Origin: an uncultured Flavobacteriaceae bacterium
GTDB lineage: Bacteria; Bacteroidota; Bacteroidia; Flavobacteriales; Flavobacteriaceae
DNA length: 64,000 nucleotides
NCBI GenBank assembly: GCA_947494695.1
Contig: CANLWB010000007.1
Span: 186,001-250,000 of the forward strand
Direction: 5' to 3'
A model generated the notes under the pieces. That model ran no database searches, had not been told where the DNA came from, and worked only from the letters and a program-made list of their open reading frames with translations. This document shows positions 1 to 64,000 of this stretch, in pieces. A program made the position numbers and the translations under genes. The first letter of the stretch is position 1; each line of letters starts with the position of its first letter.

Positions 1-692
1 GCTTTCTTTTTAGTTATTTTTTTCTTCTGCGCTCTTCTAAAAATCTTAACAAACAAGGAATCTTTCTTTTTAAAGACCATCGTTAAACTATCCACATACC
101 CTTTATCTTTATAATAAAAATTAGAAAATTGCTTTGCAACAAACCGATTATGTAATGTGGTATTATAACCATCTGAGGCAAAACGGGTTTTAAAGGTCTC
201 CACCAGGCGGGATACGGAATCATTATCTATTTTAACGACTTCGGCACCAACCACACTGGAATCTTTACCTCGTGTTCTCTTAACCCAAAGTTTGCCATCC
301 AAATGTTCAAAATCGAGTGCAAAAAATTCAAGTTTGCGCTTTCGTAATTGTTTGCGTTCTTTCTTTGTATACCAGAGATTAGCAGAACCCAAAGAAATAT
401 GGCCTTGTCTAACCTGAGCGACCACTGGCGCCAATCTTCTGTAAAATTCACGAGAGTTAATAGGTGACGTAATAGAAGTCTTTAAACTGTCAAACTTAAA
501 ATCCAGAACGGGCTTTGGTGTGTATTGGTATAATTTAGGGTGATGCCTTTTTAGCTGACCATATACTTTATTAATATCTTCATGTATATTGGATACACTA
601 TGTAATTTGGTAATTTGTTCATTATGGGTTTTAATACTTTTACAAGACACTAAAACTCCAAAAACTAACAATAACAATATGGCTTTTTGCAT
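1..692 (-). CDS. S41-family peptidase-like lipoprotein, 5' part only
   Basis: Read on the minus strand from the ATG at 690-692. The frame stays open for about 230 codons and runs off the window edge, so the C-terminal part is missing. It starts MQKAILLLLVFGVLVSCKS, a lipoprotein signal peptide with lipobox Cys at residue 17. The residues after the Cys (KSIKT) lack the acidic surface-export signature, so a periplasmic-facing lipoprotein is more likely. Residues about 35-90 (KVYGQLKRHHPKLYQYTPK, then VRQGHISL) resemble the N-terminal region of Bacteroidota proteins annotated as S41 (C-terminal processing) peptidases. The catalytic Ser/Lys region would lie outside the window, so activity cannot be judged. 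Family assignment is by remembered similarity only. Confidence 0.6.
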   Translation of the reverse strand, partial: MQKAILLLLVFGVLVSCKSIKTHNEQITKLHSVSNIHEDINKVYGQLKRHHPKLYQYTPKPVLDFKFDSLKTSITSPINSREFYRRLAPVVAQVRQGHISLGSANLWYTKKERKQLRKRKLEFFALDFEHLDGKLWVKRTRGKDSSVVGAEVVKIDNDSVSRLVETFKTRFASDGYNTTLHNRFVAKQFSNFYYKDKGYVDSLTMVFKKKDSLFVKIFRRAQKKKITKKK

Positions 693-818
693 ATTCCTGG
701 GTAAATTGTATACGCTAAAATAGCTGTATTTAATTAATAGCATACGCTATTAGCAATTCTTTAACTAGTAAATTTGGTTTTCATTAAGTAGGTAAGTCAA
801 TAAATTCACAAATTTATG

Positions 819-826
819 TAGTTTTG
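819..826 (+). promoter_or_regulatory. -7 box of smpB, nearly leaderless
   Basis: TAGTTTTG matches the Bacteroidota TAnnTTTG box perfectly. Only 6 nt (827-832) separate it from the smpB ATG at 833, so the transcript probably starts at or a few bases before the start codon. Confidence 0.6.
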
Positions 827-832
827 TGCTCC

Positions 833-1291
833 ATGCAAAAAAACATAAACATACAAAATAAAAAGGCCCGCTTTCTATATGAGATTTTAGATAAGTATAC
901 AGCTGGTATTGTGCTTACCGGAACAGAAATTAAATCCATACGCAGTAGTAAAGCCTCTATAGCCGAAAGTTTTTGTGAGTTTAACGATCGTGGAGAACTT
1001 TTTGTTATTAATATGACCATCGAGGAGTATGCCTTTGGAAACTATTATAACCATCGTCCAAAAGCAGAACGAAAACTTCTTTTAAACAAAAAGGAACTCA
1101 AAAAATTACTAAAAGACTCCCAAGACAAGGGACTTACCATTATCCCGCTTCGACTTTTTATTAACGATAAAGGCTATGCCAAATTAAATATCGCCTTAGC
1201 AAAAGGTAAAAAGCTATACGACAAGCGAGAGACCATCAAGGATCGTGACAATAAGCGTGATTTGGATCGGATTAAGAAAAACTTTAAATAG
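833..1291 (+). CDS. smpB: SsrA-binding protein SmpB
   Basis: A 152-residue basic protein of normal SmpB length. SmpB binds tmRNA and delivers it to stalled ribosomes for trans-translation. Visible family features: the N-terminal [20 protein letters not shown] strand, [10 protein letters not shown] (about 32-41), the central [11 protein letters not shown] segment (about 74-84), [25 protein letters not shown] near the C-terminus and a Lys/Arg-rich tail that enters the ribosome. The frame stays open upstream to a TTG at 824, but that codon lies inside the -7 promoter box, so the ATG at 833 is the start. It is monocistronic; the next gene is convergent. Confidence 0.95.
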
Positions 1292-1335
1292 TACCAATTA
1301 ATTAAGTGTAATACCTCCTTCTCTTTCTAAAAATG

Positions 1336-1371
1336 AAAAAAAAGGGATTAAATAATTAATTATTCAATCCC
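1336..1371 (-). terminator. Intrinsic terminator of the LRR gene
   Basis: A hairpin with GGGATT and AATCCC at its base and an AT-rich inner stem (1344-1371). On the minus strand a run of T follows (A-run 1336-1343 on +). It serves the minus-strand LRR gene that ends at 1442. Confidence 0.6.
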
Positions 1372-1441
1372 GAAAATCAATGTATAGTCTTTCCTTTAAA
1401 TATGTTACATATTACCAGATGATTATTCAAAATGTAAACTC

Positions 1442-3058
1442 TTATTTTTTAATTATTTTTTCACAAATAAATTCGGTATCCGTATGTATAGATACATAGT
1501 ATACCCCCTGAGGTAGATGGGACGTATCGATCACATTGTTTCCATTTGTTAATTTACCTTTTTGTAATACCTGACCATTTACATGGGTTAATTGATAATC
1601 GGCTTTTCCATTAAATACAATAGTAAACCGATTCACAACGGGGTTAGGATACAAACTTAGATTAGATTTATTATAATCTTTGGTACTTAAGACACCACAA
1701 TCTTCTTGAAAGGTATGCGAAGGATCAATACTTCCTCTCCAGTTTCTTGCAGAATACCTAGGATCATCCACCTCGATACACGTTAGGTTCGGACAATTAG
1801 AGCTTGAAAACTCTGTAAAATTAGTGTTATTTCCATTTTTAACATTTAGACTGGTTAGTGGGTTACTACCACAAGATAAGTCTATTAAAGCGATGTTTTG
1901 ACTCGCATCCAGATTTGTTAATTGATTCTCCTCACATCGCAACTGTGTCAATGCTATATTTTGACTCACGTCTAGATTCATTAATTGATTCTCTCCACAT
2001 TGCAACTTAGTCAATGCTGTATTTCGACTCACATCCAAATTTGTTAATTGATTCTCTCTACATCGTAACTCCGTTAACGCTATATTTTGACTCACACCTA
2101 GATTTGCTAATGGATTGCCACTACATAAAAGTCTTTTTAACAACACATTGCGCGTTACGCTTATATCTGTTAATTGGTTGTTGTCAAATCCCAACTCAGT
2201 TAAAAGCGCATTATTACTCACATCTAAGGAGTTTAGTTCGTTGTTTCCGCAAAACAAATGGGTTAAATCCACATTTTGACTCACATCCAAATTTGTTATT
2301 TTGTTGTACCTACAATTCAAACGGAACAAACCTATACTTTGAGTCACATCCAGGCTTTCCAATTTGTTATTCGAGCAATCTATTCTTCTCAAATTTATGC
2401 TTGCGACATTCAAACGTGCTAACCGATTATTTTGACAATCCAAAACATTTAATACTACGTTTTGACTCAAATCCAGACTTGTTAATTGGTTATTATAACA
2501 AACCAGGCTAACTAAACCAACATTTTGACTTACATCTAAGCTTATTAATTGATTAAACTGAAGATTTAGAGTTCTCAAAGCTATATTTTTACTTAAGTCC
2601 AGACCTGTAAATTGGCATCCTTGAGCCATAAATCGCTCTAATACTACATTTTTACTTAGGTCTATACTTGTTAGTGGATTAGAAAAACAGGCCAACTCAG
2701 TCAACGCTACATTTTTACTAACATCTAAACTTGTTAATTGAGTTCCCTGACAATGTAATCTGGTTAATCTTATATTTTCACTAACATCTATACTTACCAA
2801 TGGGTTACTATGACAAGTTAGTGCAAGCAATGCCGTAAAATCTTCTATTCCTGTTAAGTCCCCAATATTTCTATCTGAAACGTCTAATTCTGTAATCATA
2901 TTAATATTAGCTGTAGGGACAAATCCATCCACAGCTCCAGTATCATACCCAAGGTCAATTAATGCTTGCTCAAAATTAGAATCTGGGATTGTAGTCGTTT
3001 GAGAGAGTCCTGCAAAATTTATTATAAATAATACAGTTAAAAGTAGTTTTGTTTTCAT
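1442..3058 (-). CDS. Leucine-rich-repeat T9SS-sorted secreted protein
   Basis: A 538-residue protein with signal peptide MKTKLLLTVLFIINFAGLSQ. Residues about 20-75 carry an 'IPDSNFEQALIDLGYD' cap found in many Bacteroidota LRR proteins. Residues about 75-425 contain roughly 17 repeats of about 21 residues with the pattern LDVSxNxxLTxLxCxxNxL, a Bacteroidota-type LRR solenoid. Residues about 465-538 (LSLYPNPVVNRFTI to EKIIKK) form a type A Por/T9SS sorting domain, so the protein should cross the outer membrane and be displayed or released. Such proteins are thought to bind partners rather than catalyse; the ligand is unknown. The roughly 63-nt DNA repeats are close enough to allow repeat-number changes. 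It stands alone between convergent smpB and a divergent operon. Confidence 0.9.
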   Translation of the reverse strand: MKTKLLLTVLFIINFAGLSQTTTIPDSNFEQALIDLGYDTGAVDGFVPTANINMITELDVSDRNIGDLTGIEDFTALLALTCHSNPLVSIDVSENIRLTRLHCQGTQLTSLDVSKNVALTELACFSNPLTSIDLSKNVVLERFMAQGCQFTGLDLSKNIALRTLNLQFNQLISLDVSQNVGLVSLVCYNNQLTSLDLSQNVVLNVLDCQNNRLARLNVASINLRRIDCSNNKLESLDVTQSIGLFRLNCRYNKITNLDVSQNVDLTHLFCGNNELNSLDVSNNALLTELGFDNNQLTDISVTRNVLLKRLLCSGNPLANLGVSQNIALTELRCRENQLTNLDVSRNTALTKLQCGENQLMNLDVSQNIALTQLRCEENQLTNLDASQNIALIDLSCGSNPLTSLNVKNGNNTNFTEFSSSNCPNLTCIEVDDPRYSARNWRGSIDPSHTFQEDCGVLSTKDYNKSNLSLYPNPVVNRFTIVFNGKADYQLTHVNGQVLQKGKLTNGNNVIDTSHLPQGVYYVSIHTDTEFICEKIIKK

Positions 3059-3308
3059 GTTTTGAATTTATCTAAATGTTCAAATTAATAGTATTGCAAA
3101 ATACCATGGGTTATAAAACTTTTTGTCACGGTTTTCAGTGGTATTGTTTGTTAAGACAACCAATCATATTAAACACCTTTCATTTCTTTATAATTAAGAT
3201 TTCTAATGACTTGCATAAATCAAAAAATTTTAAATTTAAGAAAGCATTAACGCTTTCAAACCAACAATTGCTTTATTTTGTTACCCTATTAAGATATACC
3301 ATATCAAG

Positions 3309-3833
3309 ATGAAAAAAATCATTTGTATTTTGTTATTATGTACAGTACTCATACCTGTGCAAGCTCAAGAAGACCCCGTAGACCATTCAGAAAAAGTAAA
3401 AACGTTAGATAGCACCATAAACACATTATATCATGTAATCTCAGGTGAAAAAGGCTCTGCAAGAGATTGGACGTTGTTTAAGTTTTTATTTAAACCCGAT
3501 GCCAAACTCATCCCCTCAGGAAAAACTAAAGCAGGCAACCTTAAAGTACACTACATGTCCCCGGACGATTATGTTAAAAGCTCCGGAAAATGGTTAGTAG
3601 ATCATGGTTTTTTCGAGAAAGAAATACATCGAAAAGTAGATGCGTTTGGTAATATTGCTCAGGTATTTAGTACTTATGAAGCTTTTAAAAGTGAATCGGA
3701 CGACACCCCCTTTATGAGAGGCATCAATAGTATTCAGCTTTTAAACGATGGCGAGCGCTGGTGGATCATCAATATTTACTGGACCCAGGAAACTCAAGAA
3801 CATCCAATTCCAGAGGACTATCTTCCCAATTAA
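3309..3833 (+). CDS. Secreted NTF2/DUF4440-like protein
   Basis: 174 residues with a signal peptide (MKKIICILLLCTVLIPVQAQ, cleavage probably after AQA/Q at about 19-20). The mature part has the pattern of a small cone-shaped NTF2-like fold: VKTLDSTINTLYHVISG helix, DWTLFKFLFKPDAKLI, a strand pair, then VFSTYEAFKS and GINSIQLLNDGERWWIINIYW at the C-terminus. These proteins often bind small ligands or serve as accessory domains. It lies 20 bp before the dipeptidyl-peptidase gene on the same strand and is probably co-transcribed. I cannot name a ligand or reaction. Confidence 0.65.
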   Translation: MKKIICILLLCTVLIPVQAQEDPVDHSEKVKTLDSTINTLYHVISGEKGSARDWTLFKFLFKPDAKLIPSGKTKAGNLKVHYMSPDDYVKSSGKWLVDHGFFEKEIHRKVDAFGNIAQVFSTYEAFKSESDDTPFMRGINSIQLLNDGERWWIINIYWTQETQEHPIPEDYLPN

Positions 3834-3853
3834 TAAATCATACAAACAAGACT

Positions 3854-5692
3854 ATGAATAATAATCGTAAACTAAGGAATATTGTACTAAGTGGTGCCTT
3901 ATTTGGTATGACTGTCGTTACTTGTTTCGGACAAGATTCTGCAACCAAAACAGTTCCCTCGTTTAAAGACGGTGAGGCGCAAATTGTTGAAGGGTTTAGT
4001 GATCCTAATGCATGGATTAGACATGACCTATGGGTTGAAACGATTAATGATACTGATGGAGATGGTAAACCAGACCGCATGCATGTTGCGGTTACCAGAC
4101 CGAAACAAACCGAAACTGAAGGCTTAAAACTTCCCGTTATTTATGTTTCCAGTCCGTATTTTGCTGGTGTAGCACCCAACGTTCCTGGATTGTTTTGGGA
4201 TGTAAAACACGAGCTTGGTGAAGCCTCCAAAGCGCGAACCAAAGTAGAAGTAACACGAGTGGGGCAACGTCCTATTATATCTAATTCTCATATAAAAAAA
4301 TGGGTTCCCCGGGGCTATATTGTTGTACATTCGTCCTCTCCAGGCACTGGGTTATCGCAAGGCGCCCCAACGGTTGGAGGTAAGAACGAAGCTCTGGCTC
4401 CAAAAGCTGTTATTGACTGGCTCTGTGGACGTATAAAAGGGTATAAATCCATTGATGGAAATGAAACGGTTACAGCCCATTGGTCTACTGGAAAAGTGGG
4501 AATGACTGGAGCATCTTACAATGGAACACTACCCGTGGCGGCCGCAACCACCGGAGTTGAAGGTCTGGAAGCCATTATCCCCATTGCCCCAGTGACTTCA
4601 TTTTACAATTATTATAGATCAAATGGTTTGGTAAGGTCTCCTGGAGGATATTTAGGAGAAGATGTTGATGTGCTTTACGATTTTATCCACAGTGGTGCCG
4701 AAAAGAACCGTCCGTATAACAATAAAACCGTAAGAGATACTGAAATGAAAAACGGTTTGGACAGACTTACTGGTGATTACAATGACTTTTGGGACAAGAG
4801 AAATTTTTTAAACAAAGCAAAAAATATAAAAGCAGCATTATTCATGTCTCATGGTTTTAACGATTGGAATGTCATGACCGAACATAGCTACTTACTTTAC
4901 AAAAAAGTAAAAGACAATGGTGTGCCATCTCAAATATTCTATCACCAAAACGGACATGGAGGACCTCCTCCTATTAAGTTAATGAATCGTTGGTTTACAC
5001 GTTATTTACATGGGATAGAAAATGGTGTTGAAAATGATAATAAGGCGTGGATTGTTCGCGAAAATGATGACATCTCCAAGCCAACTGCTTATAAAGATTA
5101 TCCGAATCCTGAAGCGTCCATGGTTAAATTATATCTCGCTTCCGGCGGAGATGAATCAGGCAGATTAAGCACCAGTAAAAGCAAAAAACAAGGTGCCGAA
5201 ACTTTAGTTGACAACTTTTCGTTTTCAGGTAAGGACCTGGCAACCGCACAAAACTCAAAGCACCGACTACTATATGTAACTCCCAAGTTAATGAAAGACA
5301 TTCATATATCGGGCGTTCCAAAGGTCACAGTGAAACTAGCCAGTAATAAACCCGCAGCAAATCTAACGGTTTGGTTGGTTTCTCTCCCCTGGAATGAGTT
5401 AAGCGATGCTCCAATTACCGACAATATTATTACCCGTGGTTGGGCAGACCCCCAAAACTATAAGTCCCTATCATCAAGCAGGCCATTAAAGCCTGGGAAA
5501 TTCTATGAAGTATCTTTTGACCTCATGCCAGATGATCAAATTATAAAAGCCGGACAGCAAATTGGACTTATGATTTTTTCAAGCGATAAGGAGTTCACCA
5601 TTCACCCTAAAGCCGGTACCGAGTTGACGGTTGATTTGGATGGAACACATTTGGTGTTGCCCGTGGTTGGAGGACCAGAAGCCTTTGATTAA
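3854..5692 (+). CDS. Xaa-Pro dipeptidyl-peptidase-like hydrolase (S15/CocE-NonD)
   Basis: 612 residues from the ATG at 3854. The frame is open further upstream, but only this start gives a signal peptide (LSGALFGMTVVTCFGQ). Alpha/beta-hydrolase nucleophile motif GMTGASYNG with Ser221; probable catalytic Asp337 (GFNDWNV) and His368 (NGHGG). The segment GLEAIIPIAPVTSFYNYYR next to the nucleophile is typical of PepX-type Xaa-Pro dipeptidyl-peptidases. The C-terminal 200 residues form the jelly-roll domain of the CocE/NonD/PepX superfamily. The likely reaction is removal of Xaa-Pro dipeptides from peptides in the periplasm. Sequence alone cannot exclude acyl or ester substrates. Second gene of a two-gene unit. 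Confidence 0.85.
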   Translation: MNNNRKLRNIVLSGALFGMTVVTCFGQDSATKTVPSFKDGEAQIVEGFSDPNAWIRHDLWVETINDTDGDGKPDRMHVAVTRPKQTETEGLKLPVIYVSSPYFAGVAPNVPGLFWDVKHELGEASKARTKVEVTRVGQRPIISNSHIKKWVPRGYIVVHSSSPGTGLSQGAPTVGGKNEALAPKAVIDWLCGRIKGYKSIDGNETVTAHWSTGKVGMTGASYNGTLPVAAATTGVEGLEAIIPIAPVTSFYNYYRSNGLVRSPGGYLGEDVDVLYDFIHSGAEKNRPYNNKTVRDTEMKNGLDRLTGDYNDFWDKRNFLNKAKNIKAALFMSHGFNDWNVMTEHSYLLYKKVKDNGVPSQIFYHQNGHGGPPPIKLMNRWFTRYLHGIENGVENDNKAWIVRENDDISKPTAYKDYPNPEASMVKLYLASGGDESGRLSTSKSKKQGAETLVDNFSFSGKDLATAQNSKHRLLYVTPKLMKDIHISGVPKVTVKLASNKPAANLTVWLVSLPWNELSDAPITDNIITRGWADPQNYKSLSSSRPLKPGKFYEVSFDLMPDDQIIKAGQQIGLMIFSSDKEFTIHPKAGTELTVDLDGTHLVLPVVGGPEAFD

Positions 5693-5842
5693 TCTGAACT
5701 GTCAGGTCGACTTAAGGAGACATCACATGCGAGTGTGCAATCATTAAAAAGAATAGTATTCTTAGATAATGGGGGTTCTCATTATATTCGAATTGATCCG
5801 AAGCTTTTAGGTAACTAGACCCCTAATACATAACCACTAAAA
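5693..5842 (+). other. Short open extension after the dipeptidase stop
   Basis: The frame of the preceding gene stays open for 41 codons after its TAA (5693-5815) and ends at TAG 5816-5818. The translation includes SLKRIVFLDNGGSHYIRI, which is protein-like. It has no start codon of its own near the beginning. It may be a relic of a lost gene or chance; no function is claimed. Confidence 0.2.
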
Positions 5843-6379
5843 ATGAACCCAATTTCAACCCTTATAGAAAGGCTAAATCACAAAAATCTATGGCAAAAGT
5901 CGTTGGAATTAAAACGTAATGAATATCTAAAGGTAAAAGGAAGCATTGATACCAATTTGTATCTCGTTGAAAAAGGCGCCTTAAGAATTTTTGTTATTGA
6001 TGAATTTGAGGAACACACTATAAGATTTGGCTACCAAAACAACCTCATAGCAGCACTCGACTCTTTTTTAAATGAAAAGCCTTCCGAGTTTTATATTCAG
6101 GCCCTAAAATACAGTTCTTTAAAGGTCATTGATAAAAAAACGTATATGAATTTTGTGTCGTCTTCGATAGAAAACACAACATTATGGCAACAGATTTTAG
6201 AGAGCTTCGCCCTCCAACAAATGGAACGCGAGCGAGATATACTAACAACCTCGCCTTTAGAACGCTATAATCGTGTTTTAAAGCGGAGTCCACAACTCTT
6301 TCAGGAAATTCCTAATAAATATATTGCTTCGTATTTGAGAATGACCCCAGAAACACTTTCAAGAATTAAAAAATCTTAA
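5843..6379 (+). CDS. Crp/Fnr-family transcriptional regulator
   Basis: 178 residues. Residues about 20-125 form a cyclic-nucleotide-binding-type beta-roll (LKRNEYLKVKGSIDTNLYLV, then EKGALRIFV and a FGYQNNLIA strand). A dimerisation helix with ERERDILTTSPLERYNRVL follows, then a short C-terminal recognition segment IPNKYIASYLRMTPETLSRI, the usual Bacteroidota Crp/Fnr ending. The cNMP-contact Arg pattern is not evident, so the ligand is unknown, as for most flavobacterial members. The DinB-like gene starts 52 nt downstream and may be co-transcribed or a target. Confidence 0.85.
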   Translation: MNPISTLIERLNHKNLWQKSLELKRNEYLKVKGSIDTNLYLVEKGALRIFVIDEFEEHTIRFGYQNNLIAALDSFLNEKPSEFYIQALKYSSLKVIDKKTYMNFVSSSIENTTLWQQILESFALQQMERERDILTTSPLERYNRVLKRSPQLFQEIPNKYIASYLRMTPETLSRIKKS

Positions 6380-6431
6380 TTTCAATCAATATTTATATCT
6401 GTTTTAATTAAAACCTTTGTAAAAAAATATT

Positions 6432-6989
6432 ATGAAGGTCACATCAGAAACATTAATAACAGAACTTATAGAGAAAACACGCCAAAATATCAATCAGGTT
6501 GAGGCTCTAAACTTGAAACCTCTTGAGAAACTCAATTGGAAGGCCAATAACGATTCCTGGAGTGCTCTGGAGTGTGTTGAGCATTTAAATCGCTATGGTG
6601 ATTTTTACAATCTGGAAATTGAACAACGCATCCATTCAAGTTTGCATAAACCAGAACCTATCTTTAAATCGGGAACCCTAGGAAATTACTTTGCTAAAAG
6701 CATGTTACCTAAAACTCCTTTAAACAAAATGAAAACGTTTAAGGACAAAAACCCCATTGGTAGTCATTTGGATAAAACCTGCTTAGATCACTTTCTGGTA
6801 CAACAAGAAACGATGCTCGAACTTTTAGACAAAGCCAGAGGCGTAAGCCTGAATAAAACCAAAACAGCGATTAGCATTACTAAATTAATGACACTTAAAC
6901 TCGGTGATACCTTTAGAATCGTTATCTATCATAATGAAAGACATTTGGTACAAGCCGCTACAGTTCTTAAAAATCAAGCCATAAATTAG
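6432..6989 (+). CDS. DinB-like four-helix-bundle protein
   Basis: 185 residues with the DinB/YfiT-type four-helix layout: NQVEALNLKPLEKLNWKAN, the WSALECVEHLNRYGDFY helix carrying the first metal-ligand His, a middle helix with DHFLVQQETMLELLDK, and the final helix IYHNERHLVQA with the other His residues. Family members bind a divalent metal and some are thiol S-transferases, for example with bacillithiol. A bacillithiol gene (bshC) occurs elsewhere in this window, so such a role is possible but inferred. Its last 4 bp overlap the convergent pcm gene. Confidence 0.75.
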   Translation: MKVTSETLITELIEKTRQNINQVEALNLKPLEKLNWKANNDSWSALECVEHLNRYGDFYNLEIEQRIHSSLHKPEPIFKSGTLGNYFAKSMLPKTPLNKMKTFKDKNPIGSHLDKTCLDHFLVQQETMLELLDKARGVSLNKTKTAISITKLMTLKLGDTFRIVIYHNERHLVQAATVLKNQAIN

Positions 6990-7627
6990 TTTTTATTCTC
7001 AAGTAGTGGTACAAAACGAAATTCACCAAACTCATGCTTCTCAAATTCCTTAGAGCCTTTTCTAATAAAAAGGGTCATAATTTGAACATTGTCCCCTACT
7101 GGAATTACCAACCTACCTCCTATTTTTAACTGACCAAGCAAAGGTTTTGGAACAAATGGAGCACCTGCTGTTACAATAACACTATCAAAAGGTGCTTCAT
7201 CAACCATACCTTTATAGCCGTCACCAAAAACAAATTTTCTGGCACGATAACCTAGTTTAGGTAAAAACTTACTGGTTTTCTTAAACAACTCCTGCTGGCG
7301 CTCGATACTATATACTTTAGCACCTAATTCGCACAGTACGGCCGTTTGATAACCGCTACCCGTTCCTATTTCTAGTATTTTATCTTCCCTTTTCACCTGT
7401 AGCAACTCACTCTGAAATGCTACGGTATAGGGTTGCGAAATGGTTTGGTCTGCTCCAATAGGAAAAGCTTTATCCTGATAAGCATGATCTAAAAAACCGG
7501 AATCCATAAACAAATGCCTGGGAATCTTTCCGATAGCATTTAAAACATTTATATCTGTTATTCCTTTGTCCTTTAAAACATTAACTAATTTTTGGCGTAA
7601 TCCTTTATGTTTAAAAGTATCTTTCAA
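6986..7627 (-). CDS. pcm: Protein-L-isoaspartate O-methyltransferase
   Basis: 213 residues, normal length for PCMT. It methylates L-isoaspartyl residues in damaged proteins with S-adenosylmethionine, starting their repair. SAM-binding motif I is ILEIGTGSGYQTAVL (about 84-98); the preceding IGADQTISQPYTVAF segment is the family's substrate-side signature; FDSVIVTAGAPFVP and LKIGGRLVIPVG are the later Rossmann strands. Cytoplasmic. The 3' end overlaps the DinB-like gene by 4 bp in a tail-to-tail arrangement. Confidence 0.93.
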   Translation of the reverse strand: MKDTFKHKGLRQKLVNVLKDKGITDINVLNAIGKIPRHLFMDSGFLDHAYQDKAFPIGADQTISQPYTVAFQSELLQVKREDKILEIGTGSGYQTAVLCELGAKVYSIERQQELFKKTSKFLPKLGYRARKFVFGDGYKGMVDEAPFDSVIVTAGAPFVPKPLLGQLKIGGRLVIPVGDNVQIMTLFIRKGSKEFEKHEFGEFRFVPLLENKN

Positions 7628-7760
7628 TGTTAGGGAAGTTTATCAATGATAAAATTAATTAAACTTTTTAAGAAGAAAACAAAATCTCTAAAATTTATTT
7701 CTAACGATGAATAAGCAAAAAAATTAGCTATAAATAATCAAATTGATGTTCGAAATATCT

Positions 7761-7768
7761 TATTTTTG
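7761..7768 (+). promoter_or_regulatory. -7 box of the Gfo/Idh/MocA gene
   Basis: TATTTTTG, a perfect TAnnTTTG box, 17 nt before the ATG at 7786. It overlaps an in-frame GTG at 7768, which argues against that GTG as the start codon. Confidence 0.55.
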
Positions 7769-7785
7769 TGGAAAACGTAAACTAT

Positions 7786-8745
7786 ATGCTCAAAGTTGGT
7801 GTTCTGGGTGCTGGCCACTTAGGAAAAATTCATTTAAGACTTCTTAATCAATCTGAAAAATATAACCTTGTAGGCTTTTATGATGCCGACCAAACAAACG
7901 CCGATAAGGTCGAAAAAGAGTTTGGCTACACGTTTTTCAACTCTATAGAAGCTCTTATTGATGCTGTAGATGTTGTCGATATCGTAACACCAACACTTTC
8001 GCATTACGACTGTGCAAAACAAGCCATTTCAAAAGGTAAACACATCTTTATTGAAAAGCCAATTACCAACACTGTAGAAGAGGCCGAGCATATTAGAGCA
8101 TTACTAGCAGAGCACAACCTTAGAGGCCAGGTGGGACACGTAGAGCGTTTTAATCCGGCGTTTACTGCTGTGAAAAACGATATTAATGCCCCCATGTTCA
8201 TTGAATCTCATCGTTTGGCAGAATTTAACCCTAGAGGAACCGATGTGCCTGTGGTTTTAGACCTTATGATTCATGATATTGATATCATTTTAAGTGTTGT
8301 GAAATCTAAGGTAAAGAATGTCTCTGCAAGCGGTGTTTCTGTAATAAGCGATACACCAGACATCGCAAACGCAAGAATCGAATTTGAAAATGGTTGTGTA
8401 GCAAACCTAACAGCCAGTAGAATATCCTTAAAGAAAATGCGTAAGGCCCGTTTCTTTCAAAAAGACGCCTACATATCGGTCGACTTTTTAGAGAAAAAAT
8501 GTGAAGTCGTAAAAATGAAAGATGCCCCCGAAAATCCGGGTGATTTCGATATGATACTTCAGAATGCCGAAGGCATTAAAAAACAAATATACTTCGATAA
8601 CCCCAATATATCTGAAAACAACGCCATACTTGACGAGTTAGAAACATTTGCAGATGCAATAAATAACAATATCTCCCCTATTGTAACGCTTCACGACGGT
8701 ACAGAAGCACTAAGAGTAGCGACTCAAATAATAAATTGTTTTTAA
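7786..8745 (+). CDS. Gfo/Idh/MocA-family oxidoreductase
   Basis: 319 residues from the ATG at 7786; an upstream GTG at 7768 sits in the promoter box. The N-terminal Rossmann fold has the dinucleotide motif VGVLGAGHLGKIHLR and the family signature EKPITNTVEEAE. The C-terminal alpha/beta domain contains HVERFNPAF and LMIHDIDIIL, whose Lys/His pattern fits the family. It likely carries out NAD(P)-dependent oxidoreduction of a sugar-like or polyol substrate; the substrate cannot be told from sequence. It is followed after 10 bp by the 3-hydroxyacyl-CoA dehydrogenase gene, an arrangement common in flavobacteria, so an operon is likely. Confidence 0.88.
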   Translation: MLKVGVLGAGHLGKIHLRLLNQSEKYNLVGFYDADQTNADKVEKEFGYTFFNSIEALIDAVDVVDIVTPTLSHYDCAKQAISKGKHIFIEKPITNTVEEAEHIRALLAEHNLRGQVGHVERFNPAFTAVKNDINAPMFIESHRLAEFNPRGTDVPVVLDLMIHDIDIILSVVKSKVKNVSASGVSVISDTPDIANARIEFENGCVANLTASRISLKKMRKARFFQKDAYISVDFLEKKCEVVKMKDAPENPGDFDMILQNAEGIKKQIYFDNPNISENNAILDELETFADAINNNISPIVTLHDGTEALRVATQIINCF

Positions 8746-8755
8746 AAATAATTGT

Positions 8756-9646
8756 ATGACTAATATTGCTGTTATTGGAGCAGGTACTATGGGTAATGGT
8801 ATCGCTCACACCTTTGCACAAAAAGGTTTTAAAGTTCAACTTATAGATATAAGTGAAACATCTCTTAAAAAAGGTATAGATACCATCACCAGAAACCTGG
8901 ATAGAATGGTGGCCAAGGAGAAAATTTCTGAAGCCGATAAATCTGAAACTTTATCAAACATTGCAACATTTACAAGCATAGAGGATGGTGTAAAAACATC
9001 AGATTTAGTTGTTGAAGCGGCTACCGAAAATGTAGACCTAAAACTTAAAATTTTCAAGCAACTGGACGACGTTTGCTCAAAAGATACCATTTTAGCCTCT
9101 AATACTTCTTCTATTTCTATCACTCAAATAGCTGCTACGACATCCAGACCGGATAAAGTTATTGGGATGCACTTTATGAACCCCGTGCCTATCATGAAAT
9201 TGGTTGAAATTATACGCGGATACAGCACGAGTGACGAGGTAACCAAAAGTATTATGGACATGTCCGTTACCCTGGGAAAAACACCCGTAGAAGTTAATGA
9301 TTATCCTGGTTTCGTGGCAAATCGTATTTTAATGCCAATGATTAACGAATCTATCGAAACGCTTTATAATGGTGTAGCCGGAGTGCATGAGATTGATACC
9401 GTTATGAAATTAGGTATGGCACACCCAATGGGGCCATTACAGTTAGCCGATTTTATTGGTTTAGACGTTTGTTTATCTATTCTTAATGTGATGTACAACG
9501 GATTTAAAAATCCAAAATATGCACCCTGTCCCTTACTGGTAAATATGGTAATGGCAGGTAAATTAGGAGTGAAATCTGGGGAAGGGTTTTACGATTATTC
9601 GGAAAGCAGAAAAGCCGAGATTGTGGCTGGGCAGTTTTTGAGGTGA
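8756..9646 (+). CDS. 3-hydroxyacyl-CoA (3-hydroxybutyryl-CoA) dehydrogenase
   Basis: 296 residues. The N-terminal NAD-binding motif is IGAGTMGNGIAHTFAQKG (about 6-23). LASNTSSISIT and GMHFMNPVPIMKLVEI hold the catalytic His of the His-Glu pair. DYPGFVANRILMPMINE begins the C-terminal helical dimerisation domain. Single-domain enzymes of this length oxidise short-chain 3-hydroxyacyl-CoA to 3-oxoacyl-CoA in fatty-acid, butyrate or phenylacetate pathways. No other beta-oxidation gene is adjacent, so the exact pathway is open. Second gene of a likely operon; the downstream 130 bp are repeat-rich. Confidence 0.92.
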   Translation: MTNIAVIGAGTMGNGIAHTFAQKGFKVQLIDISETSLKKGIDTITRNLDRMVAKEKISEADKSETLSNIATFTSIEDGVKTSDLVVEAATENVDLKLKIFKQLDDVCSKDTILASNTSSISITQIAATTSRPDKVIGMHFMNPVPIMKLVEIIRGYSTSDEVTKSIMDMSVTLGKTPVEVNDYPGFVANRILMPMINESIETLYNGVAGVHEIDTVMKLGMAHPMGPLQLADFIGLDVCLSILNVMYNGFKNPKYAPCPLLVNMVMAGKLGVKSGEGFYDYSESRKAEIVAGQFLR

Positions 9647-9665
9647 ATATAGTTTGTGGTGTTTG

Positions 9666-9726
9666 GTGAGCAGTATTCAGTGAGCAGTAATCAGTATTCA
9701 GTGTTCAGTGAGCAGTATTCAGTGGG
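9666..9726. repeat. Left low-complexity repeat flanking the IVP gene
   Basis: Degenerate tandem units built from CAGTATTCAGTGAG. Positions 9671-9687 (CAGTATTCAGTGAGCAG) are the exact reverse complement of 10273-10289 on the other side of the four-helix-bundle gene. Confidence 0.8.
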
Positions 9727-9775
9727 TCGTGCGTAATAGATAGCAGTTGTTAAATTAAAAATTAAGAGTTTTATA

Positions 9776-10141
9776 ATGAGATTTCAGGATTTATTAGCTT
9801 ATAGAAAATCGTTCGATTTGGCTATGAAAACTTTTCATCTATCAAAACGTTTTCCTAAAGAAGAAACATATTCTTTAACCGATCAGATTAGAAGATCCTC
9901 AAGAAGTGTATCTACCAATATTTCTGAAGCTTACCGTAAAAGACGATATCCTAAACATTTCATAAGTAAATTAACAGATAGTGATGCTGAGAATTCGGAA
10001 ACACAAACGTGGTTAGAGTTTTCATTACATTCTGAATATATCTCAAAAGAAACCTTCACCACACTAATGGATGAAAGTATTGAAGTTGGTAAGCTAATTA
10101 ATTATATGATTCAAAACCCAGGGAAATTTGGTTCAAAATAG
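9776..10141 (+). CDS. Four-helix-bundle protein (S23/23S rRNA intervening-sequence type)
   Basis: 121 residues beginning MRFQDLLAYRKSFDLAMKTF, the usual start of this family, followed by LTDQIRRSSRSVSTNISEAY, the central conserved helix. Homologues are encoded inside intervening sequences of 23S rRNA genes in several bacteria and also as free chromosomal genes, frequent in Bacteroidota. The fold is a pentameric four-helix bundle related to Avd of diversity-generating retroelements. Function is unknown. Here it is not in an rRNA gene but lies between inverted repeats (9666-9726 and 10256-10400), recalling the stem-loop layout of rRNA intervening sequences. No reverse transcriptase is seen nearby. 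Confidence 0.88.
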   Translation: MRFQDLLAYRKSFDLAMKTFHLSKRFPKEETYSLTDQIRRSSRSVSTNISEAYRKRRYPKHFISKLTDSDAENSETQTWLEFSLHSEYISKETFTTLMDESIEVGKLINYMIQNPGKFGSK

Positions 10142-10192
10142 CAAAACTGTTTAAAAAATATTGATTACTATATGTTGCACTGAGCATTAATA

Positions 10193-10400
10193 TTTTCTCG
10201 CAAAGGCACCAAGACTTGAAGAATAAAATTGAACACATTATATATCGCTTATCGATCACTACATACTGAGCACTGCTCACTGAATACTGAACACTAAAAC
10301 TTTCTCACAAAGACATTAAAACGCAAAAAATAAAACTGATCACTACAAACAAAACACCGTTTACTGAATACTGATTACTAAATACCGATTACTAAAAACT
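10193..10400. repeat. Right low-complexity repeats flanking the IVP gene
   Basis: It contains 10256-10295 with CTGCTCACTGAATACTG (10273-10289), the exact inverted copy of 9671-9687. Degenerate copies of GAATACTGATTACTAA follow at 10360-10395. Two degenerate TTTCTCxCAAAGxC units (about 10195 and 10301) resemble the 'CGCAAAG' repeats scattered in Bacteroidota genomes. No gene is visible between 10142 and 10413. Confidence 0.75.
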
Positions 10401-10413
10401 ACACACAATAAAC

Positions 10414-11652
10414 ATGGCAAAAATCATCCCCTTTAAGGCAGTAAGGCCAACACGAGATAAAGTCAGTTTAGTTGCTGCACGTTCCTACCAAACATACACC
10501 TTAGCAGAGCGCGAATCTAGAATGAGTTACAATCCATTTTCGTTTTTGCATATTATTAACCCTGGATACAAATATCACAAGGATATTTCGGGGCAAGACA
10601 GATATAAACTAGTGAGAAACCGTTATCTGGAATTTAAAGAAGACCGAATTTTTATGCAGGATGAAATCCCCTGCTATTACATCTATAAAATTGTTAATAG
10701 AGAAGGCACTGCTTTTTCGGGAATTGTTGCGGCGGCTAGTGCCGAAGATTACGAAAAAGACCTTATTAAAAAACACGAAGATACTATTGAGTATCGGGAA
10801 AATGTCTTTAAGGATTACTTAAAATCAGTTCGCTTTAATGCAGAACCGGTACTTCTAACTTATCCGGACAATGATGTGGTTGCTAACATCATTTCTGAAA
10901 TTCAAAAAGACAGAGCAGAATACGAGTTTACAACAACATATAGAGACACGCATTATTTATGGAAACTCGATGATTCTAAATTAATCGATGTGCTACAAAA
11001 TGAATTCGAAAGTATCGATACCATTTATATTGCAGATGGACACCACAGATCGGCATCTTCATACTTACTGGCTAAAGATTCGAAATCTGAAAACAATGAA
11101 CACACCGGAAACGAACCTTATAATTATTTTATGACCTATTTAATTCCGGAGTCCGACTTAAGAATTCATGAGTTTAACAGGTTGATTAAAGATTTAAACG
11201 GACTGAGCAAAGAAGCATTCTTAATTAAGCTAGATGCCATGTATCGCATTGAAAATAGAGGAAACGAATTATATAAGCCCAATGGAAAACATCACTTTTG
11301 CATGTATTTAGATGGAGAGTTCTATTCACTTTATCTAAGAAAAAGTAATTATACCTTCGAAAACCCTTTAGACGCTTTAGATACCCAAATTCTCTATAAA
11401 ACTATTTTGGAGCCCATTTTGGGGATTTCAGATTTGCGTAATGACAAGCGCATCGATTATTCTCATGGGAAAAACGATCTGGTAACTATAAAAAGCAAGG
11501 TAGATAGCGGTGAATTTAAAGTAGGCTTCGGTTTAGTTCCCATAACCATAGATGAAATGAAAGCCATCGCCAATAACCATTTAACTATGCCCCCTAAAAG
11601 CACTTTTATTGAACCTAAACTACGAAGTGGTGTTACAATTTACGAGTTTTAA
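10414..11652 (+). CDS. DUF1015 family protein
   Basis: 412 residues matching the DUF1015 layout: MAKIIPFKAVRPTRDKVSLV at the start, NPFSFLHIINPGYK, YYIYKIVNREGTAFSGIVA, then IYIADGHHRSASSYLLAK, the most conserved block with the ADGHHR signature. Such proteins occur in most Bacteroidota and other anaerobes, often beside serine or amino-acid metabolism genes. Biochemical function is unknown; a hydrolase role has been suggested only from the His-rich block. The yggS gene follows 72 bp downstream, so the two may form one transcript. Confidence 0.85.
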   Translation: MAKIIPFKAVRPTRDKVSLVAARSYQTYTLAERESRMSYNPFSFLHIINPGYKYHKDISGQDRYKLVRNRYLEFKEDRIFMQDEIPCYYIYKIVNREGTAFSGIVAAASAEDYEKDLIKKHEDTIEYRENVFKDYLKSVRFNAEPVLLTYPDNDVVANIISEIQKDRAEYEFTTTYRDTHYLWKLDDSKLIDVLQNEFESIDTIYIADGHHRSASSYLLAKDSKSENNEHTGNEPYNYFMTYLIPESDLRIHEFNRLIKDLNGLSKEAFLIKLDAMYRIENRGNELYKPNGKHHFCMYLDGEFYSLYLRKSNYTFENPLDALDTQILYKTILEPILGISDLRNDKRIDYSHGKNDLVTIKSKVDSGEFKVGFGLVPITIDEMKAIANNHLTMPPKSTFIEPKLRSGVTIYEF

Positions 11653-11724
11653 AAAAAAGTTATTATTTTGTTCCCCATTAACCCATTGAACAACTCCAAC
11701 AGACAAAAGCACCAAACATATAAG

Positions 11725-12399
11725 ATGAGCATACCGCAAAACCTTCAAAGCATAAAATCATCATTACCCGAACACGTTACTCTAGTCGCCGTTTCTAAAA
11801 CAAAACCCATTAGTGATTTAATGGAGGCCTACAATGCCGGTCAGCGTATTTTTGGAGAAAATAAAATTCAGGAAATGGCCAACAAGCACGAAGACATGCC
11901 AAAAGATGTGGAATGGCATATGATCGGGCATGTTCAAAGTAACAAAGTAAAATATATGGCGTCCTTTGTGCGTTTAATTCATGGTGTCGACAATTTGAAG
12001 CTTTTAAAAGAAATAAACAAACAGGCCTTAAAACATAATAGAGTTATTGATTGTTTGCTTCAAATAAAAATTGCTTCAGAAGATTCTAAATTTGGGATGA
12101 GTCCTAATGACACTATCGACATGATAACGTCTGAATCTTTTTCTGAATTGAAAAACATTAGAGTTGTGGGGGTAATGGGAATGGCGACATTCACCAGTGA
12201 TATCAATCAAATCGAAGGAGAATTCAAATATCTAAAACGTACGTTTGAGACTCTAAAACAGATAAAAACAGAATCGCCTAACTACCATTTAAATACCATT
12301 AGTATGGGCATGAGTGGTGATTATCAGTTAGCTATTGCTTGTGGAAGTACCATGATTCGAGTTGGAAGTAGTATATTTGGAGCACGAAATTATCATTAA
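11725..12399 (+). CDS. YggS-family PLP homeostasis protein
   Basis: 224 residues from the ATG at 11725; the frame is open back to 11668, but only this start gives the usual family N-terminus. Alanine-racemase-like barrel: VTLVAVSKTKPISDL carries the PLP-binding Lys, then FGENKIQEM, WHMIGHVQSNKVKY, VIDCLLQIKIASEDSKFGM and the phosphate-binding end STMIRVGSSIFGAR. Members bind pyridoxal 5'-phosphate without clear catalysis and keep free PLP and vitamer pools balanced. Cytoplasmic; downstream of the DUF1015 gene on the same strand. Confidence 0.93.
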   Translation: MSIPQNLQSIKSSLPEHVTLVAVSKTKPISDLMEAYNAGQRIFGENKIQEMANKHEDMPKDVEWHMIGHVQSNKVKYMASFVRLIHGVDNLKLLKEINKQALKHNRVIDCLLQIKIASEDSKFGMSPNDTIDMITSESFSELKNIRVVGVMGMATFTSDINQIEGEFKYLKRTFETLKQIKTESPNYHLNTISMGMSGDYQLAIACGSTMIRVGSSIFGARNYH

Positions 12400-12519
12400 G
12401 CATATTTCTAGAGGGGTGTAAAATATGTTTTAAGTAAAGTTTTCGTCTTACAGATTTATTGTTAATCTGAAGGTTTAAGAAGGCTTAACTAGTAAAAAAA
12501 GAAAAACACATAAACATTT

Positions 12520-13890
12520 TTGTACGCAATACTAGACATAGAAACTACCGGGGGCAAGTATAACGAGGAAGGCATTACGGAAATTGCAATCTACAAATAC
12601 GATGGGCATGATATCATAGACCAATTTATCAGTCTTATTAATCCGGAACGAGAGATTCAACCATTTGTAGTAAACCTGACGGGCATTAACAGCAATATGC
12701 TCCGCAATGCACCCAAATTTTATGAAATTGCCAAACGCGTGGTAGAAATTACCAACGATTGTATTATCGTAGCACATAACGCGCAATTTGATTATAGAAT
12801 TTTACAAACCGAGTTCGACCGTTTAGGATTCGAATATGAAAGAAAATCGCTTTGTACTGTCGAGCTTTCAAAAAAATTAATCCCAGGTCAACCTTCATAT
12901 AGCTTAGGCAAACTTGTTAGATCTCTGGGTATTCCGGTAGCAGACAGGCACCGAGCTTCTGGGGATGCTATGGCAACTGTAAGATTGTTTAAAAGACTAT
13001 TGGATAAAGATACCGCCAAAACCATTATTCAAGAGTCTATTAGTGTAAACCCCAAGCACCAATTGGAGCCCAAACATATTGATATCATTAAAAATTTACC
13101 CGCGGCAACTGGTGTTTATTACATTCATAAAGCCAATGGGGATATTATTTACATTGGAAAAAGCAACAATATAAAAAAACGTATTAATCAACACTTTACC
13201 AGCACGAATCAAAAGGCCAAAAAAATTCAGGCTCAAGTGACTGCCGTAACTTACGAAACCACTGGTAGTGAGCTAGTTGCTCTTTTAAAAGAAAGTGAAG
13301 AAATAAAACGAGTTAAACCCATGTTTAACAGAGCTTTACGAAGAACCATCTTTACTTATGCTTTATATAGTTTTGTCGATGAAAACCATTATATAAATTT
13401 AAAAATTGATAAAGCCGACGGAAGAAAAAATCCAATCACCACGTTTAGTAATAAACAAAGTGGTAAAAGTTTTATGGTTAAAGCCATAGATGAATATAAT
13501 CTATGTCAAAAACTAACTGGTATATACAAAACACAAAACAGTTGTTTTAATTACGATATAAAAAGTTGTAATGGGGCCTGTATACAGGAAGAACCACCTG
13601 AATCTTATAATGAACGCGTACGACAACTACTATCTAAAAATAGTTATGCGAATAAAAACATGGTTATTATAGACAAAGGTCGAGATGTAGATGAGCGCAG
13701 TGCCATTCTTATAGAAGATGGGATTTTTAAAGGCTTAGGTTTCTTTAATCTTAACTATCAAATAAATAATATCGAGGTTTTGGAGTCCATTATCACGCCC
13801 ATGAATAACGACCGAGATACCCAACATATCATACAAAGCTACTTACGTAAAAACAAAAAAGTAAAACAAATAGTATTTGATAAAGTATGA
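12520..13890 (+). CDS. DnaQ-like exonuclease fused to a GIY-YIG nuclease
   Basis: 456 residues. Residues 1-165 form a DEDDh 3'-5' exonuclease: Asp6/Glu8 (DIETTGG), Asp91 (HNAQFDYRIL) and His144/Asp149 (HRASGDA). Residues about 195-275 form a UvrC/Cho-type GIY-YIG domain (GVYYIHKANGD, YIGKSNNIKKRINQH). The remainder lacks the UvrC C-terminal endonuclease half. Similar fusions are known in Bacteroidota and actinobacteria and are thought to act in DNA repair. The start must be TTG 12520: an in-frame TAA sits at 12511, and no ATG/GTG precedes the catalytic Asp6/Glu8. The DUF3857 gene overlaps its stop by 4 bp. Confidence 0.9.
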   Translation: MYAILDIETTGGKYNEEGITEIAIYKYDGHDIIDQFISLINPEREIQPFVVNLTGINSNMLRNAPKFYEIAKRVVEITNDCIIVAHNAQFDYRILQTEFDRLGFEYERKSLCTVELSKKLIPGQPSYSLGKLVRSLGIPVADRHRASGDAMATVRLFKRLLDKDTAKTIIQESISVNPKHQLEPKHIDIIKNLPAATGVYYIHKANGDIIYIGKSNNIKKRINQHFTSTNQKAKKIQAQVTAVTYETTGSELVALLKESEEIKRVKPMFNRALRRTIFTYALYSFVDENHYINLKIDKADGRKNPITTFSNKQSGKSFMVKAIDEYNLCQKLTGIYKTQNSCFNYDIKSCNGACIQEEPPESYNERVRQLLSKNSYANKNMVIIDKGRDVDERSAILIEDGIFKGLGFFNLNYQINNIEVLESIITPMNNDRDTQHIIQSYLRKNKKVKQIVFDKV

Positions 13891-15848
13891 GGAAAATTAT
13901 TCTAATTCTATTCCTAATCTCTAATCTAAACCTGCTTGCTCAATCACAATTTAATGCTGCTTCTTACAGAGTAACTCTTGGTGATCTTAAAACGAATGCT
14001 TTCGAGAAAGACTCTACAGCTAACGCCTTAATAATATACAAGGCCGGAAATAGTTTTGTAGACAGAGCCGAATACGATTTAAGAACCAAAGTACAAGAGA
14101 AAATAAAAATACTGAAAAAGGAAGGTTTTAATAAAACAGAAATTTCAATTCATTTATATAATAACGGCAGCAGAAGGGAAAAAGCTACAGACATTATAGC
14201 TACGACTTATAATCTCGAGAACGGAAAAGTTATTAAAACCAATTTACAGAAAAAAGATATTTTCAGAGAGAAGTACGATGACAATCATACTTTTGTAAAA
14301 TTCACATTGCCAAATATAAAAGAAGGCTCTGTAATCACTTATAGCTATACACTCATCTCTCCTTTTATGTTTAATTATAAAGGTTGGGATTTTCAAAGTG
14401 ACATCCCAACCCTATACAACGAATACAAAACAAGTATTCCTGGAAACTGGTATTATAATATTAAACTCATAGGGGGTAAAAAACTCACGACAAATACATC
14501 TGAGATTGAAAAAGATTGTTTAAGAAGCTCAGGAGGTGGAACTGCAAATTGTGCAAATCATGTTTATGCCATGAAAGATATTCCTGCTTTTATAGAAGAA
14601 GATCATATGACATCTAAAAGCAACTATTTGGCTAGGGTTGAATATGAATTACAAACCTTTAAAAGCTTTGATGGCATTGTGAATAATTATGCAAAAACAT
14701 GGAAAACAGTAGATCGAGAATTTAAAACAGATAAAGATATTGGAAAGCAATTAAACAAATCACTCAAAATTGAGGATGTATTGCCCGCTAGTACTATAAT
14801 CGAAGAAGATGTATTAAAAAAAGCCAAAGCCATTTACAGTCATATCCAAAAAAATTATACATGGAATGGAAACTATAGAATCTTTAAAGATGTGTCTGTA
14901 AAAGACTTAATAAAAAATAAATCGGGGAACGTATCATCTATAAACATTTTGCTTCATAATGTATTAAAAGCAGCGAATATAGAGGTGAAACCGGTATTGC
15001 TCTCCACCCGAAATAATGGGTTTGCAACAAAAGTTTTTCCGGTCATCTCAGAGTTTAACTATCTCATTGTTCAAGCTACTATACATGACAATGTTTATTA
15101 TCTCGATGCTACCGATAAATACCTAAGCTTCGGTGATGTTCCGTTTAGATGCTTAAATCACTATGGCAGGTTAATGGATTTTAAAAATGGTAGTGAATGG
15201 ATAGACATAGAACCTCGTAGGCCTTCGACCGTTCTTTATAGTGCAACGTTAAACTTAAACGAGAATGACATTATTTCTGGAAAAATCATCTCAAAACGCA
15301 CGGGCTACCATGCTTTAAAACGCAAGAAAAAATATTACCCGAACAGCGAAGCCTACCTTCTAAAACTTGAAAATGAATTTCCGTACATTGATATTTCTGA
15401 TTTCAAAGTTAACAGCGACGGAGTGACCAGCCCCGACTTTAAGGAAACCTATACGATTACATATAATTATGAAGACACCGGAGATCACATTTATTTGAAT
15501 CCGTTTTTCGTCGTTTTTTTTAACGAAAACCCCTTTAAACTTCAGGAAAGAACATATCCTATTGATTTTGGTTTTAAAGACTCTTACTACTATTCTTTTA
15601 AACTTCAATTTGACAACACTAAATATGATATCATCGAACATCCAAAAACAAAAAACCTTGCTTTACCCAATAAAGCAGGCAGAGTCATGTTCTCCTCAAA
15701 AACACTTGGAAATCATATTTTTATATCTATCAGAATAGATTTTAACAAATCGATTTATAATCCGGAATATTACCCCTACCTAAAGGAGTTTATGAATGAA
15801 ATTGTTAATATTCAAACGAATTCTCTTGTACTTTTAAAGAAAAAGTAA
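13887..15848 (+). CDS. DUF3857/transglutaminase-like secreted protein
   Basis: 653 residues with signal peptide MRKIILILFLISNLNLLAQS. The N-terminal two-thirds matches the DUF3857 beta-rich domain (YDLRTKVQEKIKIL, VKFTLPNIKEGSVITYSYT, FQSDIPTLYNEYKTSIPG). Residues about 310-400 resemble a transglutaminase-like core (SHIQKNYTWNGNYRIF, LKAANIEVKPVLLSTRNNG). At the position of the nucleophilic Cys I read GNVSSINILL with Ser, so it is probably not an active Cys enzyme, as is common in Bacteroidota members. Periplasmic or outer-membrane associated; role unknown. Its ATG overlaps the preceding gene's TGA by 4 bp, indicating translational coupling. Confidence 0.85.
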   Translation: MRKIILILFLISNLNLLAQSQFNAASYRVTLGDLKTNAFEKDSTANALIIYKAGNSFVDRAEYDLRTKVQEKIKILKKEGFNKTEISIHLYNNGSRREKATDIIATTYNLENGKVIKTNLQKKDIFREKYDDNHTFVKFTLPNIKEGSVITYSYTLISPFMFNYKGWDFQSDIPTLYNEYKTSIPGNWYYNIKLIGGKKLTTNTSEIEKDCLRSSGGGTANCANHVYAMKDIPAFIEEDHMTSKSNYLARVEYELQTFKSFDGIVNNYAKTWKTVDREFKTDKDIGKQLNKSLKIEDVLPASTIIEEDVLKKAKAIYSHIQKNYTWNGNYRIFKDVSVKDLIKNKSGNVSSINILLHNVLKAANIEVKPVLLSTRNNGFATKVFPVISEFNYLIVQATIHDNVYYLDATDKYLSFGDVPFRCLNHYGRLMDFKNGSEWIDIEPRRPSTVLYSATLNLNENDIISGKIISKRTGYHALKRKKKYYPNSEAYLLKLENEFPYIDISDFKVNSDGVTSPDFKETYTITYNYEDTGDHIYLNPFFVVFFNENPFKLQERTYPIDFGFKDSYYYSFKLQFDNTKYDIIEHPKTKNLALPNKAGRVMFSSKTLGNHIFISIRIDFNKSIYNPEYYPYLKEFMNEIVNIQTNSLVLLKKK

Positions 15849-15859
15849 TCTATCTTTCT

Positions 15860-15867
15860 TAATTTTG
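15860..15867 (+). promoter_or_regulatory. -7 box of the K+ channel gene, nearly leaderless
   Basis: TAATTTTG, a perfect TAnnTTTG box, with only 5 nt before the ATG at 15873. Confidence 0.5.
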
Positions 15868-15872
15868 AATTC

Positions 15873-16721
15873 ATGGATAAAACCAAAAAAAGGCATTGGA
15901 AAATAAGACTTCATGAAATGATTTATGAAGCCGATACACCTGTCGGGAAATTGTTTGACATTATTCTATTTGTAACCATTATTGCAAGTATTATTCTCGT
16001 TATGCTTGAAAGTGTTAAGGCTTTCGATGCTAAATACCATAATTTCCTAAACATTTCGGAATGGGTTATTACCATACTTTTTACTTTAGAGTATATTGCC
16101 CGAATGATTACGGTAAAAAAGCCTTATAAATACGTTATGAGCTTTTATGGAGTTATCGATTTTCTGGCAACCATTCCAAAATATGTATCTCTTATTTTTG
16201 GTGGTGTTCATGCCCTGGCAGCGCTACGTGCTTTGCGTTTATTAAGAATTTTCCGGATTTTGAAATTAGCGCGATATTTAGGTGCATCCAATACCCTGAT
16301 TAAAGCATTAAAAGCAAGTCGGGTAAAAATATCTGTTTTTCTCTTTGCTGTTATTATAGTTGCCATTATTTTAGGAACCATTATGTATTTAGTAGAAGGC
16401 GATGAAGCCGGTTTTACAAGTATTCCAACCAGTGTTTATTGGTGTATTGTAACCCTCACCACTGTTGGATATGGAGATATCTCACCAATAACGCCATTAG
16501 GACAGTTTATAGCCTCTTTAATTATGATTTTGGGCTATGGTATCATTGCTGTTCCAACGGGGATCGTTTCTGCAGAATACACGTCACAGAGCAAATCCAA
16601 AAGGAAAACAGAGAAATATATCCCTCTCAATTCACAATCCTGTGTAAATTGCATGACAGAAAAACATAGGGATGATGCAGAATTTTGCTATAAATGTGGT
16701 CATAATTTACATGATGAATAA
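15873..16721 (+). CDS. Six-TM voltage-gated-type K+ channel with zinc ribbon
   Basis: 282 residues. Six membrane segments: S1 about 30-50, S2 about 60-80, S3 near 95-110, an Arg-rich S4 (ALRALRLLRIFRILKLARYL), S5 about 148-172, the pore with selectivity filter TTVGYGD at 196-202, and S6 about 212-235. The S4 Arg spacing fits a voltage sensor. After a basic linker the C-terminus has CxxC pairs at Cys257/260 and Cys272/275, a small zinc-ribbon. Inner membrane; gates potassium efflux. The last 8 bp overlap the start of miaA, so the two are co-transcribed. Confidence 0.92.
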   Translation: MDKTKKRHWKIRLHEMIYEADTPVGKLFDIILFVTIIASIILVMLESVKAFDAKYHNFLNISEWVITILFTLEYIARMITVKKPYKYVMSFYGVIDFLATIPKYVSLIFGGVHALAALRALRLLRIFRILKLARYLGASNTLIKALKASRVKISVFLFAVIIVAIILGTIMYLVEGDEAGFTSIPTSVYWCIVTLTTVGYGDISPITPLGQFIASLIMILGYGIIAVPTGIVSAEYTSQSKSKRKTEKYIPLNSQSCVNCMTEKHRDDAEFCYKCGHNLHDE

Positions 16722-17616
16722 GATACTTGTCTCTATTGTTGGTCCCACTGCCATTGGAAAAACGGCTTTAAGCATAAAATTAGCGAATCATTTTAATACG
16801 GAGATTATATCTGCAGATTCGCGACAATTTTTCAAAGACATGCAAATTGGCACTGCTGCTCCTACTAACGAGGAATTGGCGGCCGCCAAACATCATTTTA
16901 TTCATCACAAATCTATTGAAGACCATTACAACGTCGGTGCCTTTGAGAGAGAAGCTATAAGTACAATAGATACGCTTTTTAAAACAACAGATATAGTAGT
17001 GATGGTTGGAGGTTCCGGATTATATGTTGACGCTGTTAATAACGGGCTGGATGATTTTCCAGATGTGGATAGCAATATAAGAGAAACGCTTAATAACGAT
17101 ATAAAAACTAAAGGGCTTTCCTTTTTGCAAGACCGTTTAAAGGTACTTGATCTAACCGCTTACAATACCATTGCTATAGACAACCCGCATCGTGTTATTA
17201 GAGCCCTGGAAATTTGTATTGGTACCGGGAAACCTTATTCCTCATTTTTAAAGAAAGGAACGATTAAACGAAACTTTAAATCGATTTATGTCGGACTAAC
17301 AGCAGAACGTCACATTATCTACGACCGTATTAACAGACGGGTGGACATTATGATGCAGGAAGGTCTGCTAGAAGAAGTTAAAAATTTGGTGTCTTTTAAA
17401 CATCTTAATGCCTTAAAAACAGTTGGCTATAAGGAGTTATTTAATTATTTGGACGACGAATGGCCTCTTGATTTTGCTGTTTCCGAAATAAAAAAGAATA
17501 CACGACGTTTTGCTAAGCGTCAACTCACCTGGTTTAAAAAGAACGAAGACACCCTTTGGTTTGATTATACAACCCCTGTTGAAGACATTATTAGTAAAAT
17601 AAAACAACATATTTAG
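16714..17616 (+). CDS. miaA: tRNA dimethylallyltransferase MiaA
   Basis: 300 residues. MiaA transfers a dimethylallyl group to A37 of tRNAs reading U-starting codons. P-loop GPTAIGKT at 10-17, the tRNA/substrate motif SADSRQ at 33-38, IGTAAPT, VGGSGLYVDAV, the NPHRVIRALEI block and the C-terminal FAKRQLTWFKKNE. ATGs lie at 16711 and 16714 in a row; the second gives the usual MNK start. Either overlaps the end of the K+ channel gene, so translation is probably coupled. Flavobacterial MiaA is typically this length. Confidence 0.95.
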   Translation: MNKILVSIVGPTAIGKTALSIKLANHFNTEIISADSRQFFKDMQIGTAAPTNEELAAAKHHFIHHKSIEDHYNVGAFEREAISTIDTLFKTTDIVVMVGGSGLYVDAVNNGLDDFPDVDSNIRETLNNDIKTKGLSFLQDRLKVLDLTAYNTIAIDNPHRVIRALEICIGTGKPYSSFLKKGTIKRNFKSIYVGLTAERHIIYDRINRRVDIMMQEGLLEEVKNLVSFKHLNALKTVGYKELFNYLDDEWPLDFAVSEIKKNTRRFAKRQLTWFKKNEDTLWFDYTTPVEDIISKIKQHI

Positions 17617-17623
17617 TAAAGTA

Positions 17624-18304
17624 ATGACACTATCTGAAACTCCCTTAGATAACCCGGTTTGGTACGCACTAACCGATATGCATAATGACATGACCATTGA
17701 TTATGGTGACGTAAAATTTTATCACCCGGATTATGGCCCCTTTGGAGCTTTTATAAACAATACAGATACCGCGGCTGCCATAGAGAAGCATGCTAGATTA
17801 ATTAAAGAGTTTTTTATTGTAGGAGACAAACCTACTATGCCAGCACACTTCCCCCCTCCTACAGAGTATACTGGTTTACAAATGATTGTTTATGAAAAGA
17901 TAGACCTCCCTATCACCGAGTCTATAGTAGCGTTAACAGACGCTCATTACGATGACCTAATTGGTTTAATTAAGCTTGTATATCCGGAATACTTTAAATC
18001 AAAAACCAAGGAGCTTGGTCAATATTACGGTATCTACAAAGATAATAAACTGGTTGCTGTAACAGGAGAACGTATGCAGACCAATGATTTTGTAGAAATT
18101 AGTGCTGTGGTAACACACCCCGATTATACAGGTAATGGTTATGCTAAACAACTCATTACTCACACGGCTAATACTGTATTTAAGAAAAATAAAATTCCGT
18201 TTTTACATGTAGACCAAACCAATCTTGGGCCTATTCAATTGTATAAAAAATTAGGATTCTCCCTTCGAAGAACGCTTAGCTTTTGGAAAATTAAAAGTAA
18301 ATAA
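17624..18304 (+). CDS. GNAT-family N-acetyltransferase
   Basis: 226 residues. The C-terminal half is a GNAT fold: VALTDAHYDDLIGLIKLVYP, then strand YGIYKDNKLVAVTGERM, the acetyl-CoA motif A VVTHPDYTGNGYAKQLI with the Q/RxxGxG/A-like turn (YTGNGYA), and LHVDQTNLGPIQLYKKLGF. The N-terminal 90 residues resemble the extra lobe of FR47-like two-GNAT enzymes. Acyl acceptor unknown. It begins 7 bp after miaA, the last gene of that transcript, and is convergent with the adhesin-like gene. Confidence 0.85.
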   Translation: MTLSETPLDNPVWYALTDMHNDMTIDYGDVKFYHPDYGPFGAFINNTDTAAAIEKHARLIKEFFIVGDKPTMPAHFPPPTEYTGLQMIVYEKIDLPITESIVALTDAHYDDLIGLIKLVYPEYFKSKTKELGQYYGIYKDNKLVAVTGERMQTNDFVEISAVVTHPDYTGNGYAKQLITHTANTVFKKNKIPFLHVDQTNLGPIQLYKKLGFSLRRTLSFWKIKSK

Positions 18305-18335
18305 CCTTTAACAAACAGCTAAACCAGGGAAATCA

Positions 18336-19931
18336 TTAGCGCATAGTCACAATACTATACTTCGCATTTACAAGAATGCTCTTCCCGCTTGACAGACTCC
18401 CTGAGGAAAAATGAGACGTGTTACTACGGTTAAGTTGTTTTTTGGGGTAATTTACTTGTGAATGCGTTCCGCTATACTTTAAATTATGATCCACTTTAGG
18501 AAGTGATATAACAGCATTACTATTTTGAATGATAATATTTAGATTTGAAAACGCATCGTCGATCTTCAAAATCTTCAAATCGCCTATATTACCATCAATT
18601 ACCGCATTGCCAGATAAATGATCTATGGTGGTATTAGATGAGTTTGAGTTAAGCACCAATTGTTTTACATGCTTTAATTGGGCCTTATCTGTATAACGTA
18701 AATTTAACTCTCCAAGATTCCAATAATTCACATAAATGGGCGAGTAAGAAGCATTAACGGAAGTCGAACTTCCGTTAATGCTATATGCTGTTAATTTGGC
18801 ATGCGATAAATCGGCATTAAGGTTCTCTACATTTGTAGCAAACTCTATTTCGCCATGTCTAACATTGACCTTTAATTTCGCTTTTTTCGGCATTTTTATT
18901 TTAATGGTCTTCTTAACCTTAGAATTCGATTCCTTACCGACTAGCTTATTAATAAGTACCTTTCTTTTTTGTGCTAATTTTTCTCTTTTATGATGATGTT
19001 TCTCGCGTTCAAGAGCTATTCTTTCTCGCAATTTTTCCCTATTTTTCTGCCGTTCTTCCATGTGTGCATTTCTCTTTTCCATTTGTTTGGCTCTTTCCTG
19101 CTCATGGGCTGCTCGCTTTTCCATATGCCTGGCTCGTGCTTCGTTATGAGTCGCTCGTTTTTCCATGTTTTTTGTAAACTGCTCTTCCCATTCCTTTAAG
19201 CGTTCTGCATTTTTTTCCTGCCATTCTTCACTAAACTCCTTAGCCCATTCTTGTATTTCCTTACCATACTTTTCTTCCCATAACTTGCTAAATTCTTCAC
19301 CCCAGGCCTCCATTTTTCCCGAATATTCTTTTCCATATTTAGACTCAAATTCCCGACTGTATTCCTCCAGGTATTTTTCACCATCTTTCTTATACGCCTT
19401 ATAATCAAAATGCACCTTATCAGTACCTTCTGGTAATGGGGGTAATGGGGGTAATTCTGGTAACTCCGGAATTTCAGGTAAAACCATAACATGAGGTACA
19501 TCAATATTGAAGTCGAAATCCGATATTTCAGGAACATCTGCAAGTTCAAACTTTAACTCATCAAACACAGCACGAACAGCTTCATTATCACCCGAATCTA
19601 TATGATATACCCACGTTCTACCATCTACTCCCTTAGTATCAATTTCTACTTGACTACGAGAAGCGTCAATATCCACATCCCAGATTTTTAAAGCATTCTC
19701 CAGGGCCTCTTCACTTATTTTATCTCCTTCAATATAAGCTTCAATTTCAACGACATCCTTGTTCCAGGTATCTATAATAATATTACAATGACTGGTATTT
19801 AGGTCTATTGTAACATCTTTATCTACTTTTATGGATTGCGATACCTTTGTAAGCCTTTGTTGAGCCATTAAACCTCCTGCCAGGAGAAAGCATAAAGCAA
19901 ACCATTTGATTTTTATAATTATTTTGTTCAT
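18336..19931 (-). CDS. Secreted DUF4097-like adhesin with charged helix insert
   Basis: 531 residues with a signal peptide (WFALCFLLAGGLMAQQ). Residues about 30-155 and 345-531 look like the two parts of a DUF4097-type beta-solenoid (VTIDLNTSHCNIIIDTWNKD; later LNADLSHAKLTAYSINGSSTS). Between them lie a proline-rich hinge with PELPPLPPLPEG (about 173-184) and about 150 residues very rich in Glu, Lys and Arg. The insert holds 14-residue repeats such as MEKRAAHEQERAKQ and is probably a long single helix or coiled coil. Exported; probably cell-envelope located. Last gene of a sigma-factor operon. Function unknown; an envelope-stress role is an inference from context. Confidence 0.75.
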   Translation of the reverse strand: MNKIIIKIKWFALCFLLAGGLMAQQRLTKVSQSIKVDKDVTIDLNTSHCNIIIDTWNKDVVEIEAYIEGDKISEEALENALKIWDVDIDASRSQVEIDTKGVDGRTWVYHIDSGDNEAVRAVFDELKFELADVPEISDFDFNIDVPHVMVLPEIPELPELPPLPPLPEGTDKVHFDYKAYKKDGEKYLEEYSREFESKYGKEYSGKMEAWGEEFSKLWEEKYGKEIQEWAKEFSEEWQEKNAERLKEWEEQFTKNMEKRATHNEARARHMEKRAAHEQERAKQMEKRNAHMEERQKNREKLRERIALEREKHHHKREKLAQKRKVLINKLVGKESNSKVKKTIKIKMPKKAKLKVNVRHGEIEFATNVENLNADLSHAKLTAYSINGSSTSVNASYSPIYVNYWNLGELNLRYTDKAQLKHVKQLVLNSNSSNTTIDHLSGNAVIDGNIGDLKILKIDDAFSNLNIIIQNSNAVISLPKVDHNLKYSGTHSQVNYPKKQLNRSNTSHFSSGSLSSGKSILVNAKYSIVTMR

Positions 19932-19952
19932 TTTTTGATTTTAAATGGATTA

Positions 19953-20525
19953 TTATCCTACCTCATTGGTTATAGCCTCAGAGGTATTTAATTCTTTTAA
20001 TTGCGCTCTTAAGCGGTACAAAAGATTTAAACGAAACTTCAAATTATCAATTAAAGCATTCACTGTTAACTCACTTGGCCCCGACTCTGTTAATTCAACC
20101 GATAAACGCTTGTATTCTTTGTCAAGTTCGTCGAGTTGTGATAAATAACCATCGAAAAGATCTTTAGTTTCTGGTGTATATTTAATTTTAGATAATTCTA
20201 AATTAATACTTGCCATATAATAATCTTCAACTTTCTTAAGTCCTGGAGATATATCTCCCAGAGTTTTAGTTTCATCCTTTTCTATAGATACCACCTCTTC
20301 CTCTATAAGCTTACCTCCTTGTGGTTGAATATACTTAAAAGCTCCAAAACTTAAACCTATAAGCAACACGATACCAGCCGCTATATGCATCCATGAAAAT
20401 TTGGATTTAGTTGTTACAGGCATTGCTTTGTCTAATTTTTCGAGAAACCTTTCCTGATGATTTTCAGGCATCTTTTCAGGTGCTTTTTTATCATCTTTAA
20501 ACAACTCTTTAATATCTCGTGCCAT
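19953..20525 (-). CDS. Single-TM anti-sigma-factor-like protein
   Basis: 190 residues. The N-terminal 45 residues are polar and cytoplasmic (MARDIKELFKDDKKAPEKMP). One transmembrane segment spans about 47-65 (IAAGIVLLIGLSFGAFKYI). A periplasmic helical domain with EVVSIEKDETKTLGDISPGL and long helices follows. No zinc-binding HxxxCxxC motif of classical anti-sigma factors is visible, so assignment rests on position: the gene overlaps the sigma-factor gene by 17 bp and precedes the adhesin-like gene. The periplasmic part may sense envelope state. Confidence 0.6.
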   Translation of the reverse strand: MARDIKELFKDDKKAPEKMPENHQERFLEKLDKAMPVTTKSKFSWMHIAAGIVLLIGLSFGAFKYIQPQGGKLIEEEVVSIEKDETKTLGDISPGLKKVEDYYMASINLELSKIKYTPETKDLFDGYLSQLDELDKEYKRLSVELTESGPSELTVNALIDNLKFRLNLLYRLRAQLKELNTSEAITNEVG

Positions 20526-21060
20526 CTTTTTTAAGTGTTAACAGTTCTTGTAATTTAATTCTGCCTCTTGATAATTGCGTTCTTGATGCCACTTCAGAAA
20601 TACTTAAGATCTCTGAAATTTCTTGATGATCGTATCCCTCAATTAAATAGAGCATCACTACGTATTGATACTTTGAGGGCAGTTTATCTATGGCGTCTTT
20701 TACATCGTTTAATGTTATAGCATCGTCTACCAACCATTTGCTATCATATGAAGTATCAATAACCTTTAAGTGCTTTTCATCTAACTCAACAAGTTCTTGT
20801 TTCTTAGATTTCAAAAAATCAATACTTTTATTAATAACAATACGTTTTAACCAGGCACCAAAAGTAACCTCTGCCTTATATTGGTGTAACTTGGTAAAAG
20901 CCTTTATAAAAGCTTCTTGTACCACATCTTCTGCTTCGGCATTATCTTTAAGAAATCGTTTAGCGACAATATACATACCATCGCAGTACTGGTTGTATAA
21001 CTGCAATTGCGCTTTACGATTGTTCTGTTTACATTGTTCAATAATGTCAACTTGAAACAT
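20509..21060 (-). CDS. ECF-type RNA polymerase sigma factor
   Basis: 183 residues with sigma-70 region 2 (LYNQYCDGMYIVAKRF, AEDVVQEAFIKAF, FGAWLKRIVINKSIDF) and region 4 (IDKLPSKYQYVVMLYLIEG, then the helix-turn-helix HQEISEILSISEVASRTQLS). Regions 1 and 3 are absent, as in ECF sigma factors. The downstream membrane protein overlaps by 17 bp and is a likely regulator. The target promoters are unknown; self-regulation is likely but no duplicated promoter motif is evident within the operon. Confidence 0.9.
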   Translation of the reverse strand: MFQVDIIEQCKQNNRKAQLQLYNQYCDGMYIVAKRFLKDNAEAEDVVQEAFIKAFTKLHQYKAEVTFGAWLKRIVINKSIDFLKSKKQELVELDEKHLKVIDTSYDSKWLVDDAITLNDVKDAIDKLPSKYQYVVMLYLIEGYDHQEISEILSISEVASRTQLSRGRIKLQELLTLKKDGTRY

Positions 21061-21225
21061 ACTGATACTACTTTTGGTTTTAAGTTAGTTCGTTTTAAAG
21101 ACGATAAAAAAAATGCAGTGTTGCAAAAAGTTAAAATCTACGTTAAAAAAATTAAAAAATCTACGTTTACAATATAAGACCTGTTTACTTTTAAAGTATA
21201 TTTATAACCGAATAAAAAACCTCTT

Positions 21226-21780
21226 ATGAATACCTTTTTAAAACGCATGTTGATCCTCTTGTTTGTAGTTGCTATAGGACTATTTCTTTATTCTTTTTTC
21301 GTTGAAAATATTTTTTCAAAACGTTTGAGTCCTAAAGATACTGTAGAATTTAAACTTAATGATTTAAAACTTGAGGTGTTTTATAACAGACCTTATAAAA
21401 AGGACAGGGAAATCTTTGGTGCCTTGGTTCCGTTTGATAGGGTATGGCGTACGGGAGCTAATGAGGCGACTACATTTGAAACCAACCAACCACTGGACGT
21501 ACTGGGAAAATCTTTACCCATTGGTAAATATACACTTTGGACCGTTCCCAAAGACTCAGTCTGGGACGTTATGTTTAATTCTAAACAATATACCTGGGGT
21601 GTTGACTCTGAAATGAAGCCCTTGTGGGATCCCAATTATGATGTTTTAAGTATTGAAGTACCTGTACAGAAGCTATCTGCTACAGTAGAACAATTTACCA
21701 TAGCTTTTGATAACTCTACCGATAATTTGTTCTTAACCATGGCTTGGGATAATGTTAAGGTTGCCGTTCCTCTTAAATAG
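21226..21780 (+). CDS. DUF2911 family membrane-anchored protein
   Basis: 184 residues. An N-terminal hydrophobic segment (about 8-27, MLILLFVVAIGLFLYSFFV) is likely an uncleaved anchor or signal. The rest is a DUF2911 beta-sandwich: LKLEVFYNRPYKKDREIFGA, VPFDRVWRTGANEATTFE, LPIGKYTLWTVPKD, VWDVMFNSK. The family is widespread in Bacteroidota and always exported; no biochemical function is known. It lies alone, divergent from the sigma-factor operon and 67 bp before meaB. Confidence 0.85.
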   Translation: MNTFLKRMLILLFVVAIGLFLYSFFVENIFSKRLSPKDTVEFKLNDLKLEVFYNRPYKKDREIFGALVPFDRVWRTGANEATTFETNQPLDVLGKSLPIGKYTLWTVPKDSVWDVMFNSKQYTWGVDSEMKPLWDPNYDVLSIEVPVQKLSATVEQFTIAFDNSTDNLFLTMAWDNVKVAVPLK

Positions 21781-21847
21781 GCTTAATAGGGCGTTGTACA
21801 TGCGGTTAAAAAAAAAGTAATACATTTAGACAAACACTTGTTTAGTT

Positions 21848-22924
21848 GTGGCAAAACAAAAGAAATCTGCACTTGAAGAGAAAAAAGGTATTTCTATTTC
21901 TGAAATCACCAACGCATCTTCTATAAAAACCATTCAGGAAAAACGTAGGTCCAAAATAAATACTGAGACCCTCGTTTCTGCTATTTTAAATAAAGACATA
22001 ACAGCTTTGAGTCGAGCCATTACCTTGGTTGAAAGCAAAAACAGAGCGCATTTAGAGAAGGCCAACACCATTATAAAAGCTTGTTTACCTCATGCTAACA
22101 AATCTATTCGAATTGGTATTACAGGGGTTCCGGGGGTTGGTAAAAGCACGTTTATTGAAACTTTTGGTAAGCACCTAACTTCCCTTGGTAAACGTATTGC
22201 TGTTCTGGCTATAGACCCCAGCAGCTCACTTACAAAAGGCAGCATTTTAGGTGATAAGACCCGAATGGAAGAATTGGTAAAAGATGATCATGCCTATATT
22301 CGTCCGTCTGCTTCAGGAGATTCTTTAGGTGGTGTGGCAAGGAAAACACGAGAAACCATTATTTTATGCGAAGCTGCCGGTTTCGATGTGATTCTTATAG
22401 AAACTGTAGGGGTTGGTCAAAGTGAAACTACCGTTCACAGCATGGTGGATTTCTTTTTATTATTAAAACTGGCCGGAGCAGGAGACGAACTGCAAGGCAT
22501 AAAACGAGGAATTGTTGAAATGGCAGATGCTATTGTCATTAATAAGGCCGATGGTGATAATTTAAAACGTGCTAAACTGGCTAAGGTAGAATTTAACAGA
22601 GCGCTTCACCTCTACCCCGAAAAAGATTCAAACTGGTCTCCCAGGGTTATGATATGCAGTGCTTTAAAAAATGAGGGAATTGATGCTGTTTGGGAGTTAA
22701 TTTTAGAGTATGTCGATGTAACGACTAAAAACCACTTTTTTAATAAAAAACGAAATGAGCAGAATAAATTCTGGCTTATTCAAACGATAGAAGACCAGCT
22801 AAAGTCCGATTTCTTTAACCGTCCAAAAATTAAAAAAGAACTAGAGCAGCAATTACAACTTATAGACACAAATCAAACCACACCCTTTGCTGCTGCAGAT
22901 TATCTTCTAAGTTTACTGGCTTAA
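21848..22924 (+). CDS. meaB: Methylmalonyl-CoA mutase-associated GTPase MeaB
   Basis: 358 residues. A G3E P-loop GTPase that protects methylmalonyl-CoA mutase and gates delivery of its adenosylcobalamin. Walker A TGVPGVGKST at about 92-101; VLAIDPSSSLTKGSILGDKTRM and IRPSASGDSLGGVA are MeaB signatures; VILIETVGVGQSE is the G3 region and VINKADGDN is G4. The start is GTG at 21848, the only initiator before the conserved part. The mutase subunits are not in this window. Convergent with the lipoprotein gene downstream. Confidence 0.93.
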   Translation: MAKQKKSALEEKKGISISEITNASSIKTIQEKRRSKINTETLVSAILNKDITALSRAITLVESKNRAHLEKANTIIKACLPHANKSIRIGITGVPGVGKSTFIETFGKHLTSLGKRIAVLAIDPSSSLTKGSILGDKTRMEELVKDDHAYIRPSASGDSLGGVARKTRETIILCEAAGFDVILIETVGVGQSETTVHSMVDFFLLLKLAGAGDELQGIKRGIVEMADAIVINKADGDNLKRAKLAKVEFNRALHLYPEKDSNWSPRVMICSALKNEGIDAVWELILEYVDVTTKNHFFNKKRNEQNKFWLIQTIEDQLKSDFFNRPKIKKELEQQLQLIDTNQTTPFAAADYLLSLLA

Positions 22925-22935
22925 TTTCTGAACAG

Positions 22936-22978
22936 AAAAAAGCCCGAACCATGCAACAAATATCACAATTCAGGCTTT
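22936..22978 (-). terminator. Terminator of lipoprotein gene A
   Basis: AAAGCC (22939-22944) pairs with GGCTTT (22973-22978), extended by inner pairs. On the minus strand a T-run follows. A closely related hairpin stands after paralogue C (25117-25154), so the duplicated unit includes the terminator. Confidence 0.65.
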
Positions 22979-23033
22979 ACAAATTATCAACCTTATATAT
23001 AGGCTTACACGATTATTAATTGCTTTTATTATT

Positions 23034-24212
23034 CTAATTACTAATAATTCGTGATGTAATGTCTAGTTTCGTTGGCTCAAATAGATCTTCACTGTTATAA
23101 TCATCATTGATCCTGGTGTAAAAAACTGCTGTTGTTTTATAAGTTAGTTCTGGAAAACGATTTTCCACAAATACATTCACATCTGCACTTTCTCCAGGCT
23201 TCAACCCAAAGGCAGGCACTTGTAACCCTGCCGTTATTACATTATAAGGAGGATCGATGACAGGACTAATATTTTCATAAGAAGGAATTCTTTGAGCAGT
23301 AGCAGTGAGACTCTGGTTTCCTTGATTAATCCATTTCGTCACACCAGAAAAAGCACTTCTCGATGTCCCATGAACTCCATCTGGAGTTGTAATCGATGTC
23401 GTTTCCATTTTTACGGGTTTCACCACATCCAGAATAATTTCTGCTGTAACAATTTTGTCCTCATCGTTATTTTTTAACGCCAGGAAAAATCGCTTTGGGT
23501 ATTTAAAATCAAAACTCGTATCAACCGTTGGAAACTCAACATTCAGATCTTCCAGAACGTCAGATGAATCCTGGGTGTAGTATAACCTAGTGCCTTCATA
23601 AGTAATGGTAGGTACTAAGCTTGAAAAATCGGTTCCAACCGGGAATAAAAGATATATTCTCTCTCTGTTAAAACCTGTTTCTACTCTTCTGGTTATAACA
23701 ATATCGTTAGGTAAGTCTCGGTTTTTACTTTTCTCGAATTTAATATCTGTAATTTCTAAAACTTCAGGAACTGGGGCTGCTTCTTTTACAACACTTACCA
23801 CGTAATTTAGGAGAGGTGCCTTATCACCTGTTGCTCTTGTAATTGTAAATCTATGCTCTTTTCCACCTTCAAAAGATAACTGTGCATCATTTCCAGGGGT
23901 GACATTGAATTTACTTAAGTTTAACTCCTCGGAAGTAATCGATGTACTCATATCATCTAATGAGTTTATCGTGTAAGGCACTGTTATTACAATTCTTCCC
24001 GGTGTTTCTTCTTTATTATCAACAATAACAGGTTGTGTAATTTCAACTCCAACAGGGTTTATTCCAAATAGAGGAAAGCTTGAGAGTTGAGCTTCTTCAA
24101 TATCTACTTCTGCTTCAACGGTTTGGTTTTCATCACTTGAATCGCAATTTACCATAAGCAATAAGGAAAACATTAGAATTCCTAAGCTCATTAATTTAAT
24201 CCCTTTTTTCAT
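23034..24212 (-). CDS. Paralogous surface lipoprotein A
   Basis: 392 residues. The signal peptide ends in LLLMVNC with lipobox Cys24. The next residues DSSDEN are acidic, like the flavobacterial lipoprotein export signal, so surface exposure is likely. The mature protein is all-beta: one domain about 30-145 (INPVGVEITQPVIVDNKEE, PGRIVITVPYTI), a second starting EITDIKFEKSKN (about 153), and a C-terminal domain ending DLFEPTKLDITSRIISN. I do not recognise a named family. Close paralogues lie at 24330-24839 (broken), 25194-26357 and, more distant, 29548-30744. The promoter carries the triple 21-bp-period repeat array. Confidence 0.85.
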   Translation of the reverse strand: MKKGIKLMSLGILMFSLLLMVNCDSSDENQTVEAEVDIEEAQLSSFPLFGINPVGVEITQPVIVDNKEETPGRIVITVPYTINSLDDMSTSITSEELNLSKFNVTPGNDAQLSFEGGKEHRFTITRATGDKAPLLNYVVSVVKEAAPVPEVLEITDIKFEKSKNRDLPNDIVITRRVETGFNRERIYLLFPVGTDFSSLVPTITYEGTRLYYTQDSSDVLEDLNVEFPTVDTSFDFKYPKRFFLALKNNDEDKIVTAEIILDVVKPVKMETTSITTPDGVHGTSRSAFSGVTKWINQGNQSLTATAQRIPSYENISPVIDPPYNVITAGLQVPAFGLKPGESADVNVFVENRFPELTYKTTAVFYTRINDDYNSEDLFEPTKLDITSRIISN

Positions 24213-24241
24213 TTATTCTTTTATTTAATTTAAACTTGGGA

Positions 24242-24329
24242 CAAACTTATAAAAGGACTATAATAATTCTAAATTTATATGGCGAACCTCCCTAATTACA
24301 TGGTAGATATCTTAAAAGTGATGGTAAAC
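24242..24329 (-). promoter_or_regulatory. Promoter A with triple direct repeat
   Basis: On the minus strand the -7 box is 24242-24249 (CAAACTTA on +, the complement of TAnnTTTG). After exactly 29 bp come three 9-mers starting at 24279, 24300 and 24321 (+ strand ATGGCGAAC, ATGGTAGAT, ATGGTAAAC), each 21 bp apart. This is likely the binding site of the LytTR regulator encoded at 28578-29312. The fourth repeat seen in B and C is missing, lost where the broken copy B joins. Confidence 0.7.
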
Positions 24330-24839
24330 AGTCATTAGGCAAGTCGTTATTTTTACTTTGTTCAAATTTAATATCTATAATTTCAAAACTTCAGGACCTG
24401 GAGCTGTTTCTCTGACAACACTGACTACATAATTTAGAAGTACCTCTTTATCTCCTCTTGCTTTTGAAACCGTAAATCTATGTTCTTTTCCTCCTTCAAA
24501 AGATAACTCTATATCATTTCCAGGTATGACACTGAATTTACTTAAGTTTAATTCTTCGGAAGTAATCGATGTACTAATATCATCTAATGAATTTATCGTG
24601 TAAGGTACTGTTATTACAATTCTACCGGGTACTTCCTCTTTATTATCGACAATAATGGGTTGGGTGAATTCAACCCCAACAGGATTTATTCCAAATAGAG
24701 GAAAGCTTGAGAGTTGAGCTTCTTCAATATCGACTTCTGTTTTAATAGTTTCGTTTTCATCGCTTGAATCGCAATTTACCATCAACAATAAGGAAAGCAC
24801 TAAAATCCCTAAGTTGATTAATTTAATCCCTTTTTTCAT
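24330..24839 (-). pseudogene. Broken surface lipoprotein copy B
   Basis: 154 codons are readable (24375-24839), nearly identical to the N-terminal 150 residues of paralogues A and C, including LLLMVNC and DSSDEN. Compared with C, one A is missing at the codon for Leu in PEVLEI, which shifts the frame and gives a stop after PEVLKL. Homology continues out of frame through the FEQSKN and DLP codons to about 24333, then joins directly to the promoter region of A. About 230 codons and the terminator are deleted. It could still yield a truncated secreted lipoprotein, since its promoter is intact. Confidence 0.8.
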
Positions 24840-24867
24840 TTTTTTATTAATTTGATTTAAATTGGGT

Positions 24868-24979
24868 CAAACCTATAAAAGGACTATAATAATTCTAAAT
24901 TTATATGGTGAACCACCCTAATTATATGGTGGATGTCTTTAAAAAAAGGGTGAACTAAAATGTAGTTTCAATGGTTAAC
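24868..24979 (-). promoter_or_regulatory. Promoter B with triple repeat and a fourth site
   Basis: -7 box at 24868-24875 (CAAACCTA on +), 29 bp, then 9-mers starting at 24905, 24926 and 24947 (ATGGTGAAC, ATGGTGGAT, AGGGTGAAC on +; 21-bp period), and a fourth, ATGGTTAAC, at 24971 after 24 bp. The sequence is very similar to promoters A and C. Confidence 0.7.
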
Positions 24980-25112
24980 ACTTTAAATATAAAAATGTTG
25001 CACGCAACAACACAGATAACTAGTATTAAATTGTTTAAATCTTATATTATAAAAAACGCACTTATAAACCCTGAAAGATTATCGATGTATTACACCATAA
25101 GCAAGCTAAAAA

Positions 25113-25154
25113 AGAAAAGCCTGAACCATGATAATTATACCATCATTCAAGCTT
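25113..25154 (-). terminator. Terminator of lipoprotein gene C
   Basis: AAGC at 25117 pairs with GCTT ending at 25154, with further imperfect pairing inside. On the minus strand a T-rich tract follows. It resembles the terminator after gene A. The rest of 24980-25193 has no convincing gene; the + strand frame there has no family resemblance. Confidence 0.6.
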
Positions 25155-25193
25155 AAACAAACTATCAACCTAAATAGTTATATACTAATACTT

Positions 25194-26357
25194 TTATTCA
25201 CTAATAATTTTTGAGGTTACAGATAACCTGGCGGGCTCAAATAAATCATCACTCTCACGATCCCGGTATATTTTGGTATAAAAAACAGCGGTAGTTTTAT
25301 ATGTTCCTGCTGGAAAATATTGAGATACTGACACGTTAACATTTGCACTTTCTCCTGGAGCTAGTCCTCCACTAGGTATATTTCTATCAACGCTAAGAGC
25401 TCCGTCTGAACCTGACGGACTTACATCTTCGTAAGTCGTTGCCTTTTGAAAAGTTATTCTATGATTTCCTTGATTGACCCATTTGGTTATATTCGTGTAG
25501 TAATCAGAAGTACCCGCTACTTTATCAGGCGTAGTCACGGATGTTGCTTCCATCTTTACCGGGTTTTTAATGTCTAAAATGACCTCGGCGGTAATTAATT
25601 CATCTTCATCTGCACTTTTAAGGACCAGGAAAAAGCGCTTTGGATATTTAAAGTCAAAACTCGTGTCAACCGTCGGATATTCCGTATCCACATTTACTGG
25701 AGCTATAGATGTATCTTGATTGTAATATAGCTTATTTCCCTTGTAAGTTATGGTTGGTACTAAATCGCTAAAATCTGTGTTATCTGGGAATAAAAGATAT
25801 ATCTTTTCGTTAAACGCACCATCTTCTGCTCTTCTGGTTATGGTAATATCGCCAGGCAAGTCCTTATTTTTACTTTGTTCAAATTTAATATCTGTAATTT
25901 CTAAAACTTCAGGAACTGGGGCTGCTTCTTTTACAACACTTACCACATAATTTAGGAGAGGTTCCTTATCGCCTGTTGCTCTTGCAATTGTAAATCTATG
26001 TTCTTTTCCACCTTCAAAAGATAACTGCGCATCATTTCCAGGGGTGACACTGAATTTACTTAAGTTTAACTCTTCGGAAGTAATCGATGTACTCATATCA
26101 TCTAATGAATTTATCGTGTAAGGTACTGTTATTACAATTCTACCGGGTACTTCCTCTTTATTATCGACAATAATGGGTTGGGTGAATTCAACCCCAACAG
26201 GATTTATTCCAAATAGAGGAAAGCTTGAGAGTTGAGCTTCTTCAATATCTACTTCTGTTTTTATAGTTTCGTTTTCATCGCTTGAGTCGCAATTTACCAT
26301 CAACAATAAGGAAAACATTAGAATTCCTATGCCGATTAATTTAATCCCTTTTTTCAT
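25194..26357 (-). CDS. Paralogous surface lipoprotein C
   Basis: 387 residues, the closest paralogue of A. N-terminus MKKGIKLIGIGILMFSLLLM then VNCDSSDEN: a type II signal peptide followed by an acidic surface-export signature. The first 175 residues are almost the same as in A and B, while the last 200 have diverged (A has FSSLVPTITYEGTRLYY, C has FSDLVPTITYKGNKLYY; the 300-350 stretch differs strongly). This pattern suggests a conserved anchor and stalk with a variable outer part. No known enzymatic motif. It is expressed from its own repeat-bearing promoter and ends in its own terminator. Confidence 0.85.
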   Translation of the reverse strand: MKKGIKLIGIGILMFSLLLMVNCDSSDENETIKTEVDIEEAQLSSFPLFGINPVGVEFTQPIIVDNKEEVPGRIVITVPYTINSLDDMSTSITSEELNLSKFSVTPGNDAQLSFEGGKEHRFTIARATGDKEPLLNYVVSVVKEAAPVPEVLEITDIKFEQSKNKDLPGDITITRRAEDGAFNEKIYLLFPDNTDFSDLVPTITYKGNKLYYNQDTSIAPVNVDTEYPTVDTSFDFKYPKRFFLVLKSADEDELITAEVILDIKNPVKMEATSVTTPDKVAGTSDYYTNITKWVNQGNHRITFQKATTYEDVSPSGSDGALSVDRNIPSGGLAPGESANVNVSVSQYFPAGTYKTTAVFYTKIYRDRESDDLFEPARLSVTSKIISE

Positions 26358-26384
26358 TTTTATTAATTTGATTTAAACTTAGCG

Positions 26385-26496
26385 CAAACCTATAAAAGCA
26401 CTGTATTACGTCTAAATTTATATGGTGAACCTCCCTAATTATAGGGTGGATGTCTTAAAAATCAGGGTAAACCAAAATATAGTTTTAATGGTTCAT
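26385..26496 (-). promoter_or_regulatory. Promoter C with triple repeat and a fourth site
   Basis: -7 box at 26385-26392 (CAAACCTA on +), 29 bp, then 9-mers starting at 26422, 26443 and 26464 (ATGGTGAAC, AGGGTGGAT, AGGGTAAAC on +; exact 21-bp period), and a fourth, ATGGTTCAT, at 26488 after 24 bp. No -33 TTG is visible at the right distance, as expected for an activator-dependent promoter. Nothing else is seen up to 26638. Confidence 0.7.
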
Positions 26497-26638
26497 ACTC
26501 TAAAATGATAATATCATGTATAACAACACAAAAAACTGATATTCAAAAATTTGAATGACATACTCTAAAACGTGTACTTATAAATCTGGAAAGATTATCG
26601 ACGTATTACGTACTAAAAATGGCAGAGAATTTTATTGG

Positions 26639-28576
26639 TTATTTGGCAAGGTTGAAGGTAATGGTATAACAAGCCCCAGGGTTGGACATAATTTCTAAAG
26701 TTCCTTTGATTTGCCTTGTTAATCCCTGAATAAGTTGTATTCCTAAAGATTGACTGTTCTCGACATTAAAATTTTCAGGAAAACCTACACCAGAATCCTG
26801 AATGGTGAGCACACATTGATCTTCTTCTTTAGATGCCTTAATACTTATTTCTCCTCTAGTTTTTCCACCAAAAGCGTATTTTATACTGTTGGCTATAATT
26901 TCATTTACAATCAAACCACAAGGTACCATTCGATCCATACCCAGTTTTATATTATCTATTTCTGTAGATATTTCTATATTCTGTTCAGAAAGATTATAAC
27001 TGGTTCCAAAATAATTTAGCAAACTATCTAAATATGTTTGTAAGTTAATCATAGACAAATCGTTAGACTTATATAATCTTTCATGTATAAAAGACATGGC
27101 TTGTATTTTATCCTGAACTTCCTGCAAGATTTCCGAAGAACTTTTATTGTTACCAAACTTATGCTGTAATCTAAATAAGCTTGCTACAATTTGTAAGTTG
27201 TTTTTAACCCTGTGATGAACTTCTTTCATTAATACTTCACGGTCTTTTAAAGCCTGAGATATAACCCCATTCTTTTCTTCCAGCTTTTTATTACTAATTT
27301 GCTTGTTTTTATAAGCATAAATTAAAGATGATAAAATCATTAAGAGGGCCACTAAAGCAGTGATAAGTATGATTTGTACGGTACGCTGATTTTCATTTTC
27401 CAACGCGCTTATTTTATTTACATTTGTAAGTAATTGAATCTCCTTATCTTTACTTTCCAAATCGTATTTAGCGTGCACTTCTTTTATCTGCCTATCCTTT
27501 TCTATTGAAAATAGAGAGTCCTGTACTTCATGATATTTTAAAATATACGTGTTGCTCTTTTTATAGTCCTTTTTTCTGGCATTATACTGGTAAAGTGCTT
27601 CATATACCTTAGACAATTGCGGTAATGCTTCTATTTTTAAAGCTGTAGACAGCGCTTCGCTATAATGTGATTCGGCTTTCTTAATATCCTCCTTTTTTTC
27701 GTAAACCGTTGCCAAAAGTAAATGGTTTGAAACAACATCTTCAGAAATTCCTAATGCTATACACAATTGTAGTGCTCTATTCGAGTACCTCAAAGCATCG
27801 TCTAAATTGTTTTCCTCAATACTAATATTTGAAAGATTTGTTAATCCGGTGCTAAGAATTTCCGGCAAATCTACTCGTTCTGAAATTTCAATGGATTCCT
27901 TCAGGCTCTCTTTTGCCTTTGCATACTTTTTTTGCCTCATATACATTTCAGAAACCGCTCCCAAAATATGAGATCTAAAATATTCATTACCGGTTTTTTT
28001 TGATAAGTCCAACGCTCTGTTATAAAATAAGGAACCGTTTTCATCATCTTCCAACCTACAAGAGTAGAGAGAACCAATATTACCAACTAATACAACTACA
28101 AGATTTTCTTCATTGTACTCTTCATAAATTTTAAGTGCTTTTAGGTAATAATTCAGGGCTTTACTAAACTCACCCATTTTTACATGGGTTACTCCAATAT
28201 TTTGATAGCACTTGGCCTTTCCTACATCGAAATTCAGTTCCTCGGACACCTCCAAAGCCTTTTTATGATAGTACATGGCCTGGACATGCTCTGTTTTATC
28301 ATTATATAAATTCCCCAGTCTTAAATAAAAAAAACCGCGATGCTTGCTGTTATCGGTCTTGGTTAGCTCTAGTCCTAACTTCGCATATTCTATAGCTTTA
28401 TCAATTTTAACCTTTTCGTAGGCATTGGTTAACTCTACATAGAGCTTTATTTTTTCCTCTTTATTTGCTGTAGATAACTTTTGTTCTAAACTGTCTATCT
28501 GGGCGGTTAAAAACAGGGTAGAACATAGTAAAGAGAAACAGGTAATTTTTTTTAAAAAAAGTAATAGTCTTGCCAT
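26639..28576 (-). CDS. TPR sensor histidine kinase (HisKA_2 type)
   Basis: 645 residues. Signal peptide (about 1-27), then about 350 periplasmic residues of tetratricopeptide repeats (YVELTNAYEKVKIDKAIEYA, KCYQNIGVTHVKMGEFSKAL and others). A coiled segment leads to one transmembrane helix at about 400-420 (IILITALVALLMILSSLIYAY). The HisKA_2 phospho-acceptor region is EVHHRVKNNLQIVASLF (His454-His455), and the ATPase domain has N-box NEIIANSIKYAF and G1 box DSGVGFPENF. Partner regulator gene 28578-29312 lies 1 bp upstream in the same operon. The TPRs probably sense a periplasmic protein or peptide. Confidence 0.92.
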   Translation of the reverse strand: MARLLLFLKKITCFSLLCSTLFLTAQIDSLEQKLSTANKEEKIKLYVELTNAYEKVKIDKAIEYAKLGLELTKTDNSKHRGFFYLRLGNLYNDKTEHVQAMYYHKKALEVSEELNFDVGKAKCYQNIGVTHVKMGEFSKALNYYLKALKIYEEYNEENLVVVLVGNIGSLYSCRLEDDENGSLFYNRALDLSKKTGNEYFRSHILGAVSEMYMRQKKYAKAKESLKESIEISERVDLPEILSTGLTNLSNISIEENNLDDALRYSNRALQLCIALGISEDVVSNHLLLATVYEKKEDIKKAESHYSEALSTALKIEALPQLSKVYEALYQYNARKKDYKKSNTYILKYHEVQDSLFSIEKDRQIKEVHAKYDLESKDKEIQLLTNVNKISALENENQRTVQIILITALVALLMILSSLIYAYKNKQISNKKLEEKNGVISQALKDREVLMKEVHHRVKNNLQIVASLFRLQHKFGNNKSSSEILQEVQDKIQAMSFIHERLYKSNDLSMINLQTYLDSLLNYFGTSYNLSEQNIEISTEIDNIKLGMDRMVPCGLIVNEIIANSIKYAFGGKTRGEISIKASKEEDQCVLTIQDSGVGFPENFNVENSQSLGIQLIQGLTRQIKGTLEIMSNPGACYTITFNLAK

Positions 28577-28577
28577 A

Positions 28578-29312
28578 TTACAAAATATCTAAACGCTCCA
28601 ATAATTGATTCTTATAGGCCTTGCTTATTGGTATTTTATGTTCTTTAATAAAAACAAAGCGATTTTCTATTTTATCTATCTTGTCCAGAGCTACAAGATA
28701 AGATCTATGAATTCTCAAAAATTTATCCTGCGGTACCTTTTCGTAAAGTTCTTTTAGAAACATATTAGCTAAAATCCTCCTATCATTAGTAATAATTTGA
28801 GTATAGTTATCCATAGCTTCAACCCACAGAATATTATTAACCTTTACACTAATTAATTGAGATTTATCCTTTACAAACAATGTCTCGGATACCTTTTGGC
28901 TACTCGACATTACCATTTTTGGTTCTCTCCCTTCATGATGCTTTTGCATCGCTATTTGAATCGCAAAGGACAATTCTTTAATATTAAAGGGCTTTAATAA
29001 AAACCCAAATGGTCTGGATTGTAACGCTTCTTTAAAAGTACGATCGTCTCCATAAGCTGTAAGAAAAACGATGGGGATATTATATTTGTCGTATATATCT
29101 GCCCCCGTAACAATACCGTTTTTGTCCCCAGTTATATTAATATCTAAAACAGCCACATCGGGAACAATTTCATCTACATATTTTATTGATTCGTCGTAAC
29201 TACTTGCAATTCCAATAATGGAATATCCCAATTTTTCTAAACTTATTTTAATATCTAACGCAATAGAAAATTCATCTTCTACTATAAGTACTTTTTTACT
29301 ACTATCTACCAT
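28578..29312 (-). CDS. LytTR-family response regulator
   Basis: 244 residues. N-terminal receiver domain: VLIVEDEFSIALDIK, phospho-acceptor Asp57 in VAVLDINITGDKNG, conserved Thr/Lys in VFLTAYGD and FLLKPFNIKEL. The C-terminal LytTR DNA-binding domain starts near 145 (LISVKVNNILWVEAMDNYTQI, then PQDKFLRIHRSYLVALDKID). LytTR domains bind pairs or arrays of about 9-bp direct repeats spaced by about two helical turns. Three flanking lipoprotein genes carry such arrays. First gene of the operon with the TPR kinase (1-bp gap). A TAnnTTTG box is at 29356-29363; no repeat array precedes it, so it is probably not self-activated in the same way. Confidence 0.93.
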   Translation of the reverse strand: MVDSSKKVLIVEDEFSIALDIKISLEKLGYSIIGIASSYDESIKYVDEIVPDVAVLDINITGDKNGIVTGADIYDKYNIPIVFLTAYGDDRTFKEALQSRPFGFLLKPFNIKELSFAIQIAMQKHHEGREPKMVMSSSQKVSETLFVKDKSQLISVKVNNILWVEAMDNYTQIITNDRRILANMFLKELYEKVPQDKFLRIHRSYLVALDKIDKIENRFVFIKEHKIPISKAYKNQLLERLDIL

Positions 29313-29355
29313 AACATTTTTAAGATTTGAGAGAACTATCTAATATAGTTAACGT

Positions 29356-29363
29356 CAAAACTA
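29356..29363 (-). promoter_or_regulatory. -7 box of the LytTR-kinase operon
   Basis: CAAAACTA on the + strand is a perfect complement of TAnnTTTG, about 43 bp before the regulator start codon. The direct-repeat array of the lipoprotein promoters is absent here. Confidence 0.45.
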
Positions 29364-29408
29364 TAAAAAACCCCTTATATTGTGTCAGATTTAATACCCT
29401 AAGAAGTC

Positions 29409-29465
29409 TTAAGAAGAAGTAATTCAGCAATATAACCGTATTATTTTTGCTAAATTACTTCTTAA
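29409..29465. repeat. Imperfect inverted repeat between lipoprotein D and regulator
   Basis: TTAAGAAGAAGTAATTCAGCAA at 29409-29430 (quoted in two parts: TTAAGAAGAAG, TAATTCAGCAA) pairs with TTGCTAAATTACTTCTTAA at 29447-29465 over about 18 of 19 positions, with a 16-nt loop. It follows the stop of neither gene closely enough to assign; it may be a terminator for lipoprotein D or an mRNA stability element. Confidence 0.6.
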
Positions 29466-29547
29466 AGTATGATAATTATGTAGTTTATTTGTAAATCAAC
29501 TCTTTTTATTAAATAAAATTCAATTTTATTTAACAATTGTTAAAGTT

Positions 29548-30744
29548 TTATTTTACCACAGTCGTTTTAACATTCAAGATAAACGGATCAAAGAGATCTT
29601 CATAATGATTGGTGTTGTCTACAAGATCATTGTTATTAATTCTGGCACGAGATAAATCATATTTTGGGTTAAATACAATATCCACTTCATAATTGCCTGT
29701 TTCTACCGTACCGTCTGCCTTAACTTCTATAATTACTCGTCCCTCTTCTCCTGGTTTTATAAGGGTTCCTTGTGATATATTATAAGGAACTAAGGTCGCT
29801 TCAAAAATGTTTCCTTTATCGTCTGAAGTCTTATCTACATAATTCCTGGCTTTTATATTATGTTCTATATAATGATTTCCTTTGTGCGTCCATTTAAATG
29901 AAAACCGTCTGGTGTCTCCCTGGGTTACATCCGGAGTCGATATTTCTGTTTGCTCAAATTCAATTGGGTTTTCAAAATCTACGATGACTCTATATCTCAT
30001 TAGATTTACGGCGTTCTCAACTAATAAAACAAGCTCATTAGTATTCATAGTTCCCTGTATATTATAAGAGCTGGTAAAATCAAAACTCAAATCTGTTTCT
30101 GGGTAATCTGCAGAATCTCCTGTTCCCTGTTTGTATTTTAACGATTCTCCTTCAAATTCGATTGTTGGAACAAGGTTTTCGATATCGGTTCCCTGAGGTA
30201 CCAAAATATAGATAGCCCCTCGATTGTTAAGGTATTCTGAAATTGCTTTTGCTTCAATATCTTTGTTTAAAGATCCATTTTTACTTTGTTCAAATTTAAA
30301 ATTAGTAATCTTTACTGCTGTGCTTTCTTCCTTTGCTACAGACACTAAATACTTAATACTTTTATCTGGATCTACTTTAGAGACTATAGTATAAGCTATA
30401 ACCGTTCCAGGTTCAAAAGACTCCACCTCACCAACTTTAGGGGATATTTCAAATTTACTTTCATCAAAATTAACAGATGCTAAGCTTAAACTAAGAACAT
30501 CTGTAGTCTCTGAAACAGAAACCACAATTCTTCCTGGTTTTGTTTCAACGCCATCCTCTATTATGGGCTGATCAATATTTATATCTAAATAGGTTACTTC
30601 CGAAAGTTTGAAATCATCTAATTTCGCTTCGTTTAAATCTACTGTAGTATCTCCTTGATCAGGGGTCGTGTTGTCATCATCTGAGCTACACCCTGCTAAC
30701 AAACCCACTAACAAAAAAATACTTACTTTAAATAAATTATTCAT
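29548..30744 (-). CDS. Paralogous surface lipoprotein D
   Basis: 398 residues, a more distant member of the A/B/C family. Lipobox LLAGC with Cys19 followed by SSDDDN, a good match to the flavobacterial surface-export signal. Shared landmarks: VDLNEAKLDDFKLS near 40, PGRIVVSVSETT, the 'ITNFKFEQSKNGSL' domain start (ITDIKFEQSKN in C), LVPTIEFEGESLKYKQGTG, DLSFDF, and the end EDLFDPFILNVKTTVVK. It shows the family is older than the recent A/B/C duplication. It lies upstream of the LytTR operon on the same strand, with its own repeat-bearing promoter. Confidence 0.85.
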   Translation of the reverse strand: MNNLFKVSIFLLVGLLAGCSSDDDNTTPDQGDTTVDLNEAKLDDFKLSEVTYLDINIDQPIIEDGVETKPGRIVVSVSETTDVLSLSLASVNFDESKFEISPKVGEVESFEPGTVIAYTIVSKVDPDKSIKYLVSVAKEESTAVKITNFKFEQSKNGSLNKDIEAKAISEYLNNRGAIYILVPQGTDIENLVPTIEFEGESLKYKQGTGDSADYPETDLSFDFTSSYNIQGTMNTNELVLLVENAVNLMRYRVIVDFENPIEFEQTEISTPDVTQGDTRRFSFKWTHKGNHYIEHNIKARNYVDKTSDDKGNIFEATLVPYNISQGTLIKPGEEGRVIIEVKADGTVETGNYEVDIVFNPKYDLSRARINNNDLVDNTNHYEDLFDPFILNVKTTVVK

Positions 30745-30764
30745 AATATTATTTCTTTTGACTT

Positions 30765-30852
30765 CAAAAGTACGGGATACCCGTAGCTGAGTAAAATTAA
30801 TATGGTAAATGAACGATCTCGATTGGTGAGTAGACTAAAAAAAATGGTGAAT
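30765..30852 (-). promoter_or_regulatory. Promoter D with triple direct repeat
   Basis: -7 box at 30765-30772 (CAAAAGTA on +), exactly 29 bp, then 9-mers starting at 30802, 30823 and 30844 (ATGGTAAAT, TTGGTGAGT, ATGGTGAAT on +; 21-bp period). Surrounding sequence is unlike promoters A-C, so conservation of spacing and 9-mers alone points to function. Confidence 0.75.
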
Positions 30853-30942
30853 TGACTTTTAGAGTTTCAAATTATGGCCCCTTATTCGTTTGTTTTTCAT
30901 GTAGTTTCGTATATCCCCTGTTTATTTTACTAAATCTATTCA

Positions 30943-30984
30943 ATAAAAAAACCTCTTCTCTTTGATAAAACAAAAAAGAAGAGG
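30943..30984 (-). terminator. Terminator of the SBBP-repeat gene
   Basis: CCTCTTCT (30952-30959) pairs with AGAAGAGG (30977-30984). On the minus strand the hairpin is followed by a run of seven or more T. It lies just after the stop of the gene ending at 31009. Confidence 0.75.
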
Positions 30985-31008
30985 CTTACCATTTAGCTAA
31001 TGCAAATG

Positions 31009-32781
31009 CTATTTCTTAATAAACTTAAGCGTTTTTTGTTCTTCACCGGATGTCACCCGTACAATGTACAACCCGGAATGAAAAGATTTCACTTCGAAAT
31101 CTATACATGAATGTTTATGATATTTTCTAGATGATGACGGAACCGGCATTCCGCTCCCTCCATCTAAAATGGTAATATTCACATTATCAAGGTCCCCTTT
31201 AAATTTCGGTCCAAGGTATACGTGTATCTTATCATGGGCTGGATTGGGCATGACCCGAGAATTCCCAACTGTATCTATATCGTCATTCCCATTGCCTGGG
31301 TCTGTTTGGCTTAGTTTCCTAACAAATATATCTTCAGAACCTTCAGATGACAGGTTAAATATACCGGTGCCAGGATCGAAATCTACCGTTCCTCCAAAAA
31401 AGCCAGTTGTATACATATTTCCATTTTCATCTAAATCTATAGCATAAGCAAAATCGTTTGTGCTACCACCGGTACTCGAAGCCCAAACAAAATTTCCATT
31501 GGTATCTAGTTTTTGAATAAACGTATCTGCATCAAAAATATCTCCTGTTGATACTCCTGTAGATGCTAAGTTTGTGACACCAGGCCCTGGATCGAAATCT
31601 TGAGTTCCTAAAAAGTATCCTACCCTGTATATATTTCCTTCGGCATCTATCTTCACAGATGTATCTGGTGTCACATCTAATGCTTTGGCCCAAATTGTGT
31701 TTCCATTAGCATCTAACTTTTGCATGAATATTGTTTGCAACCATGGATATGGATTGTCTTCTTTTGATGTTAAAAGCATTTGTCCTGCTCCAGGATCAAA
31801 ATCTAAAGTTCCTTCAAACCCTCCTGTTGTAATTAGGTTATTATCTGAATCAAGAGCAATAGAAGCGCCTACATCGAATCCGGGACCTCCAATTCGTCTT
31901 ACCCAAAGTAAGTCTCCATTGGTATTTAATTTCTGAATATAAACATCTGGAAGCGGAAATGGGCTACCTGAAGAAGGTGTTGCCGTTAGAATAGTTTCTC
32001 CAGTTCCTGGATCGAAATCTACAGATTCACTAAAGTATCCTGTTCTGTATATATGTCCTGTAGGGTCTACGACCATACCCGAAGTTGGTGAAAGTGCCAT
32101 ATCCTTAGCCCAAACAAGACCTCCATTGGCATCTAATTTTTGCATAAAGAATGCTACTCCTAAATTGGATGTAGCGGTTAAAATTGCCTCATCTGGACCA
32201 GAATCGAAATCGACCGTTCCACTAAATTCACCTGCTAGATAGAGGTTACCTGTAGCATCTAACGCCAAACTTCTTCCCGAGTCATTTTTGCTCCCTCCAA
32301 CGGTATTTGTCCATAACAGGATACCGTTAGAGTCTAATTTAAGAACAAAACTATCCTGAGCCCCCTTCGAAGATAGAAGTGTTTGTTCTGGGCCTGGATT
32401 AAAATCCGCTGTACCTTCAAAAGACCCTGTTAGGTATAGATTGTTATCATTATCAATAATCATAGACGTTCCTAGGTCTTCTCCTGGACCTCCTATATGT
32501 TTAGCCCAAAGTATGTTTCCGTCAGCATCCATTTTCTGGATCAAAATATCTCGATCTCCATTTGATTTAATTGAAGGCACACTTGTTTGATTAAATTCTA
32601 ATTCGTCTTTAAAATATCCCATGATGTATACATGACCATCATGGTCTACGACGACTTCTTCTCCTTCGTCGTGAGCAGCAGATCCTGCGCTATTTGCCCA
32701 TTCAAAATTCTGGGTAAAGGCACATGTTGTAAATAAAAAAATTAAGTAGGTTTTTAACTTTAAAATGGTTGTTGTCTTCAT
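31009..32781 (-). CDS. SBBP-repeat beta-propeller T9SS protein
   Basis: 590 residues with a signal peptide (TYLIFLFTTCAFTQ). Residues about 30-500 contain about nine SBBP-type blade repeats of 50-55 residues with the pattern DADGNILWAKHIGGPGED, then LYLTGSFEGTADFNPGPE. The blades probably close a beta-propeller; the repeated DFDPGxG loops may bind Ca2+. The C-terminal 80 residues (VMPNPAHDKIHVYLGP to KTLKFIKK) are a T9SS type A-like sorting domain, although the middle is atypical. Secreted or surface-displayed; ligand unknown. Monocistronic, followed by a terminator. Confidence 0.9.
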   Translation of the reverse strand: MKTTTILKLKTYLIFLFTTCAFTQNFEWANSAGSAAHDEGEEVVVDHDGHVYIMGYFKDELEFNQTSVPSIKSNGDRDILIQKMDADGNILWAKHIGGPGEDLGTSMIIDNDNNLYLTGSFEGTADFNPGPEQTLLSSKGAQDSFVLKLDSNGILLWTNTVGGSKNDSGRSLALDATGNLYLAGEFSGTVDFDSGPDEAILTATSNLGVAFFMQKLDANGGLVWAKDMALSPTSGMVVDPTGHIYRTGYFSESVDFDPGTGETILTATPSSGSPFPLPDVYIQKLNTNGDLLWVRRIGGPGFDVGASIALDSDNNLITTGGFEGTLDFDPGAGQMLLTSKEDNPYPWLQTIFMQKLDANGNTIWAKALDVTPDTSVKIDAEGNIYRVGYFLGTQDFDPGPGVTNLASTGVSTGDIFDADTFIQKLDTNGNFVWASSTGGSTNDFAYAIDLDENGNMYTTGFFGGTVDFDPGTGIFNLSSEGSEDIFVRKLSQTDPGNGNDDIDTVGNSRVMPNPAHDKIHVYLGPKFKGDLDNVNITILDGGSGMPVPSSSRKYHKHSCIDFEVKSFHSGLYIVRVTSGEEQKTLKFIKK

Positions 32782-33618
32782 GGTTAATTTAAGAAGTATT
32801 ATTAACCCGTTGTTTATTTTGATGAAACTCTATCAATTTGAGTGAATTTTACAATTGAAATGAATGCAATTAACGCTTTAACTTAAGTTTATGCTAAGTG
32901 TTGGTTATTTAGTCTTTCGACTTTAATTTATGCCCACGCAATAGAAATACTCAGGACAAACTAAAGCGAAGTACCTAATAAGGCTATCGTAAATGTCAAT
33001 TCCAGTTACTAAATGTATTCTCGACACGCCTCCATAAATCGGGATTTACGCTAACAAACATCTAACTAGCAATTTTAAACTCTAAATGCACAACAGGTTA
33101 TTATTAATATATTAATTTGAGAATGGGCACATGATTACTTACTTCGTATTTTTAAAACAAAAATCGGGTATGATATTAATTCTTAATATGTCATAAAATC
33201 TGGTTTTTGGCAGATACCAATGCAATTAAATTATGTGCTATTAATTAGGGGAACAATGGGTAGCTTAAAGCCTCTTTTTCTGTTTTTTTTTCATATAGTG
33301 TGTACGGTTATTAGATTATTGGGTATTTAAGTTTATTAATAATGTATTTATCAGCGCCATTTATTTCTATCAGTAAAGCATGTAAAACAAACAATAGTTA
33401 TAAATGTTTAAACATAATAACTATTGAAGCTATATACCAAGACATCTTTAATTCAAACCAATAACATACCCCTAAAGATTATTACCGAATTTTTCTAAAA
33501 AGTAGATAGGGGTTATAGGGTTTTGTCACAACATCAACACAGATTGTTAATGGTAAATTTAGAACATTATTCGGCAGTAATCTTATTATCGGGAGTATGC
33601 TCACTTAAAAAGGTTTTT
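32782..33618. other. Long intergenic stretch with decayed sequence
   Basis: About 840 bp with no supportable gene. It contains a 35-bp palindrome (33392-33426), an ACCCCTA/TAGGGGT hairpin (about 33467-33518) and the downstream side of an orphan promoter. AT-rich and full of stops in all frames; it looks like the remains of a lost gene region. Confidence 0.5.
33392..33426. repeat. 35-bp near-perfect palindrome
   Basis: Outer arms CAATAGTTAT (33392-33401) and ATAACTATTG (33417-33426) are exact inverted copies. Inside them ATGTTTAAACAT (33404-33415) is a perfect 12-bp palindrome. Confidence 0.7.
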
Positions 33619-33720
33619 CATGTTTTTTTATTTCAATATATCATTTTACAGCATATGAAAGAAATTAAAATGGTGAGTCATTCATTTAAATTGGTGAATG
33701 ATTCAAAAGGCATGGTAAGT
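33619..33720 (-). promoter_or_regulatory. Orphan triple-repeat promoter with gene remnant
   Basis: 9-mers starting at 33670, 33691 and 33712 (ATGGTGAGT, TTGGTGAAT, ATGGTAAGT on +) have the exact 21-bp period of promoters A-D. At the matching distance (33633-33640) the -7 box is degenerate (TATATTGA on minus). The minus-strand ATG at 33619-33621 opens MKNLFK and then TGA; compare MNNLFKVS of lipoprotein D. It is probably the front end of a lost fifth family member. Confidence 0.6.
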
Positions 33721-33762
33721 TATCCAATAAAGCAAGATTGGATATTATAATTAATATCCGAA

Positions 33763-34338
33763 TTAGTTAGGGGAAGGAACAAATCGCTTTAAAAGATACG
33801 TTCCAAGTTTGTAAAATATAAAGCCAGAGATGGCACCAAATGTTAATCCGCAAACAATATCTAACGGATAATGCACGCCAACATAAATACGACTATAGGC
33901 TACTACGGCACTCCAGAAAAGTAATATAAATATGAGTTTTTTATAATACGATCGTAGCATTAAACCTGCAAAAACAGCCGCCGCCATGGAGTTCGATGAG
34001 TGTCCTGAAAAGAATCCGTATTTCCCACATCTTACAGCAATAAATCGCATTTGATCAATGAGATTAGCTTCTCCGCAAGGTCTTGGACGTTGAAATCCCC
34101 GTTTAAATACGTTTGTGATTTGATCTGTAAATGTGATCATTAATGCCACCACTACCACAAAAACGAGTAATGATTTCAGCCCATATTTTTTATAGAGTAA
34201 AAACAATAAGATAGCATACAAAGGAATAAAAGTTAATTTATGCGTAATAATTAACCATAAATTATCCCAGGGCTCAGATCCTAAATTGTTTAAAAAAAGA
34301 AATAATTCGGTGTCGCGTTCAAGAAGTGTTTCAATCAT
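33763..34338 (-). CDS. PAP2-family membrane phosphatase
   Basis: 191 residues with about five transmembrane helices. The three phosphatase motifs are KRGFQRPRP (about 78-86), SGHSSNS with the catalytic His, and SRIYVGVHYPLD with the second catalytic His. Members remove phosphate from lipid or isoprenoid phosphates such as undecaprenyl pyrophosphate or phosphatidic acid, with the active site facing the periplasm. The 75-residue acidic protein gene lies 11 bp upstream on the same strand, so they may be co-transcribed. Confidence 0.9.
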   Translation of the reverse strand: MIETLLERDTELFLFLNNLGSEPWDNLWLIITHKLTFIPLYAILLFLLYKKYGLKSLLVFVVVVALMITFTDQITNVFKRGFQRPRPCGEANLIDQMRFIAVRCGKYGFFSGHSSNSMAAAVFAGLMLRSYYKKLIFILLFWSAVVAYSRIYVGVHYPLDIVCGLTFGAISGFIFYKLGTYLLKRFVPSPN

Positions 34339-34349
34339 TTTTAAAGGTG

Positions 34350-34577
34350 CTAATCTTCGTATTTTGCAATTTCGCTATCGTAGAATTCGGTGGCTAATGT
34401 AATAGCATTTTCTGTTTCGGCTGCAAGTTCTTTTTGATCCTCTGCATCAAAATCTTCAAACCACTCCACATCATCATTCTCTAAGTTTATAATAAACCTG
34501 GGGAATTCGGTATGAATTACAAAAATGGCATTAGGGTATGCTGTATTATCGCCTAATATAAATTTTGGAAGGGTCAT
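34350..34577 (-). CDS. Small acidic conserved flavobacterial protein
   Basis: 75 residues, strongly acidic, no signal peptide or membrane segment: MTLPKFILGDNTAYPNAIFV, then a short beta region (HTEFPRFIINLENDDVEWFE) and an acidic helix (EDQKELAAETENAITLATEF). I recall similar small proteins in other Flavobacteriaceae but no function. The coding frame uses ordinary codons for this genome and is the only good frame here. First of a possible two-gene unit with the PAP2 gene. Confidence 0.75.
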   Translation of the reverse strand: MTLPKFILGDNTAYPNAIFVIHTEFPRFIINLENDDVEWFEDFDAEDQKELAAETENAITLATEFYDSEIAKYED

Positions 34578-34742
34578 TTTTTAAAGCTTTAAAATATTAT
34601 AAATGCATAGGTTAGGTTCTTATTCCCTAGTCTGCTGGTTTAACGTCTCTTCTTCATTAAAAATTTTTAAACCAGTTCAATGACAAACATAATCGTTTTT
34701 TTCTGTTTTTTAAACCTTATTACCAATAAGTATGACTTTTCT

Positions 34743-36116
34743 TTAATCCGGTCTTATCAATTTTCGGGTTAGATGATTAAATCGTAAATACAATAGGACG
34801 GCTGCTGTCGATAGTCCAGCCAACAGCCCCAACCAAATACCAAAACTACCGTATGCCTCTTCTTTTCCTAAAAACCAACTCACCGGAAACCCAACCAGCC
34901 AATAAGATACAAAAGTGATTATGGTAGGTATTTTAACATCCTGTAGTCCACGTAAAGCTCCCAGTACCACCACCTGAACGCCGTCACTTATTTGAAATAT
35001 GGCGGCAACTATGAGCAACTTGGATGCAATGCCAACGACTTCGGTATTATCTGCAAGATTTTTTACATCATCAAAATCGACATAGAGTTTTGGCAGCTCA
35101 TTATGAAATACAAAAAAGATAAGCGCAAAACTAACAGCAAATAGAGTTCCCAATGCAAATAGGGAAAAGGCTATTCGACGTAATTCCCGATATGCCTTTA
35201 ATCCTTTTTGATTCCCCACCCGTATCATAGAAGCGACACTTAAACCCGTGAATATCATAAAGGCCATAGACGATAAATTCAAGGCAATTTGATTAGCTGC
35301 CTGAGGGTTCTTACCTAATAATCCACTTAACCAGATGGCCGCTGTAAAAATGGCTACTTCGAAAAACATCTGCATAGCACTTGGCGCTCCCAGATTTACT
35401 ATTTTTTTTAGCATGAACTTATTTAAAACAAACAATTTTATGTTTGTTACAAATGCTTTCGATTTTTCTTTTCCTTTGAGTAAATACCACAGGTACCACA
35501 CCATAATAACACGAGATGCTAATGTTCCATATGCTGCCCCAACGATACCCAGTTTTGGAAAACCAAAGGTTCCAAATATTAGTACATAGTTAAGAACAAC
35601 ATTTACAATATTACCCAATAATGTTGCATACATGGGGGCTTTTGTCATGGAAAGCCCATCACTAAACTGTTTGAACGCCTGAAAAACCACCAATGGAATC
35701 AAAGAAATGGCTACTAGGTCTAAATACGGAATGGCCAGCTTAACCACTTCGGGAGGTTGTTTCATCAAATACATAAGTGGCTTGGCAATGAAAACCAACA
35801 GGAATAACAAGACGCCTAAAATCGTACAAAGAAATAAACCATGTTTAAAGGATGATTTTCCCTGAATAAAGTCTTTGGCACCATCAGACTCTGCGATCAA
35901 TGGTGTTATGGCTGTTGAAAAACCAATGCCTAGAGACATCGCAATAAACATAAAACTATTCCCCAGAGATACGGCTGCCAATTGTGCTGTTCCCAATTGC
36001 CCAACCATAATGTTGTCAATAAAACTCACAAAGGTATGCCCTAACATACCCAACATCACAGGAGCTGCCAATTTTAAATTATAACGAAACTCCCTTGTAT
36101 AGTTTTTTAATTGCAT
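34743..36116 (-). CDS. MATE-family efflux transporter
   Basis: 457 residues with 12 hydrophobic segments in two halves, normal for MATE. NorM-like features: KLAAPVMLGMLGHTFVSFIDNIMVGQLG at the start (quoted in part: APVMLGMLGHTFVSFIDN), AAVSLGNSFMFI, and in the second half GAPSAMQMFFEVAIF and AANQIALNLSSMAFM. MATE proteins export cationic drugs or metabolites in exchange for Na+ or H+. Inner membrane. The gene stands alone with a nearly leaderless promoter (box 36121-36128). Confidence 0.93.
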   Translation of the reverse strand: MQLKNYTREFRYNLKLAAPVMLGMLGHTFVSFIDNIMVGQLGTAQLAAVSLGNSFMFIAMSLGIGFSTAITPLIAESDGAKDFIQGKSSFKHGLFLCTILGVLLFLLVFIAKPLMYLMKQPPEVVKLAIPYLDLVAISLIPLVVFQAFKQFSDGLSMTKAPMYATLLGNIVNVVLNYVLIFGTFGFPKLGIVGAAYGTLASRVIMVWYLWYLLKGKEKSKAFVTNIKLFVLNKFMLKKIVNLGAPSAMQMFFEVAIFTAAIWLSGLLGKNPQAANQIALNLSSMAFMIFTGLSVASMIRVGNQKGLKAYRELRRIAFSLFALGTLFAVSFALIFFVFHNELPKLYVDFDDVKNLADNTEVVGIASKLLIVAAIFQISDGVQVVVLGALRGLQDVKIPTIITFVSYWLVGFPVSWFLGKEEAYGSFGIWLGLLAGLSTAAVLLYLRFNHLTRKLIRPD

Positions 36117-36120
36117 TGGA

Positions 36121-36128
36121 CAAAAATA
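36121..36128 (-). promoter_or_regulatory. -7 box of the MATE gene, leaderless
   Basis: CAAAAATA on + is TATTTTTG on the coding strand, a perfect TAnnTTTG box. Only 4 nt (36117-36120) separate it from the ATG, so the mRNA probably starts at the start codon. Confidence 0.55.
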
Positions 36129-36259
36129 ACCTTTAGCGAAATATTTTTAAGATTTTTTCAATCATCTTTTAATTATTGTTAAATATTAACAATTGTTAAC
36201 GAGTCTTTACAATTGCATATAACTTTTTAACATGTTTTTGTTTGTAATTTCATACATTC

Positions 36260-36388
36260 GCAATGCTTTGAGTAAACTAAATAAGAAATAGTATTTAAAA
36301 CATTATAGCGTTTTATTTTATAAGGGATAAAAAATAACAGCTTACGAGTTTTATTATTTCTGGGAGGAATTAAAATTCCTCCTTTTTT
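36260..36388 (+). ncRNA. Candidate small RNA ending in a strong terminator
   Basis: The + strand terminator at 36363-36388 is not preceded by any + strand gene: the upstream neighbour (MATE) is transcribed away. A weak promoter (TTG 36242-36244; degenerate box near 36253-36270) could start a transcript of about 120 nt. No Rfam family is recognised, and the 5' end is a guess. No gene is seen elsewhere in 36129-36620. Confidence 0.3.
36363..36388 (+). terminator. Strong intrinsic terminator
   Basis: GGAGGAATT (36363-36371) pairs with AATTCCTCC (36374-36382), followed by six T. There is no annotated gene upstream on this strand. Confidence 0.8.
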
Positions 36389-36620
36389 ATGCGTTCTACT
36401 TTTTAGATTAACAGTTCTAAAATTATTAATGAGATCGCTAAATATATGGGATCATACCAGAACCGATCTTAATACCTCCTTATCCATAAATGATTTCCAA
36501 AATGAATTTAACGGGCACGATAATGGATCAAGTAGGTTGTATTAAAGTTTCTATAAATAATACTCTAAACAGGAAGTAAAAAATAGCGCCCCTACTTTTT
36601 AAACGTTGATTACAGTTTTA

Positions 36621-37286
36621 TTAGAAAAAATATGAAACTCCAAATTGTAATTGTGAAGAATCTAATGAAAAGCTAAAATAATTTGATTTGTTATAACCAT
36701 TGTTTTCACCTCTACTATTATATTTATTCTTTACCAATGTATATCCTAAGGTTCCCAAATTAGCTTCGAGAACAAACCCTTGACTTAAAAAGTAAGCTAC
36801 TCCAGGACGAAATCCAGCAAAAAAAGTTCTCGACGTGCTATTATTACTATTTACTCTATTAACAGAAGTAGTATTTTCACTTTTACCTTCTGAAAATCTA
36901 CACTCTCCCTGAACATACATGGCTAGTTTCTGCCCCATTGGTATAAACTTCTTTAAATAAGAGAAGATATGAAATCTATTTGTTCTTGAGTTCCTGTTTT
37001 CAAAATCAGAATTATTAATTTCAAAACTATCAGACTCCGCGTAACCATAGCCAATACCTAGTCCAATGACCAAATTCTTTTTAATGGTGTAACCAAAATT
37101 AGGTAGAATTTCAACATTAAACATATCGGTCTCATAAGTAGCATCATCATCTTTATGATTTGAAAAACCAATTGACGTTTTCCCTCCAATATTAAAAGTT
37201 CCCTTTTTAATAGCAATTTTTTCATTTCCTTGTCCAAATGCCGTACTGTAAAAGATGACGGCAGTAATAAATAATAATGTTTTCAT
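36621..37286 (-). CDS. Outer-membrane beta-barrel protein
   Basis: 221 residues with signal peptide LLFITAVIFYSTAFGQG. The mature part has about eight amphipathic strands with alternating hydrophobic residues (FNIGGKTSIGFSNHKDD, NVEILPNFGYTIKKNLVIGL, SQLQFGVSYFF) and ends in Phe, as expected for BAM-inserted barrels. This is the small OmpA-like/OmpW-like 'porin family' type common in Bacteroidota. No plug or OmpA peptidoglycan domain. Solute or role unknown. Monocistronic. Confidence 0.85.
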   Translation of the reverse strand: MKTLLFITAVIFYSTAFGQGNEKIAIKKGTFNIGGKTSIGFSNHKDDDATYETDMFNVEILPNFGYTIKKNLVIGLGIGYGYAESDSFEINNSDFENRNSRTNRFHIFSYLKKFIPMGQKLAMYVQGECRFSEGKSENTTSVNRVNSNNSTSRTFFAGFRPGVAYFLSQGFVLEANLGTLGYTLVKNKYNSRGENNGYNKSNYFSFSLDSSQLQFGVSYFF

Positions 37287-37438
37287 TAAAATGTTTTATT
37301 AAAGTTAAGCTAATCGCATTCCAAACTTCAGACCAAACGCCTGGGTTGAACTTTAATAAAACATCATCTTAATGTAAAATTTATGCTACAAAAAAACTGA
37401 CAAGATTTCTTTCTGAAGATATCACACTCTTATAGCGT

Positions 37439-38380
37439 TTATAAGAAGTTTACAGCGTTTTTTGCCGCTTGAAATTCCTGTACGATCTCTTCAACAATTT
37501 GAGATACCGGTTTTATATCATGGATAAGCCCCGCGATTTGTCCGATCTCCAGTTCCCCTTCCTCCAGGTCACCTTCAAACATCCCTTTTTTAGCTCTGGC
37601 CCTACCTAATAAAGCCTTTAACTCCTCTATTGATGGTGAAGATTTATATAAATCCTGAACGTCCTGGTAGAATTTATTCTTTATCAGTCGTACAGGAGCC
37701 AATTCTTTAAGTGTTAACTGCGTGTCCCCTTCTTTAGCATCTATAACGACCTGTTTAAAGGCATTATGGGCAGAACTCTCCTCACTCGCCACAAACCTGC
37801 TCCCTACTTGAACGCCATCTGCTCCCAGAATCATAGTAGCCAACATCGCTTTGCCTGTAGCAATACCTCCGGCTGCAATTAAAGGGATATGAATCTTTTC
37901 CTTTACCATAGGAATGAGTGCTAACGTTGTTGTTTCGTCTCTTCCATTATGTCCTCCGGCTTCAAACCCTTCAGCGACTACCGCATCTACTCCCGCTTCC
38001 TGAGCTTTTAATGCAAACTTCACGCTGCTTACCACATGCACCACAGTAATACCGCGTTCTTGCAACCAGGGCGTCCAGGTTTTTGGGTTCCCTGCCGAGG
38101 TAAATACAATCTTCACTCCTTCTTCCACAATAATATTCATGATATCCTCAATATTAGGATACAACATGGGGACATTTATCCCAAACGGCTTATCTGTTGC
38201 TTTTTTACACTTTTGAATATGTTCTCTTAACACATCGGGATACATGGAACCGGCTCCAATAAGTCCTAAAATACCCGAATTACTTGCTGCCGATGCCAAT
38301 CGCCAACCGCTGTTCCAAATCATTCCAGCTTGAATAATAGGATATTCTATATTAAATAGTTTCGTAATTTTATTGCTCAT
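37439..38380 (-). CDS. FMN-dependent nitronate monooxygenase-like protein
   Basis: 313 residues, a TIM barrel of the NPD/FabK/2-nitropropane dioxygenase family: YPIIQAGMIWNSGWRLASAA, PFGINVPMLYPN, VVHVVSSVKFALKAQEAGVD, GFEAGGHNGRDE, IPLIAAGGIATGKAML and GADGVQVGSRFVASEES bind FMN phosphate. Class I nitronate monooxygenases oxidise alkyl nitronates. Related enzymes (enoyl-ACP reductase FabK) share the fold, so the substrate is not certain. Its ATG directly abuts the stop of the subtilase gene (0 bp), so it is translated from the mnmA-subtilase transcript. Confidence 0.85.
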   Translation of the reverse strand: MSNKITKLFNIEYPIIQAGMIWNSGWRLASAASNSGILGLIGAGSMYPDVLREHIQKCKKATDKPFGINVPMLYPNIEDIMNIIVEEGVKIVFTSAGNPKTWTPWLQERGITVVHVVSSVKFALKAQEAGVDAVVAEGFEAGGHNGRDETTTLALIPMVKEKIHIPLIAAGGIATGKAMLATMILGADGVQVGSRFVASEESSAHNAFKQVVIDAKEGDTQLTLKELAPVRLIKNKFYQDVQDLYKSSPSIEELKALLGRARAKKGMFEGDLEEGELEIGQIAGLIHDIKPVSQIVEEIVQEFQAAKNAVNFL

Positions 38381-40000
38381 TTAGTACTTTATAAGTTTTA
38401 TTGTTTTAGACTTGTTTTCCGATTGAATCTTAGCTATATAAAGTCCTTTAGAGAATGAAGATATATCGATGTGATTATGGCCTTCTGAAACCGAAGTTTC
38501 CAACACCAGCTTTCCAAAAATGTCGAAAACGTTTAAAGATACTGGATACCCCTCAAATGCATCGCTCAAACGGAGTGCTCCCTTGGTTGGATTAGGTAAA
38601 AGTCTTAATTCCTCATCATTCGCATCGGTATTCGTCGCGCTTAATGCCGACATAAGTGCCATTTCCAGGTTTGGAATACCGTATCCCAGCTCGAAATCGG
38701 GCATATTAAATTGTGAAGCTGATGCTCTTACCAACTGCATAATTTCTGCATTGGTTTTATTGGGTAAAGCCTGCCACAGACATACAATACCTCCCGCCAT
38801 AATTGGGGAGCTAAAAGACGTACCATTTGCGGTTGAGATCGTATTATTTTCTCTTATTACAGCACTGGCCTGTCCCTGAGCGACCACATCGGGTTTTTGA
38901 GTAGGTTGTGTACTATTCCCTCTGGAACTAAAAGCGGCGAGTGTACCATCTGCCTTTACTGCTCCAATACTAAAAACGCCAGGAGCATCTGCCGGAGCTC
39001 CAACAATCTGCCAACTACCACTTCCCGAATTTCCTGCCGAATTTACCAGTAACATCCCTTTTTCAAAAGCGATATTCGCCCCTTTGGTTATAAAGGTCGT
39101 TAGACCATTCATATCAGACGGTGTGTAACTATAATTTGGATTGTCGTAAGTGGTATACCCTAATGAGGTATTTACAACATCTACACCTAAACTATCTGCC
39201 CGCTCAACAGCTTCTACCCAGTAACTCTCTTCTACAGGGTTTTCACTAAGGGCATCCTCGGTAACAAATAAATAATAAGATGCATCTGGGGCCGTTCCCA
39301 CAAAATTATTTTCAACATAGCCAGCCATAGTACTTAATACTAAGGTACCATGATTACTGGTTGCTCCTGTATAAACATCATCATCTCTATTCACAAAATC
39401 ATAATCATCTAAAATAAGCCCTGCATCTCTTAATCTTTGGAAGGCAGATATGGTATTCACTCCAGGGAAACCAGCATCTATTACAGCTACCGTCATTCCT
39501 GTTCCGGTATAATCTGCCAAGTGTAACTTGTCTCCACGAATCATTTGTATTTGATTTGCAGCATTGCCATAATTAAAGACGGTTGAAGCACCTTCCAGCT
39601 TAGAGGCTTTTTTTGGTTGTTTTGCTTTTGAAGTATTCAGGTTTTTGTTAGCAAATTCAATGCGATCTACAAAAGAAAATATAGAAACTAAAGTATTGAT
39701 ATTGGTTTCGCTACCACGAACATGCACCGCATTAAACCATTTAGATTTTGCCATAACAGTAATTCCAACGGCTCCCTTTAACTGAGCAATATAAGTCTCA
39801 TTAACTGGTACATCCCGTTCATCAATTAAGACATTATGGGTACTTTTTCTATCAATAGCTTTTTGTGTCAGTATAGAAATTGGGTTTGCAATAGCGGCGG
39901 CGACATCTTCTTTATCCTTTAAGTATACCCAGGCGTCTTCCTGCGAGAGCATGTTTAGTTGACATCCCAATAGTACCAGAAATAGTAGGTGTTTTTTCAT
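38381..40000 (-). CDS. S8 subtilisin-like T9SS-sorted protease
   Basis: 539 residues. Signal peptide (LLFLVLLGCQLNMLSQ), a propeptide-like region (about 20-150), then the S8 catalytic domain with Asp175 (VAVIDAGFPG), His217 (SNHGTLVLSTMAG), oxyanion Asn324 (SAGNSG) and nucleophile Ser395 (NGTSFSSPIMAGGI). C-terminal type A T9SS sorting domain from about 465 (LRLLPNPTKGALRLSD to SKTIKLIKY). Exported to the surface or medium, where it should degrade proteins. It sits 27 bp after mnmA and 0 bp before the NMO-like gene, an odd pairing of housekeeping and secreted functions. Confidence 0.95.
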   Translation of the reverse strand: MKKHLLFLVLLGCQLNMLSQEDAWVYLKDKEDVAAAIANPISILTQKAIDRKSTHNVLIDERDVPVNETYIAQLKGAVGITVMAKSKWFNAVHVRGSETNINTLVSIFSFVDRIEFANKNLNTSKAKQPKKASKLEGASTVFNYGNAANQIQMIRGDKLHLADYTGTGMTVAVIDAGFPGVNTISAFQRLRDAGLILDDYDFVNRDDDVYTGATSNHGTLVLSTMAGYVENNFVGTAPDASYYLFVTEDALSENPVEESYWVEAVERADSLGVDVVNTSLGYTTYDNPNYSYTPSDMNGLTTFITKGANIAFEKGMLLVNSAGNSGSGSWQIVGAPADAPGVFSIGAVKADGTLAAFSSRGNSTQPTQKPDVVAQGQASAVIRENNTISTANGTSFSSPIMAGGIVCLWQALPNKTNAEIMQLVRASASQFNMPDFELGYGIPNLEMALMSALSATNTDANDEELRLLPNPTKGALRLSDAFEGYPVSLNVFDIFGKLVLETSVSEGHNHIDISSFSKGLYIAKIQSENKSKTIKLIKY

Positions 40001-40027
40001 AGCAAAACCATTTAAAGTTTATGCAAT

Positions 40028-41215
40028 TTAAGAAATTACTCCCGAACCCACTAGCTCATCCTGTAAATACCAGGCTACAAATTGGCCTTCGGTAATAGCC
40101 GATTGAAAAGCTTCAAATTCTACATATAATCCACTTACTACTTTGTGTAATCTGGCCTTTTGCAATGGTTGCCTGTAACGAATTCTTGCCATGACTTCCA
40201 TAGTCTCATCAACCCCTAGTTCTAAATCCTCGCGAATCCAATGCAGTTCTTCGTTAGACACATACAAGGCTTTTTTCAATAATCCTGGATGCTCCTTTCC
40301 CTGTCCTGTATAAATCACGTTTTCTTCTACATCGGTATCAATTACAAATAATGGTTCTACAGTGCCCCCAACAGCAAGTCCTTTACGTTGACCTTTTGTA
40401 AAGTAATGAGCACCCTGGTGCTTACCAACAACTTGTCCTTGATCTACTTGATACTGAATCTTTCTGGATAAATACTTTAATTTATCTTCTTTCGTGCTAA
40501 ACTCCGTTTTGGCATGATTAAAAACCTCCTGTTCTTTAGGAATTTCAACAATAACCCCTTCTCTTGGTTTTAATTGTTGCTGAAGGAAATCGGGTAATTT
40601 TACCTTACCAATAAAACACAATCCCTGCGAATCTTTCTTCTCAGCAGTAACCAGGTCCAGCTTTGTAGCAATCTCTCTAACCTCCGGTTTTGTAAGTTCT
40701 CCTATTGGAAATAATGATTTGGCCAACTGTTCCTGAGACAGCTGACATAAAAAGTAAGACTGATCTTTATTAAGATCGACACCTGCAAGCAATTGATATA
40801 CATCGTCTCCTTCTTTTTCAATAGTTCCCTTTCTACAATAATGTCCGGTAGCTACAAAATCGGCTCCAAGATCGAGAGCGATCTTCATAAAGACATCAAA
40901 CTTTATTTCCCTATTACACAACACATCTGGGTTTGGCGTTCGCCCCTTTTCGTATTCATTAAACATGTAGTCTACAATACGCTCTTTATATTGCTCACTT
41001 AAATCGACTGTTTGAAAAGGTATTCCTAATTTTTCAGCAACGAGCATAGCATCATTACTATCATCTAGCCAAGGGCACTCGTTAGAAATAGTCACAGAAT
41101 CGTCATGCCAGTTTTTCATAAACAAACCGATAACTTCATACCCCTGCTCTTTTAACAAATAAGCTGCAACACTGGAGTCTACACCTCCTGAAAGTCCAAT
41201 TATAACGCGTTTCAT
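40028..41215 (-). CDS. mnmA: tRNA 2-thiouridine(34) synthase MnmA
   Basis: 395 residues. MnmA activates U34 of Lys, Glu and Gln tRNAs with ATP and inserts sulfur delivered through the Tus/IscS relay. PP-loop [16 protein letters not shown] at about 6-21; catalytic Cys in [12 protein letters not shown] and Cys in [24 protein letters not shown] and the C-terminal beta-barrel. Slightly longer than E. coli MnmA, as usual in Bacteroidota. A -7 box (CAAAGATA on +, 41233-41240) lies 17 bp upstream. First gene of the operon with the subtilase and NMO-like genes. Confidence 0.95.
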
Positions 41216-41321
41216 TCAAAAAAATTAGAGTACAAAGATACATATAAATTGATATCTTTTTAGTACGTGAAGAGGCTATCATCTCTAAGGTTAAAGAACA
41301 TTTTGTTTAACTTAAAATAAA

Positions 41322-41369
41322 AATAATTAAACAAAATTTGGAGTTTTGTTTAATTATTTAGTAAATTTG
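41322..41369 (+). promoter_or_regulatory. Fasciclin promoter with perfect inverted repeat
   Basis: 15-bp arms 41322-41336 (AATAATTAAACAAAA) and 41344-41358 (TTTTGTTTAATTATT) are exact inverted copies with a 7-nt spacer. A candidate -33 TTG lies in the spacer (41338-41340) and a perfect -7 box TAAATTTG at 41362-41369, 21 nt apart. Further TTTGTT/AACAAA half-sites occur at 41301 and 41366. A dimeric regulator probably binds over the -33 region. Confidence 0.65.
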
Positions 41370-41398
41370 TTAAACAAAAATAACTAAAAATTATAAAC

Positions 41399-43669
41399 AT
41401 GAAATCATTAAATCTCCTTAAGAAGACCGTATTGCTTGCTTTGGGTTTAATGCTAGCGGTATCTTGTAATAATGATGATGACGCTAACATTCCTGACCCC
41501 GGCACCTTAAATATTGTCGAATTGGCACTGGCAACACCAGATCTTGCTAATTTAGTCGCAGCCCTGCAACGTGCAAATTTAACGGGAACCCTGCAATCTG
41601 GAACGTATACTGTATTTGCTCCAAGCAATACTGCATTTGAAACTTTTTTATCCGATAATGGGTTTGCATCCCTTGAAGATGTACCTGTAGATGTTTTAAC
41701 ACAGGTTTTATTGAATCATGTTCTTGAGGGAGAATTTAATTCCTCTAGCCTTACAACGGGATATAAAAGTACTTTGGCTACCGAAAGTACAACAAGTAAT
41801 AATTTAAGTATTTACATTGATAGTGCTTCTGGTGTAAAACTAAATGGTATTTCTGAAGTATCTTCTCCTAATCAGGAGGCTTCAAATGGCGTAGTTCATA
41901 TCGTTGACAAGGTTATTGCTTTGCCAACCGTAGTAGATTTTGCTCTCGCAGATAATACCTTTTCAACATTAGTCACTGCTTTAACTAGAAGTGATTTAAC
42001 TTTTGATTACGTTACTACACTATCAACTCCAAACGGAACAGCTCCTGCTCCATTTACCGTTTTTGCACCTACTAATGATGCTTTTACCGATCTATTAACA
42101 GAACTTGGAGCAGCTTCTTTAGCAGAGATAGATGAACCAACTTTAAAGGCCACATTAGATTTACATGCCGTAGCAGGTGCTAATGTTTTGGCAGCTTCTT
42201 TGAGTGATAATATGACCGTGACGACATTAGGCGGAGACATCACAGCTAATGTAACGGGTGGTGCAACGTTAACCGATTCGAACGGCAGAGTAAGTAACAT
42301 TATTGTTACTAATGTACAGGCCGCTAATGGTGTGATCCATGTTATAAATAAAGTGGTTTTACCACAGCTACCTCCTAACATTGTTGCAGCAGCCATGGAC
42401 AATCCTTTACTAAGCAATTTGGTAGCTGCCTTACAAGCTGCCGATGGTGATTTAGTAAGTGTTTTAAACGGTGTAGGTCCATTTACTGTTCTAGCACCTG
42501 ATAATGATGCCTTTACTGCATTCTTATCAGATAATGGATTTGCAAGCTTAGGCCATGTCCCAACAGATATCTTGGCACAAATACTATTGAATCATGTTGT
42601 TTCTGGGTCAAAATTAACATCTACCGATCTGGTTGCCCTGGGTTCCGGGTATACATCAACAGAGGCTATGGGCGCTGGAGGTCATAACATGAGTTTGTTT
42701 TTTGACACGTCCAGTGGTGTGACTTTTAATGGTATTTCTAATGTTGATACTCCTAATATCGAAGTTAGTAATGGGGTGATTCATATTGTTGATGCTGTTA
42801 TTGGGCTTCCAAATATTGTGGATCATGCGTTAGCAAACCCAAATTTGACAAGCCTCGTAGAAGCCTTAACGAATGGAGGAAACACCACGTTTACCGATTT
42901 ACTATCTACACCTGGTGATTTTACAGTATTTGCTCCGGTAAATGATGCGTTTACAGCATTTTCTAACCCAAATGGAAATGATCTAAATGATATTCTATCC
43001 AATCACGTTGTTGTAGGAGCTACAGCAGTGTCTTCTGGATTAACAAATAGCTATGTAAACACAGCAGCAACATTTGGAGACACCTCAAATAACCTGAGTT
43101 TATATATAAATACAGATAGTGGCGTTATGCTTAATGGTATGTCTACTGTAGCACTTCCAGATATTATTGCGTCGAATGGTGTGATTCATGCTGTAGATAC
43201 GGTGATTGATATTCCTACCGTAGTGACTTTTGCAACAGCAGATCCAACATTCTCAACGCTAGTTGACGCTTTAACAACCTTAACCCCTGCTACCGATTTT
43301 GTTTCGGTTCTATCTACTCCAAATGGAACAGACCCCGCACCTTTTACCGTTTTTGCTCCAACAAATGATGCTTTTGGAGATATTACTATCCCGTCAGATG
43401 AGGCCACTTTAACGAGTATATTACAACATCATGTTATTGGTGGGCTTAACGTTACTTCGGGAGATTTAAATAACCCCGGAGATACAACAGCCCCAAGTTT
43501 AGAAGGTGATAATTTGACCATTACATTACCTGGTTCTGGCGATAATATTGCAAACCTTACCGATGGATCTGGTGCATCCGACATTGGAATTATTGCAGTT
43601 GATGTGCAGGCCGGAAATGGAGTTATTCATGTTATCAATAAAGTTGCTATTCCTGATTTAACAAATTAG
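41399..43669 (+). CDS. Surface lipoprotein with five fasciclin domains
   Basis: 756 residues. Lipoprotein signal ending LAVSC, then NNDDDAN, a typical flavobacterial surface-export signature. Five FAS1 (fasciclin) domains of about 140 residues follow. Each has an H1 motif like YTVFAPSNTAFETF or FTVFAPTNDAFTDL and an H2-like motif GVIHVINKV at its end (about 175, 315, 470, 600 and 750). FAS1 domains mediate cell-cell or cell-surface adhesion. The domain number is high and the DNA copies are related, suggesting internal duplication. Its promoter has a strong palindrome, so expression is probably tightly controlled. A terminator follows. Confidence 0.93.
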   Translation: MKSLNLLKKTVLLALGLMLAVSCNNDDDANIPDPGTLNIVELALATPDLANLVAALQRANLTGTLQSGTYTVFAPSNTAFETFLSDNGFASLEDVPVDVLTQVLLNHVLEGEFNSSSLTTGYKSTLATESTTSNNLSIYIDSASGVKLNGISEVSSPNQEASNGVVHIVDKVIALPTVVDFALADNTFSTLVTALTRSDLTFDYVTTLSTPNGTAPAPFTVFAPTNDAFTDLLTELGAASLAEIDEPTLKATLDLHAVAGANVLAASLSDNMTVTTLGGDITANVTGGATLTDSNGRVSNIIVTNVQAANGVIHVINKVVLPQLPPNIVAAAMDNPLLSNLVAALQAADGDLVSVLNGVGPFTVLAPDNDAFTAFLSDNGFASLGHVPTDILAQILLNHVVSGSKLTSTDLVALGSGYTSTEAMGAGGHNMSLFFDTSSGVTFNGISNVDTPNIEVSNGVIHIVDAVIGLPNIVDHALANPNLTSLVEALTNGGNTTFTDLLSTPGDFTVFAPVNDAFTAFSNPNGNDLNDILSNHVVVGATAVSSGLTNSYVNTAATFGDTSNNLSLYINTDSGVMLNGMSTVALPDIIASNGVIHAVDTVIDIPTVVTFATADPTFSTLVDALTTLTPATDFVSVLSTPNGTDPAPFTVFAPTNDAFGDITIPSDEATLTSILQHHVIGGLNVTSGDLNNPGDTTAPSLEGDNLTITLPGSGDNIANLTDGSGASDIGIIAVDVQAGNGVIHVINKVAIPDLTN

Positions 43670-43726
43670 TTTGATTTGTTCACGATGGCAATTCGTTTTT
43701 GGATTAAAATTGCCTGTGAAAAAGAG

Positions 43727-43759
43727 GGCTCCTCGGTAAAAACCGTGGAGTCTTTTTTT
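43727..43759 (+). terminator. Terminator of the fasciclin gene
   Basis: GGCTCC-T-CGGT (43727-43737) pairs with ACCG-T-GGAGTC (43742-43752) with one mismatch and one G-U, followed by seven T. Confidence 0.8.
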
Positions 43760-43921
43760 ATGCCCTTTTTTATGCCTCTACTAACTTTTTGATGTTCAAA
43801 TTCATATAAAATATCATTTCTATATTAAAAAACAACAAAACAGAGGGTTTTTAATACAAAAATCACGTATTAGTAAATAATCCATAACCTCAAAGCTTAG
43901 TATACTAATCACAGACAATGA

Positions 43922-43929
43922 TATATTTG
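43922..43929 (+). promoter_or_regulatory. -7 box of the orphan lipoprotein gene
   Basis: TATATTTG, a perfect TAnnTTTG box 32 nt before the ATG at 43962. No clear -33 TTG. Confidence 0.45.
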
Positions 43930-43961
43930 GAATAGATATTAACCCCTAAAATTGACATATC

Positions 43962-44531
43962 ATGTTAAAAAAAATTATTCCTTTAGTGACATTGCTAATT
44001 ACTTTAATTTCCTGCGACCAGGACACTCAAACGAATGATGCAGAATCAACTTCTGATAATTCTCAATCCATCGAAATTAAAGGAGCTCCCTTGCCTCCTG
44101 AAATCCAAGCACTAGTTGGAACGTTCTCTGAAAAAAGACCAGCTACCAACGAAGACATTGAAGCCTTTCAATCTCAAAAAGCAACAGTTACAAAGGCTTC
44201 TTGTAGTTTGCATGGTGACGCCTCGTGCTCGAGTCAATCAACAGCCGAGTTTATGCGTTATTTAAGAAACTGTATTCATTTCACCTTGCCGTCTTCAGGA
44301 GGCTTCAACATAATAACTACCAGAGGTGCTATTTCGTATTACGTAGATGGTGATGGGGATGTAAACTGTGATCACTATGAAGACGATCTTCAAAACATGA
44401 TTGATTCTATAGTAACACAACTTGGTGGAGCGGTCTGGTCCATCACACCTTCTGTTTATCAAGTTTCTCCGTGTAATGAGCGCTCAAGATCAAATTTCAT
44501 CGTATTTGACCTGGAAATTATGACACCTTAA
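43962..44531 (+). CDS. Lipoprotein of unknown family, Cys-rich
   Basis: 189 residues. Signal peptide MLKKIIPLVTLLITLISC with lipobox Cys18, then DQDTQTND. After a low-complexity linker comes a compact domain (about 70-189) with six Cys: ASCSLHGDASCSSQS, RNCIHFTLPSSGG, VNCDHYEDD and SPCNERSRSNF. This suggests disulfide bonds in the exported protein. The segment VDGDGDVNCDHYEDD may bind Ca2+. I do not recognise a family. It has its own promoter box and stands alone, so function cannot be inferred from neighbours. Confidence 0.75.
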   Translation: MLKKIIPLVTLLITLISCDQDTQTNDAESTSDNSQSIEIKGAPLPPEIQALVGTFSEKRPATNEDIEAFQSQKATVTKASCSLHGDASCSSQSTAEFMRYLRNCIHFTLPSSGGFNIITTRGAISYYVDGDGDVNCDHYEDDLQNMIDSIVTQLGGAVWSITPSVYQVSPCNERSRSNFIVFDLEIMTP

Positions 44532-44754
44532 TAGGGAACATGTTTTCTCACTTCTTGTCATGTTTTTATATGCCCAGAGTGTTCAATTTAAACGAATCTA
44601 GTTACGATGACTGAATGTGTTGTTACGTTAATATTCGTCTACCAATAAATGAGTCGGCTCATTGCCTTACTTAAAAAATAACATTACTGTTTTACCTATT
44701 TGCCCAGGATATCGATTATTAAAACACATCAAAATCAGGTTATTCGTATTTTAA

Positions 44755-44823
44755 AGAGGCTGTTTATAATGTAGTTATTAGAGGATAAAAACCTCTCTAA
44801 ATTAAACGTTATAAGCAACCTCT
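44755..44823. repeat. Long hairpin-forming inverted repeat, probable terminator
   Basis: Outer arms AGAGGCTGTTTATAA (44755-44769) and the complement of AGAGGTTGCTTATAA (44809-44823) match at 13 of 15 positions; an inner GAGG/CCTC pair adds to the stem. It lies just after the stop of the YwqK-like gene and could stop transcription on either strand. Confidence 0.6.
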
Positions 44824-44828
44824 TTTCC

Positions 44829-45527
44829 CTAATTCTTTTTATACTTTCCCTCTGGTGAAAAGTTTGTCTCATTAATGAGTTCACCATTTTCGTAGTATTT
44901 CCAGGTACCGTGTTTCTTTCCGTTCTTATATCGGCCTTCAGTGATCAAATCACCAGCTTTATTATAAAATTTAGAGTCACCATGTAATTCACCTCCGGCA
45001 TATACATAAGTTTTTACAATCACATTATTGGTAGAATACCAGGTTGAAACACCCTCTAGCTTCCCCGCAACATAATGTTGTTTCTCGGCTATTTGTCCGT
45101 TCGGGTAATAAACATGACGTTCTCCATGTAAACTCCCTTTATCATTATAATGCTCTAAGGTTAAAAGCTTATCTGAAGACTTTTGATAATACTTCCATTC
45201 ACCAATATATAATTTACCATTCATTTCTCCTTCGCTAATCACTTTTCCCCGAGAAGTAAAAAACTTAACATAAGTTTTATCATTATGTTCGTTAAATGTT
45301 CTCGTTGCAGTTAATACCGCCGTTGTTCTTCTTTTCTTATAAAACTTGAAGGTTCCAATTTCTTTGCCATGAAAAAATTCTCCTTCATAGCGAAGAAGAT
45401 CACTATTTTTAAATTTCTTTTTCCAAATACCATGACGTTTTCCCTGCTCATCAAACTGATTAATACTTTGAGAGAGTCCTACATTATAAACGCATAAAAT
45501 AAGTAGTATTAATATTAGTCTTTTCAT
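44829..45527 (-). CDS. MORN-repeat (YwqK-like) secreted protein
   Basis: 232 residues with a signal peptide (LILLILCVYNVGLSQS). Six or more MORN-type repeats of about 22 residues: FDEQGKRHGIWKKKF, YEGEFFHGKEIGTFKFY, MNGKLYIGEWKYY, DKGSLHGERHVYYPNGQIA, KHGTWKYYENGELI. Database pipelines call such proteins 'YwqK family antitoxin', but no toxin gene is adjacent and the protein is exported, so an antitoxin role is not supported here. More likely a structural or binding protein of the periplasm. Monocistronic. Confidence 0.85.
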   Translation of the reverse strand: MKRLILILLILCVYNVGLSQSINQFDEQGKRHGIWKKKFKNSDLLRYEGEFFHGKEIGTFKFYKKRRTTAVLTATRTFNEHNDKTYVKFFTSRGKVISEGEMNGKLYIGEWKYYQKSSDKLLTLEHYNDKGSLHGERHVYYPNGQIAEKQHYVAGKLEGVSTWYSTNNVIVKTYVYAGGELHGDSKFYNKAGDLITEGRYKNGKKHGTWKYYENGELINETNFSPEGKYKKN

Positions 45528-45614
45528 TTTAGATATTCAATTTTTAAAACTTTATTTATCGAAATTACACTTAAGTAAACGAAAATATTATTTTCAAATT
45601 GTACTTCAAAAAAG

Positions 45615-45744
45615 GAGGGCCTCTAAAAAGTTCTGGAATTGTCATTTTGAGCGCAGCCGAAAAATCTTAAAACCTTAATAAATAAGCGTTTAATTTTTAT
45701 AGATTCTTCACTTTGTTCAGAATGACATCCTTTTAGACGCCCTC
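45615..45744. repeat. Palindromic intergenic element
   Basis: Two nested inverted repeats: outer GAGGGCCTCTAAAAAG (45615-45630) with CTTTTAGACGCCCTC (45730-45744), inner GTCATTTTGAGCGCAGCCGA (from 45641) with TTCACTTTGTTCAGAATGAC (to 45726). The 'GTCATTxTGAGCGxAGxxGAAxAATCT' motif is one I recall as dispersed between genes in many Flavobacteriaceae genomes; its origin is probably a non-autonomous mobile element. Confidence 0.7.
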
Positions 45745-45763
45745 TTTCTTTTAATTTTGAATT

Positions 45764-45793
45764 AAAAACACCTCACTCTATTTTAAGAGGTGT
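45764..45793 (-). terminator. Terminator of yidC
   Basis: ACACCTC (45768-45774) pairs with GAGGTGT (45787-45793). On the minus strand it is followed by TTTTT and lies 4 bp after the yidC stop. Confidence 0.75.
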
Positions 45794-45796
45794 CGT

Positions 45797-47695
45797 TTAT
45801 TTTTTTCTTTTCTGCTGCGTTTGTTTTTGCTTCTCTGCCTGCTCCATCATTTCCTGCATTCTGGCCTGAAATTTATTTTGCTTTCTAGGCTTCTTTTTCT
45901 TCTCTTGAATTTGAGCATGGATTTTTTCCTCGTCAAGAATATAATTCTTTATAACCAGGATAATTCCAATACTAATCAAGTTAGATATAAAATAATATAA
46001 ACTTAATCCAGAAGCATAGTTATTAAAGAAGAATAGCATCATGATTGGCGAGAAATACATCATATACTTCATCATTTTCGTCATATCTGGCATGCCTTCT
46101 TGTTGTGGTTGCGCGTTTACTTGTTGTCCCGTTGTTAAACGCATATAAAAGAATATCGCTATAGAAGCCAATAACGGAAATAAACTCACATGGTCCCCAT
46201 AAAACGGAATACTAAACGGAAGGTTTGCTACAGTATCGTAAGACGATAAATCTTCAACCCATAAGAAGCTCTTTTGTCTTAAATCGAAAGCCGAAGGGAA
46301 GAACTGGAACAAGGCATAAAATACGGGCAACTGGATCAATGCCGGTAAACATCCCGCGAGTGGACTTGCGCCTGCTTTGGTTTGTAAGGCCATGGTCTCC
46401 TGTTGCGCCTTCATTTTATTATCTTTATGCTTCTCACGAATCGCATCTAATTCAGGTTTAAGAATCTTCATTTTTGCCTGTGACAAGAATTGTTTGTATT
46501 GTACAAATGACAATAATATTTTAACCAAAATCGTCATGACAACAATAGCAATACCATATGGCATTAAACCTCCTAAGAATCCAAATAAAGGCATAAAAAC
46601 GTAACGGTTAATAAATCCGAAAATCCCCCAACCAAGAGGCACAATTTCGTCTAAATTCCTATCGTATGCATTTAATATTCTGTAATCACTCGGCCCGTAA
46701 TACCAATCCAATGTTTTATTAATCTCTCCACCTTCTAATTCCAAAGGTAATTTGGCTGCAAAGGCTTTGGTGTAAACGGTGTCAACTTCTTCATCCTGCA
46801 CCAGATTTCTAGACTCAAAAGATCCTTTTTTAAATGAAGCATCTGCTAATAATACAGATGTAAAAAAGTGCTGCTTAAATGCTACATAACTAACATCCTC
46901 GGCAGTATCTTCCGCCTGCTCTTGTTGTCCTAAATAGTCATCTTTACCATCTTCATATTCATAAATAACTTCGGTATATCTATTTTCGTAGGAAATACTT
47001 TTAGCATGGCGATACGTTTTAAGATCCCAATCTAGATTTACGTCCTGCGAGCTATTAATAACATCATTTAAACCTTGTGAGCGAATGGTGAACCCCATCA
47101 TATAATCCCCATTGTTCAACTCGTAACGGTACTCAAGAAACTTACTTTCAGACACCTTAAGTTTCATAGAAACAATCGTATTCTCTCCATTCTTTGTTAC
47201 CGTTGGTTCAAAGTATAAATCTTTGGTATTAAGTATTCTGCTATCGGTGGTTCCAAAGTTAATATTGAAAGAAGCATTATCGTCCTTTATCAAGTAAATA
47301 GGAGCTTCTTTAAAATCTACAAACGCTTTTAATTTTACTTCCGATAAATACCCACCCTTATTATTAAACTTTAATGCCAATAGGTCACTTTCAACAACGG
47401 TTTCTTCTTCTGAAGCTCTAGCTGCTGAATAGGCAAAAGCTCCAAACTTGCTTTTTAAATTAACTAGTTGAAGTGAATCTAAATCTTTGCCCGGAGTAAA
47501 ATCTGAAGCGGTAGTAACTTTTGTTTGGTTTTTTTCTGAAGCTTTTTTCTCAACAGCAATTTGCTCTTGCTTTTCTTTTTCCTGAGCTTCCAATTCTTCT
47601 GGCGTTGGTTGATTCTGCCAGAGCATATACATTAAAATTCCGAAAATGAGTAAAAACCCAATGACCGAATTAATATCTAACTTTTTTTCTTCCAT
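45797..47695 (-). CDS. yidC: Membrane protein insertase YidC
   Basis: 632 residues. YidC inserts and folds inner-membrane proteins, alone or with SecYEG. TM1 near 13-26 (VIGFLLIFGILMYML), a large periplasmic beta-domain (about 95-350), then the conserved five-helix core: FVMPLFGFLGGLMPYGIAIV, MKILKPELDAIREKHKDNK (cytoplasmic coiled loop), AGASPLAGCLPALIQLPVFY and MMKYMMYFSPIMMLFFFNNY. A positively charged tail (KKKKPRKQNKF) may contact ribosomes. Gram-negative-type length. It lies 101 bp after pyrG on the same strand, a common flavobacterial order. Confidence 0.96.
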   Translation of the reverse strand: MEEKKLDINSVIGFLLIFGILMYMLWQNQPTPEELEAQEKEKQEQIAVEKKASEKNQTKVTTASDFTPGKDLDSLQLVNLKSKFGAFAYSAARASEEETVVESDLLALKFNNKGGYLSEVKLKAFVDFKEAPIYLIKDDNASFNINFGTTDSRILNTKDLYFEPTVTKNGENTIVSMKLKVSESKFLEYRYELNNGDYMMGFTIRSQGLNDVINSSQDVNLDWDLKTYRHAKSISYENRYTEVIYEYEDGKDDYLGQQEQAEDTAEDVSYVAFKQHFFTSVLLADASFKKGSFESRNLVQDEEVDTVYTKAFAAKLPLELEGGEINKTLDWYYGPSDYRILNAYDRNLDEIVPLGWGIFGFINRYVFMPLFGFLGGLMPYGIAIVVMTILVKILLSFVQYKQFLSQAKMKILKPELDAIREKHKDNKMKAQQETMALQTKAGASPLAGCLPALIQLPVFYALFQFFPSAFDLRQKSFLWVEDLSSYDTVANLPFSIPFYGDHVSLFPLLASIAIFFYMRLTTGQQVNAQPQQEGMPDMTKMMKYMMYFSPIMMLFFFNNYASGLSLYYFISNLISIGIILVIKNYILDEEKIHAQIQEKKKKPRKQNKFQARMQEMMEQAEKQKQTQQKRKK

Positions 47696-47796
47696 GTAAT
47701 ATAGTATCAGTTAGTAGGCTATCGTTAATTTTAAATATAAATACTGTCCCAGCCTATCGAGGAACTTGAATTAGCTAATCAATAAGCTATCCAATT

Positions 47797-49470
<1,674 letters not shown>

Positions 49471-49539
49471 TTAAAATAGTTAATTAAGCATTAAGTTTAA
49501 GCGATTTTTTAACAATGATTTAAGCCGGAAAAAGAATAA

Positions 49540-49573
49540 AAAAAGAGACCATCTTTTCAGACCATCTCTTTTT
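49540..49573. terminator. Bidirectional hairpin terminator
   Basis: AAAAAGAGA (49540-49548) pairs with TCTCTTTTT (49565-49573) around a 16-nt loop. The A/T-rich ends allow termination on both strands. The rest of 49438-49802 has no recognisable gene. Confidence 0.5.
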
Positions 49574-49802
49574 AGAGTTTGAACGCATTTAAATTTTTCA
49601 GATTTAAGCGAAAATTAGAGTTTTTTGGTTCTGTTGTCCCGAAAATTCGGAATTGAATTGTTTTCCATCTACCATATGTTCTGGTAAGAGCGTTACGGAA
49701 GGAAAAAAGACAAAAACCGAACTAAAAAAACAGTAATTTTTTTTAACAAAAAAGTTTAAATGCGCTCCTCAATAAAAATAATCTATTTAACTATGAAAAC
49801 AT

Positions 49803-50912
49803 TTATAAAATCACTTTTTTATTGATTTTGGAACCATTTTCACCTACAATAGATACCACATAGAGTCCTTGTAGGCCATCAACTGGAATTGATAATGCAT
49901 CATTTGGTGCATTAACTTTTAATTTATTCATCATTCGCCCACTAATATCGTACAGTACTACATGTCCAGAGGTTTCCATGTTTTGAATGACAAGTTCCGA
50001 TGACGACGTATAAATCTTAATATTTGATGTATATGAATCCGCCACATCCAGCAATTCACAATTCACACCACTTCTGGAATATCCACATACGGTTTCCCAT
50101 GCCATTTCCTGTAATTGTCTTCCCAGTGTTTCACCTGGAGAGTTATAGGGTATCCCCCAGACATTGTTGGTATTTACAGTTAAGCCTACAGGTGATTTTT
50201 TATATACGGTTGCATACATAACACAGGCTACATAGTAACTGCCTATTTCGTTAAGATGAATATCATCTTTGTAAAAATACTCTATTGAATTAACACCACT
50301 TAGAGCATTATCCTCAATGGCATCATACAACCTAGCCATGGCCTGTCCAGCAGGAATCAATAACACATCATGATGTGTACTTAGGGAATTCGCATGATCT
50401 GCAATACCTTCCCATTTAACCAAATCATCATCTAAACGTTGTCTCCAGGGAATATGATCATCATTATCAAAAGAACAGTCCTCTAAACTAGGCCCACTAT
50501 TTATACAGTGCCAGGTTTCATAAATATACATCTGTCCATTGGGGACATGGCTATGAAAGAAGTTATGAAAATTAGCCGTCATCTCGTGTGTACCAGACCA
50601 TGTTAAATGATTTTGTAAAGGTACCGCCTCTGTAACAATCAAACGATCGTAATTCCCCGTTGGCAGATCGATACTGTAATCCCAGTCACCTTCTCCATTT
50701 TCAGGATTTCTCCATTGATTCCATAAGGGCGAACCATTAATTATCTGGTTTCCAAAACTATAAGTTACAGACGGATCGTCGTTCGCCAGTTCATCAATCA
50801 TTTGGGGGATGGTATGCGCAATTAAACTATGCCCAACAAAATATACGGCATGATCTTGGGCGGTTAATACATTACATAAAAATGCCGCTAATAAGTAGGT
50901 CAATTTTCTCAT
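49803..50912 (-). CDS. SGNH-hydrolase-like T9SS-sorted protein
   Basis: 369 residues from the ATG at 50912, which gives signal peptide MRKLTYLLAAFLCNVLTAQ; the longer frame to 50954 would spoil it. Near the N-terminus VYFVGHSLIAHTIPQM replaces the GDSL block of SGNH hydrolases (Ser29), and DDIHLNEIGSYYVA supplies the Asp-x-x-His end of the triad. The Gly block (NGSPLW) and an Asn position are plausible. The C-terminus (TSNIKIYTSSSELVIQ to KINKKVIL) is a T9SS type A sorting domain. Possibly an esterase on polysaccharide acetyl groups; substrate unknown. Confidence 0.75.
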   Translation of the reverse strand: MRKLTYLLAAFLCNVLTAQDHAVYFVGHSLIAHTIPQMIDELANDDPSVTYSFGNQIINGSPLWNQWRNPENGEGDWDYSIDLPTGNYDRLIVTEAVPLQNHLTWSGTHEMTANFHNFFHSHVPNGQMYIYETWHCINSGPSLEDCSFDNDDHIPWRQRLDDDLVKWEGIADHANSLSTHHDVLLIPAGQAMARLYDAIEDNALSGVNSIEYFYKDDIHLNEIGSYYVACVMYATVYKKSPVGLTVNTNNVWGIPYNSPGETLGRQLQEMAWETVCGYSRSGVNCELLDVADSYTSNIKIYTSSSELVIQNMETSGHVVLYDISGRMMNKLKVNAPNDALSIPVDGLQGLYVVSIVGENGSKINKKVIL

Positions 50913-51261
50913 AAGTAGATTTGTTTTAATTATTCTCCAGATTTTGCAACACAAATTCCCGTTTTTCTCAAAAAATCAAGATGAATTCGTGTTTCAATTT
51001 TCAGAAACAAATATAAATGCACTATTTTATTTATAGCCCCCTGTATTCCGTGTAAAACATGTTCTAAAACAATAATTTATAAAAACACCTTCGAACAACA
51101 AAAGCATATTTTTTGTCTAAAATTAGAGGGGCAAGATGCATTAACCATATAACAGTCTTCAATTAAAACTTCCTACCATAGCGTTAAAAAAAGAATATAA
51201 ATTTGCATTAGCCCGTTGTGTATTTCATAGTTTGAAATAACGCTTCGGGTTATAAAGCAAC

Positions 51262-51626
51262 TGTTTTTTTGAATTGTTAGAGCTATTGTAGAAGAACTGG
51301 CTGGTACAGGTTTTGAATCACACATGAAACAAGCATATTTTAAGATCTTAAAACTAAATTCGGCCACCTATGTTGGATTAAAAAAATGATTCCCACAAGA
51401 GTTACAAGTTGTAGAATGGTTAATAAGAACTGGAAATGTTTCGTTTAAATTATGCTACTCCCATGTATGCCGTCGTTGGTTTAAAAATCAATATTCATGA
51501 TCTAATTAATTGGTTTCAGGCCCTTTTAAGTGAAAAAATATGAGATAGGGACAACTAGAACATATTTGAACTCCTATTAAACTAAATAACGGTGAAGATG
51601 GTTACTTCGGATTGGGTTGAGAGGCC
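51262..51626 (+). pseudogene. Possible decayed gene
   Basis: Protein-like segments occur in changing + strand frames: VEELAGTGFESHMKQAYFKI (around 51283-51342), MFRLNYATPMYAVVGLKINI (around 51435-51494) and TPIKLNNGEDGYFGLG (around 51572-51619), separated by stops and frame changes. I recognise no family. The rest of 50913-51652 shows nothing else. It may be chance, but the codon pattern is more ordered than nearby intergenic DNA. Confidence 0.25.
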
Positions 51627-51652
51627 TCTAAATAAGGAAGGTTTATAGCGTT

Positions 51653-51883
51653 TTATTTTTTAGGGTACTGTTTTCGAATATTACGAATCAAATCTTCTAA
51701 ACCATTCATTTTCACTTCGTAAACCTGTAATAGCATATCTCCAAGCTTTCCCTTAGGAAACCCTTTCCCATGATACCAAACCAGATAATATTCTGGTAAA
51801 TCAATTAAATAGCGGTCTTTGTATTTCCCAAAAGGCATTTTCATATGCGCTAAATCGATTAGAAACTGTTTGTCTGGTAGCAT
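51653..51883 (-). CDS. DUF3820 family small protein
   Basis: 76 residues with the DUF3820 signature MPFGKYKDRYLIDLPEYYL then WYHGKGFPKGKLGDMLLQV. No signal peptide. The family is common in proteobacteria and Bacteroidota; the compact fold with the 'FGKYKGxxL' turn is also found attached to exonuclease domains, so a nucleic-acid role is possible but unproven. It follows the DUF922 gene by 4 bp on the same strand and is probably co-transcribed. Confidence 0.85.
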   Translation of the reverse strand: MLPDKQFLIDLAHMKMPFGKYKDRYLIDLPEYYLVWYHGKGFPKGKLGDMLLQVYEVKMNGLEDLIRNIRKQYPKK

Positions 51884-51887
51884 AAAA

Positions 51888-52427
51888 TTAATGGTCTAAT
51901 TTATATTTGGAATAAGTTTTCAATGCTTTGGTAACATAAATTTTCCATTTGGCCTGGGCCTCTACATTTCTGGAATAATTGGTTTCAGAATCGTACGTTC
52001 TTTGCATTTGAGAAAGCGCTTTATTAATATTATCATGGATGGCTCTTAATTCATCTGGAACGCGATTAGATATTTTAATCTGATCTATACGCTGTCTAAA
52101 CTTACGTGCATGTAATTCGGTAATATCAAAATGCAACTGCTCGTGTTCTAATACATGGGTATCTGCCATTTCTTTTTTATACCAGGATTTTTCAGGATAA
52201 AAATGCGCATGTACTTCTGAAGTAAAACTTACTACCTGATCATCTAAAGTATTCACCGAAAAGGCAAATGTAATTCCAGAAGCTGTAACAGCCACAGCAC
52301 TCATCTTTGGATTGGGCTTGTCTTTAAAATCGGTCCAGGATAACTTATAGGAGGTATTCCAGGCTATGGCAGGTTCATCCTGTTGAACACATAGAAAACA
52401 ACATAAAATAAGAAAGACTCTAATCAC
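51888..52427 (-). CDS. DUF922 family metalloprotease-like protein
   Basis: 179 residues with a signal peptide (MIRVFLILCCFLCVQQ). Core: WNTSYKLSWTDFKDKPNPKM, then HVLEHEQLHFDITELHARKF holding the HExxHxD-like set (His-Glu-Gln-Leu-His) typical of DUF922 'predicted secreted Zn-dependent protease' proteins. A Zn-dependent activity is likely from the motif but not shown. Periplasmic. First gene of a two-gene unit with DUF3820. Confidence 0.82.
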   Translation of the reverse strand: MIRVFLILCCFLCVQQDEPAIAWNTSYKLSWTDFKDKPNPKMSAVAVTASGITFAFSVNTLDDQVVSFTSEVHAHFYPEKSWYKKEMADTHVLEHEQLHFDITELHARKFRQRIDQIKISNRVPDELRAIHDNINKALSQMQRTYDSETNYSRNVEAQAKWKIYVTKALKTYSKYKLDH

Positions 52428-52667
52428 AGGGTTGGAAATATTAAATTAACTCATTATACTATGTAAAGTCCAAATACACCACAGCTTATACTTAGAAATT
52501 ATTTACCGAACAGATGAACAATCGAAACATAAGACGCTGTACCTGATTAACTTTTATTAAAGCTTTAAATATATAGCAAACAGATTGTCATCCTTCGATT
52601 CTACCAGCCTACGAAGCTTCATCCTTGTCCCATGGTATCTCCCATAGACAAATAATTAGGATGTTCT

Positions 52668-54599
52668 TTATTGGTTTACCTCAACAATATTTAAATTGTC
52701 ATACTTCACCAAATACACAGCATTATTATAGTAACCACCAAAAAGTTTCTTTTTATAAGCAAACTTGTTTTCCACATATTCTGTAAGAGGTGCTTTATTA
52801 ATCGACATGTATAAATCTTTAGAAGACACCAAACGTAATACCACATCCATAGTCAGATCGTAACCTTTAACAGCTCTGTTATTGGGTGTTTCATTATAGG
52901 TCTTCTTATATTTTCTCACGAAGGCATTATTACGGTCTCCACTGTAATCTCTGGTGGTGGTTGAAAAATGAAAGTTTAGGTCAGACAAGTGCGTATAATC
53001 TACCTCATCACCTTCGAAAGCAGAATTTATATTTGTCGTTACTAACGTTATATTAATCTCCTTCTTTCGTTCTGCTCTATTTTCTTCTTGAATTAGAGCC
53101 GCCAAAATACTGGTGACATTAGATACAAATCCAGCATCCTCAGTTTCTAAAAACACCATATTGTTACCTGCTTTTATTTCTTTTTCAATATCCGGCCTAC
53201 TTACAAAGAACTTGTCTTCTCCTTCTTTACCTTTTCTAGAATAGATCTGCTTAGCACTATTAAACTCTAGTTTAAGATCATTTGAAATGGCTTCGTTCTT
53301 GGTATCAGCAATAATGAGAATATTATTGTTTAAAGTATCAGATTTAACAAAGTTTACAATACGCTTTTTTAATAAATCGTCTGATGGTCTTGACTGAAAT
53401 ACATTATCGTACAACTTCAAATTTGTTCCAATTGGAGAGATTATCGGCACATTATATGCTTTCAATTCTGAGGCTGCTGCTTCAAAGCTTTTTGGTGTTA
53501 ACGGACCGATAACAGCATCCACATTTTCGAAGTCATTATCTTTAATAATCTGCTTTACCTCGCTTGTTTGATTTCTGGTATCGTAAACATCAACTTTTAA
53601 TGAAATACCTAAAGATTTTAAAGAATCTAGTGCCATTAAAACACCAGAGTGAAAGTCTAACGATGCATTTAAATATGGATCTTTTCTAATACTTCTTGTG
53701 ATATCGGGAACGGTATCAAAATCTACACGATTTAGTCTAAACGGTAGCATTAATGCGATATGCTTCGTATCAAAATCAATAATACTATCTACAAGATTAA
53801 CTTTTTGAATATTAACTTCTGAAATATCACCAGTTATATTAGCATAAGGTACCTTTAAAATCATTCCGGCTTTAAGACCACCTTCCTTAAGAATTGGATT
53901 TAAAGTCTCCAGCGCCTCTTGTTCCAGGCCTAATTTGAGTTTCAATCTATAAAAGCCTTCTTTTGGCAGGACTTTATAGTAACCGTACGTTTCATCAACT
54001 TCCTTTTCCTTGCCCCCATCAATATTTGGCACTTTTAAGATTTGTCCTTCCTGTAAAACGTCTCCCATCTCGGGGTTGAGTTCTTCAAGTTCTTTAACTG
54101 TTATTCCAAATTTATAGGCAATACGCCATTTTCCTTCCTTAGGAAGTACCTTATAGTCTTTGGTAAGATTGTTTTCTTCTTCGACTTCTGTAACTTTAAA
54201 TATTGGGATTTGAAGTCTATCTCCTTTTCTTAGTGGGTCTGCATATAAAAACGTGTTATGCTTCTTAATGTCATCTATAGTAATATTGTATTTCTGGGAC
54301 AGACTATAGAGTGTTTCCCGCTTTCTGGTTTTATGTTTCTTAAAACCATCTAACTCCTTAACCATGGTTATCTTTGGTGGATTTGCCTTCGACTTTGGAA
54401 TGATTAAAACCGAATTAACCCGTAACTCTTTTTTAGCATCTGGATTTAAAACATAAATATCTGATGGCGTTACATGATATTGTTTCGCAATATCATCAAT
54501 CGTTTCTCCTTGTTTAACTTTATGAGTGCTATAATTTTGAGCTTGAACGGTGCTAAAGCTAAATAAAGCCAAGCATAAAATGAAAAAGAGTTTATTCAT
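52668..54599 (-). CDS. LysM and type 1 periplasmic-binding domain protein
   Basis: 643 residues from the ATG at 54599 (MNKLFFILCLALFSF signal peptide); the frame reaches 54620 but only this start fits. LysM domains at about 24-70 (HKVKQGETIDDIAKQYHVTP) and 88-135 (KRETLYSLSQKYNITIDDIK), and two degenerate LysM-like units at about 150-265. From about 275 to the end lies a type 1 periplasmic-binding fold (IALMLPFRLN, VDAVIGPLTPKSFEAAA, VPIISPIGTNLKL, AVKGYDLTMDVVLRLV), as in LivJ/LppC-like proteins. It probably holds to peptidoglycan and binds a ligand or partner. It lies downstream of guaA, as often in Bacteroidota. Confidence 0.88.
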   Translation of the reverse strand: MNKLFFILCLALFSFSTVQAQNYSTHKVKQGETIDDIAKQYHVTPSDIYVLNPDAKKELRVNSVLIIPKSKANPPKITMVKELDGFKKHKTRKRETLYSLSQKYNITIDDIKKHNTFLYADPLRKGDRLQIPIFKVTEVEEENNLTKDYKVLPKEGKWRIAYKFGITVKELEELNPEMGDVLQEGQILKVPNIDGGKEKEVDETYGYYKVLPKEGFYRLKLKLGLEQEALETLNPILKEGGLKAGMILKVPYANITGDISEVNIQKVNLVDSIIDFDTKHIALMLPFRLNRVDFDTVPDITRSIRKDPYLNASLDFHSGVLMALDSLKSLGISLKVDVYDTRNQTSEVKQIIKDNDFENVDAVIGPLTPKSFEAAASELKAYNVPIISPIGTNLKLYDNVFQSRPSDDLLKKRIVNFVKSDTLNNNILIIADTKNEAISNDLKLEFNSAKQIYSRKGKEGEDKFFVSRPDIEKEIKAGNNMVFLETEDAGFVSNVTSILAALIQEENRAERKKEINITLVTTNINSAFEGDEVDYTHLSDLNFHFSTTTRDYSGDRNNAFVRKYKKTYNETPNNRAVKGYDLTMDVVLRLVSSKDLYMSINKAPLTEYVENKFAYKKKLFGGYYNNAVYLVKYDNLNIVEVNQ

Positions 54600-54887
54600 G
54601 TAATCAGTTTTTAATTGCATTTTTGGGACGGTTCCGCAATTTATTATCGTAAACTTTTGCCTTTCTTTTTTTTATATCGCACATAGCATGCCAAAAATAA
54701 AAGCATAAGTATACTGACTAACAATATATTTCGAACCTACTTACTTAATTTATATACGGTTATTGGTTGTAATCAAGATGATTTCTAAAATCAAATATAG
54801 CTTACAAATATTATAACATCCAACTTAATAGCGGTAATTATCATTTTAAATAGTAATTACAATAGTGACGCCTACTTTAAAAGCTCG

Positions 54888-56423
54888 TTATTCCCACTCA
54901 ATCGTTGCCGGAGGTTTAGAACTAATATCGTAAACTACTCTATTAACGCCTTTTACCTTATTTATTATGTCGTTTGATGTTTTTTGTAGAAATTCATATG
55001 GTAAATTCACCCAATCCGCAGTCATTCCATCGGTACTTTCTACAGCTCTAAGCGCTACACATTTTTCGTAGGTACGCTCATCGCCCATCACCCCAACGCT
55101 ATTAACAGGAAGTAGCATTGCTCCTGCCTGCCATACTTTATCGTATAAACCCCAGGTTTTTAAACCATCAATAAAAATGGCATCAACGTCTTGAAGAATG
55201 CGTACTTTTTCTGCCGTAATATCTCCTAAAATACGAATTCCAAGTCCTGGCCCTGGGAATGGATGACGTCCCAATAATTCGGGATCGATTCCTAAAGTAG
55301 CCCCTACCCGTCTTACCTCATCTTTAAAGATAGCTCGAAGTGGTTCCACTATTTTTAATTTCATAAAATCAGGTAACCCACCTACATTATGATGACTTTT
55401 AATGGTAGCCGAAGGTCCGCCTGTGGCAGATACACTTTCTATAACATCTGGATATATCGTTCCTTGGGCTAACCACTTAACATCTTCTAACTTATGGGCT
55501 TCATCGTCGAAAACTTCAATAAAAGCATTTCCAATGGCTTTACGCTTTTTCTCGGGGTCCTCAATACCTTTTAAAGCATCCAGAAAACGTTGTGAGGCAT
55601 CAACCCCCTTCACGTTAAGTCCCATGCCTTCATATTGGTTTAAAACGTTTTCAAACTCGTTTTTACGAAGCAACCCATTATTTACAAATATGCAATACAG
55701 ATTATTACCTATAGCTTTATTTAGTAATACCGCAGCCACAGTAGAGTCTACACCTCCAGAAAGCCCTAATACCACCTTACCATCTCCTACCTTTTCCTGA
55801 ATGGCTTCTACCGTTTCTTCAACAAAAGAATCTGGAGTCCAATCCTGTTTAAGCCCAGCAATCTTAACTAAAAAGTTTTCTAATATCTGTTTTCCATCAG
55901 TGGAATGATATACTTCAGGGTGAAACTGAATCGCATATGTTGTCTCTCCTTCAATTTTATAAGCTGCGTTTTTAACATCATGCGTACTCGCTATTAGAAC
56001 ACTCCCCGTTGGTAATTCTTTGATCGTATCACTATGACTCATCCAAACCTGGCTCCCTTCATTAACCTGTTCAAAGAATACTTCTTCTTCTTTTATAAAG
56101 GATAAATTTGCACGTCCATATTCCCTGGTACTAGAGGGTGCCACTTCTCCTCCTGAGAAATGAGCTAAATATTGTGCGCCATAGCACACTCCTAAAAGTG
56201 GTTTTTCACCACGAATCTGAGACAAATCCGGGTGTAATGCTTCTTCCCCTCTAACCGAGTACGGACTTCCCGAAAGAATAACAGCTTTATAAGTTTCTAA
56301 ATTTTCCGGAATCTTATTAAATGGATGTATTTCGGAGTAAATGTTGAGTTCCCTAACTCGACGGGCAATAAGTTGTGTATATTGCGATCCGAAGTCTAAA
56401 ATTAGTACCTTGTCATGTTGCAT
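54888..56423 (-). CDS. guaA: GMP synthase (glutamine-hydrolysing)
   Basis: 511 residues from the ATG at 56423; the frame extends to a TTG at 56429, which is inside the promoter box. GuaA converts XMP to GMP with glutamine and ATP. Class I amidotransferase domain with [17 protein letters not shown], nucleophile Cys80 ([11 protein letters not shown]) and [14 protein letters not shown]-pyrophosphatase domain with P-loop [17 protein letters not shown] (about 217-233). Dimerisation domain ends [15 protein letters not shown], the universal GuaA C-terminus. The -7 box is only 3 nt before the ATG. Confidence 0.97.
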
Positions 56424-56426
56424 GCG

Positions 56427-56434
56427 CAAAAGTA
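56427..56434 (-). promoter_or_regulatory. -7 box of guaA, leaderless
   Basis: CAAAAGTA on + is TACTTTTG on the coding strand, a perfect TAnnTTTG box. Only GCG on + (56424-56426) separates it from the ATG, so +1 should fall at or just inside the start codon. Confidence 0.55.
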
Positions 56435-56483
56435 ATAATTGATTTTAGAATGACGAATTATGAGTATCGATTTTTTTCAACTT

Positions 56484-57854
56484 TTATTCCATGGATTCTA
56501 AAATCGCACTGATATCAGATTCTGTGGTATGCGGACTAATAAAACAGAACCGCGATACGGTTTCAAAAGTATCTCCACTCCCCCATTTTGTTGGGGTTAC
56601 CAATGCAAACCCTTTTTTATGGTTTTCATAGGTCCAGTTCGTGTAGTCTTCGGGGTTCCAGCCTATTCTTCTAAATAACACACAGGATAAACTGGGTGCT
56701 CTTATTAACTCCAAATAAGATGATTCAGAAATTAGTTTACCAGCTGTCTGGGCCAACTCAATACCTCGCTCAACAGCATGCTTATATCTATCTGTTCCAT
56801 GAGTTGCCAGCGAAAACCATAAAGGTAGCCCTCTAACGCGACGTGTTAACTGAATTTGATACTCGGCAGGGTTAAAACCCTGAGCACCTTCATCTTTAAA
56901 AATATCGAGATAAGATCCTTTTTGAGAGTGCGCTTCTTTTGCCAACTCAGGTTCTTTATAAATAACCGCCCCGCAGTCGTAAGGAGAAAACATCCATTTG
57001 TGTGGATCTATAGTTATACTATCGGCCTTCTCAATACCATCAAACAAATGTCTAACGGAATCGGCAGCCAAAGCCCCACCACCATAAGCGGCATCTACAT
57101 GAAACCATAAGTTCTCTTTTTCACAAATATTGGCAATACCTTTTAAATCATCTATAATTCCCGCATTAGTTGTTCCACCTGTACCCACAACGGCAAATAA
57201 ACGTTTCATTTGATCTTCCGACAAACCATCAATAACCTCCTGCAATTCTTCGCCCTGTAATTTCTCTTCAGAACCTACAAACAATACGTCGACATCAATA
57301 ACTTTAGCCATTGACTTGATCGAAGAATGTGCCCCAATCGATGTAATAATAAGGCCCTTTTCATTTTTAAAAGCTTTGTTCTTTCGCCAATATTCGCGAG
57401 CCGTTACCATCGCCGAAAGATTCGCTGCTGTACCTCCACTTGTAAAAACACCAAAAGCGCCTTCTGGCAGTCCTGTTAAAGAAACAATCCATTTCATGGC
57501 TTCGTTTTCACAAAAAATACCACCGGCTCCTTCCATCCAGTATGCACCATGAATACTAGATGCCGAAGTTACCAAATCGAACATAACCGAGGCTCTCGTT
57601 GGAGATGCAGGCACAAAGGCCAAATGCCTGGGGTGATCAATAGGCACAACAGCTTTCATTAGGTACTTTTTCCATAAATTAAAGGCATACTCGCCTCCAA
57701 TACCTTCTTTTGTAATAGTCTCTCCTACTAATTCTTTAAGTTTGCTCTCGCTTTGAGGCTTACCAATTTTATTCCTGGGTGCTGATATTCTCTCAATGGC
57801 ATATTTCATAACATCTAAGGTCATTTCAACCAATTTAATATCTATTTCATGCAT
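56484..57854 (-). CDS. PLP-dependent group II amino-acid decarboxylase
   Basis: 456 residues of the aromatic amino acid/glutamate/diaminobutyrate decarboxylase fold. FVPASPTRASVMFDLV near the N-terminus, GVFTSGGTAANLSAMVTARE, LWFHVDAAYGGGALAAD with the PLP-ring Asp, and the Schiff-base Lys in SITIDPHKWMFSPYDCG. It removes the carboxyl group from an amino acid; the exact substrate (aromatic amino acid, glutamate or other) cannot be assigned. Cytoplasmic. A -7 box lies at 57882-57889 (CAAATTTA on +). It is followed by guaA's own promoter start region in tandem only by position: guaA lies downstream on the same strand? No - guaA (54888-56423) is downstream, 60 bp away, with its own promoter. Confidence 0.87.
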   Translation of the reverse strand: MHEIDIKLVEMTLDVMKYAIERISAPRNKIGKPQSESKLKELVGETITKEGIGGEYAFNLWKKYLMKAVVPIDHPRHLAFVPASPTRASVMFDLVTSASSIHGAYWMEGAGGIFCENEAMKWIVSLTGLPEGAFGVFTSGGTAANLSAMVTAREYWRKNKAFKNEKGLIITSIGAHSSIKSMAKVIDVDVLFVGSEEKLQGEELQEVIDGLSEDQMKRLFAVVGTGGTTNAGIIDDLKGIANICEKENLWFHVDAAYGGGALAADSVRHLFDGIEKADSITIDPHKWMFSPYDCGAVIYKEPELAKEAHSQKGSYLDIFKDEGAQGFNPAEYQIQLTRRVRGLPLWFSLATHGTDRYKHAVERGIELAQTAGKLISESSYLELIRAPSLSCVLFRRIGWNPEDYTNWTYENHKKGFALVTPTKWGSGDTFETVSRFCFISPHTTESDISAILESME

Positions 57855-58030
57855 GTTTTATCCGGTTAGCATTACAAAATTCAAATTTAAAATTATATAA
57901 CATATATTTTAACCGAAATATTGAAAACATACACCCCAAAGGTAAATTAATGAGTCACAAACCACCCGTTAACACCAATAAAACAACAGCTTACGCGCAA
58001 AGTACCTTTTGTCGATATTTCCTAAATGCT

Positions 58031-59623
58031 CTATAATGTAAGGATTGAAAACTTTAACTCCAGGGGTTCCAAATTGGCTATAAGGTTTGGAATGAGCTGC
58101 TCTCCGTATTCCAGATAGAACTCTGAAAAATTAGCTCGCCTTTCCTGTAAGCTTTGGCTGGGGAATAATTGTTCCTGAATGCTAGCCATTCTGGCAACCT
58201 GATCGGCAAGAGTCTTCTTTTGTGCTTTTAGCAACCGCTTTTCTAGATTCTTTAAACCATTTAATTGTTTTTTCTCCTGTGCCTTTACAGCTCCTAGAAA
58301 AGATTTATCCGTTTGCGTTGCTAACTCGATTAACTCCTCAAATTGAGTTTTTAGATGTTCTTCCTGTCTTGAAAAATCAATATTAATATTAGAAATTTCC
58401 CTAATCTTTTTATTTATAAACGCATCACGTTTTAAGAAGATTTCTTCATTGGAAATATTTAATTTTTCCAATTTATTCAACTGTTGTTTTGTTTGAATTA
58501 AAGCCGAATTTCTTAATAGGAGTATTGGAAATGGAACATTTACAGAATTGAAAAATTGTTTCAGTTGAAACCAATATGCCAGTTCGCCTCCGCCTCCTAT
58601 ATAGCATAAATTAGGTAGTATAACTTCTTGGTATAAGGGACGCATAATCACATTAGGAGAAAATCGCTCTGGATGTGCCATAAGCTCTTTTTGAATATCT
58701 TCCTTATTCCACTGAATGTCTGTATGTAACACTTTAAAAAAGCCATCTTCAAAAACGATGCGCTCTCGTAAATTTTCTGTTAAATAGAATAGATTGATTT
58801 CACGAGGATTTACTTGAATGTTATAACTACTAGAAAGCATCTCATTAGTCTCGCTAACGTTCTTAAATGCTACTTGATTAAATAATTCTTCTTCCACAAA
58901 TGGAATAAACTGCCGCTTTAACTCCTTAGAATTCGCATCTATAATAACCAAACCATAATCCTTGAATAATTCATTAGCCAAATAGTGGGTGGCGTCGGCT
59001 AAATTCGAATGTTTCAAATAAGCATCCTTAAATAAATCTCTTAAAGCATCTGCATGTTTACCTATACCTAACTCTTTTGAGAAACTATTAAAAATAGCTT
59101 CTAAACCATCTAATGACAATTCCCCTACGGCTCCATGAGACGATCTACTCCATTGTACTTTTTTACCCTTATAATTGAAATAGTTAATCTCGTCGAAATC
59201 ATGATCTTCGGTGGCCATCCAATACACCGGAACAAAATTATATTCGGGATAACATACTTTCAAGGATTTCGCCAAGTTAATGGCCGAAACTATCTTATAA
59301 AGGAAATATAATGGACCAGTGAATAAATTCAATTGATGTCCTGTGGTTACGGTAAATGTTTTATCTTCAATTAAAGCATCAATATGGGCTAATGTTAAAT
59401 CTGAAGTATCAAAACTTTTATAGTGCTGTTTTAGGCTATCAACAAGCACTTTTCTCGATTCTCCTTTAAAAGATGATGCTTTTTCTTCTATTTGTTCTTT
59501 AAAATTTTCAAGCCTGGGAAAGCGATGGTAAAATGAATTTAATTTTGGGTTTTCTTCCAAATAATCACAAATAAGAGATGAAAAATAGCCCGTGTCTTTA
59601 AACGAAATACAATCTGATACCAT
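58031..59623 (-). CDS. bshC: Bacillithiol biosynthesis cysteine-adding enzyme BshC
   Basis: 530 residues from the ATG at 59623; another in-frame ATG is at 59632, and MVSDCISFKDTGYFSSLICD matches the family start better. BshC joins cysteine to glucosaminyl malate, the last step of bacillithiol synthesis. Seen: FTVTTGHQLNLFTGPLYFLY (nucleotide-binding Rossmann-like core), NFVPVYWMATEDHDFDEINY, the ANVI/FSPNVIMRPLYQEVILPNLCYIGGG block (in part: FSPNVIMRPLYQEVILPN) and a long coiled coil at about 395-490. bshA and bshB are not in the window. Bacillithiol is the main low-molecular-weight thiol in many flavobacteria. Confidence 0.95.
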   Translation of the reverse strand: MVSDCISFKDTGYFSSLICDYLEENPKLNSFYHRFPRLENFKEQIEEKASSFKGESRKVLVDSLKQHYKSFDTSDLTLAHIDALIEDKTFTVTTGHQLNLFTGPLYFLYKIVSAINLAKSLKVCYPEYNFVPVYWMATEDHDFDEINYFNYKGKKVQWSRSSHGAVGELSLDGLEAIFNSFSKELGIGKHADALRDLFKDAYLKHSNLADATHYLANELFKDYGLVIIDANSKELKRQFIPFVEEELFNQVAFKNVSETNEMLSSSYNIQVNPREINLFYLTENLRERIVFEDGFFKVLHTDIQWNKEDIQKELMAHPERFSPNVIMRPLYQEVILPNLCYIGGGGELAYWFQLKQFFNSVNVPFPILLLRNSALIQTKQQLNKLEKLNISNEEIFLKRDAFINKKIREISNINIDFSRQEEHLKTQFEELIELATQTDKSFLGAVKAQEKKQLNGLKNLEKRLLKAQKKTLADQVARMASIQEQLFPSQSLQERRANFSEFYLEYGEQLIPNLIANLEPLELKFSILTL

Positions 59624-59974
59624 AAATAACATTGAAAAATTAGAAGTGTAAAGATAGAGATATTCAATTTCGAAAATCTAAAAAATTCGTTAAGAGTTTG
59701 TACTTAAAAATAATTTTTAAACTAATCGTTCTATTTCATTCATCCGCACTCTTAATGAGCGTGTAGGTTTTTAAACACAACAAAAAAAACGAAAACAATT
59801 ACCTATTAATCAACACATAACATTAGCACGCATTTCAATAATATTATCATAACCTTATTAACCTAATTCTAACTCAATATTAATGAAACAGCATTAATTC
59901 CATAACGCACTTTCAAGATGTGAACAATAATTTTGAATTCGAATTATTTAACCAAAAAAATAATATTTATTGAC
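59624..59974. other. Divergent intergenic region, no gene seen
   Basis: 350 bp between divergent bshC and the PhoX-like gene. It should hold both promoters. A TAAAGATA near 59651 is a 7/8 match to a minus-strand -7 box for bshC. No perfect box was found before 59975 and no RNA gene is recognised. Confidence 0.4.
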
Positions 59975-61555
59975 ATGAAAAAATTATTTAAACTTCTTTT
60001 ACTACTAGTAGTTATTACCACTACAGGACTAACTGTAACTGGCTGTGATGTTGAAGACGGAAAAGATGGAAAAGATGGTATTGATGGTATTGATGGGCAA
60101 AATGGTGAAAATGGTGAGGACGGTCAGGATTTAACTGGTGAACCTACTATGTTCGAAAATAAATCCGACTTAAAACCACTGGTAGCAATGAGTTCCCAAT
60201 TTAATTTCGTAGAAGCCTACTCCCTGGTTAGTTCGAGCGATTTATTACAATTTAACGGTTCCAATTTTAGAATAGGTGGTGGTGCTGATGGTGCCGGTTT
60301 CCTTAAAAACGGAGAAGGTTATGAATATGTGGTAAATTTCGAAGATCATTTTGCAGTTGCAAGATTGTCTTTAGACGCTAACTTCAACATTACCAATGCA
60401 GCTTATTTACTAAATTCTAGCGTTGCAGATTACGCTCGTCAATGTTCTGCCACGACGTGGGAAAAGGATATTCACGGTGGAGATAAAGATTTATTTTTAT
60501 CTGCTTCTGAAGCTTTTAACTACCACGTTAAAGGAATCGATCCCTGGGTAGAAACTCCAACTCCTACTGCCGATTTTGGATTGGATGCTTTGGGAGAATT
60601 CTCATGGGAAAACGCCACACCGCTACCAAAAAACACGTATTCAGGAAAAACCGTTATAATAGGTGGAGATGATGACTCCAGTGATTCAGAAGGACAGGTA
60701 ACTATGTATTATTCTGATGCTGGTGATGCAGATTTAACAGGTGGTAAAATCTATGTATTAAGACTCAAACAAATTTCTGACGGAGCTGGTGGTGTTCAAG
60801 CTGTTGCAGCCAATACTCAATACGACGAGAGTGATCTGGATTTCCAAACAGAGTATGATGTAGAATTCGTTGAGATCGTAAACGGAAAAAACTTATCTAA
60901 GTCCGAAATGGAAACTGCTTGTAATGATGTATATGCTTCACAATTCATGCGTGTTGAAGATGTAGATTACCAAAAAGGCAGCGATGCCAATGCATTAAAC
61001 GTCTTCTTTGCTGTAACAGGTCGTGGTCCAGGAAAAGGAACATATAACGACTGGGGAACTGTTTACAAATTGGTTTTAGATTCTAATAACCCACTGGCTG
61101 GTAAATTAACTCAGGTAATAAGTGGAAATACTGATACCAATAATATGGATGGAAACCTTCCTGAATTACAAAGTCCGGATAACATCTGTGTAACCGAGCA
61201 TTATATCTATACTCAGGAAGATCCTAACTCTTTCTCAAGAAATCATTCTGCTTACATTTATCAATCCGACTTAAACGGAGATAACTCAAGAGTCGTAATG
61301 GAATTAGTCGTTAGAAGTGATCTTGCACAAGATAAATCTACCGGGTTGAGCGGTGAATATGGAGCCTTAATTGATGTTTCAGATAAAGTTGGAGAATCAG
61401 ACGTATTTATTCTTGCTGTACAGCCTCACTACTGGAAAAATCAGGATTTCGCCGGAGTTGATGGTGGTACGAAATCTTTAGAACATCCTTGGTTAAGTGA
61501 TAGTCCGTACTTAGAGGGATCTCAAATTATCGTTTTAAAAGGATTACCAAGATAA
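59975..61555 (+). CDS. PhoX/DUF839-like lipoprotein with collagen-like tail
   Basis: 526 residues from the ATG at 59975; the open frame to 59933 lacks a signal sequence. Lipobox Cys24 (LTVTGC) is followed by DVEDGKDGKDGIDGIDGQNG, a short Gly-X-Y collagen-like stalk. Then comes a beta-propeller-like domain: DHFAVARLSLDANFNITNAA, KIYVLRLKQISDGAGG, GRGPGKGTYNDWGTVYKLVL, LQSPDNICVTEHYIYTQEDP, which resembles the 'SPDN' block of DUF839/PhoX alkaline phosphatases. The catalytic Cys/metal ligands of PhoX are not obvious, so phosphatase activity is uncertain. Outer-membrane lipoprotein. It pairs with a cytochrome c peroxidase-like gene beyond a terminator. Confidence 0.7.
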   Translation: MKKLFKLLLLLVVITTTGLTVTGCDVEDGKDGKDGIDGIDGQNGENGEDGQDLTGEPTMFENKSDLKPLVAMSSQFNFVEAYSLVSSSDLLQFNGSNFRIGGGADGAGFLKNGEGYEYVVNFEDHFAVARLSLDANFNITNAAYLLNSSVADYARQCSATTWEKDIHGGDKDLFLSASEAFNYHVKGIDPWVETPTPTADFGLDALGEFSWENATPLPKNTYSGKTVIIGGDDDSSDSEGQVTMYYSDAGDADLTGGKIYVLRLKQISDGAGGVQAVAANTQYDESDLDFQTEYDVEFVEIVNGKNLSKSEMETACNDVYASQFMRVEDVDYQKGSDANALNVFFAVTGRGPGKGTYNDWGTVYKLVLDSNNPLAGKLTQVISGNTDTNNMDGNLPELQSPDNICVTEHYIYTQEDPNSFSRNHSAYIYQSDLNGDNSRVVMELVVRSDLAQDKSTGLSGEYGALIDVSDKVGESDVFILAVQPHYWKNQDFAGVDGGTKSLEHPWLSDSPYLEGSQIIVLKGLPR

Positions 61556-61586
61556 TTTAAATCTGGATTTAAATACATACTTAAAA

Positions 61587-61623
61587 GGCCCCTATAACCA
61601 AGATTTGGTTATAGGGTCTTTTT
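61587..61623 (+). terminator. Terminator after the PhoX-like gene
   Basis: GGCCCCTATAACCA (61587-61600) pairs with TGGTTATAGGGTC (61606-61618), followed by TTTTT. It separates the PhoX-like gene from the downstream peroxidase gene, which starts 21 bp later, so read-through or a separate promoter is needed. Confidence 0.85.
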
Positions 61624-61643
61624 GCATATTAAATGTTAAATAC

Positions 61644-63479
61644 ATGAATAAAAATGTTTATAAGTTTTTGACTCTATGCATACTAATGCTTGTGTCATGT
61701 AAAGAGGTTAAAAAGGAAGAATACGCTTCGGTTAAAATAAACAACGTTAATTGGGAACATACCCAGAATTACTATCTAGCGCATATTAATTTGGCCATTA
61801 ATTTGTTAGATTCTCTGGATACGTATAGTATCGAAAATCCAAAATCTAAACAATTGTTTTTCGATATCAGAGAAGCCTTTAAAAAAGCTGAACCCTATGC
61901 AGGGGTTTTAAATCCAGAGGTTACACATCGTGCAAACGGCCCGGACTTACCTGTCTATAAAGATGATAGTGGTAAAGTTATTGATCCTGTTGGTTTACAG
62001 AAATTGGAAGAAACAATTTTTGCAGAAGAACAGAATATCAAACACTTCAAAAGAGATATCTATTTTTTAAAAGGATTCTTTAAAAATTTAAAAGACAATA
62101 TTGCCAAAAGGACACCAACTCCTAAACGGTTTTTTCTTGGTACACACCAGCAATTAATGCGCATAGTTAGTTTGTCCCTGGCCGGATTTGATACTCCTGT
62201 AAGTGGACACAGTATTCGGGAAATATCTATTTCGCTTCAAAGTTTATACGATGTCTATAAACTTTCTATTCAACCTATCATAAAAGAAAAGAGTTATGAA
62301 CTCGACAGGTCTTTTAAGGCTAATTTGGATAAAGCTATTAATGCTATTGATAGGTCATCAGACTTCAAAACTTTTGACCGGTTTTCTTTTATTCGCGATT
62401 ACTTCAATCCAATCACAAGGAATTGGGTAGAGATCAGACAGGCAAGTAATTTGTGGAATGTCGAAGATTCACCCTACCCCTATAATTTTAATGCTCCAAC
62501 ATTTTTTGAAGAAGATAGTTTTAACGTCAACTTTTTCCTTGATATCAACGATAGAAACCCATCTGATGAAAAAATAGCTCTGGGTAAGAAATTATTCTTT
62601 GATGAAAATTTATCTCAAAAAGGTAATTTAGCCTGTGCTACTTGTCACCTTCCAGAAAAAGCTTATGCAGATGGACTCAAATTAAGTAATGATAACAACG
62701 GAAAATTACTGTCTAGAAATACGCCTACTTTAATAAATAGTATTTACCAAAAAGCCTTTTTCTGGGATGGAAGAGCTGCTACTATTGAGAATCAAATAAA
62801 TTCTGTTTTTAATAATGATAAAGAATTTAATACCCATATTCATCGTTTCTCACAGAATATTCTAAAAGATACCACCTATATTCGTTTATTTAAAGAGGCT
62901 TACGGTTTTGTGCCAAAAACTAATAAAGAAACGGTAAGGGCTATTTCTGTATTCGTATCTACTCTAAACGGATTAAGCTCCAAATTTGACCGAAATATGC
63001 GAAATGAAGAAGATAGCTTTACAGAACAGGAAAAAAGGGGTTTCAATCTTTATATGGGTAAAGCTCTTTGTGCTACATGTCATTTTATTCCACTCACAAA
63101 TGGTACAGTTCCTCCATATTTCAGTGAAACCGAAAAAGAAGTTATTGGTGTGCCGGCATCTAAGAAAAATGTTCGTATAGATAATGATAAGGGATTTTAT
63201 TGGGTCTTTGAGGAGGAAATTCACAGAAATATGTTTAAAACTCCAACAATAAGAAACATTGAGCTTACAGCTCCCTATATGCACAATGGAGCTTACGAAA
63301 CTTTAGACCAGGTTATGGATTTTTATAACAAAGGAGGTGGAGCAGGCTTAGGTTTCAATGTGCCACATCAAACATTACCTTTCGATAATTTAGATCTTAC
63401 CGAAGAAGAAATGCAGGCCATTATCGCTTTTATGAACACACTAACAGATAGTCATTTAGACAAAAACACAAGCCTATAG
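61644..63479 (+). CDS. Di-haem cytochrome c peroxidase-like lipoprotein
   Basis: 611 residues from the ATG at 61644; the longer frame begins inside the terminator. Lipoprotein signal ending LMLVSC (Cys16). Residues about 30-300 are helical with no haem motif and resemble the N-terminal extension seen in Bacteroidota peroxidase/MauG-like proteins. The C-terminal 300 residues hold two c-type haem sites, Cys331-x-x-Cys334-His335 and Cys476-x-x-Cys479-His480 (both CATCH), with FFDENLSQKGNLACATCH and TPTIRNIELTAPYMHNGAYE. Reduces H2O2 or oxidises a partner in the periplasm. Probably works with the preceding PhoX-like lipoprotein, an arrangement I recall in other flavobacteria. Confidence 0.87.
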   Translation: MNKNVYKFLTLCILMLVSCKEVKKEEYASVKINNVNWEHTQNYYLAHINLAINLLDSLDTYSIENPKSKQLFFDIREAFKKAEPYAGVLNPEVTHRANGPDLPVYKDDSGKVIDPVGLQKLEETIFAEEQNIKHFKRDIYFLKGFFKNLKDNIAKRTPTPKRFFLGTHQQLMRIVSLSLAGFDTPVSGHSIREISISLQSLYDVYKLSIQPIIKEKSYELDRSFKANLDKAINAIDRSSDFKTFDRFSFIRDYFNPITRNWVEIRQASNLWNVEDSPYPYNFNAPTFFEEDSFNVNFFLDINDRNPSDEKIALGKKLFFDENLSQKGNLACATCHLPEKAYADGLKLSNDNNGKLLSRNTPTLINSIYQKAFFWDGRAATIENQINSVFNNDKEFNTHIHRFSQNILKDTTYIRLFKEAYGFVPKTNKETVRAISVFVSTLNGLSSKFDRNMRNEEDSFTEQEKRGFNLYMGKALCATCHFIPLTNGTVPPYFSETEKEVIGVPASKKNVRIDNDKGFYWVFEEEIHRNMFKTPTIRNIELTAPYMHNGAYETLDQVMDFYNKGGGAGLGFNVPHQTLPFDNLDLTEEEMQAIIAFMNTLTDSHLDKNTSL

Positions 63480-63544
63480 TATTATCATAATTCGCATATA
63501 AATTTGTCTATTACGGATAAAAAAGCTCGTTGAATTTTGAAAAA

Positions 63545-63575
63545 TTAACAGTGTTAATTATATTTACACTGTTAA
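63545..63575 (+). promoter_or_regulatory. TetR operator palindrome
   Basis: TTAACAGTGT (63545-63554) and ACACTGTTAA (63566-63575) are exact inverted copies with an 11-nt spacer, 20 bp before the TetR ATG. A 7/8 -7 box (TATATTTA, 63559-63566) lies in the spacer, as expected for autorepression. Confidence 0.75.
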
Positions 63576-63594
63576 TTATAATGACATTGTTTAC

Positions 63595-64000
63595 ATGCCA
63601 AGAAACCCTATCCAAGAAGAACGCATAAAAAAATACTTTTTAGATGCGGCAAAAGACATCATAATATCAGAAGGAATTGCTGCTTTAAGCGTTAGAAATG
63701 TGGCACAAAAGGCCGGCTACTCTTATGCTACTTTGTACAATTATTTTAAGGGAGTCACGGGATTAATTACTGCTTGCATCAAGGACTTTCAACAGGACTG
63801 TTCTGCGTATATTTTAGAAAAAACAAAAGGAAAGCACACTGGTAAGGAGAAGTTAAAATCCATGCTACAAGCGTATATCGATTACCTGGTTGAATATCCG
63901 TCGTTATTTGATTTGTTTTATATCTCCGGACTGTCTAATGAAGAAGCCAATCAGTCTGTTATACACTACCTCAAACAATTAAGTGAAGACGTACTGCAAC
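63595..64000 (+). CDS. TetR-family transcriptional regulator, 5' part
   Basis: 135 codons from the ATG at 63595 run to the window edge; the C-terminal end is missing. N-terminal TetR helix-turn-helix: IKKYFLDAAKDIIISEGIAA, LSVRNVAQKAGYSYATLYNY, FKGVTGLITACIKDF. The ligand-binding domain starts with EKLKSMLQAYIDYLVEYPSL and is incomplete. A perfect palindrome lies 20 bp upstream and suggests self-repression. The regulated genes probably follow outside the window. Confidence 0.9.
   Translation, partial: MPRNPIQEERIKKYFLDAAKDIIISEGIAALSVRNVAQKAGYSYATLYNYFKGVTGLITACIKDFQQDCSAYILEKTKGKHTGKEKLKSMLQAYIDYLVEYPSLFDLFYISGLSNEEANQSVIHYLKQLSEDVLQ

Follow-up and report, generated by a model that had tools for sequence, protein, structure and literature searches.

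Triple 9-bp repeat arrays as candidate operators of a LytTR response regulator at surface-protein genes of Flavivirga

The published form of a LytTR site is a set of 9-bp repeats separated by 12 bp and located directly upstream of a promoter (PMC6193735, PMC11347149), in agreement with what the original prediction for this locus had said of LytTR regulators. AgrA and ComE, both LytTR response regulators, use such direct repeats, usually with 12-bp spacers, and have two repeats per operator. Divergent LytTR repeats have also been published already (PMC6193735). In the operators of RcoM1 and CoxC, three LytTR direct repeats lie about two helical turns apart (PMC11347149), and in the LRS-like operons of Bacteroides, 11-bp repeats with 11-bp spacers stand before a promoter of the form TGTA-19 bp-TATCTTTG (PMC6193735).

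The window analyzed here is a 64-kb stretch of DNA from the genome of a marine Flavivirga. A pattern scan of the window found exact triples of the 9-mer [AT][TG]GG[TC][AG][AG][AG][CT] with 12-bp spacers at 24279, 24905, 26422, 30802 and 33670, all five on the plus strand, and thereby confirmed the predicted arrays with an exact 21-bp period. The same scan of the window found no triple with 12-bp spacers on the minus strand and none at other spacers of 8-19 bp; single 9-mer matches numbered 44 on the plus and 36 on the minus strand. When 300 windows of 64 kb were simulated with a first-order Markov model, they contained no triple on either strand. The features of the locus are as follows.

23034-24212, minus strand: lipoprotein A, predicted target, paralogue of C
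24242-24249, minus strand: -7 box of promoter A (TAnnTTTG), 29 bp from the array
24279-24329, plus strand: array A, 9-mers at 24279/24300/24321 (ATGGCGAAC, ATGGTAGAT, ATGGTAAAC)
24375-24839, minus strand: lipoprotein B, truncated paralogue, 154 aa
24868-24875, minus strand: -7 box of promoter B (TAnnTTTG), 29 bp from the array
24905-24955, plus strand: array B, from the pattern scan
25194-26357, minus strand: lipoprotein C, predicted target, modelled as all-beta and matching Ig/cadherin-type proteins at low TM
26385-26392, minus strand: -7 box of promoter C (TAnnTTTG), 29 bp from the array
26422-26472, plus strand: array C, separating the kinase gene from lipoprotein C
26639-28576, minus strand: sensor histidine kinase with TPRs (TPR_12, HisKA_2, HATPase_c), proposed partner of the regulator
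28578-29312, minus strand: response regulator with receiver and LytTR domains (PF00072, PF04397), proposed array-binding protein
29548-30744, minus strand: lipoprotein D, predicted target
30765-30772, minus strand: -7 box of promoter D (TAnnTTTG), 29 bp from the array
30802-30852, plus strand: array D, from the pattern scan
31009-32781, minus strand: SBBP beta-propeller-repeat protein with a T9SS tail at its C-terminus, the probable target of the fifth array
33670-33720, plus strand: fifth array, 889 bp before the SBBP/T9SS gene and lacking a proper -7 box

We propose, with a probability of about 0.84, that the arrays are the operators of the LytTR response regulator encoded at 28578-29312, which would be a two-component activator acting on three stacked sites. 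The proposal draws on the three-site architecture, the fixed promoter phase, the many surface-protein genes, and the co-occurrence and co-loss with the regulator, all of them features of the sequences themselves. The assignment to the LytTR-type response regulators came from matches to PF00072 (64.3 bits, cut-off 30.2) and PF04397 (75.3 bits, cut-off 22.6). Similarity to the solved LytTR domains of AgrA and ComE was weak (E of 0.02-0.04), and the FFRCHNS segment of AgrA (PMC4227749) corresponds to FLRIHRS in this regulator. Unlike in the AgrA and ComE systems, the kinase is of the HisKA_2 type with TPRs.

The repeats of this locus were compared with those of related sites. The genes headed by arrays A, B and C are paralogues (C is 73% identical to A and 86% to B), so these three arrays count as one observation. 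It had been predicted that array D and the fifth array share almost nothing else with A-C; this was mostly the case, except that all of them also have AAATTAA next to the array and a second spacer rich in A. In 23 sequences, the distance between strong 9-mers was 21 bp for 58 pairs and 42 bp for 22, and no other spacing as far as 70 bp had more than two pairs. A non-redundant set of 49 arrays was derived from 70 rows, of which 69 were kept, by dropping those for which one copy or none was recorded and collapsing the rest at 75% identity; one PWM match (L118:17833), apparently coding, had been removed by hand before arrays were counted. At the cut-off used, the number of copies was three in 44 arrays, four in 2 and two in 3, where two-copy sites are under-counted because the scan itself demanded three copies. 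Three repeats are thus the rule here, in contrast to the pairs of AgrA and ComE, and the arrays fall outside that type of operator. The 9-mer ATGGTGAAT agrees with the broad LytTR consensus at only 5 of the 8 specified positions. In layout, the arrays have the published form of LytTR operators, namely 9-bp direct repeats 10-13 bp apart and upstream of a promoter (PMC11347149).

The promoter is in fixed phase with the array. CAAAnnTA, which is TAnnTTTG on the minus strand, starts exactly 8+29 bp before arrays A-D, so that the predicted -7 box with an exact 29-bp gap was upheld for these four promoters and not for the fifth array, where TCAATATA at offset 37 is not a proper -7 box. With at most one mismatch, CAAAnnTA was present at offset 37 in 35 of the 49 arrays, and at any other offset from 45 to 11 bp in 2 at most. 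The fixed-offset TAnnTTTG conforms to the consensus of the Bacteroidetes sigma-A -7 box (PMC9723704). A degenerate -33 element, TT[TA][GA], lies 19 bp from TAnnTTTG and 6 bp from the array, with a sense-strand G in 25/49 arrays.

The position of the arrays suggests activation, and binding by the regulator is likewise predicted from the sites. The regulator might instead bind the arrays and repress the surface genes until it is signalled, as could be imagined from the gap of just 6 bp between array and -33 element and from CoxC, a LytTR repressor whose operator has three repeats (PMC11347149). However, the CoxC repeats overlap the -35 element, while the arrays here lie upstream of the -33 element, which is the position of the sites of RcoM1 and of most activating LytTR regulators (PMC11347149). 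The degeneracy of the -33 element, with a sense-strand G in only 25/49 arrays, also fits an activator-dependent promoter, and we regard repression as unlikely.

Among the closest known systems are the RcoM1 and CoxC operators, which like the arrays have three direct repeats at steps of about two helical turns (PMC11347149). Those repeats are of 8 bp (TTCNNGCA or TTNNNGCN) and serve the cox promoters of CO oxidation, whereas 9-bp repeats here precede about two dozen promoters, mostly of surface proteins. CoxC carries its sensor domain within the LytTR protein; the regulator here has a receiver domain and belongs to a two-component pair. With neither a sensor domain in the same protein nor 8-bp TTCNNGCA-type repeats, the system lies outside the RcoM/CoxC group. 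Since the triple operators of RcoM and CoxC are already published, the arrays would be a variant of triple LytTR operators, with a precedent outside Bacteroidetes (PMC11347149). The Bacteroides LRS-like operons resemble the locus in that direct repeats immediately precede the promoter, whose two elements are 19 bp apart (PMC6193735). They have, however, two 11-bp repeats, a regulator with transmembrane segments and presumed autoregulation, unlike the soluble response regulator and the many predicted targets found here.

The whole host genome was searched with the R2 model, built from 20 of its own arrays, which match by construction. Of 27 matches at E<=0.05, 24 were counted as arrays, 21 full and 3 partial, in seven loci; of the other three, the two inspected were a two-copy partial (C7:150871) and a degenerate site (C7:144158), the third being C29:1698. 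Nineteen of the 21 full arrays lie 56-80 bp before a gene. The products of the genes behind the arrays are mostly lipoproteins or carry type IX secretion tails, and also include DUF285, BspA-type LRR and beta-propeller proteins. Surface lipoproteins are among the putative targets, as the original prediction had it, and the proposed regulon is wider than that. In a fold search with lipoprotein C, the 50 matches listed were Ig/cadherin-type multi-domain proteins with query TM of at most 0.27; the model suggests an Ig-like architecture and no more. A search for 21-bp repeats at -7 boxes in L045-L052 and the window found no second operator type for other LytTR regulators of this genome among the 10 rows inspected out of 22 at 21 bp, the remaining 12 being A/T-rich. 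The 10 comprised 4 known arrays and 6 others, which fall in four places and look like chance, one being inside a coding frame at 41574.

The fifth array had been taken for an orphan site. In another Flavivirga genome (G005, locus L080), a homologous array lies 390 bp before the same SBBP/T9SS gene, so it is unlikely that the fifth array is an orphan, and a lone or ncRNA promoter was dropped as an explanation. Rfam at the gathering score gave no match in 20000-38000. A six-codon frame (MKNLFK and a stop) stands 49 bp from the fifth array; it resembles the start of a D-type lipoprotein and may be a gene remnant.

As predicted, arrays tracked orthologues of the 28578-29312 regulator. At an array cut-off of E<=1e-6, picked after the results were seen, arrays were present in 8/8 Flavivirga genomes with the regulator (our own, the source of the array model, included) and 0/4 without it, in 12/12 and 1/54 Aquimarina genomes, respectively, and in a draw from the family in 3/3 genomes with a close regulator (own genome included) and 0/296 others, where a genome was counted as lacking the regulator if it gave no match at E<=1e-40 (Flavivirga), 1e-60 (Aquimarina) or 1e-50 (family). 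Fisher values for this co-occurrence take no account of shared ancestry. The genome searches scored only part of the first candidates, and searches over 40 genomes used stricter filters. The gene order of response regulator, kinase, array and lipoprotein C was found in 14/14 close orthologue loci. Among the next nine relatives of the regulator (39-54% identity), an array was nearby in four; G089, with a 38% relative, had no array match at E<=1e-4, and the array scan covered loci other than the nineteen remoter ones (L140-L158).

Arrays without the regulator, which the original prediction had named as evidence against it, were limited to one relic at E<=1e-6, and looser cut-offs added weak hits. 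In this Aquimarina exception (G340, no regulator match at E<=1e-60), the array adjoins the final 33 codons of a lipoprotein gene (94% identical to that of L122), and on this sequence it is a relic, a deletion scar. Conversely, a Flavivirga genome without the regulator (G004) has retained a target gene and its -7 box and lost the array. Weak hits were seen in 10 more Aquimarina genomes without the regulator (E<=0.01) and in 5 family genomes without a close regulator (3e-5 to 6e-5). Noise as the explanation of the hits outside Aquimarina was dropped after 14 weak loci were examined: four (L098, L203, L204, L206) carry three-site arrays with 20+21 bp steps beside a different LytTR gene. L207 has a LytTR gene and no 20+21 array, and the other nine (L099-L102, L205, L208, L209, L075, L169) had no such array; weak hits in G329, G375 and G376 yielded no locus. 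Because the 20+21 arrays follow other LytTR genes, LytTR proteins appear to be the readers of this class of site, and the 9-mer is not exclusive to this regulator.

This bears on whether one or more other LytTR paralogues bind the arrays, with this regulator or in its place. Of the 23 LytTR domains in the host genome, one lies roughly 5 kb away from the C17 arrays, and the 20+21 arrays in four genomes suggest that related proteins read similar 9-mers. Against this, the distribution of 21+21 arrays in two genera matches that of this orthologue, an array adjoins it in every close locus, and the four array-less Flavivirga genomes keep 9-21 LytTR domains each; we consider binding by paralogues improbable, slightly more so than repression. 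That the repeats were merely copied with the promoters of duplicated genes and do nothing in regulation is hardly credible: the A-C genes are paralogous and the C22, C7 and C5 clusters hold related genes, but the same array precedes unrelated families (Ig-like lipoprotein, DUF285, BspA-type LRR, beta-propeller), period and gap are constant although the spacers have diverged, and in G004 the array is gone though the downstream gene remains.

For the preferred reading, operators of the 28578-29312 regulator, the following mechanism can be envisaged. The TPR/HisKA_2 kinase would sense an envelope signal and phosphorylate the regulator, three protomers of which would line up head to tail, one per 9-mer, at steps of two helical turns and hence on one face of the DNA. 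The promoter-proximal protomer, 6 bp from the -33 element, would recruit sigma-A RNA polymerase, and the output would be coordinated switching of the surface coat, lipoproteins together with T9SS-secreted adhesin-like proteins. A broader picture is offered tentatively, and taken as a whole we give it somewhat less than even odds: the system would work through an obligate stack in which three protomers, or at times four, share one face of the DNA, copy number and site quality would set promoter strength, the surface-coat regulon would have been built by placing the operator before unrelated secreted families, regulator and operator would share one history of gain, retention and loss, and sister proteins of the LytTR type would use the same stack with 20+21 bp steps.

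We found little in the literature on flavobacterial members of the large family to which this regulator belongs, and one of them is now tied to predicted targets and a precise candidate operator. The signal, the binding and the output of the circuit become directly testable. As a two-component case of three-site LytTR operators, the system may serve as a model for the stacking of LytTR proteins. The results suggest that the BspA-type LRR, DUF285 and Ig-like surface proteins of Flavivirga form one switchable set.

The five triple 9-mer arrays of the original prediction, with a 21-bp period and, in four cases, a -7 box (TAnnTTTG on the gene strand) at a distance of 29 bp, were all recovered exactly where they had been placed. 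The window contained no triple on the opposite strand or with any other spacer of 8-19 bp, and 300 first-order Markov windows of equal length gave none on either strand. The genes behind arrays A, B and C are paralogues (73-86% identity to lipoprotein C), thus the window offers only three independent observations: A-C taken together, D and the fifth array. Lipoprotein B (24375-24839) is a truncated paralogue of 154 aa, yet its full array and -7 box are retained. The other features concerned are:

26639-28576, minus strand, TPR/HisKA_2 histidine kinase
28578-29312, minus strand, receiver-LytTR response regulator (the regulator)
33670-33720, fifth array

The PWM scan of the fetched loci gave 70 rows, which collapsed to 49 non-redundant arrays. 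At the cut-off used, in a scan that demanded three copies, three were found in 44 arrays, four in 2 and two in 3. Strong single 9-mers, whose spacing the scan left unconstrained, were 21 bp apart in 58 pairs and 42 bp apart in 22, and no other distance occurred more than twice. Forty-six arrays had three full copies, and GG occupied positions 3-4 in every one of these copies, in a scan that favours GG. A -7 box with up to one mismatch stood at offset 37 in 35 of the 49 arrays, and a second peak at offset 10 (27/49) corresponded to the A/T-rich sequence adjoining the array, TT[TA][GA] on the gene's strand. This sequence is a putative degenerate -33 element; 19 bp separate it from the -7 box, and its position would place the first 9-mer 6 bp upstream of -33. 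Among the 39 arrays followed by a frame longer than 100 aa, 31 lay 56-80 bp from the gene start.

Searching the whole genome (77 contigs, 5.49 Mb) with a sequence-only model made from the five window arrays revealed more of them, clustered on C17, C22, C7 (143-154 kb), C6 and C5 and single on contig C4. Window included, all three 9-mers are present in 21 arrays of the genome, and three more arrays (L054:12163, L054:15943 and L055:906) are partial. Nineteen of the 21 lie 56-80 bp upstream of a gene start; the exceptions are one array of the C7 cluster, at 137 bp, and the fifth array, 889 bp upstream of an SBBP/T9SS gene. No ORF of 60 aa lies between the fifth array and this gene on the gene's strand, and in another genome, G005, a homologous array stands 390 bp upstream of the orthologous gene. 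The simplest reading is that the fifth array is a long-leader promoter of the SBBP/T9SS gene. A block between the two, AGAGGCTTTWAGCTACCCAT (within 32860-33760 and in locus L080), is common to two Flavivirga species, and it had no Rfam match.

Nine array-headed proteins from outside the window were scanned for domains.

Array-headed proteins outside the window, by contig
C22 and C6: DUF285 lipoproteins
C7 and C5: BspA-type leucine-rich repeat with type IX secretion tail
C5, short protein: matches below the cut-off only
C4: type IX secretion tail; Vgb_lyase at 49.9, just below the cut-off of 50
C17: lipoprotein without Pfam family

The two C17 lipoproteins are distant relatives of lipoprotein C, with 32% identity, and the arrays that head them (L045:10675-10725 and 12873-12923) have four 9-mers each and near-identical flanks. 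A LytTR regulator lies about 5 kb from them. Acidic residues directly follow the cysteine in most lipoproteins of the array-headed set, as in Bacteroidetes surface-export signals (excerpts of PMC5080379). The AlphaFold2 model of lipoprotein C was nearly all beta (mean pLDDT 86.9, pTM 0.64), with low-TM matches in the PDB, Ig- and cadherin-type multi-domain proteins among others. The model suggests that lipoprotein C may be a surface Ig-like protein, and no more than that.

The arrays had been expected to track the regulator. At cut-offs of E<=1e-40 for 12 Flavivirga and E<=1e-60 for 66 Aquimarina genomes, the regulator was found in eight of the former (the own genome and seven at 74-79% identity) and 12 of the latter. 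Exactly those eight Flavivirga had arrays at E<=1e-6; three of the four others had none at E<=0.05, and G004 had one match at 0.03. LytTR domains were present in all 12 Flavivirga (9-34 each). All 12 Aquimarina with the regulator had arrays (E<=2.6e-7), and among the 54 without it G340 alone reached E<=1e-6 (2e-7), the next best being 1.8e-4 and 11 of 54 lying at E<=0.01. Of 299 genomes drawn from the family, the three with a close regulator (own included) had arrays at E<=1e-6 and none of the 296 others did; five of these others gave weak matches (3e-5 to 6e-5). The 1e-6 line was set after these lists were known and the counts share ancestry, so Fisher values are only a guide. The expectation held at E<=1e-6 (Flavivirga 8/8 vs 0/4; Aquimarina 12/12 vs 1/54), but not for related sites with 20+21 bp steps, which occur without a close orthologue.

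Close orthologues (68-77% identity) were found at 14 loci of Flavivirga, Aquimarina and other Flavobacteriaceae, all 14 with the order regulator, kinase, lipoprotein C and all 14 with an array upstream of lipoprotein C, a weaker one in L119. Among the nine next relatives (L131-L139, 39-54%), four had a flank array (Microscilla L131 and the MAGs L135, L136 and L137) and five had none. The whole-genome model at E<=0.01 picked two of these nine genomes only, with the L135 array (1.5e-4) and a place in G322; inspection showed no array at the latter. An array upstream of the regulator itself in some Aquimarina (L122:9854; L195) suggests autoregulation there and not in the window, where the regulator is headed by a separate -7 box at 29356 without an array. 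A hairpin-forming repeat, AGAAGTAATT...AATTACTTCT (29403-29455), was spotted by eye in the gap between the regulator and lipoprotein D; it is possibly a terminator that keeps D apart from the regulator promoter (29356).

Two genomes in which the regulator was not found served as natural experiments. The G340 array (regulator not found at E<=1e-60) adjoins the 33 final codons of a lipoprotein (94% identity to that of L122), and of the 117 bases surrounding it 106 agree with the L122 array; no lipoprotein body was found in the 3-kb stretch. This array reads as a scar left by a lost locus. G004 (not found at E<=1e-40) keeps a 59% identical lipoprotein C with the -7 box CAAACTTA, and its three array positions, ATGGGGTTT, TGTTAGCAT and TTTATCCTA, score -1.0, -17.2 and -20.7. 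With the array degraded beside a retained gene, G004 indicated that the array does not persist where the regulator is missing, even if the gene stays.

Against solved structures, the LytTR domain of the regulator matched 3d6w at E 1.2e-4; its matches to AgrA and ComE were weaker (0.02-0.04). Its conserved FhRhHRS motif is FLRIHRS, whereas that of AgrA is FFRCHNS. Steps of 21 bp are two helical turns, so three regulator protomers would sit on one DNA face, adjoining -33, and we infer that they would activate by recruitment. The main rival is repression, since CoxC represses through a three-repeat LytTR operator; the CoxC repeats, however, overlap -35 (excerpts of PMC11347149). Canonical LytTR sites are paired 9-bp repeats and three-repeat operators are known for RcoM1 and CoxC (excerpts of PMC11347149), so we regard the window system as a variant. 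What is new here is that three-site operators are the rule for a LytTR regulator of the two-component type in Bacteroidetes, that the 9-mer differs and that the regulon is one of surface proteins. The literature searches turned up no paper on this three-site system, and one may still exist.

Fourteen weak loci were inspected, all from genomes that lack either a close orthologue or a strong array. At four of them, three 9-mers of this type stand at 20+21 bp steps:

L098:1499-1549, in G112
L203:1497-1547, in Aquimarina G331
L204:1496-1546, in Aquimarina G337
L206:1504-1554, in Aquimarina G351

One strand of a simulated megabase gave no triple at 20+21 bp. About 80-200 bp from each of the four arrays there was a tblastn match to the LytTR domain (25-32% identity), on the side that would put the array downstream of the LytTR gene. 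In G112 the LytTR protein has apparent membrane segments at its start, and a further gene follows the array. These loci speak for LytTR proteins as the likely readers of this site class, and show that the 9-mer sites are not private to the window regulator. In these four genomes, which have no close orthologue of the regulator, the pairing of a 20+21 bp array with another LytTR gene represents a sister system that deserves its own study.
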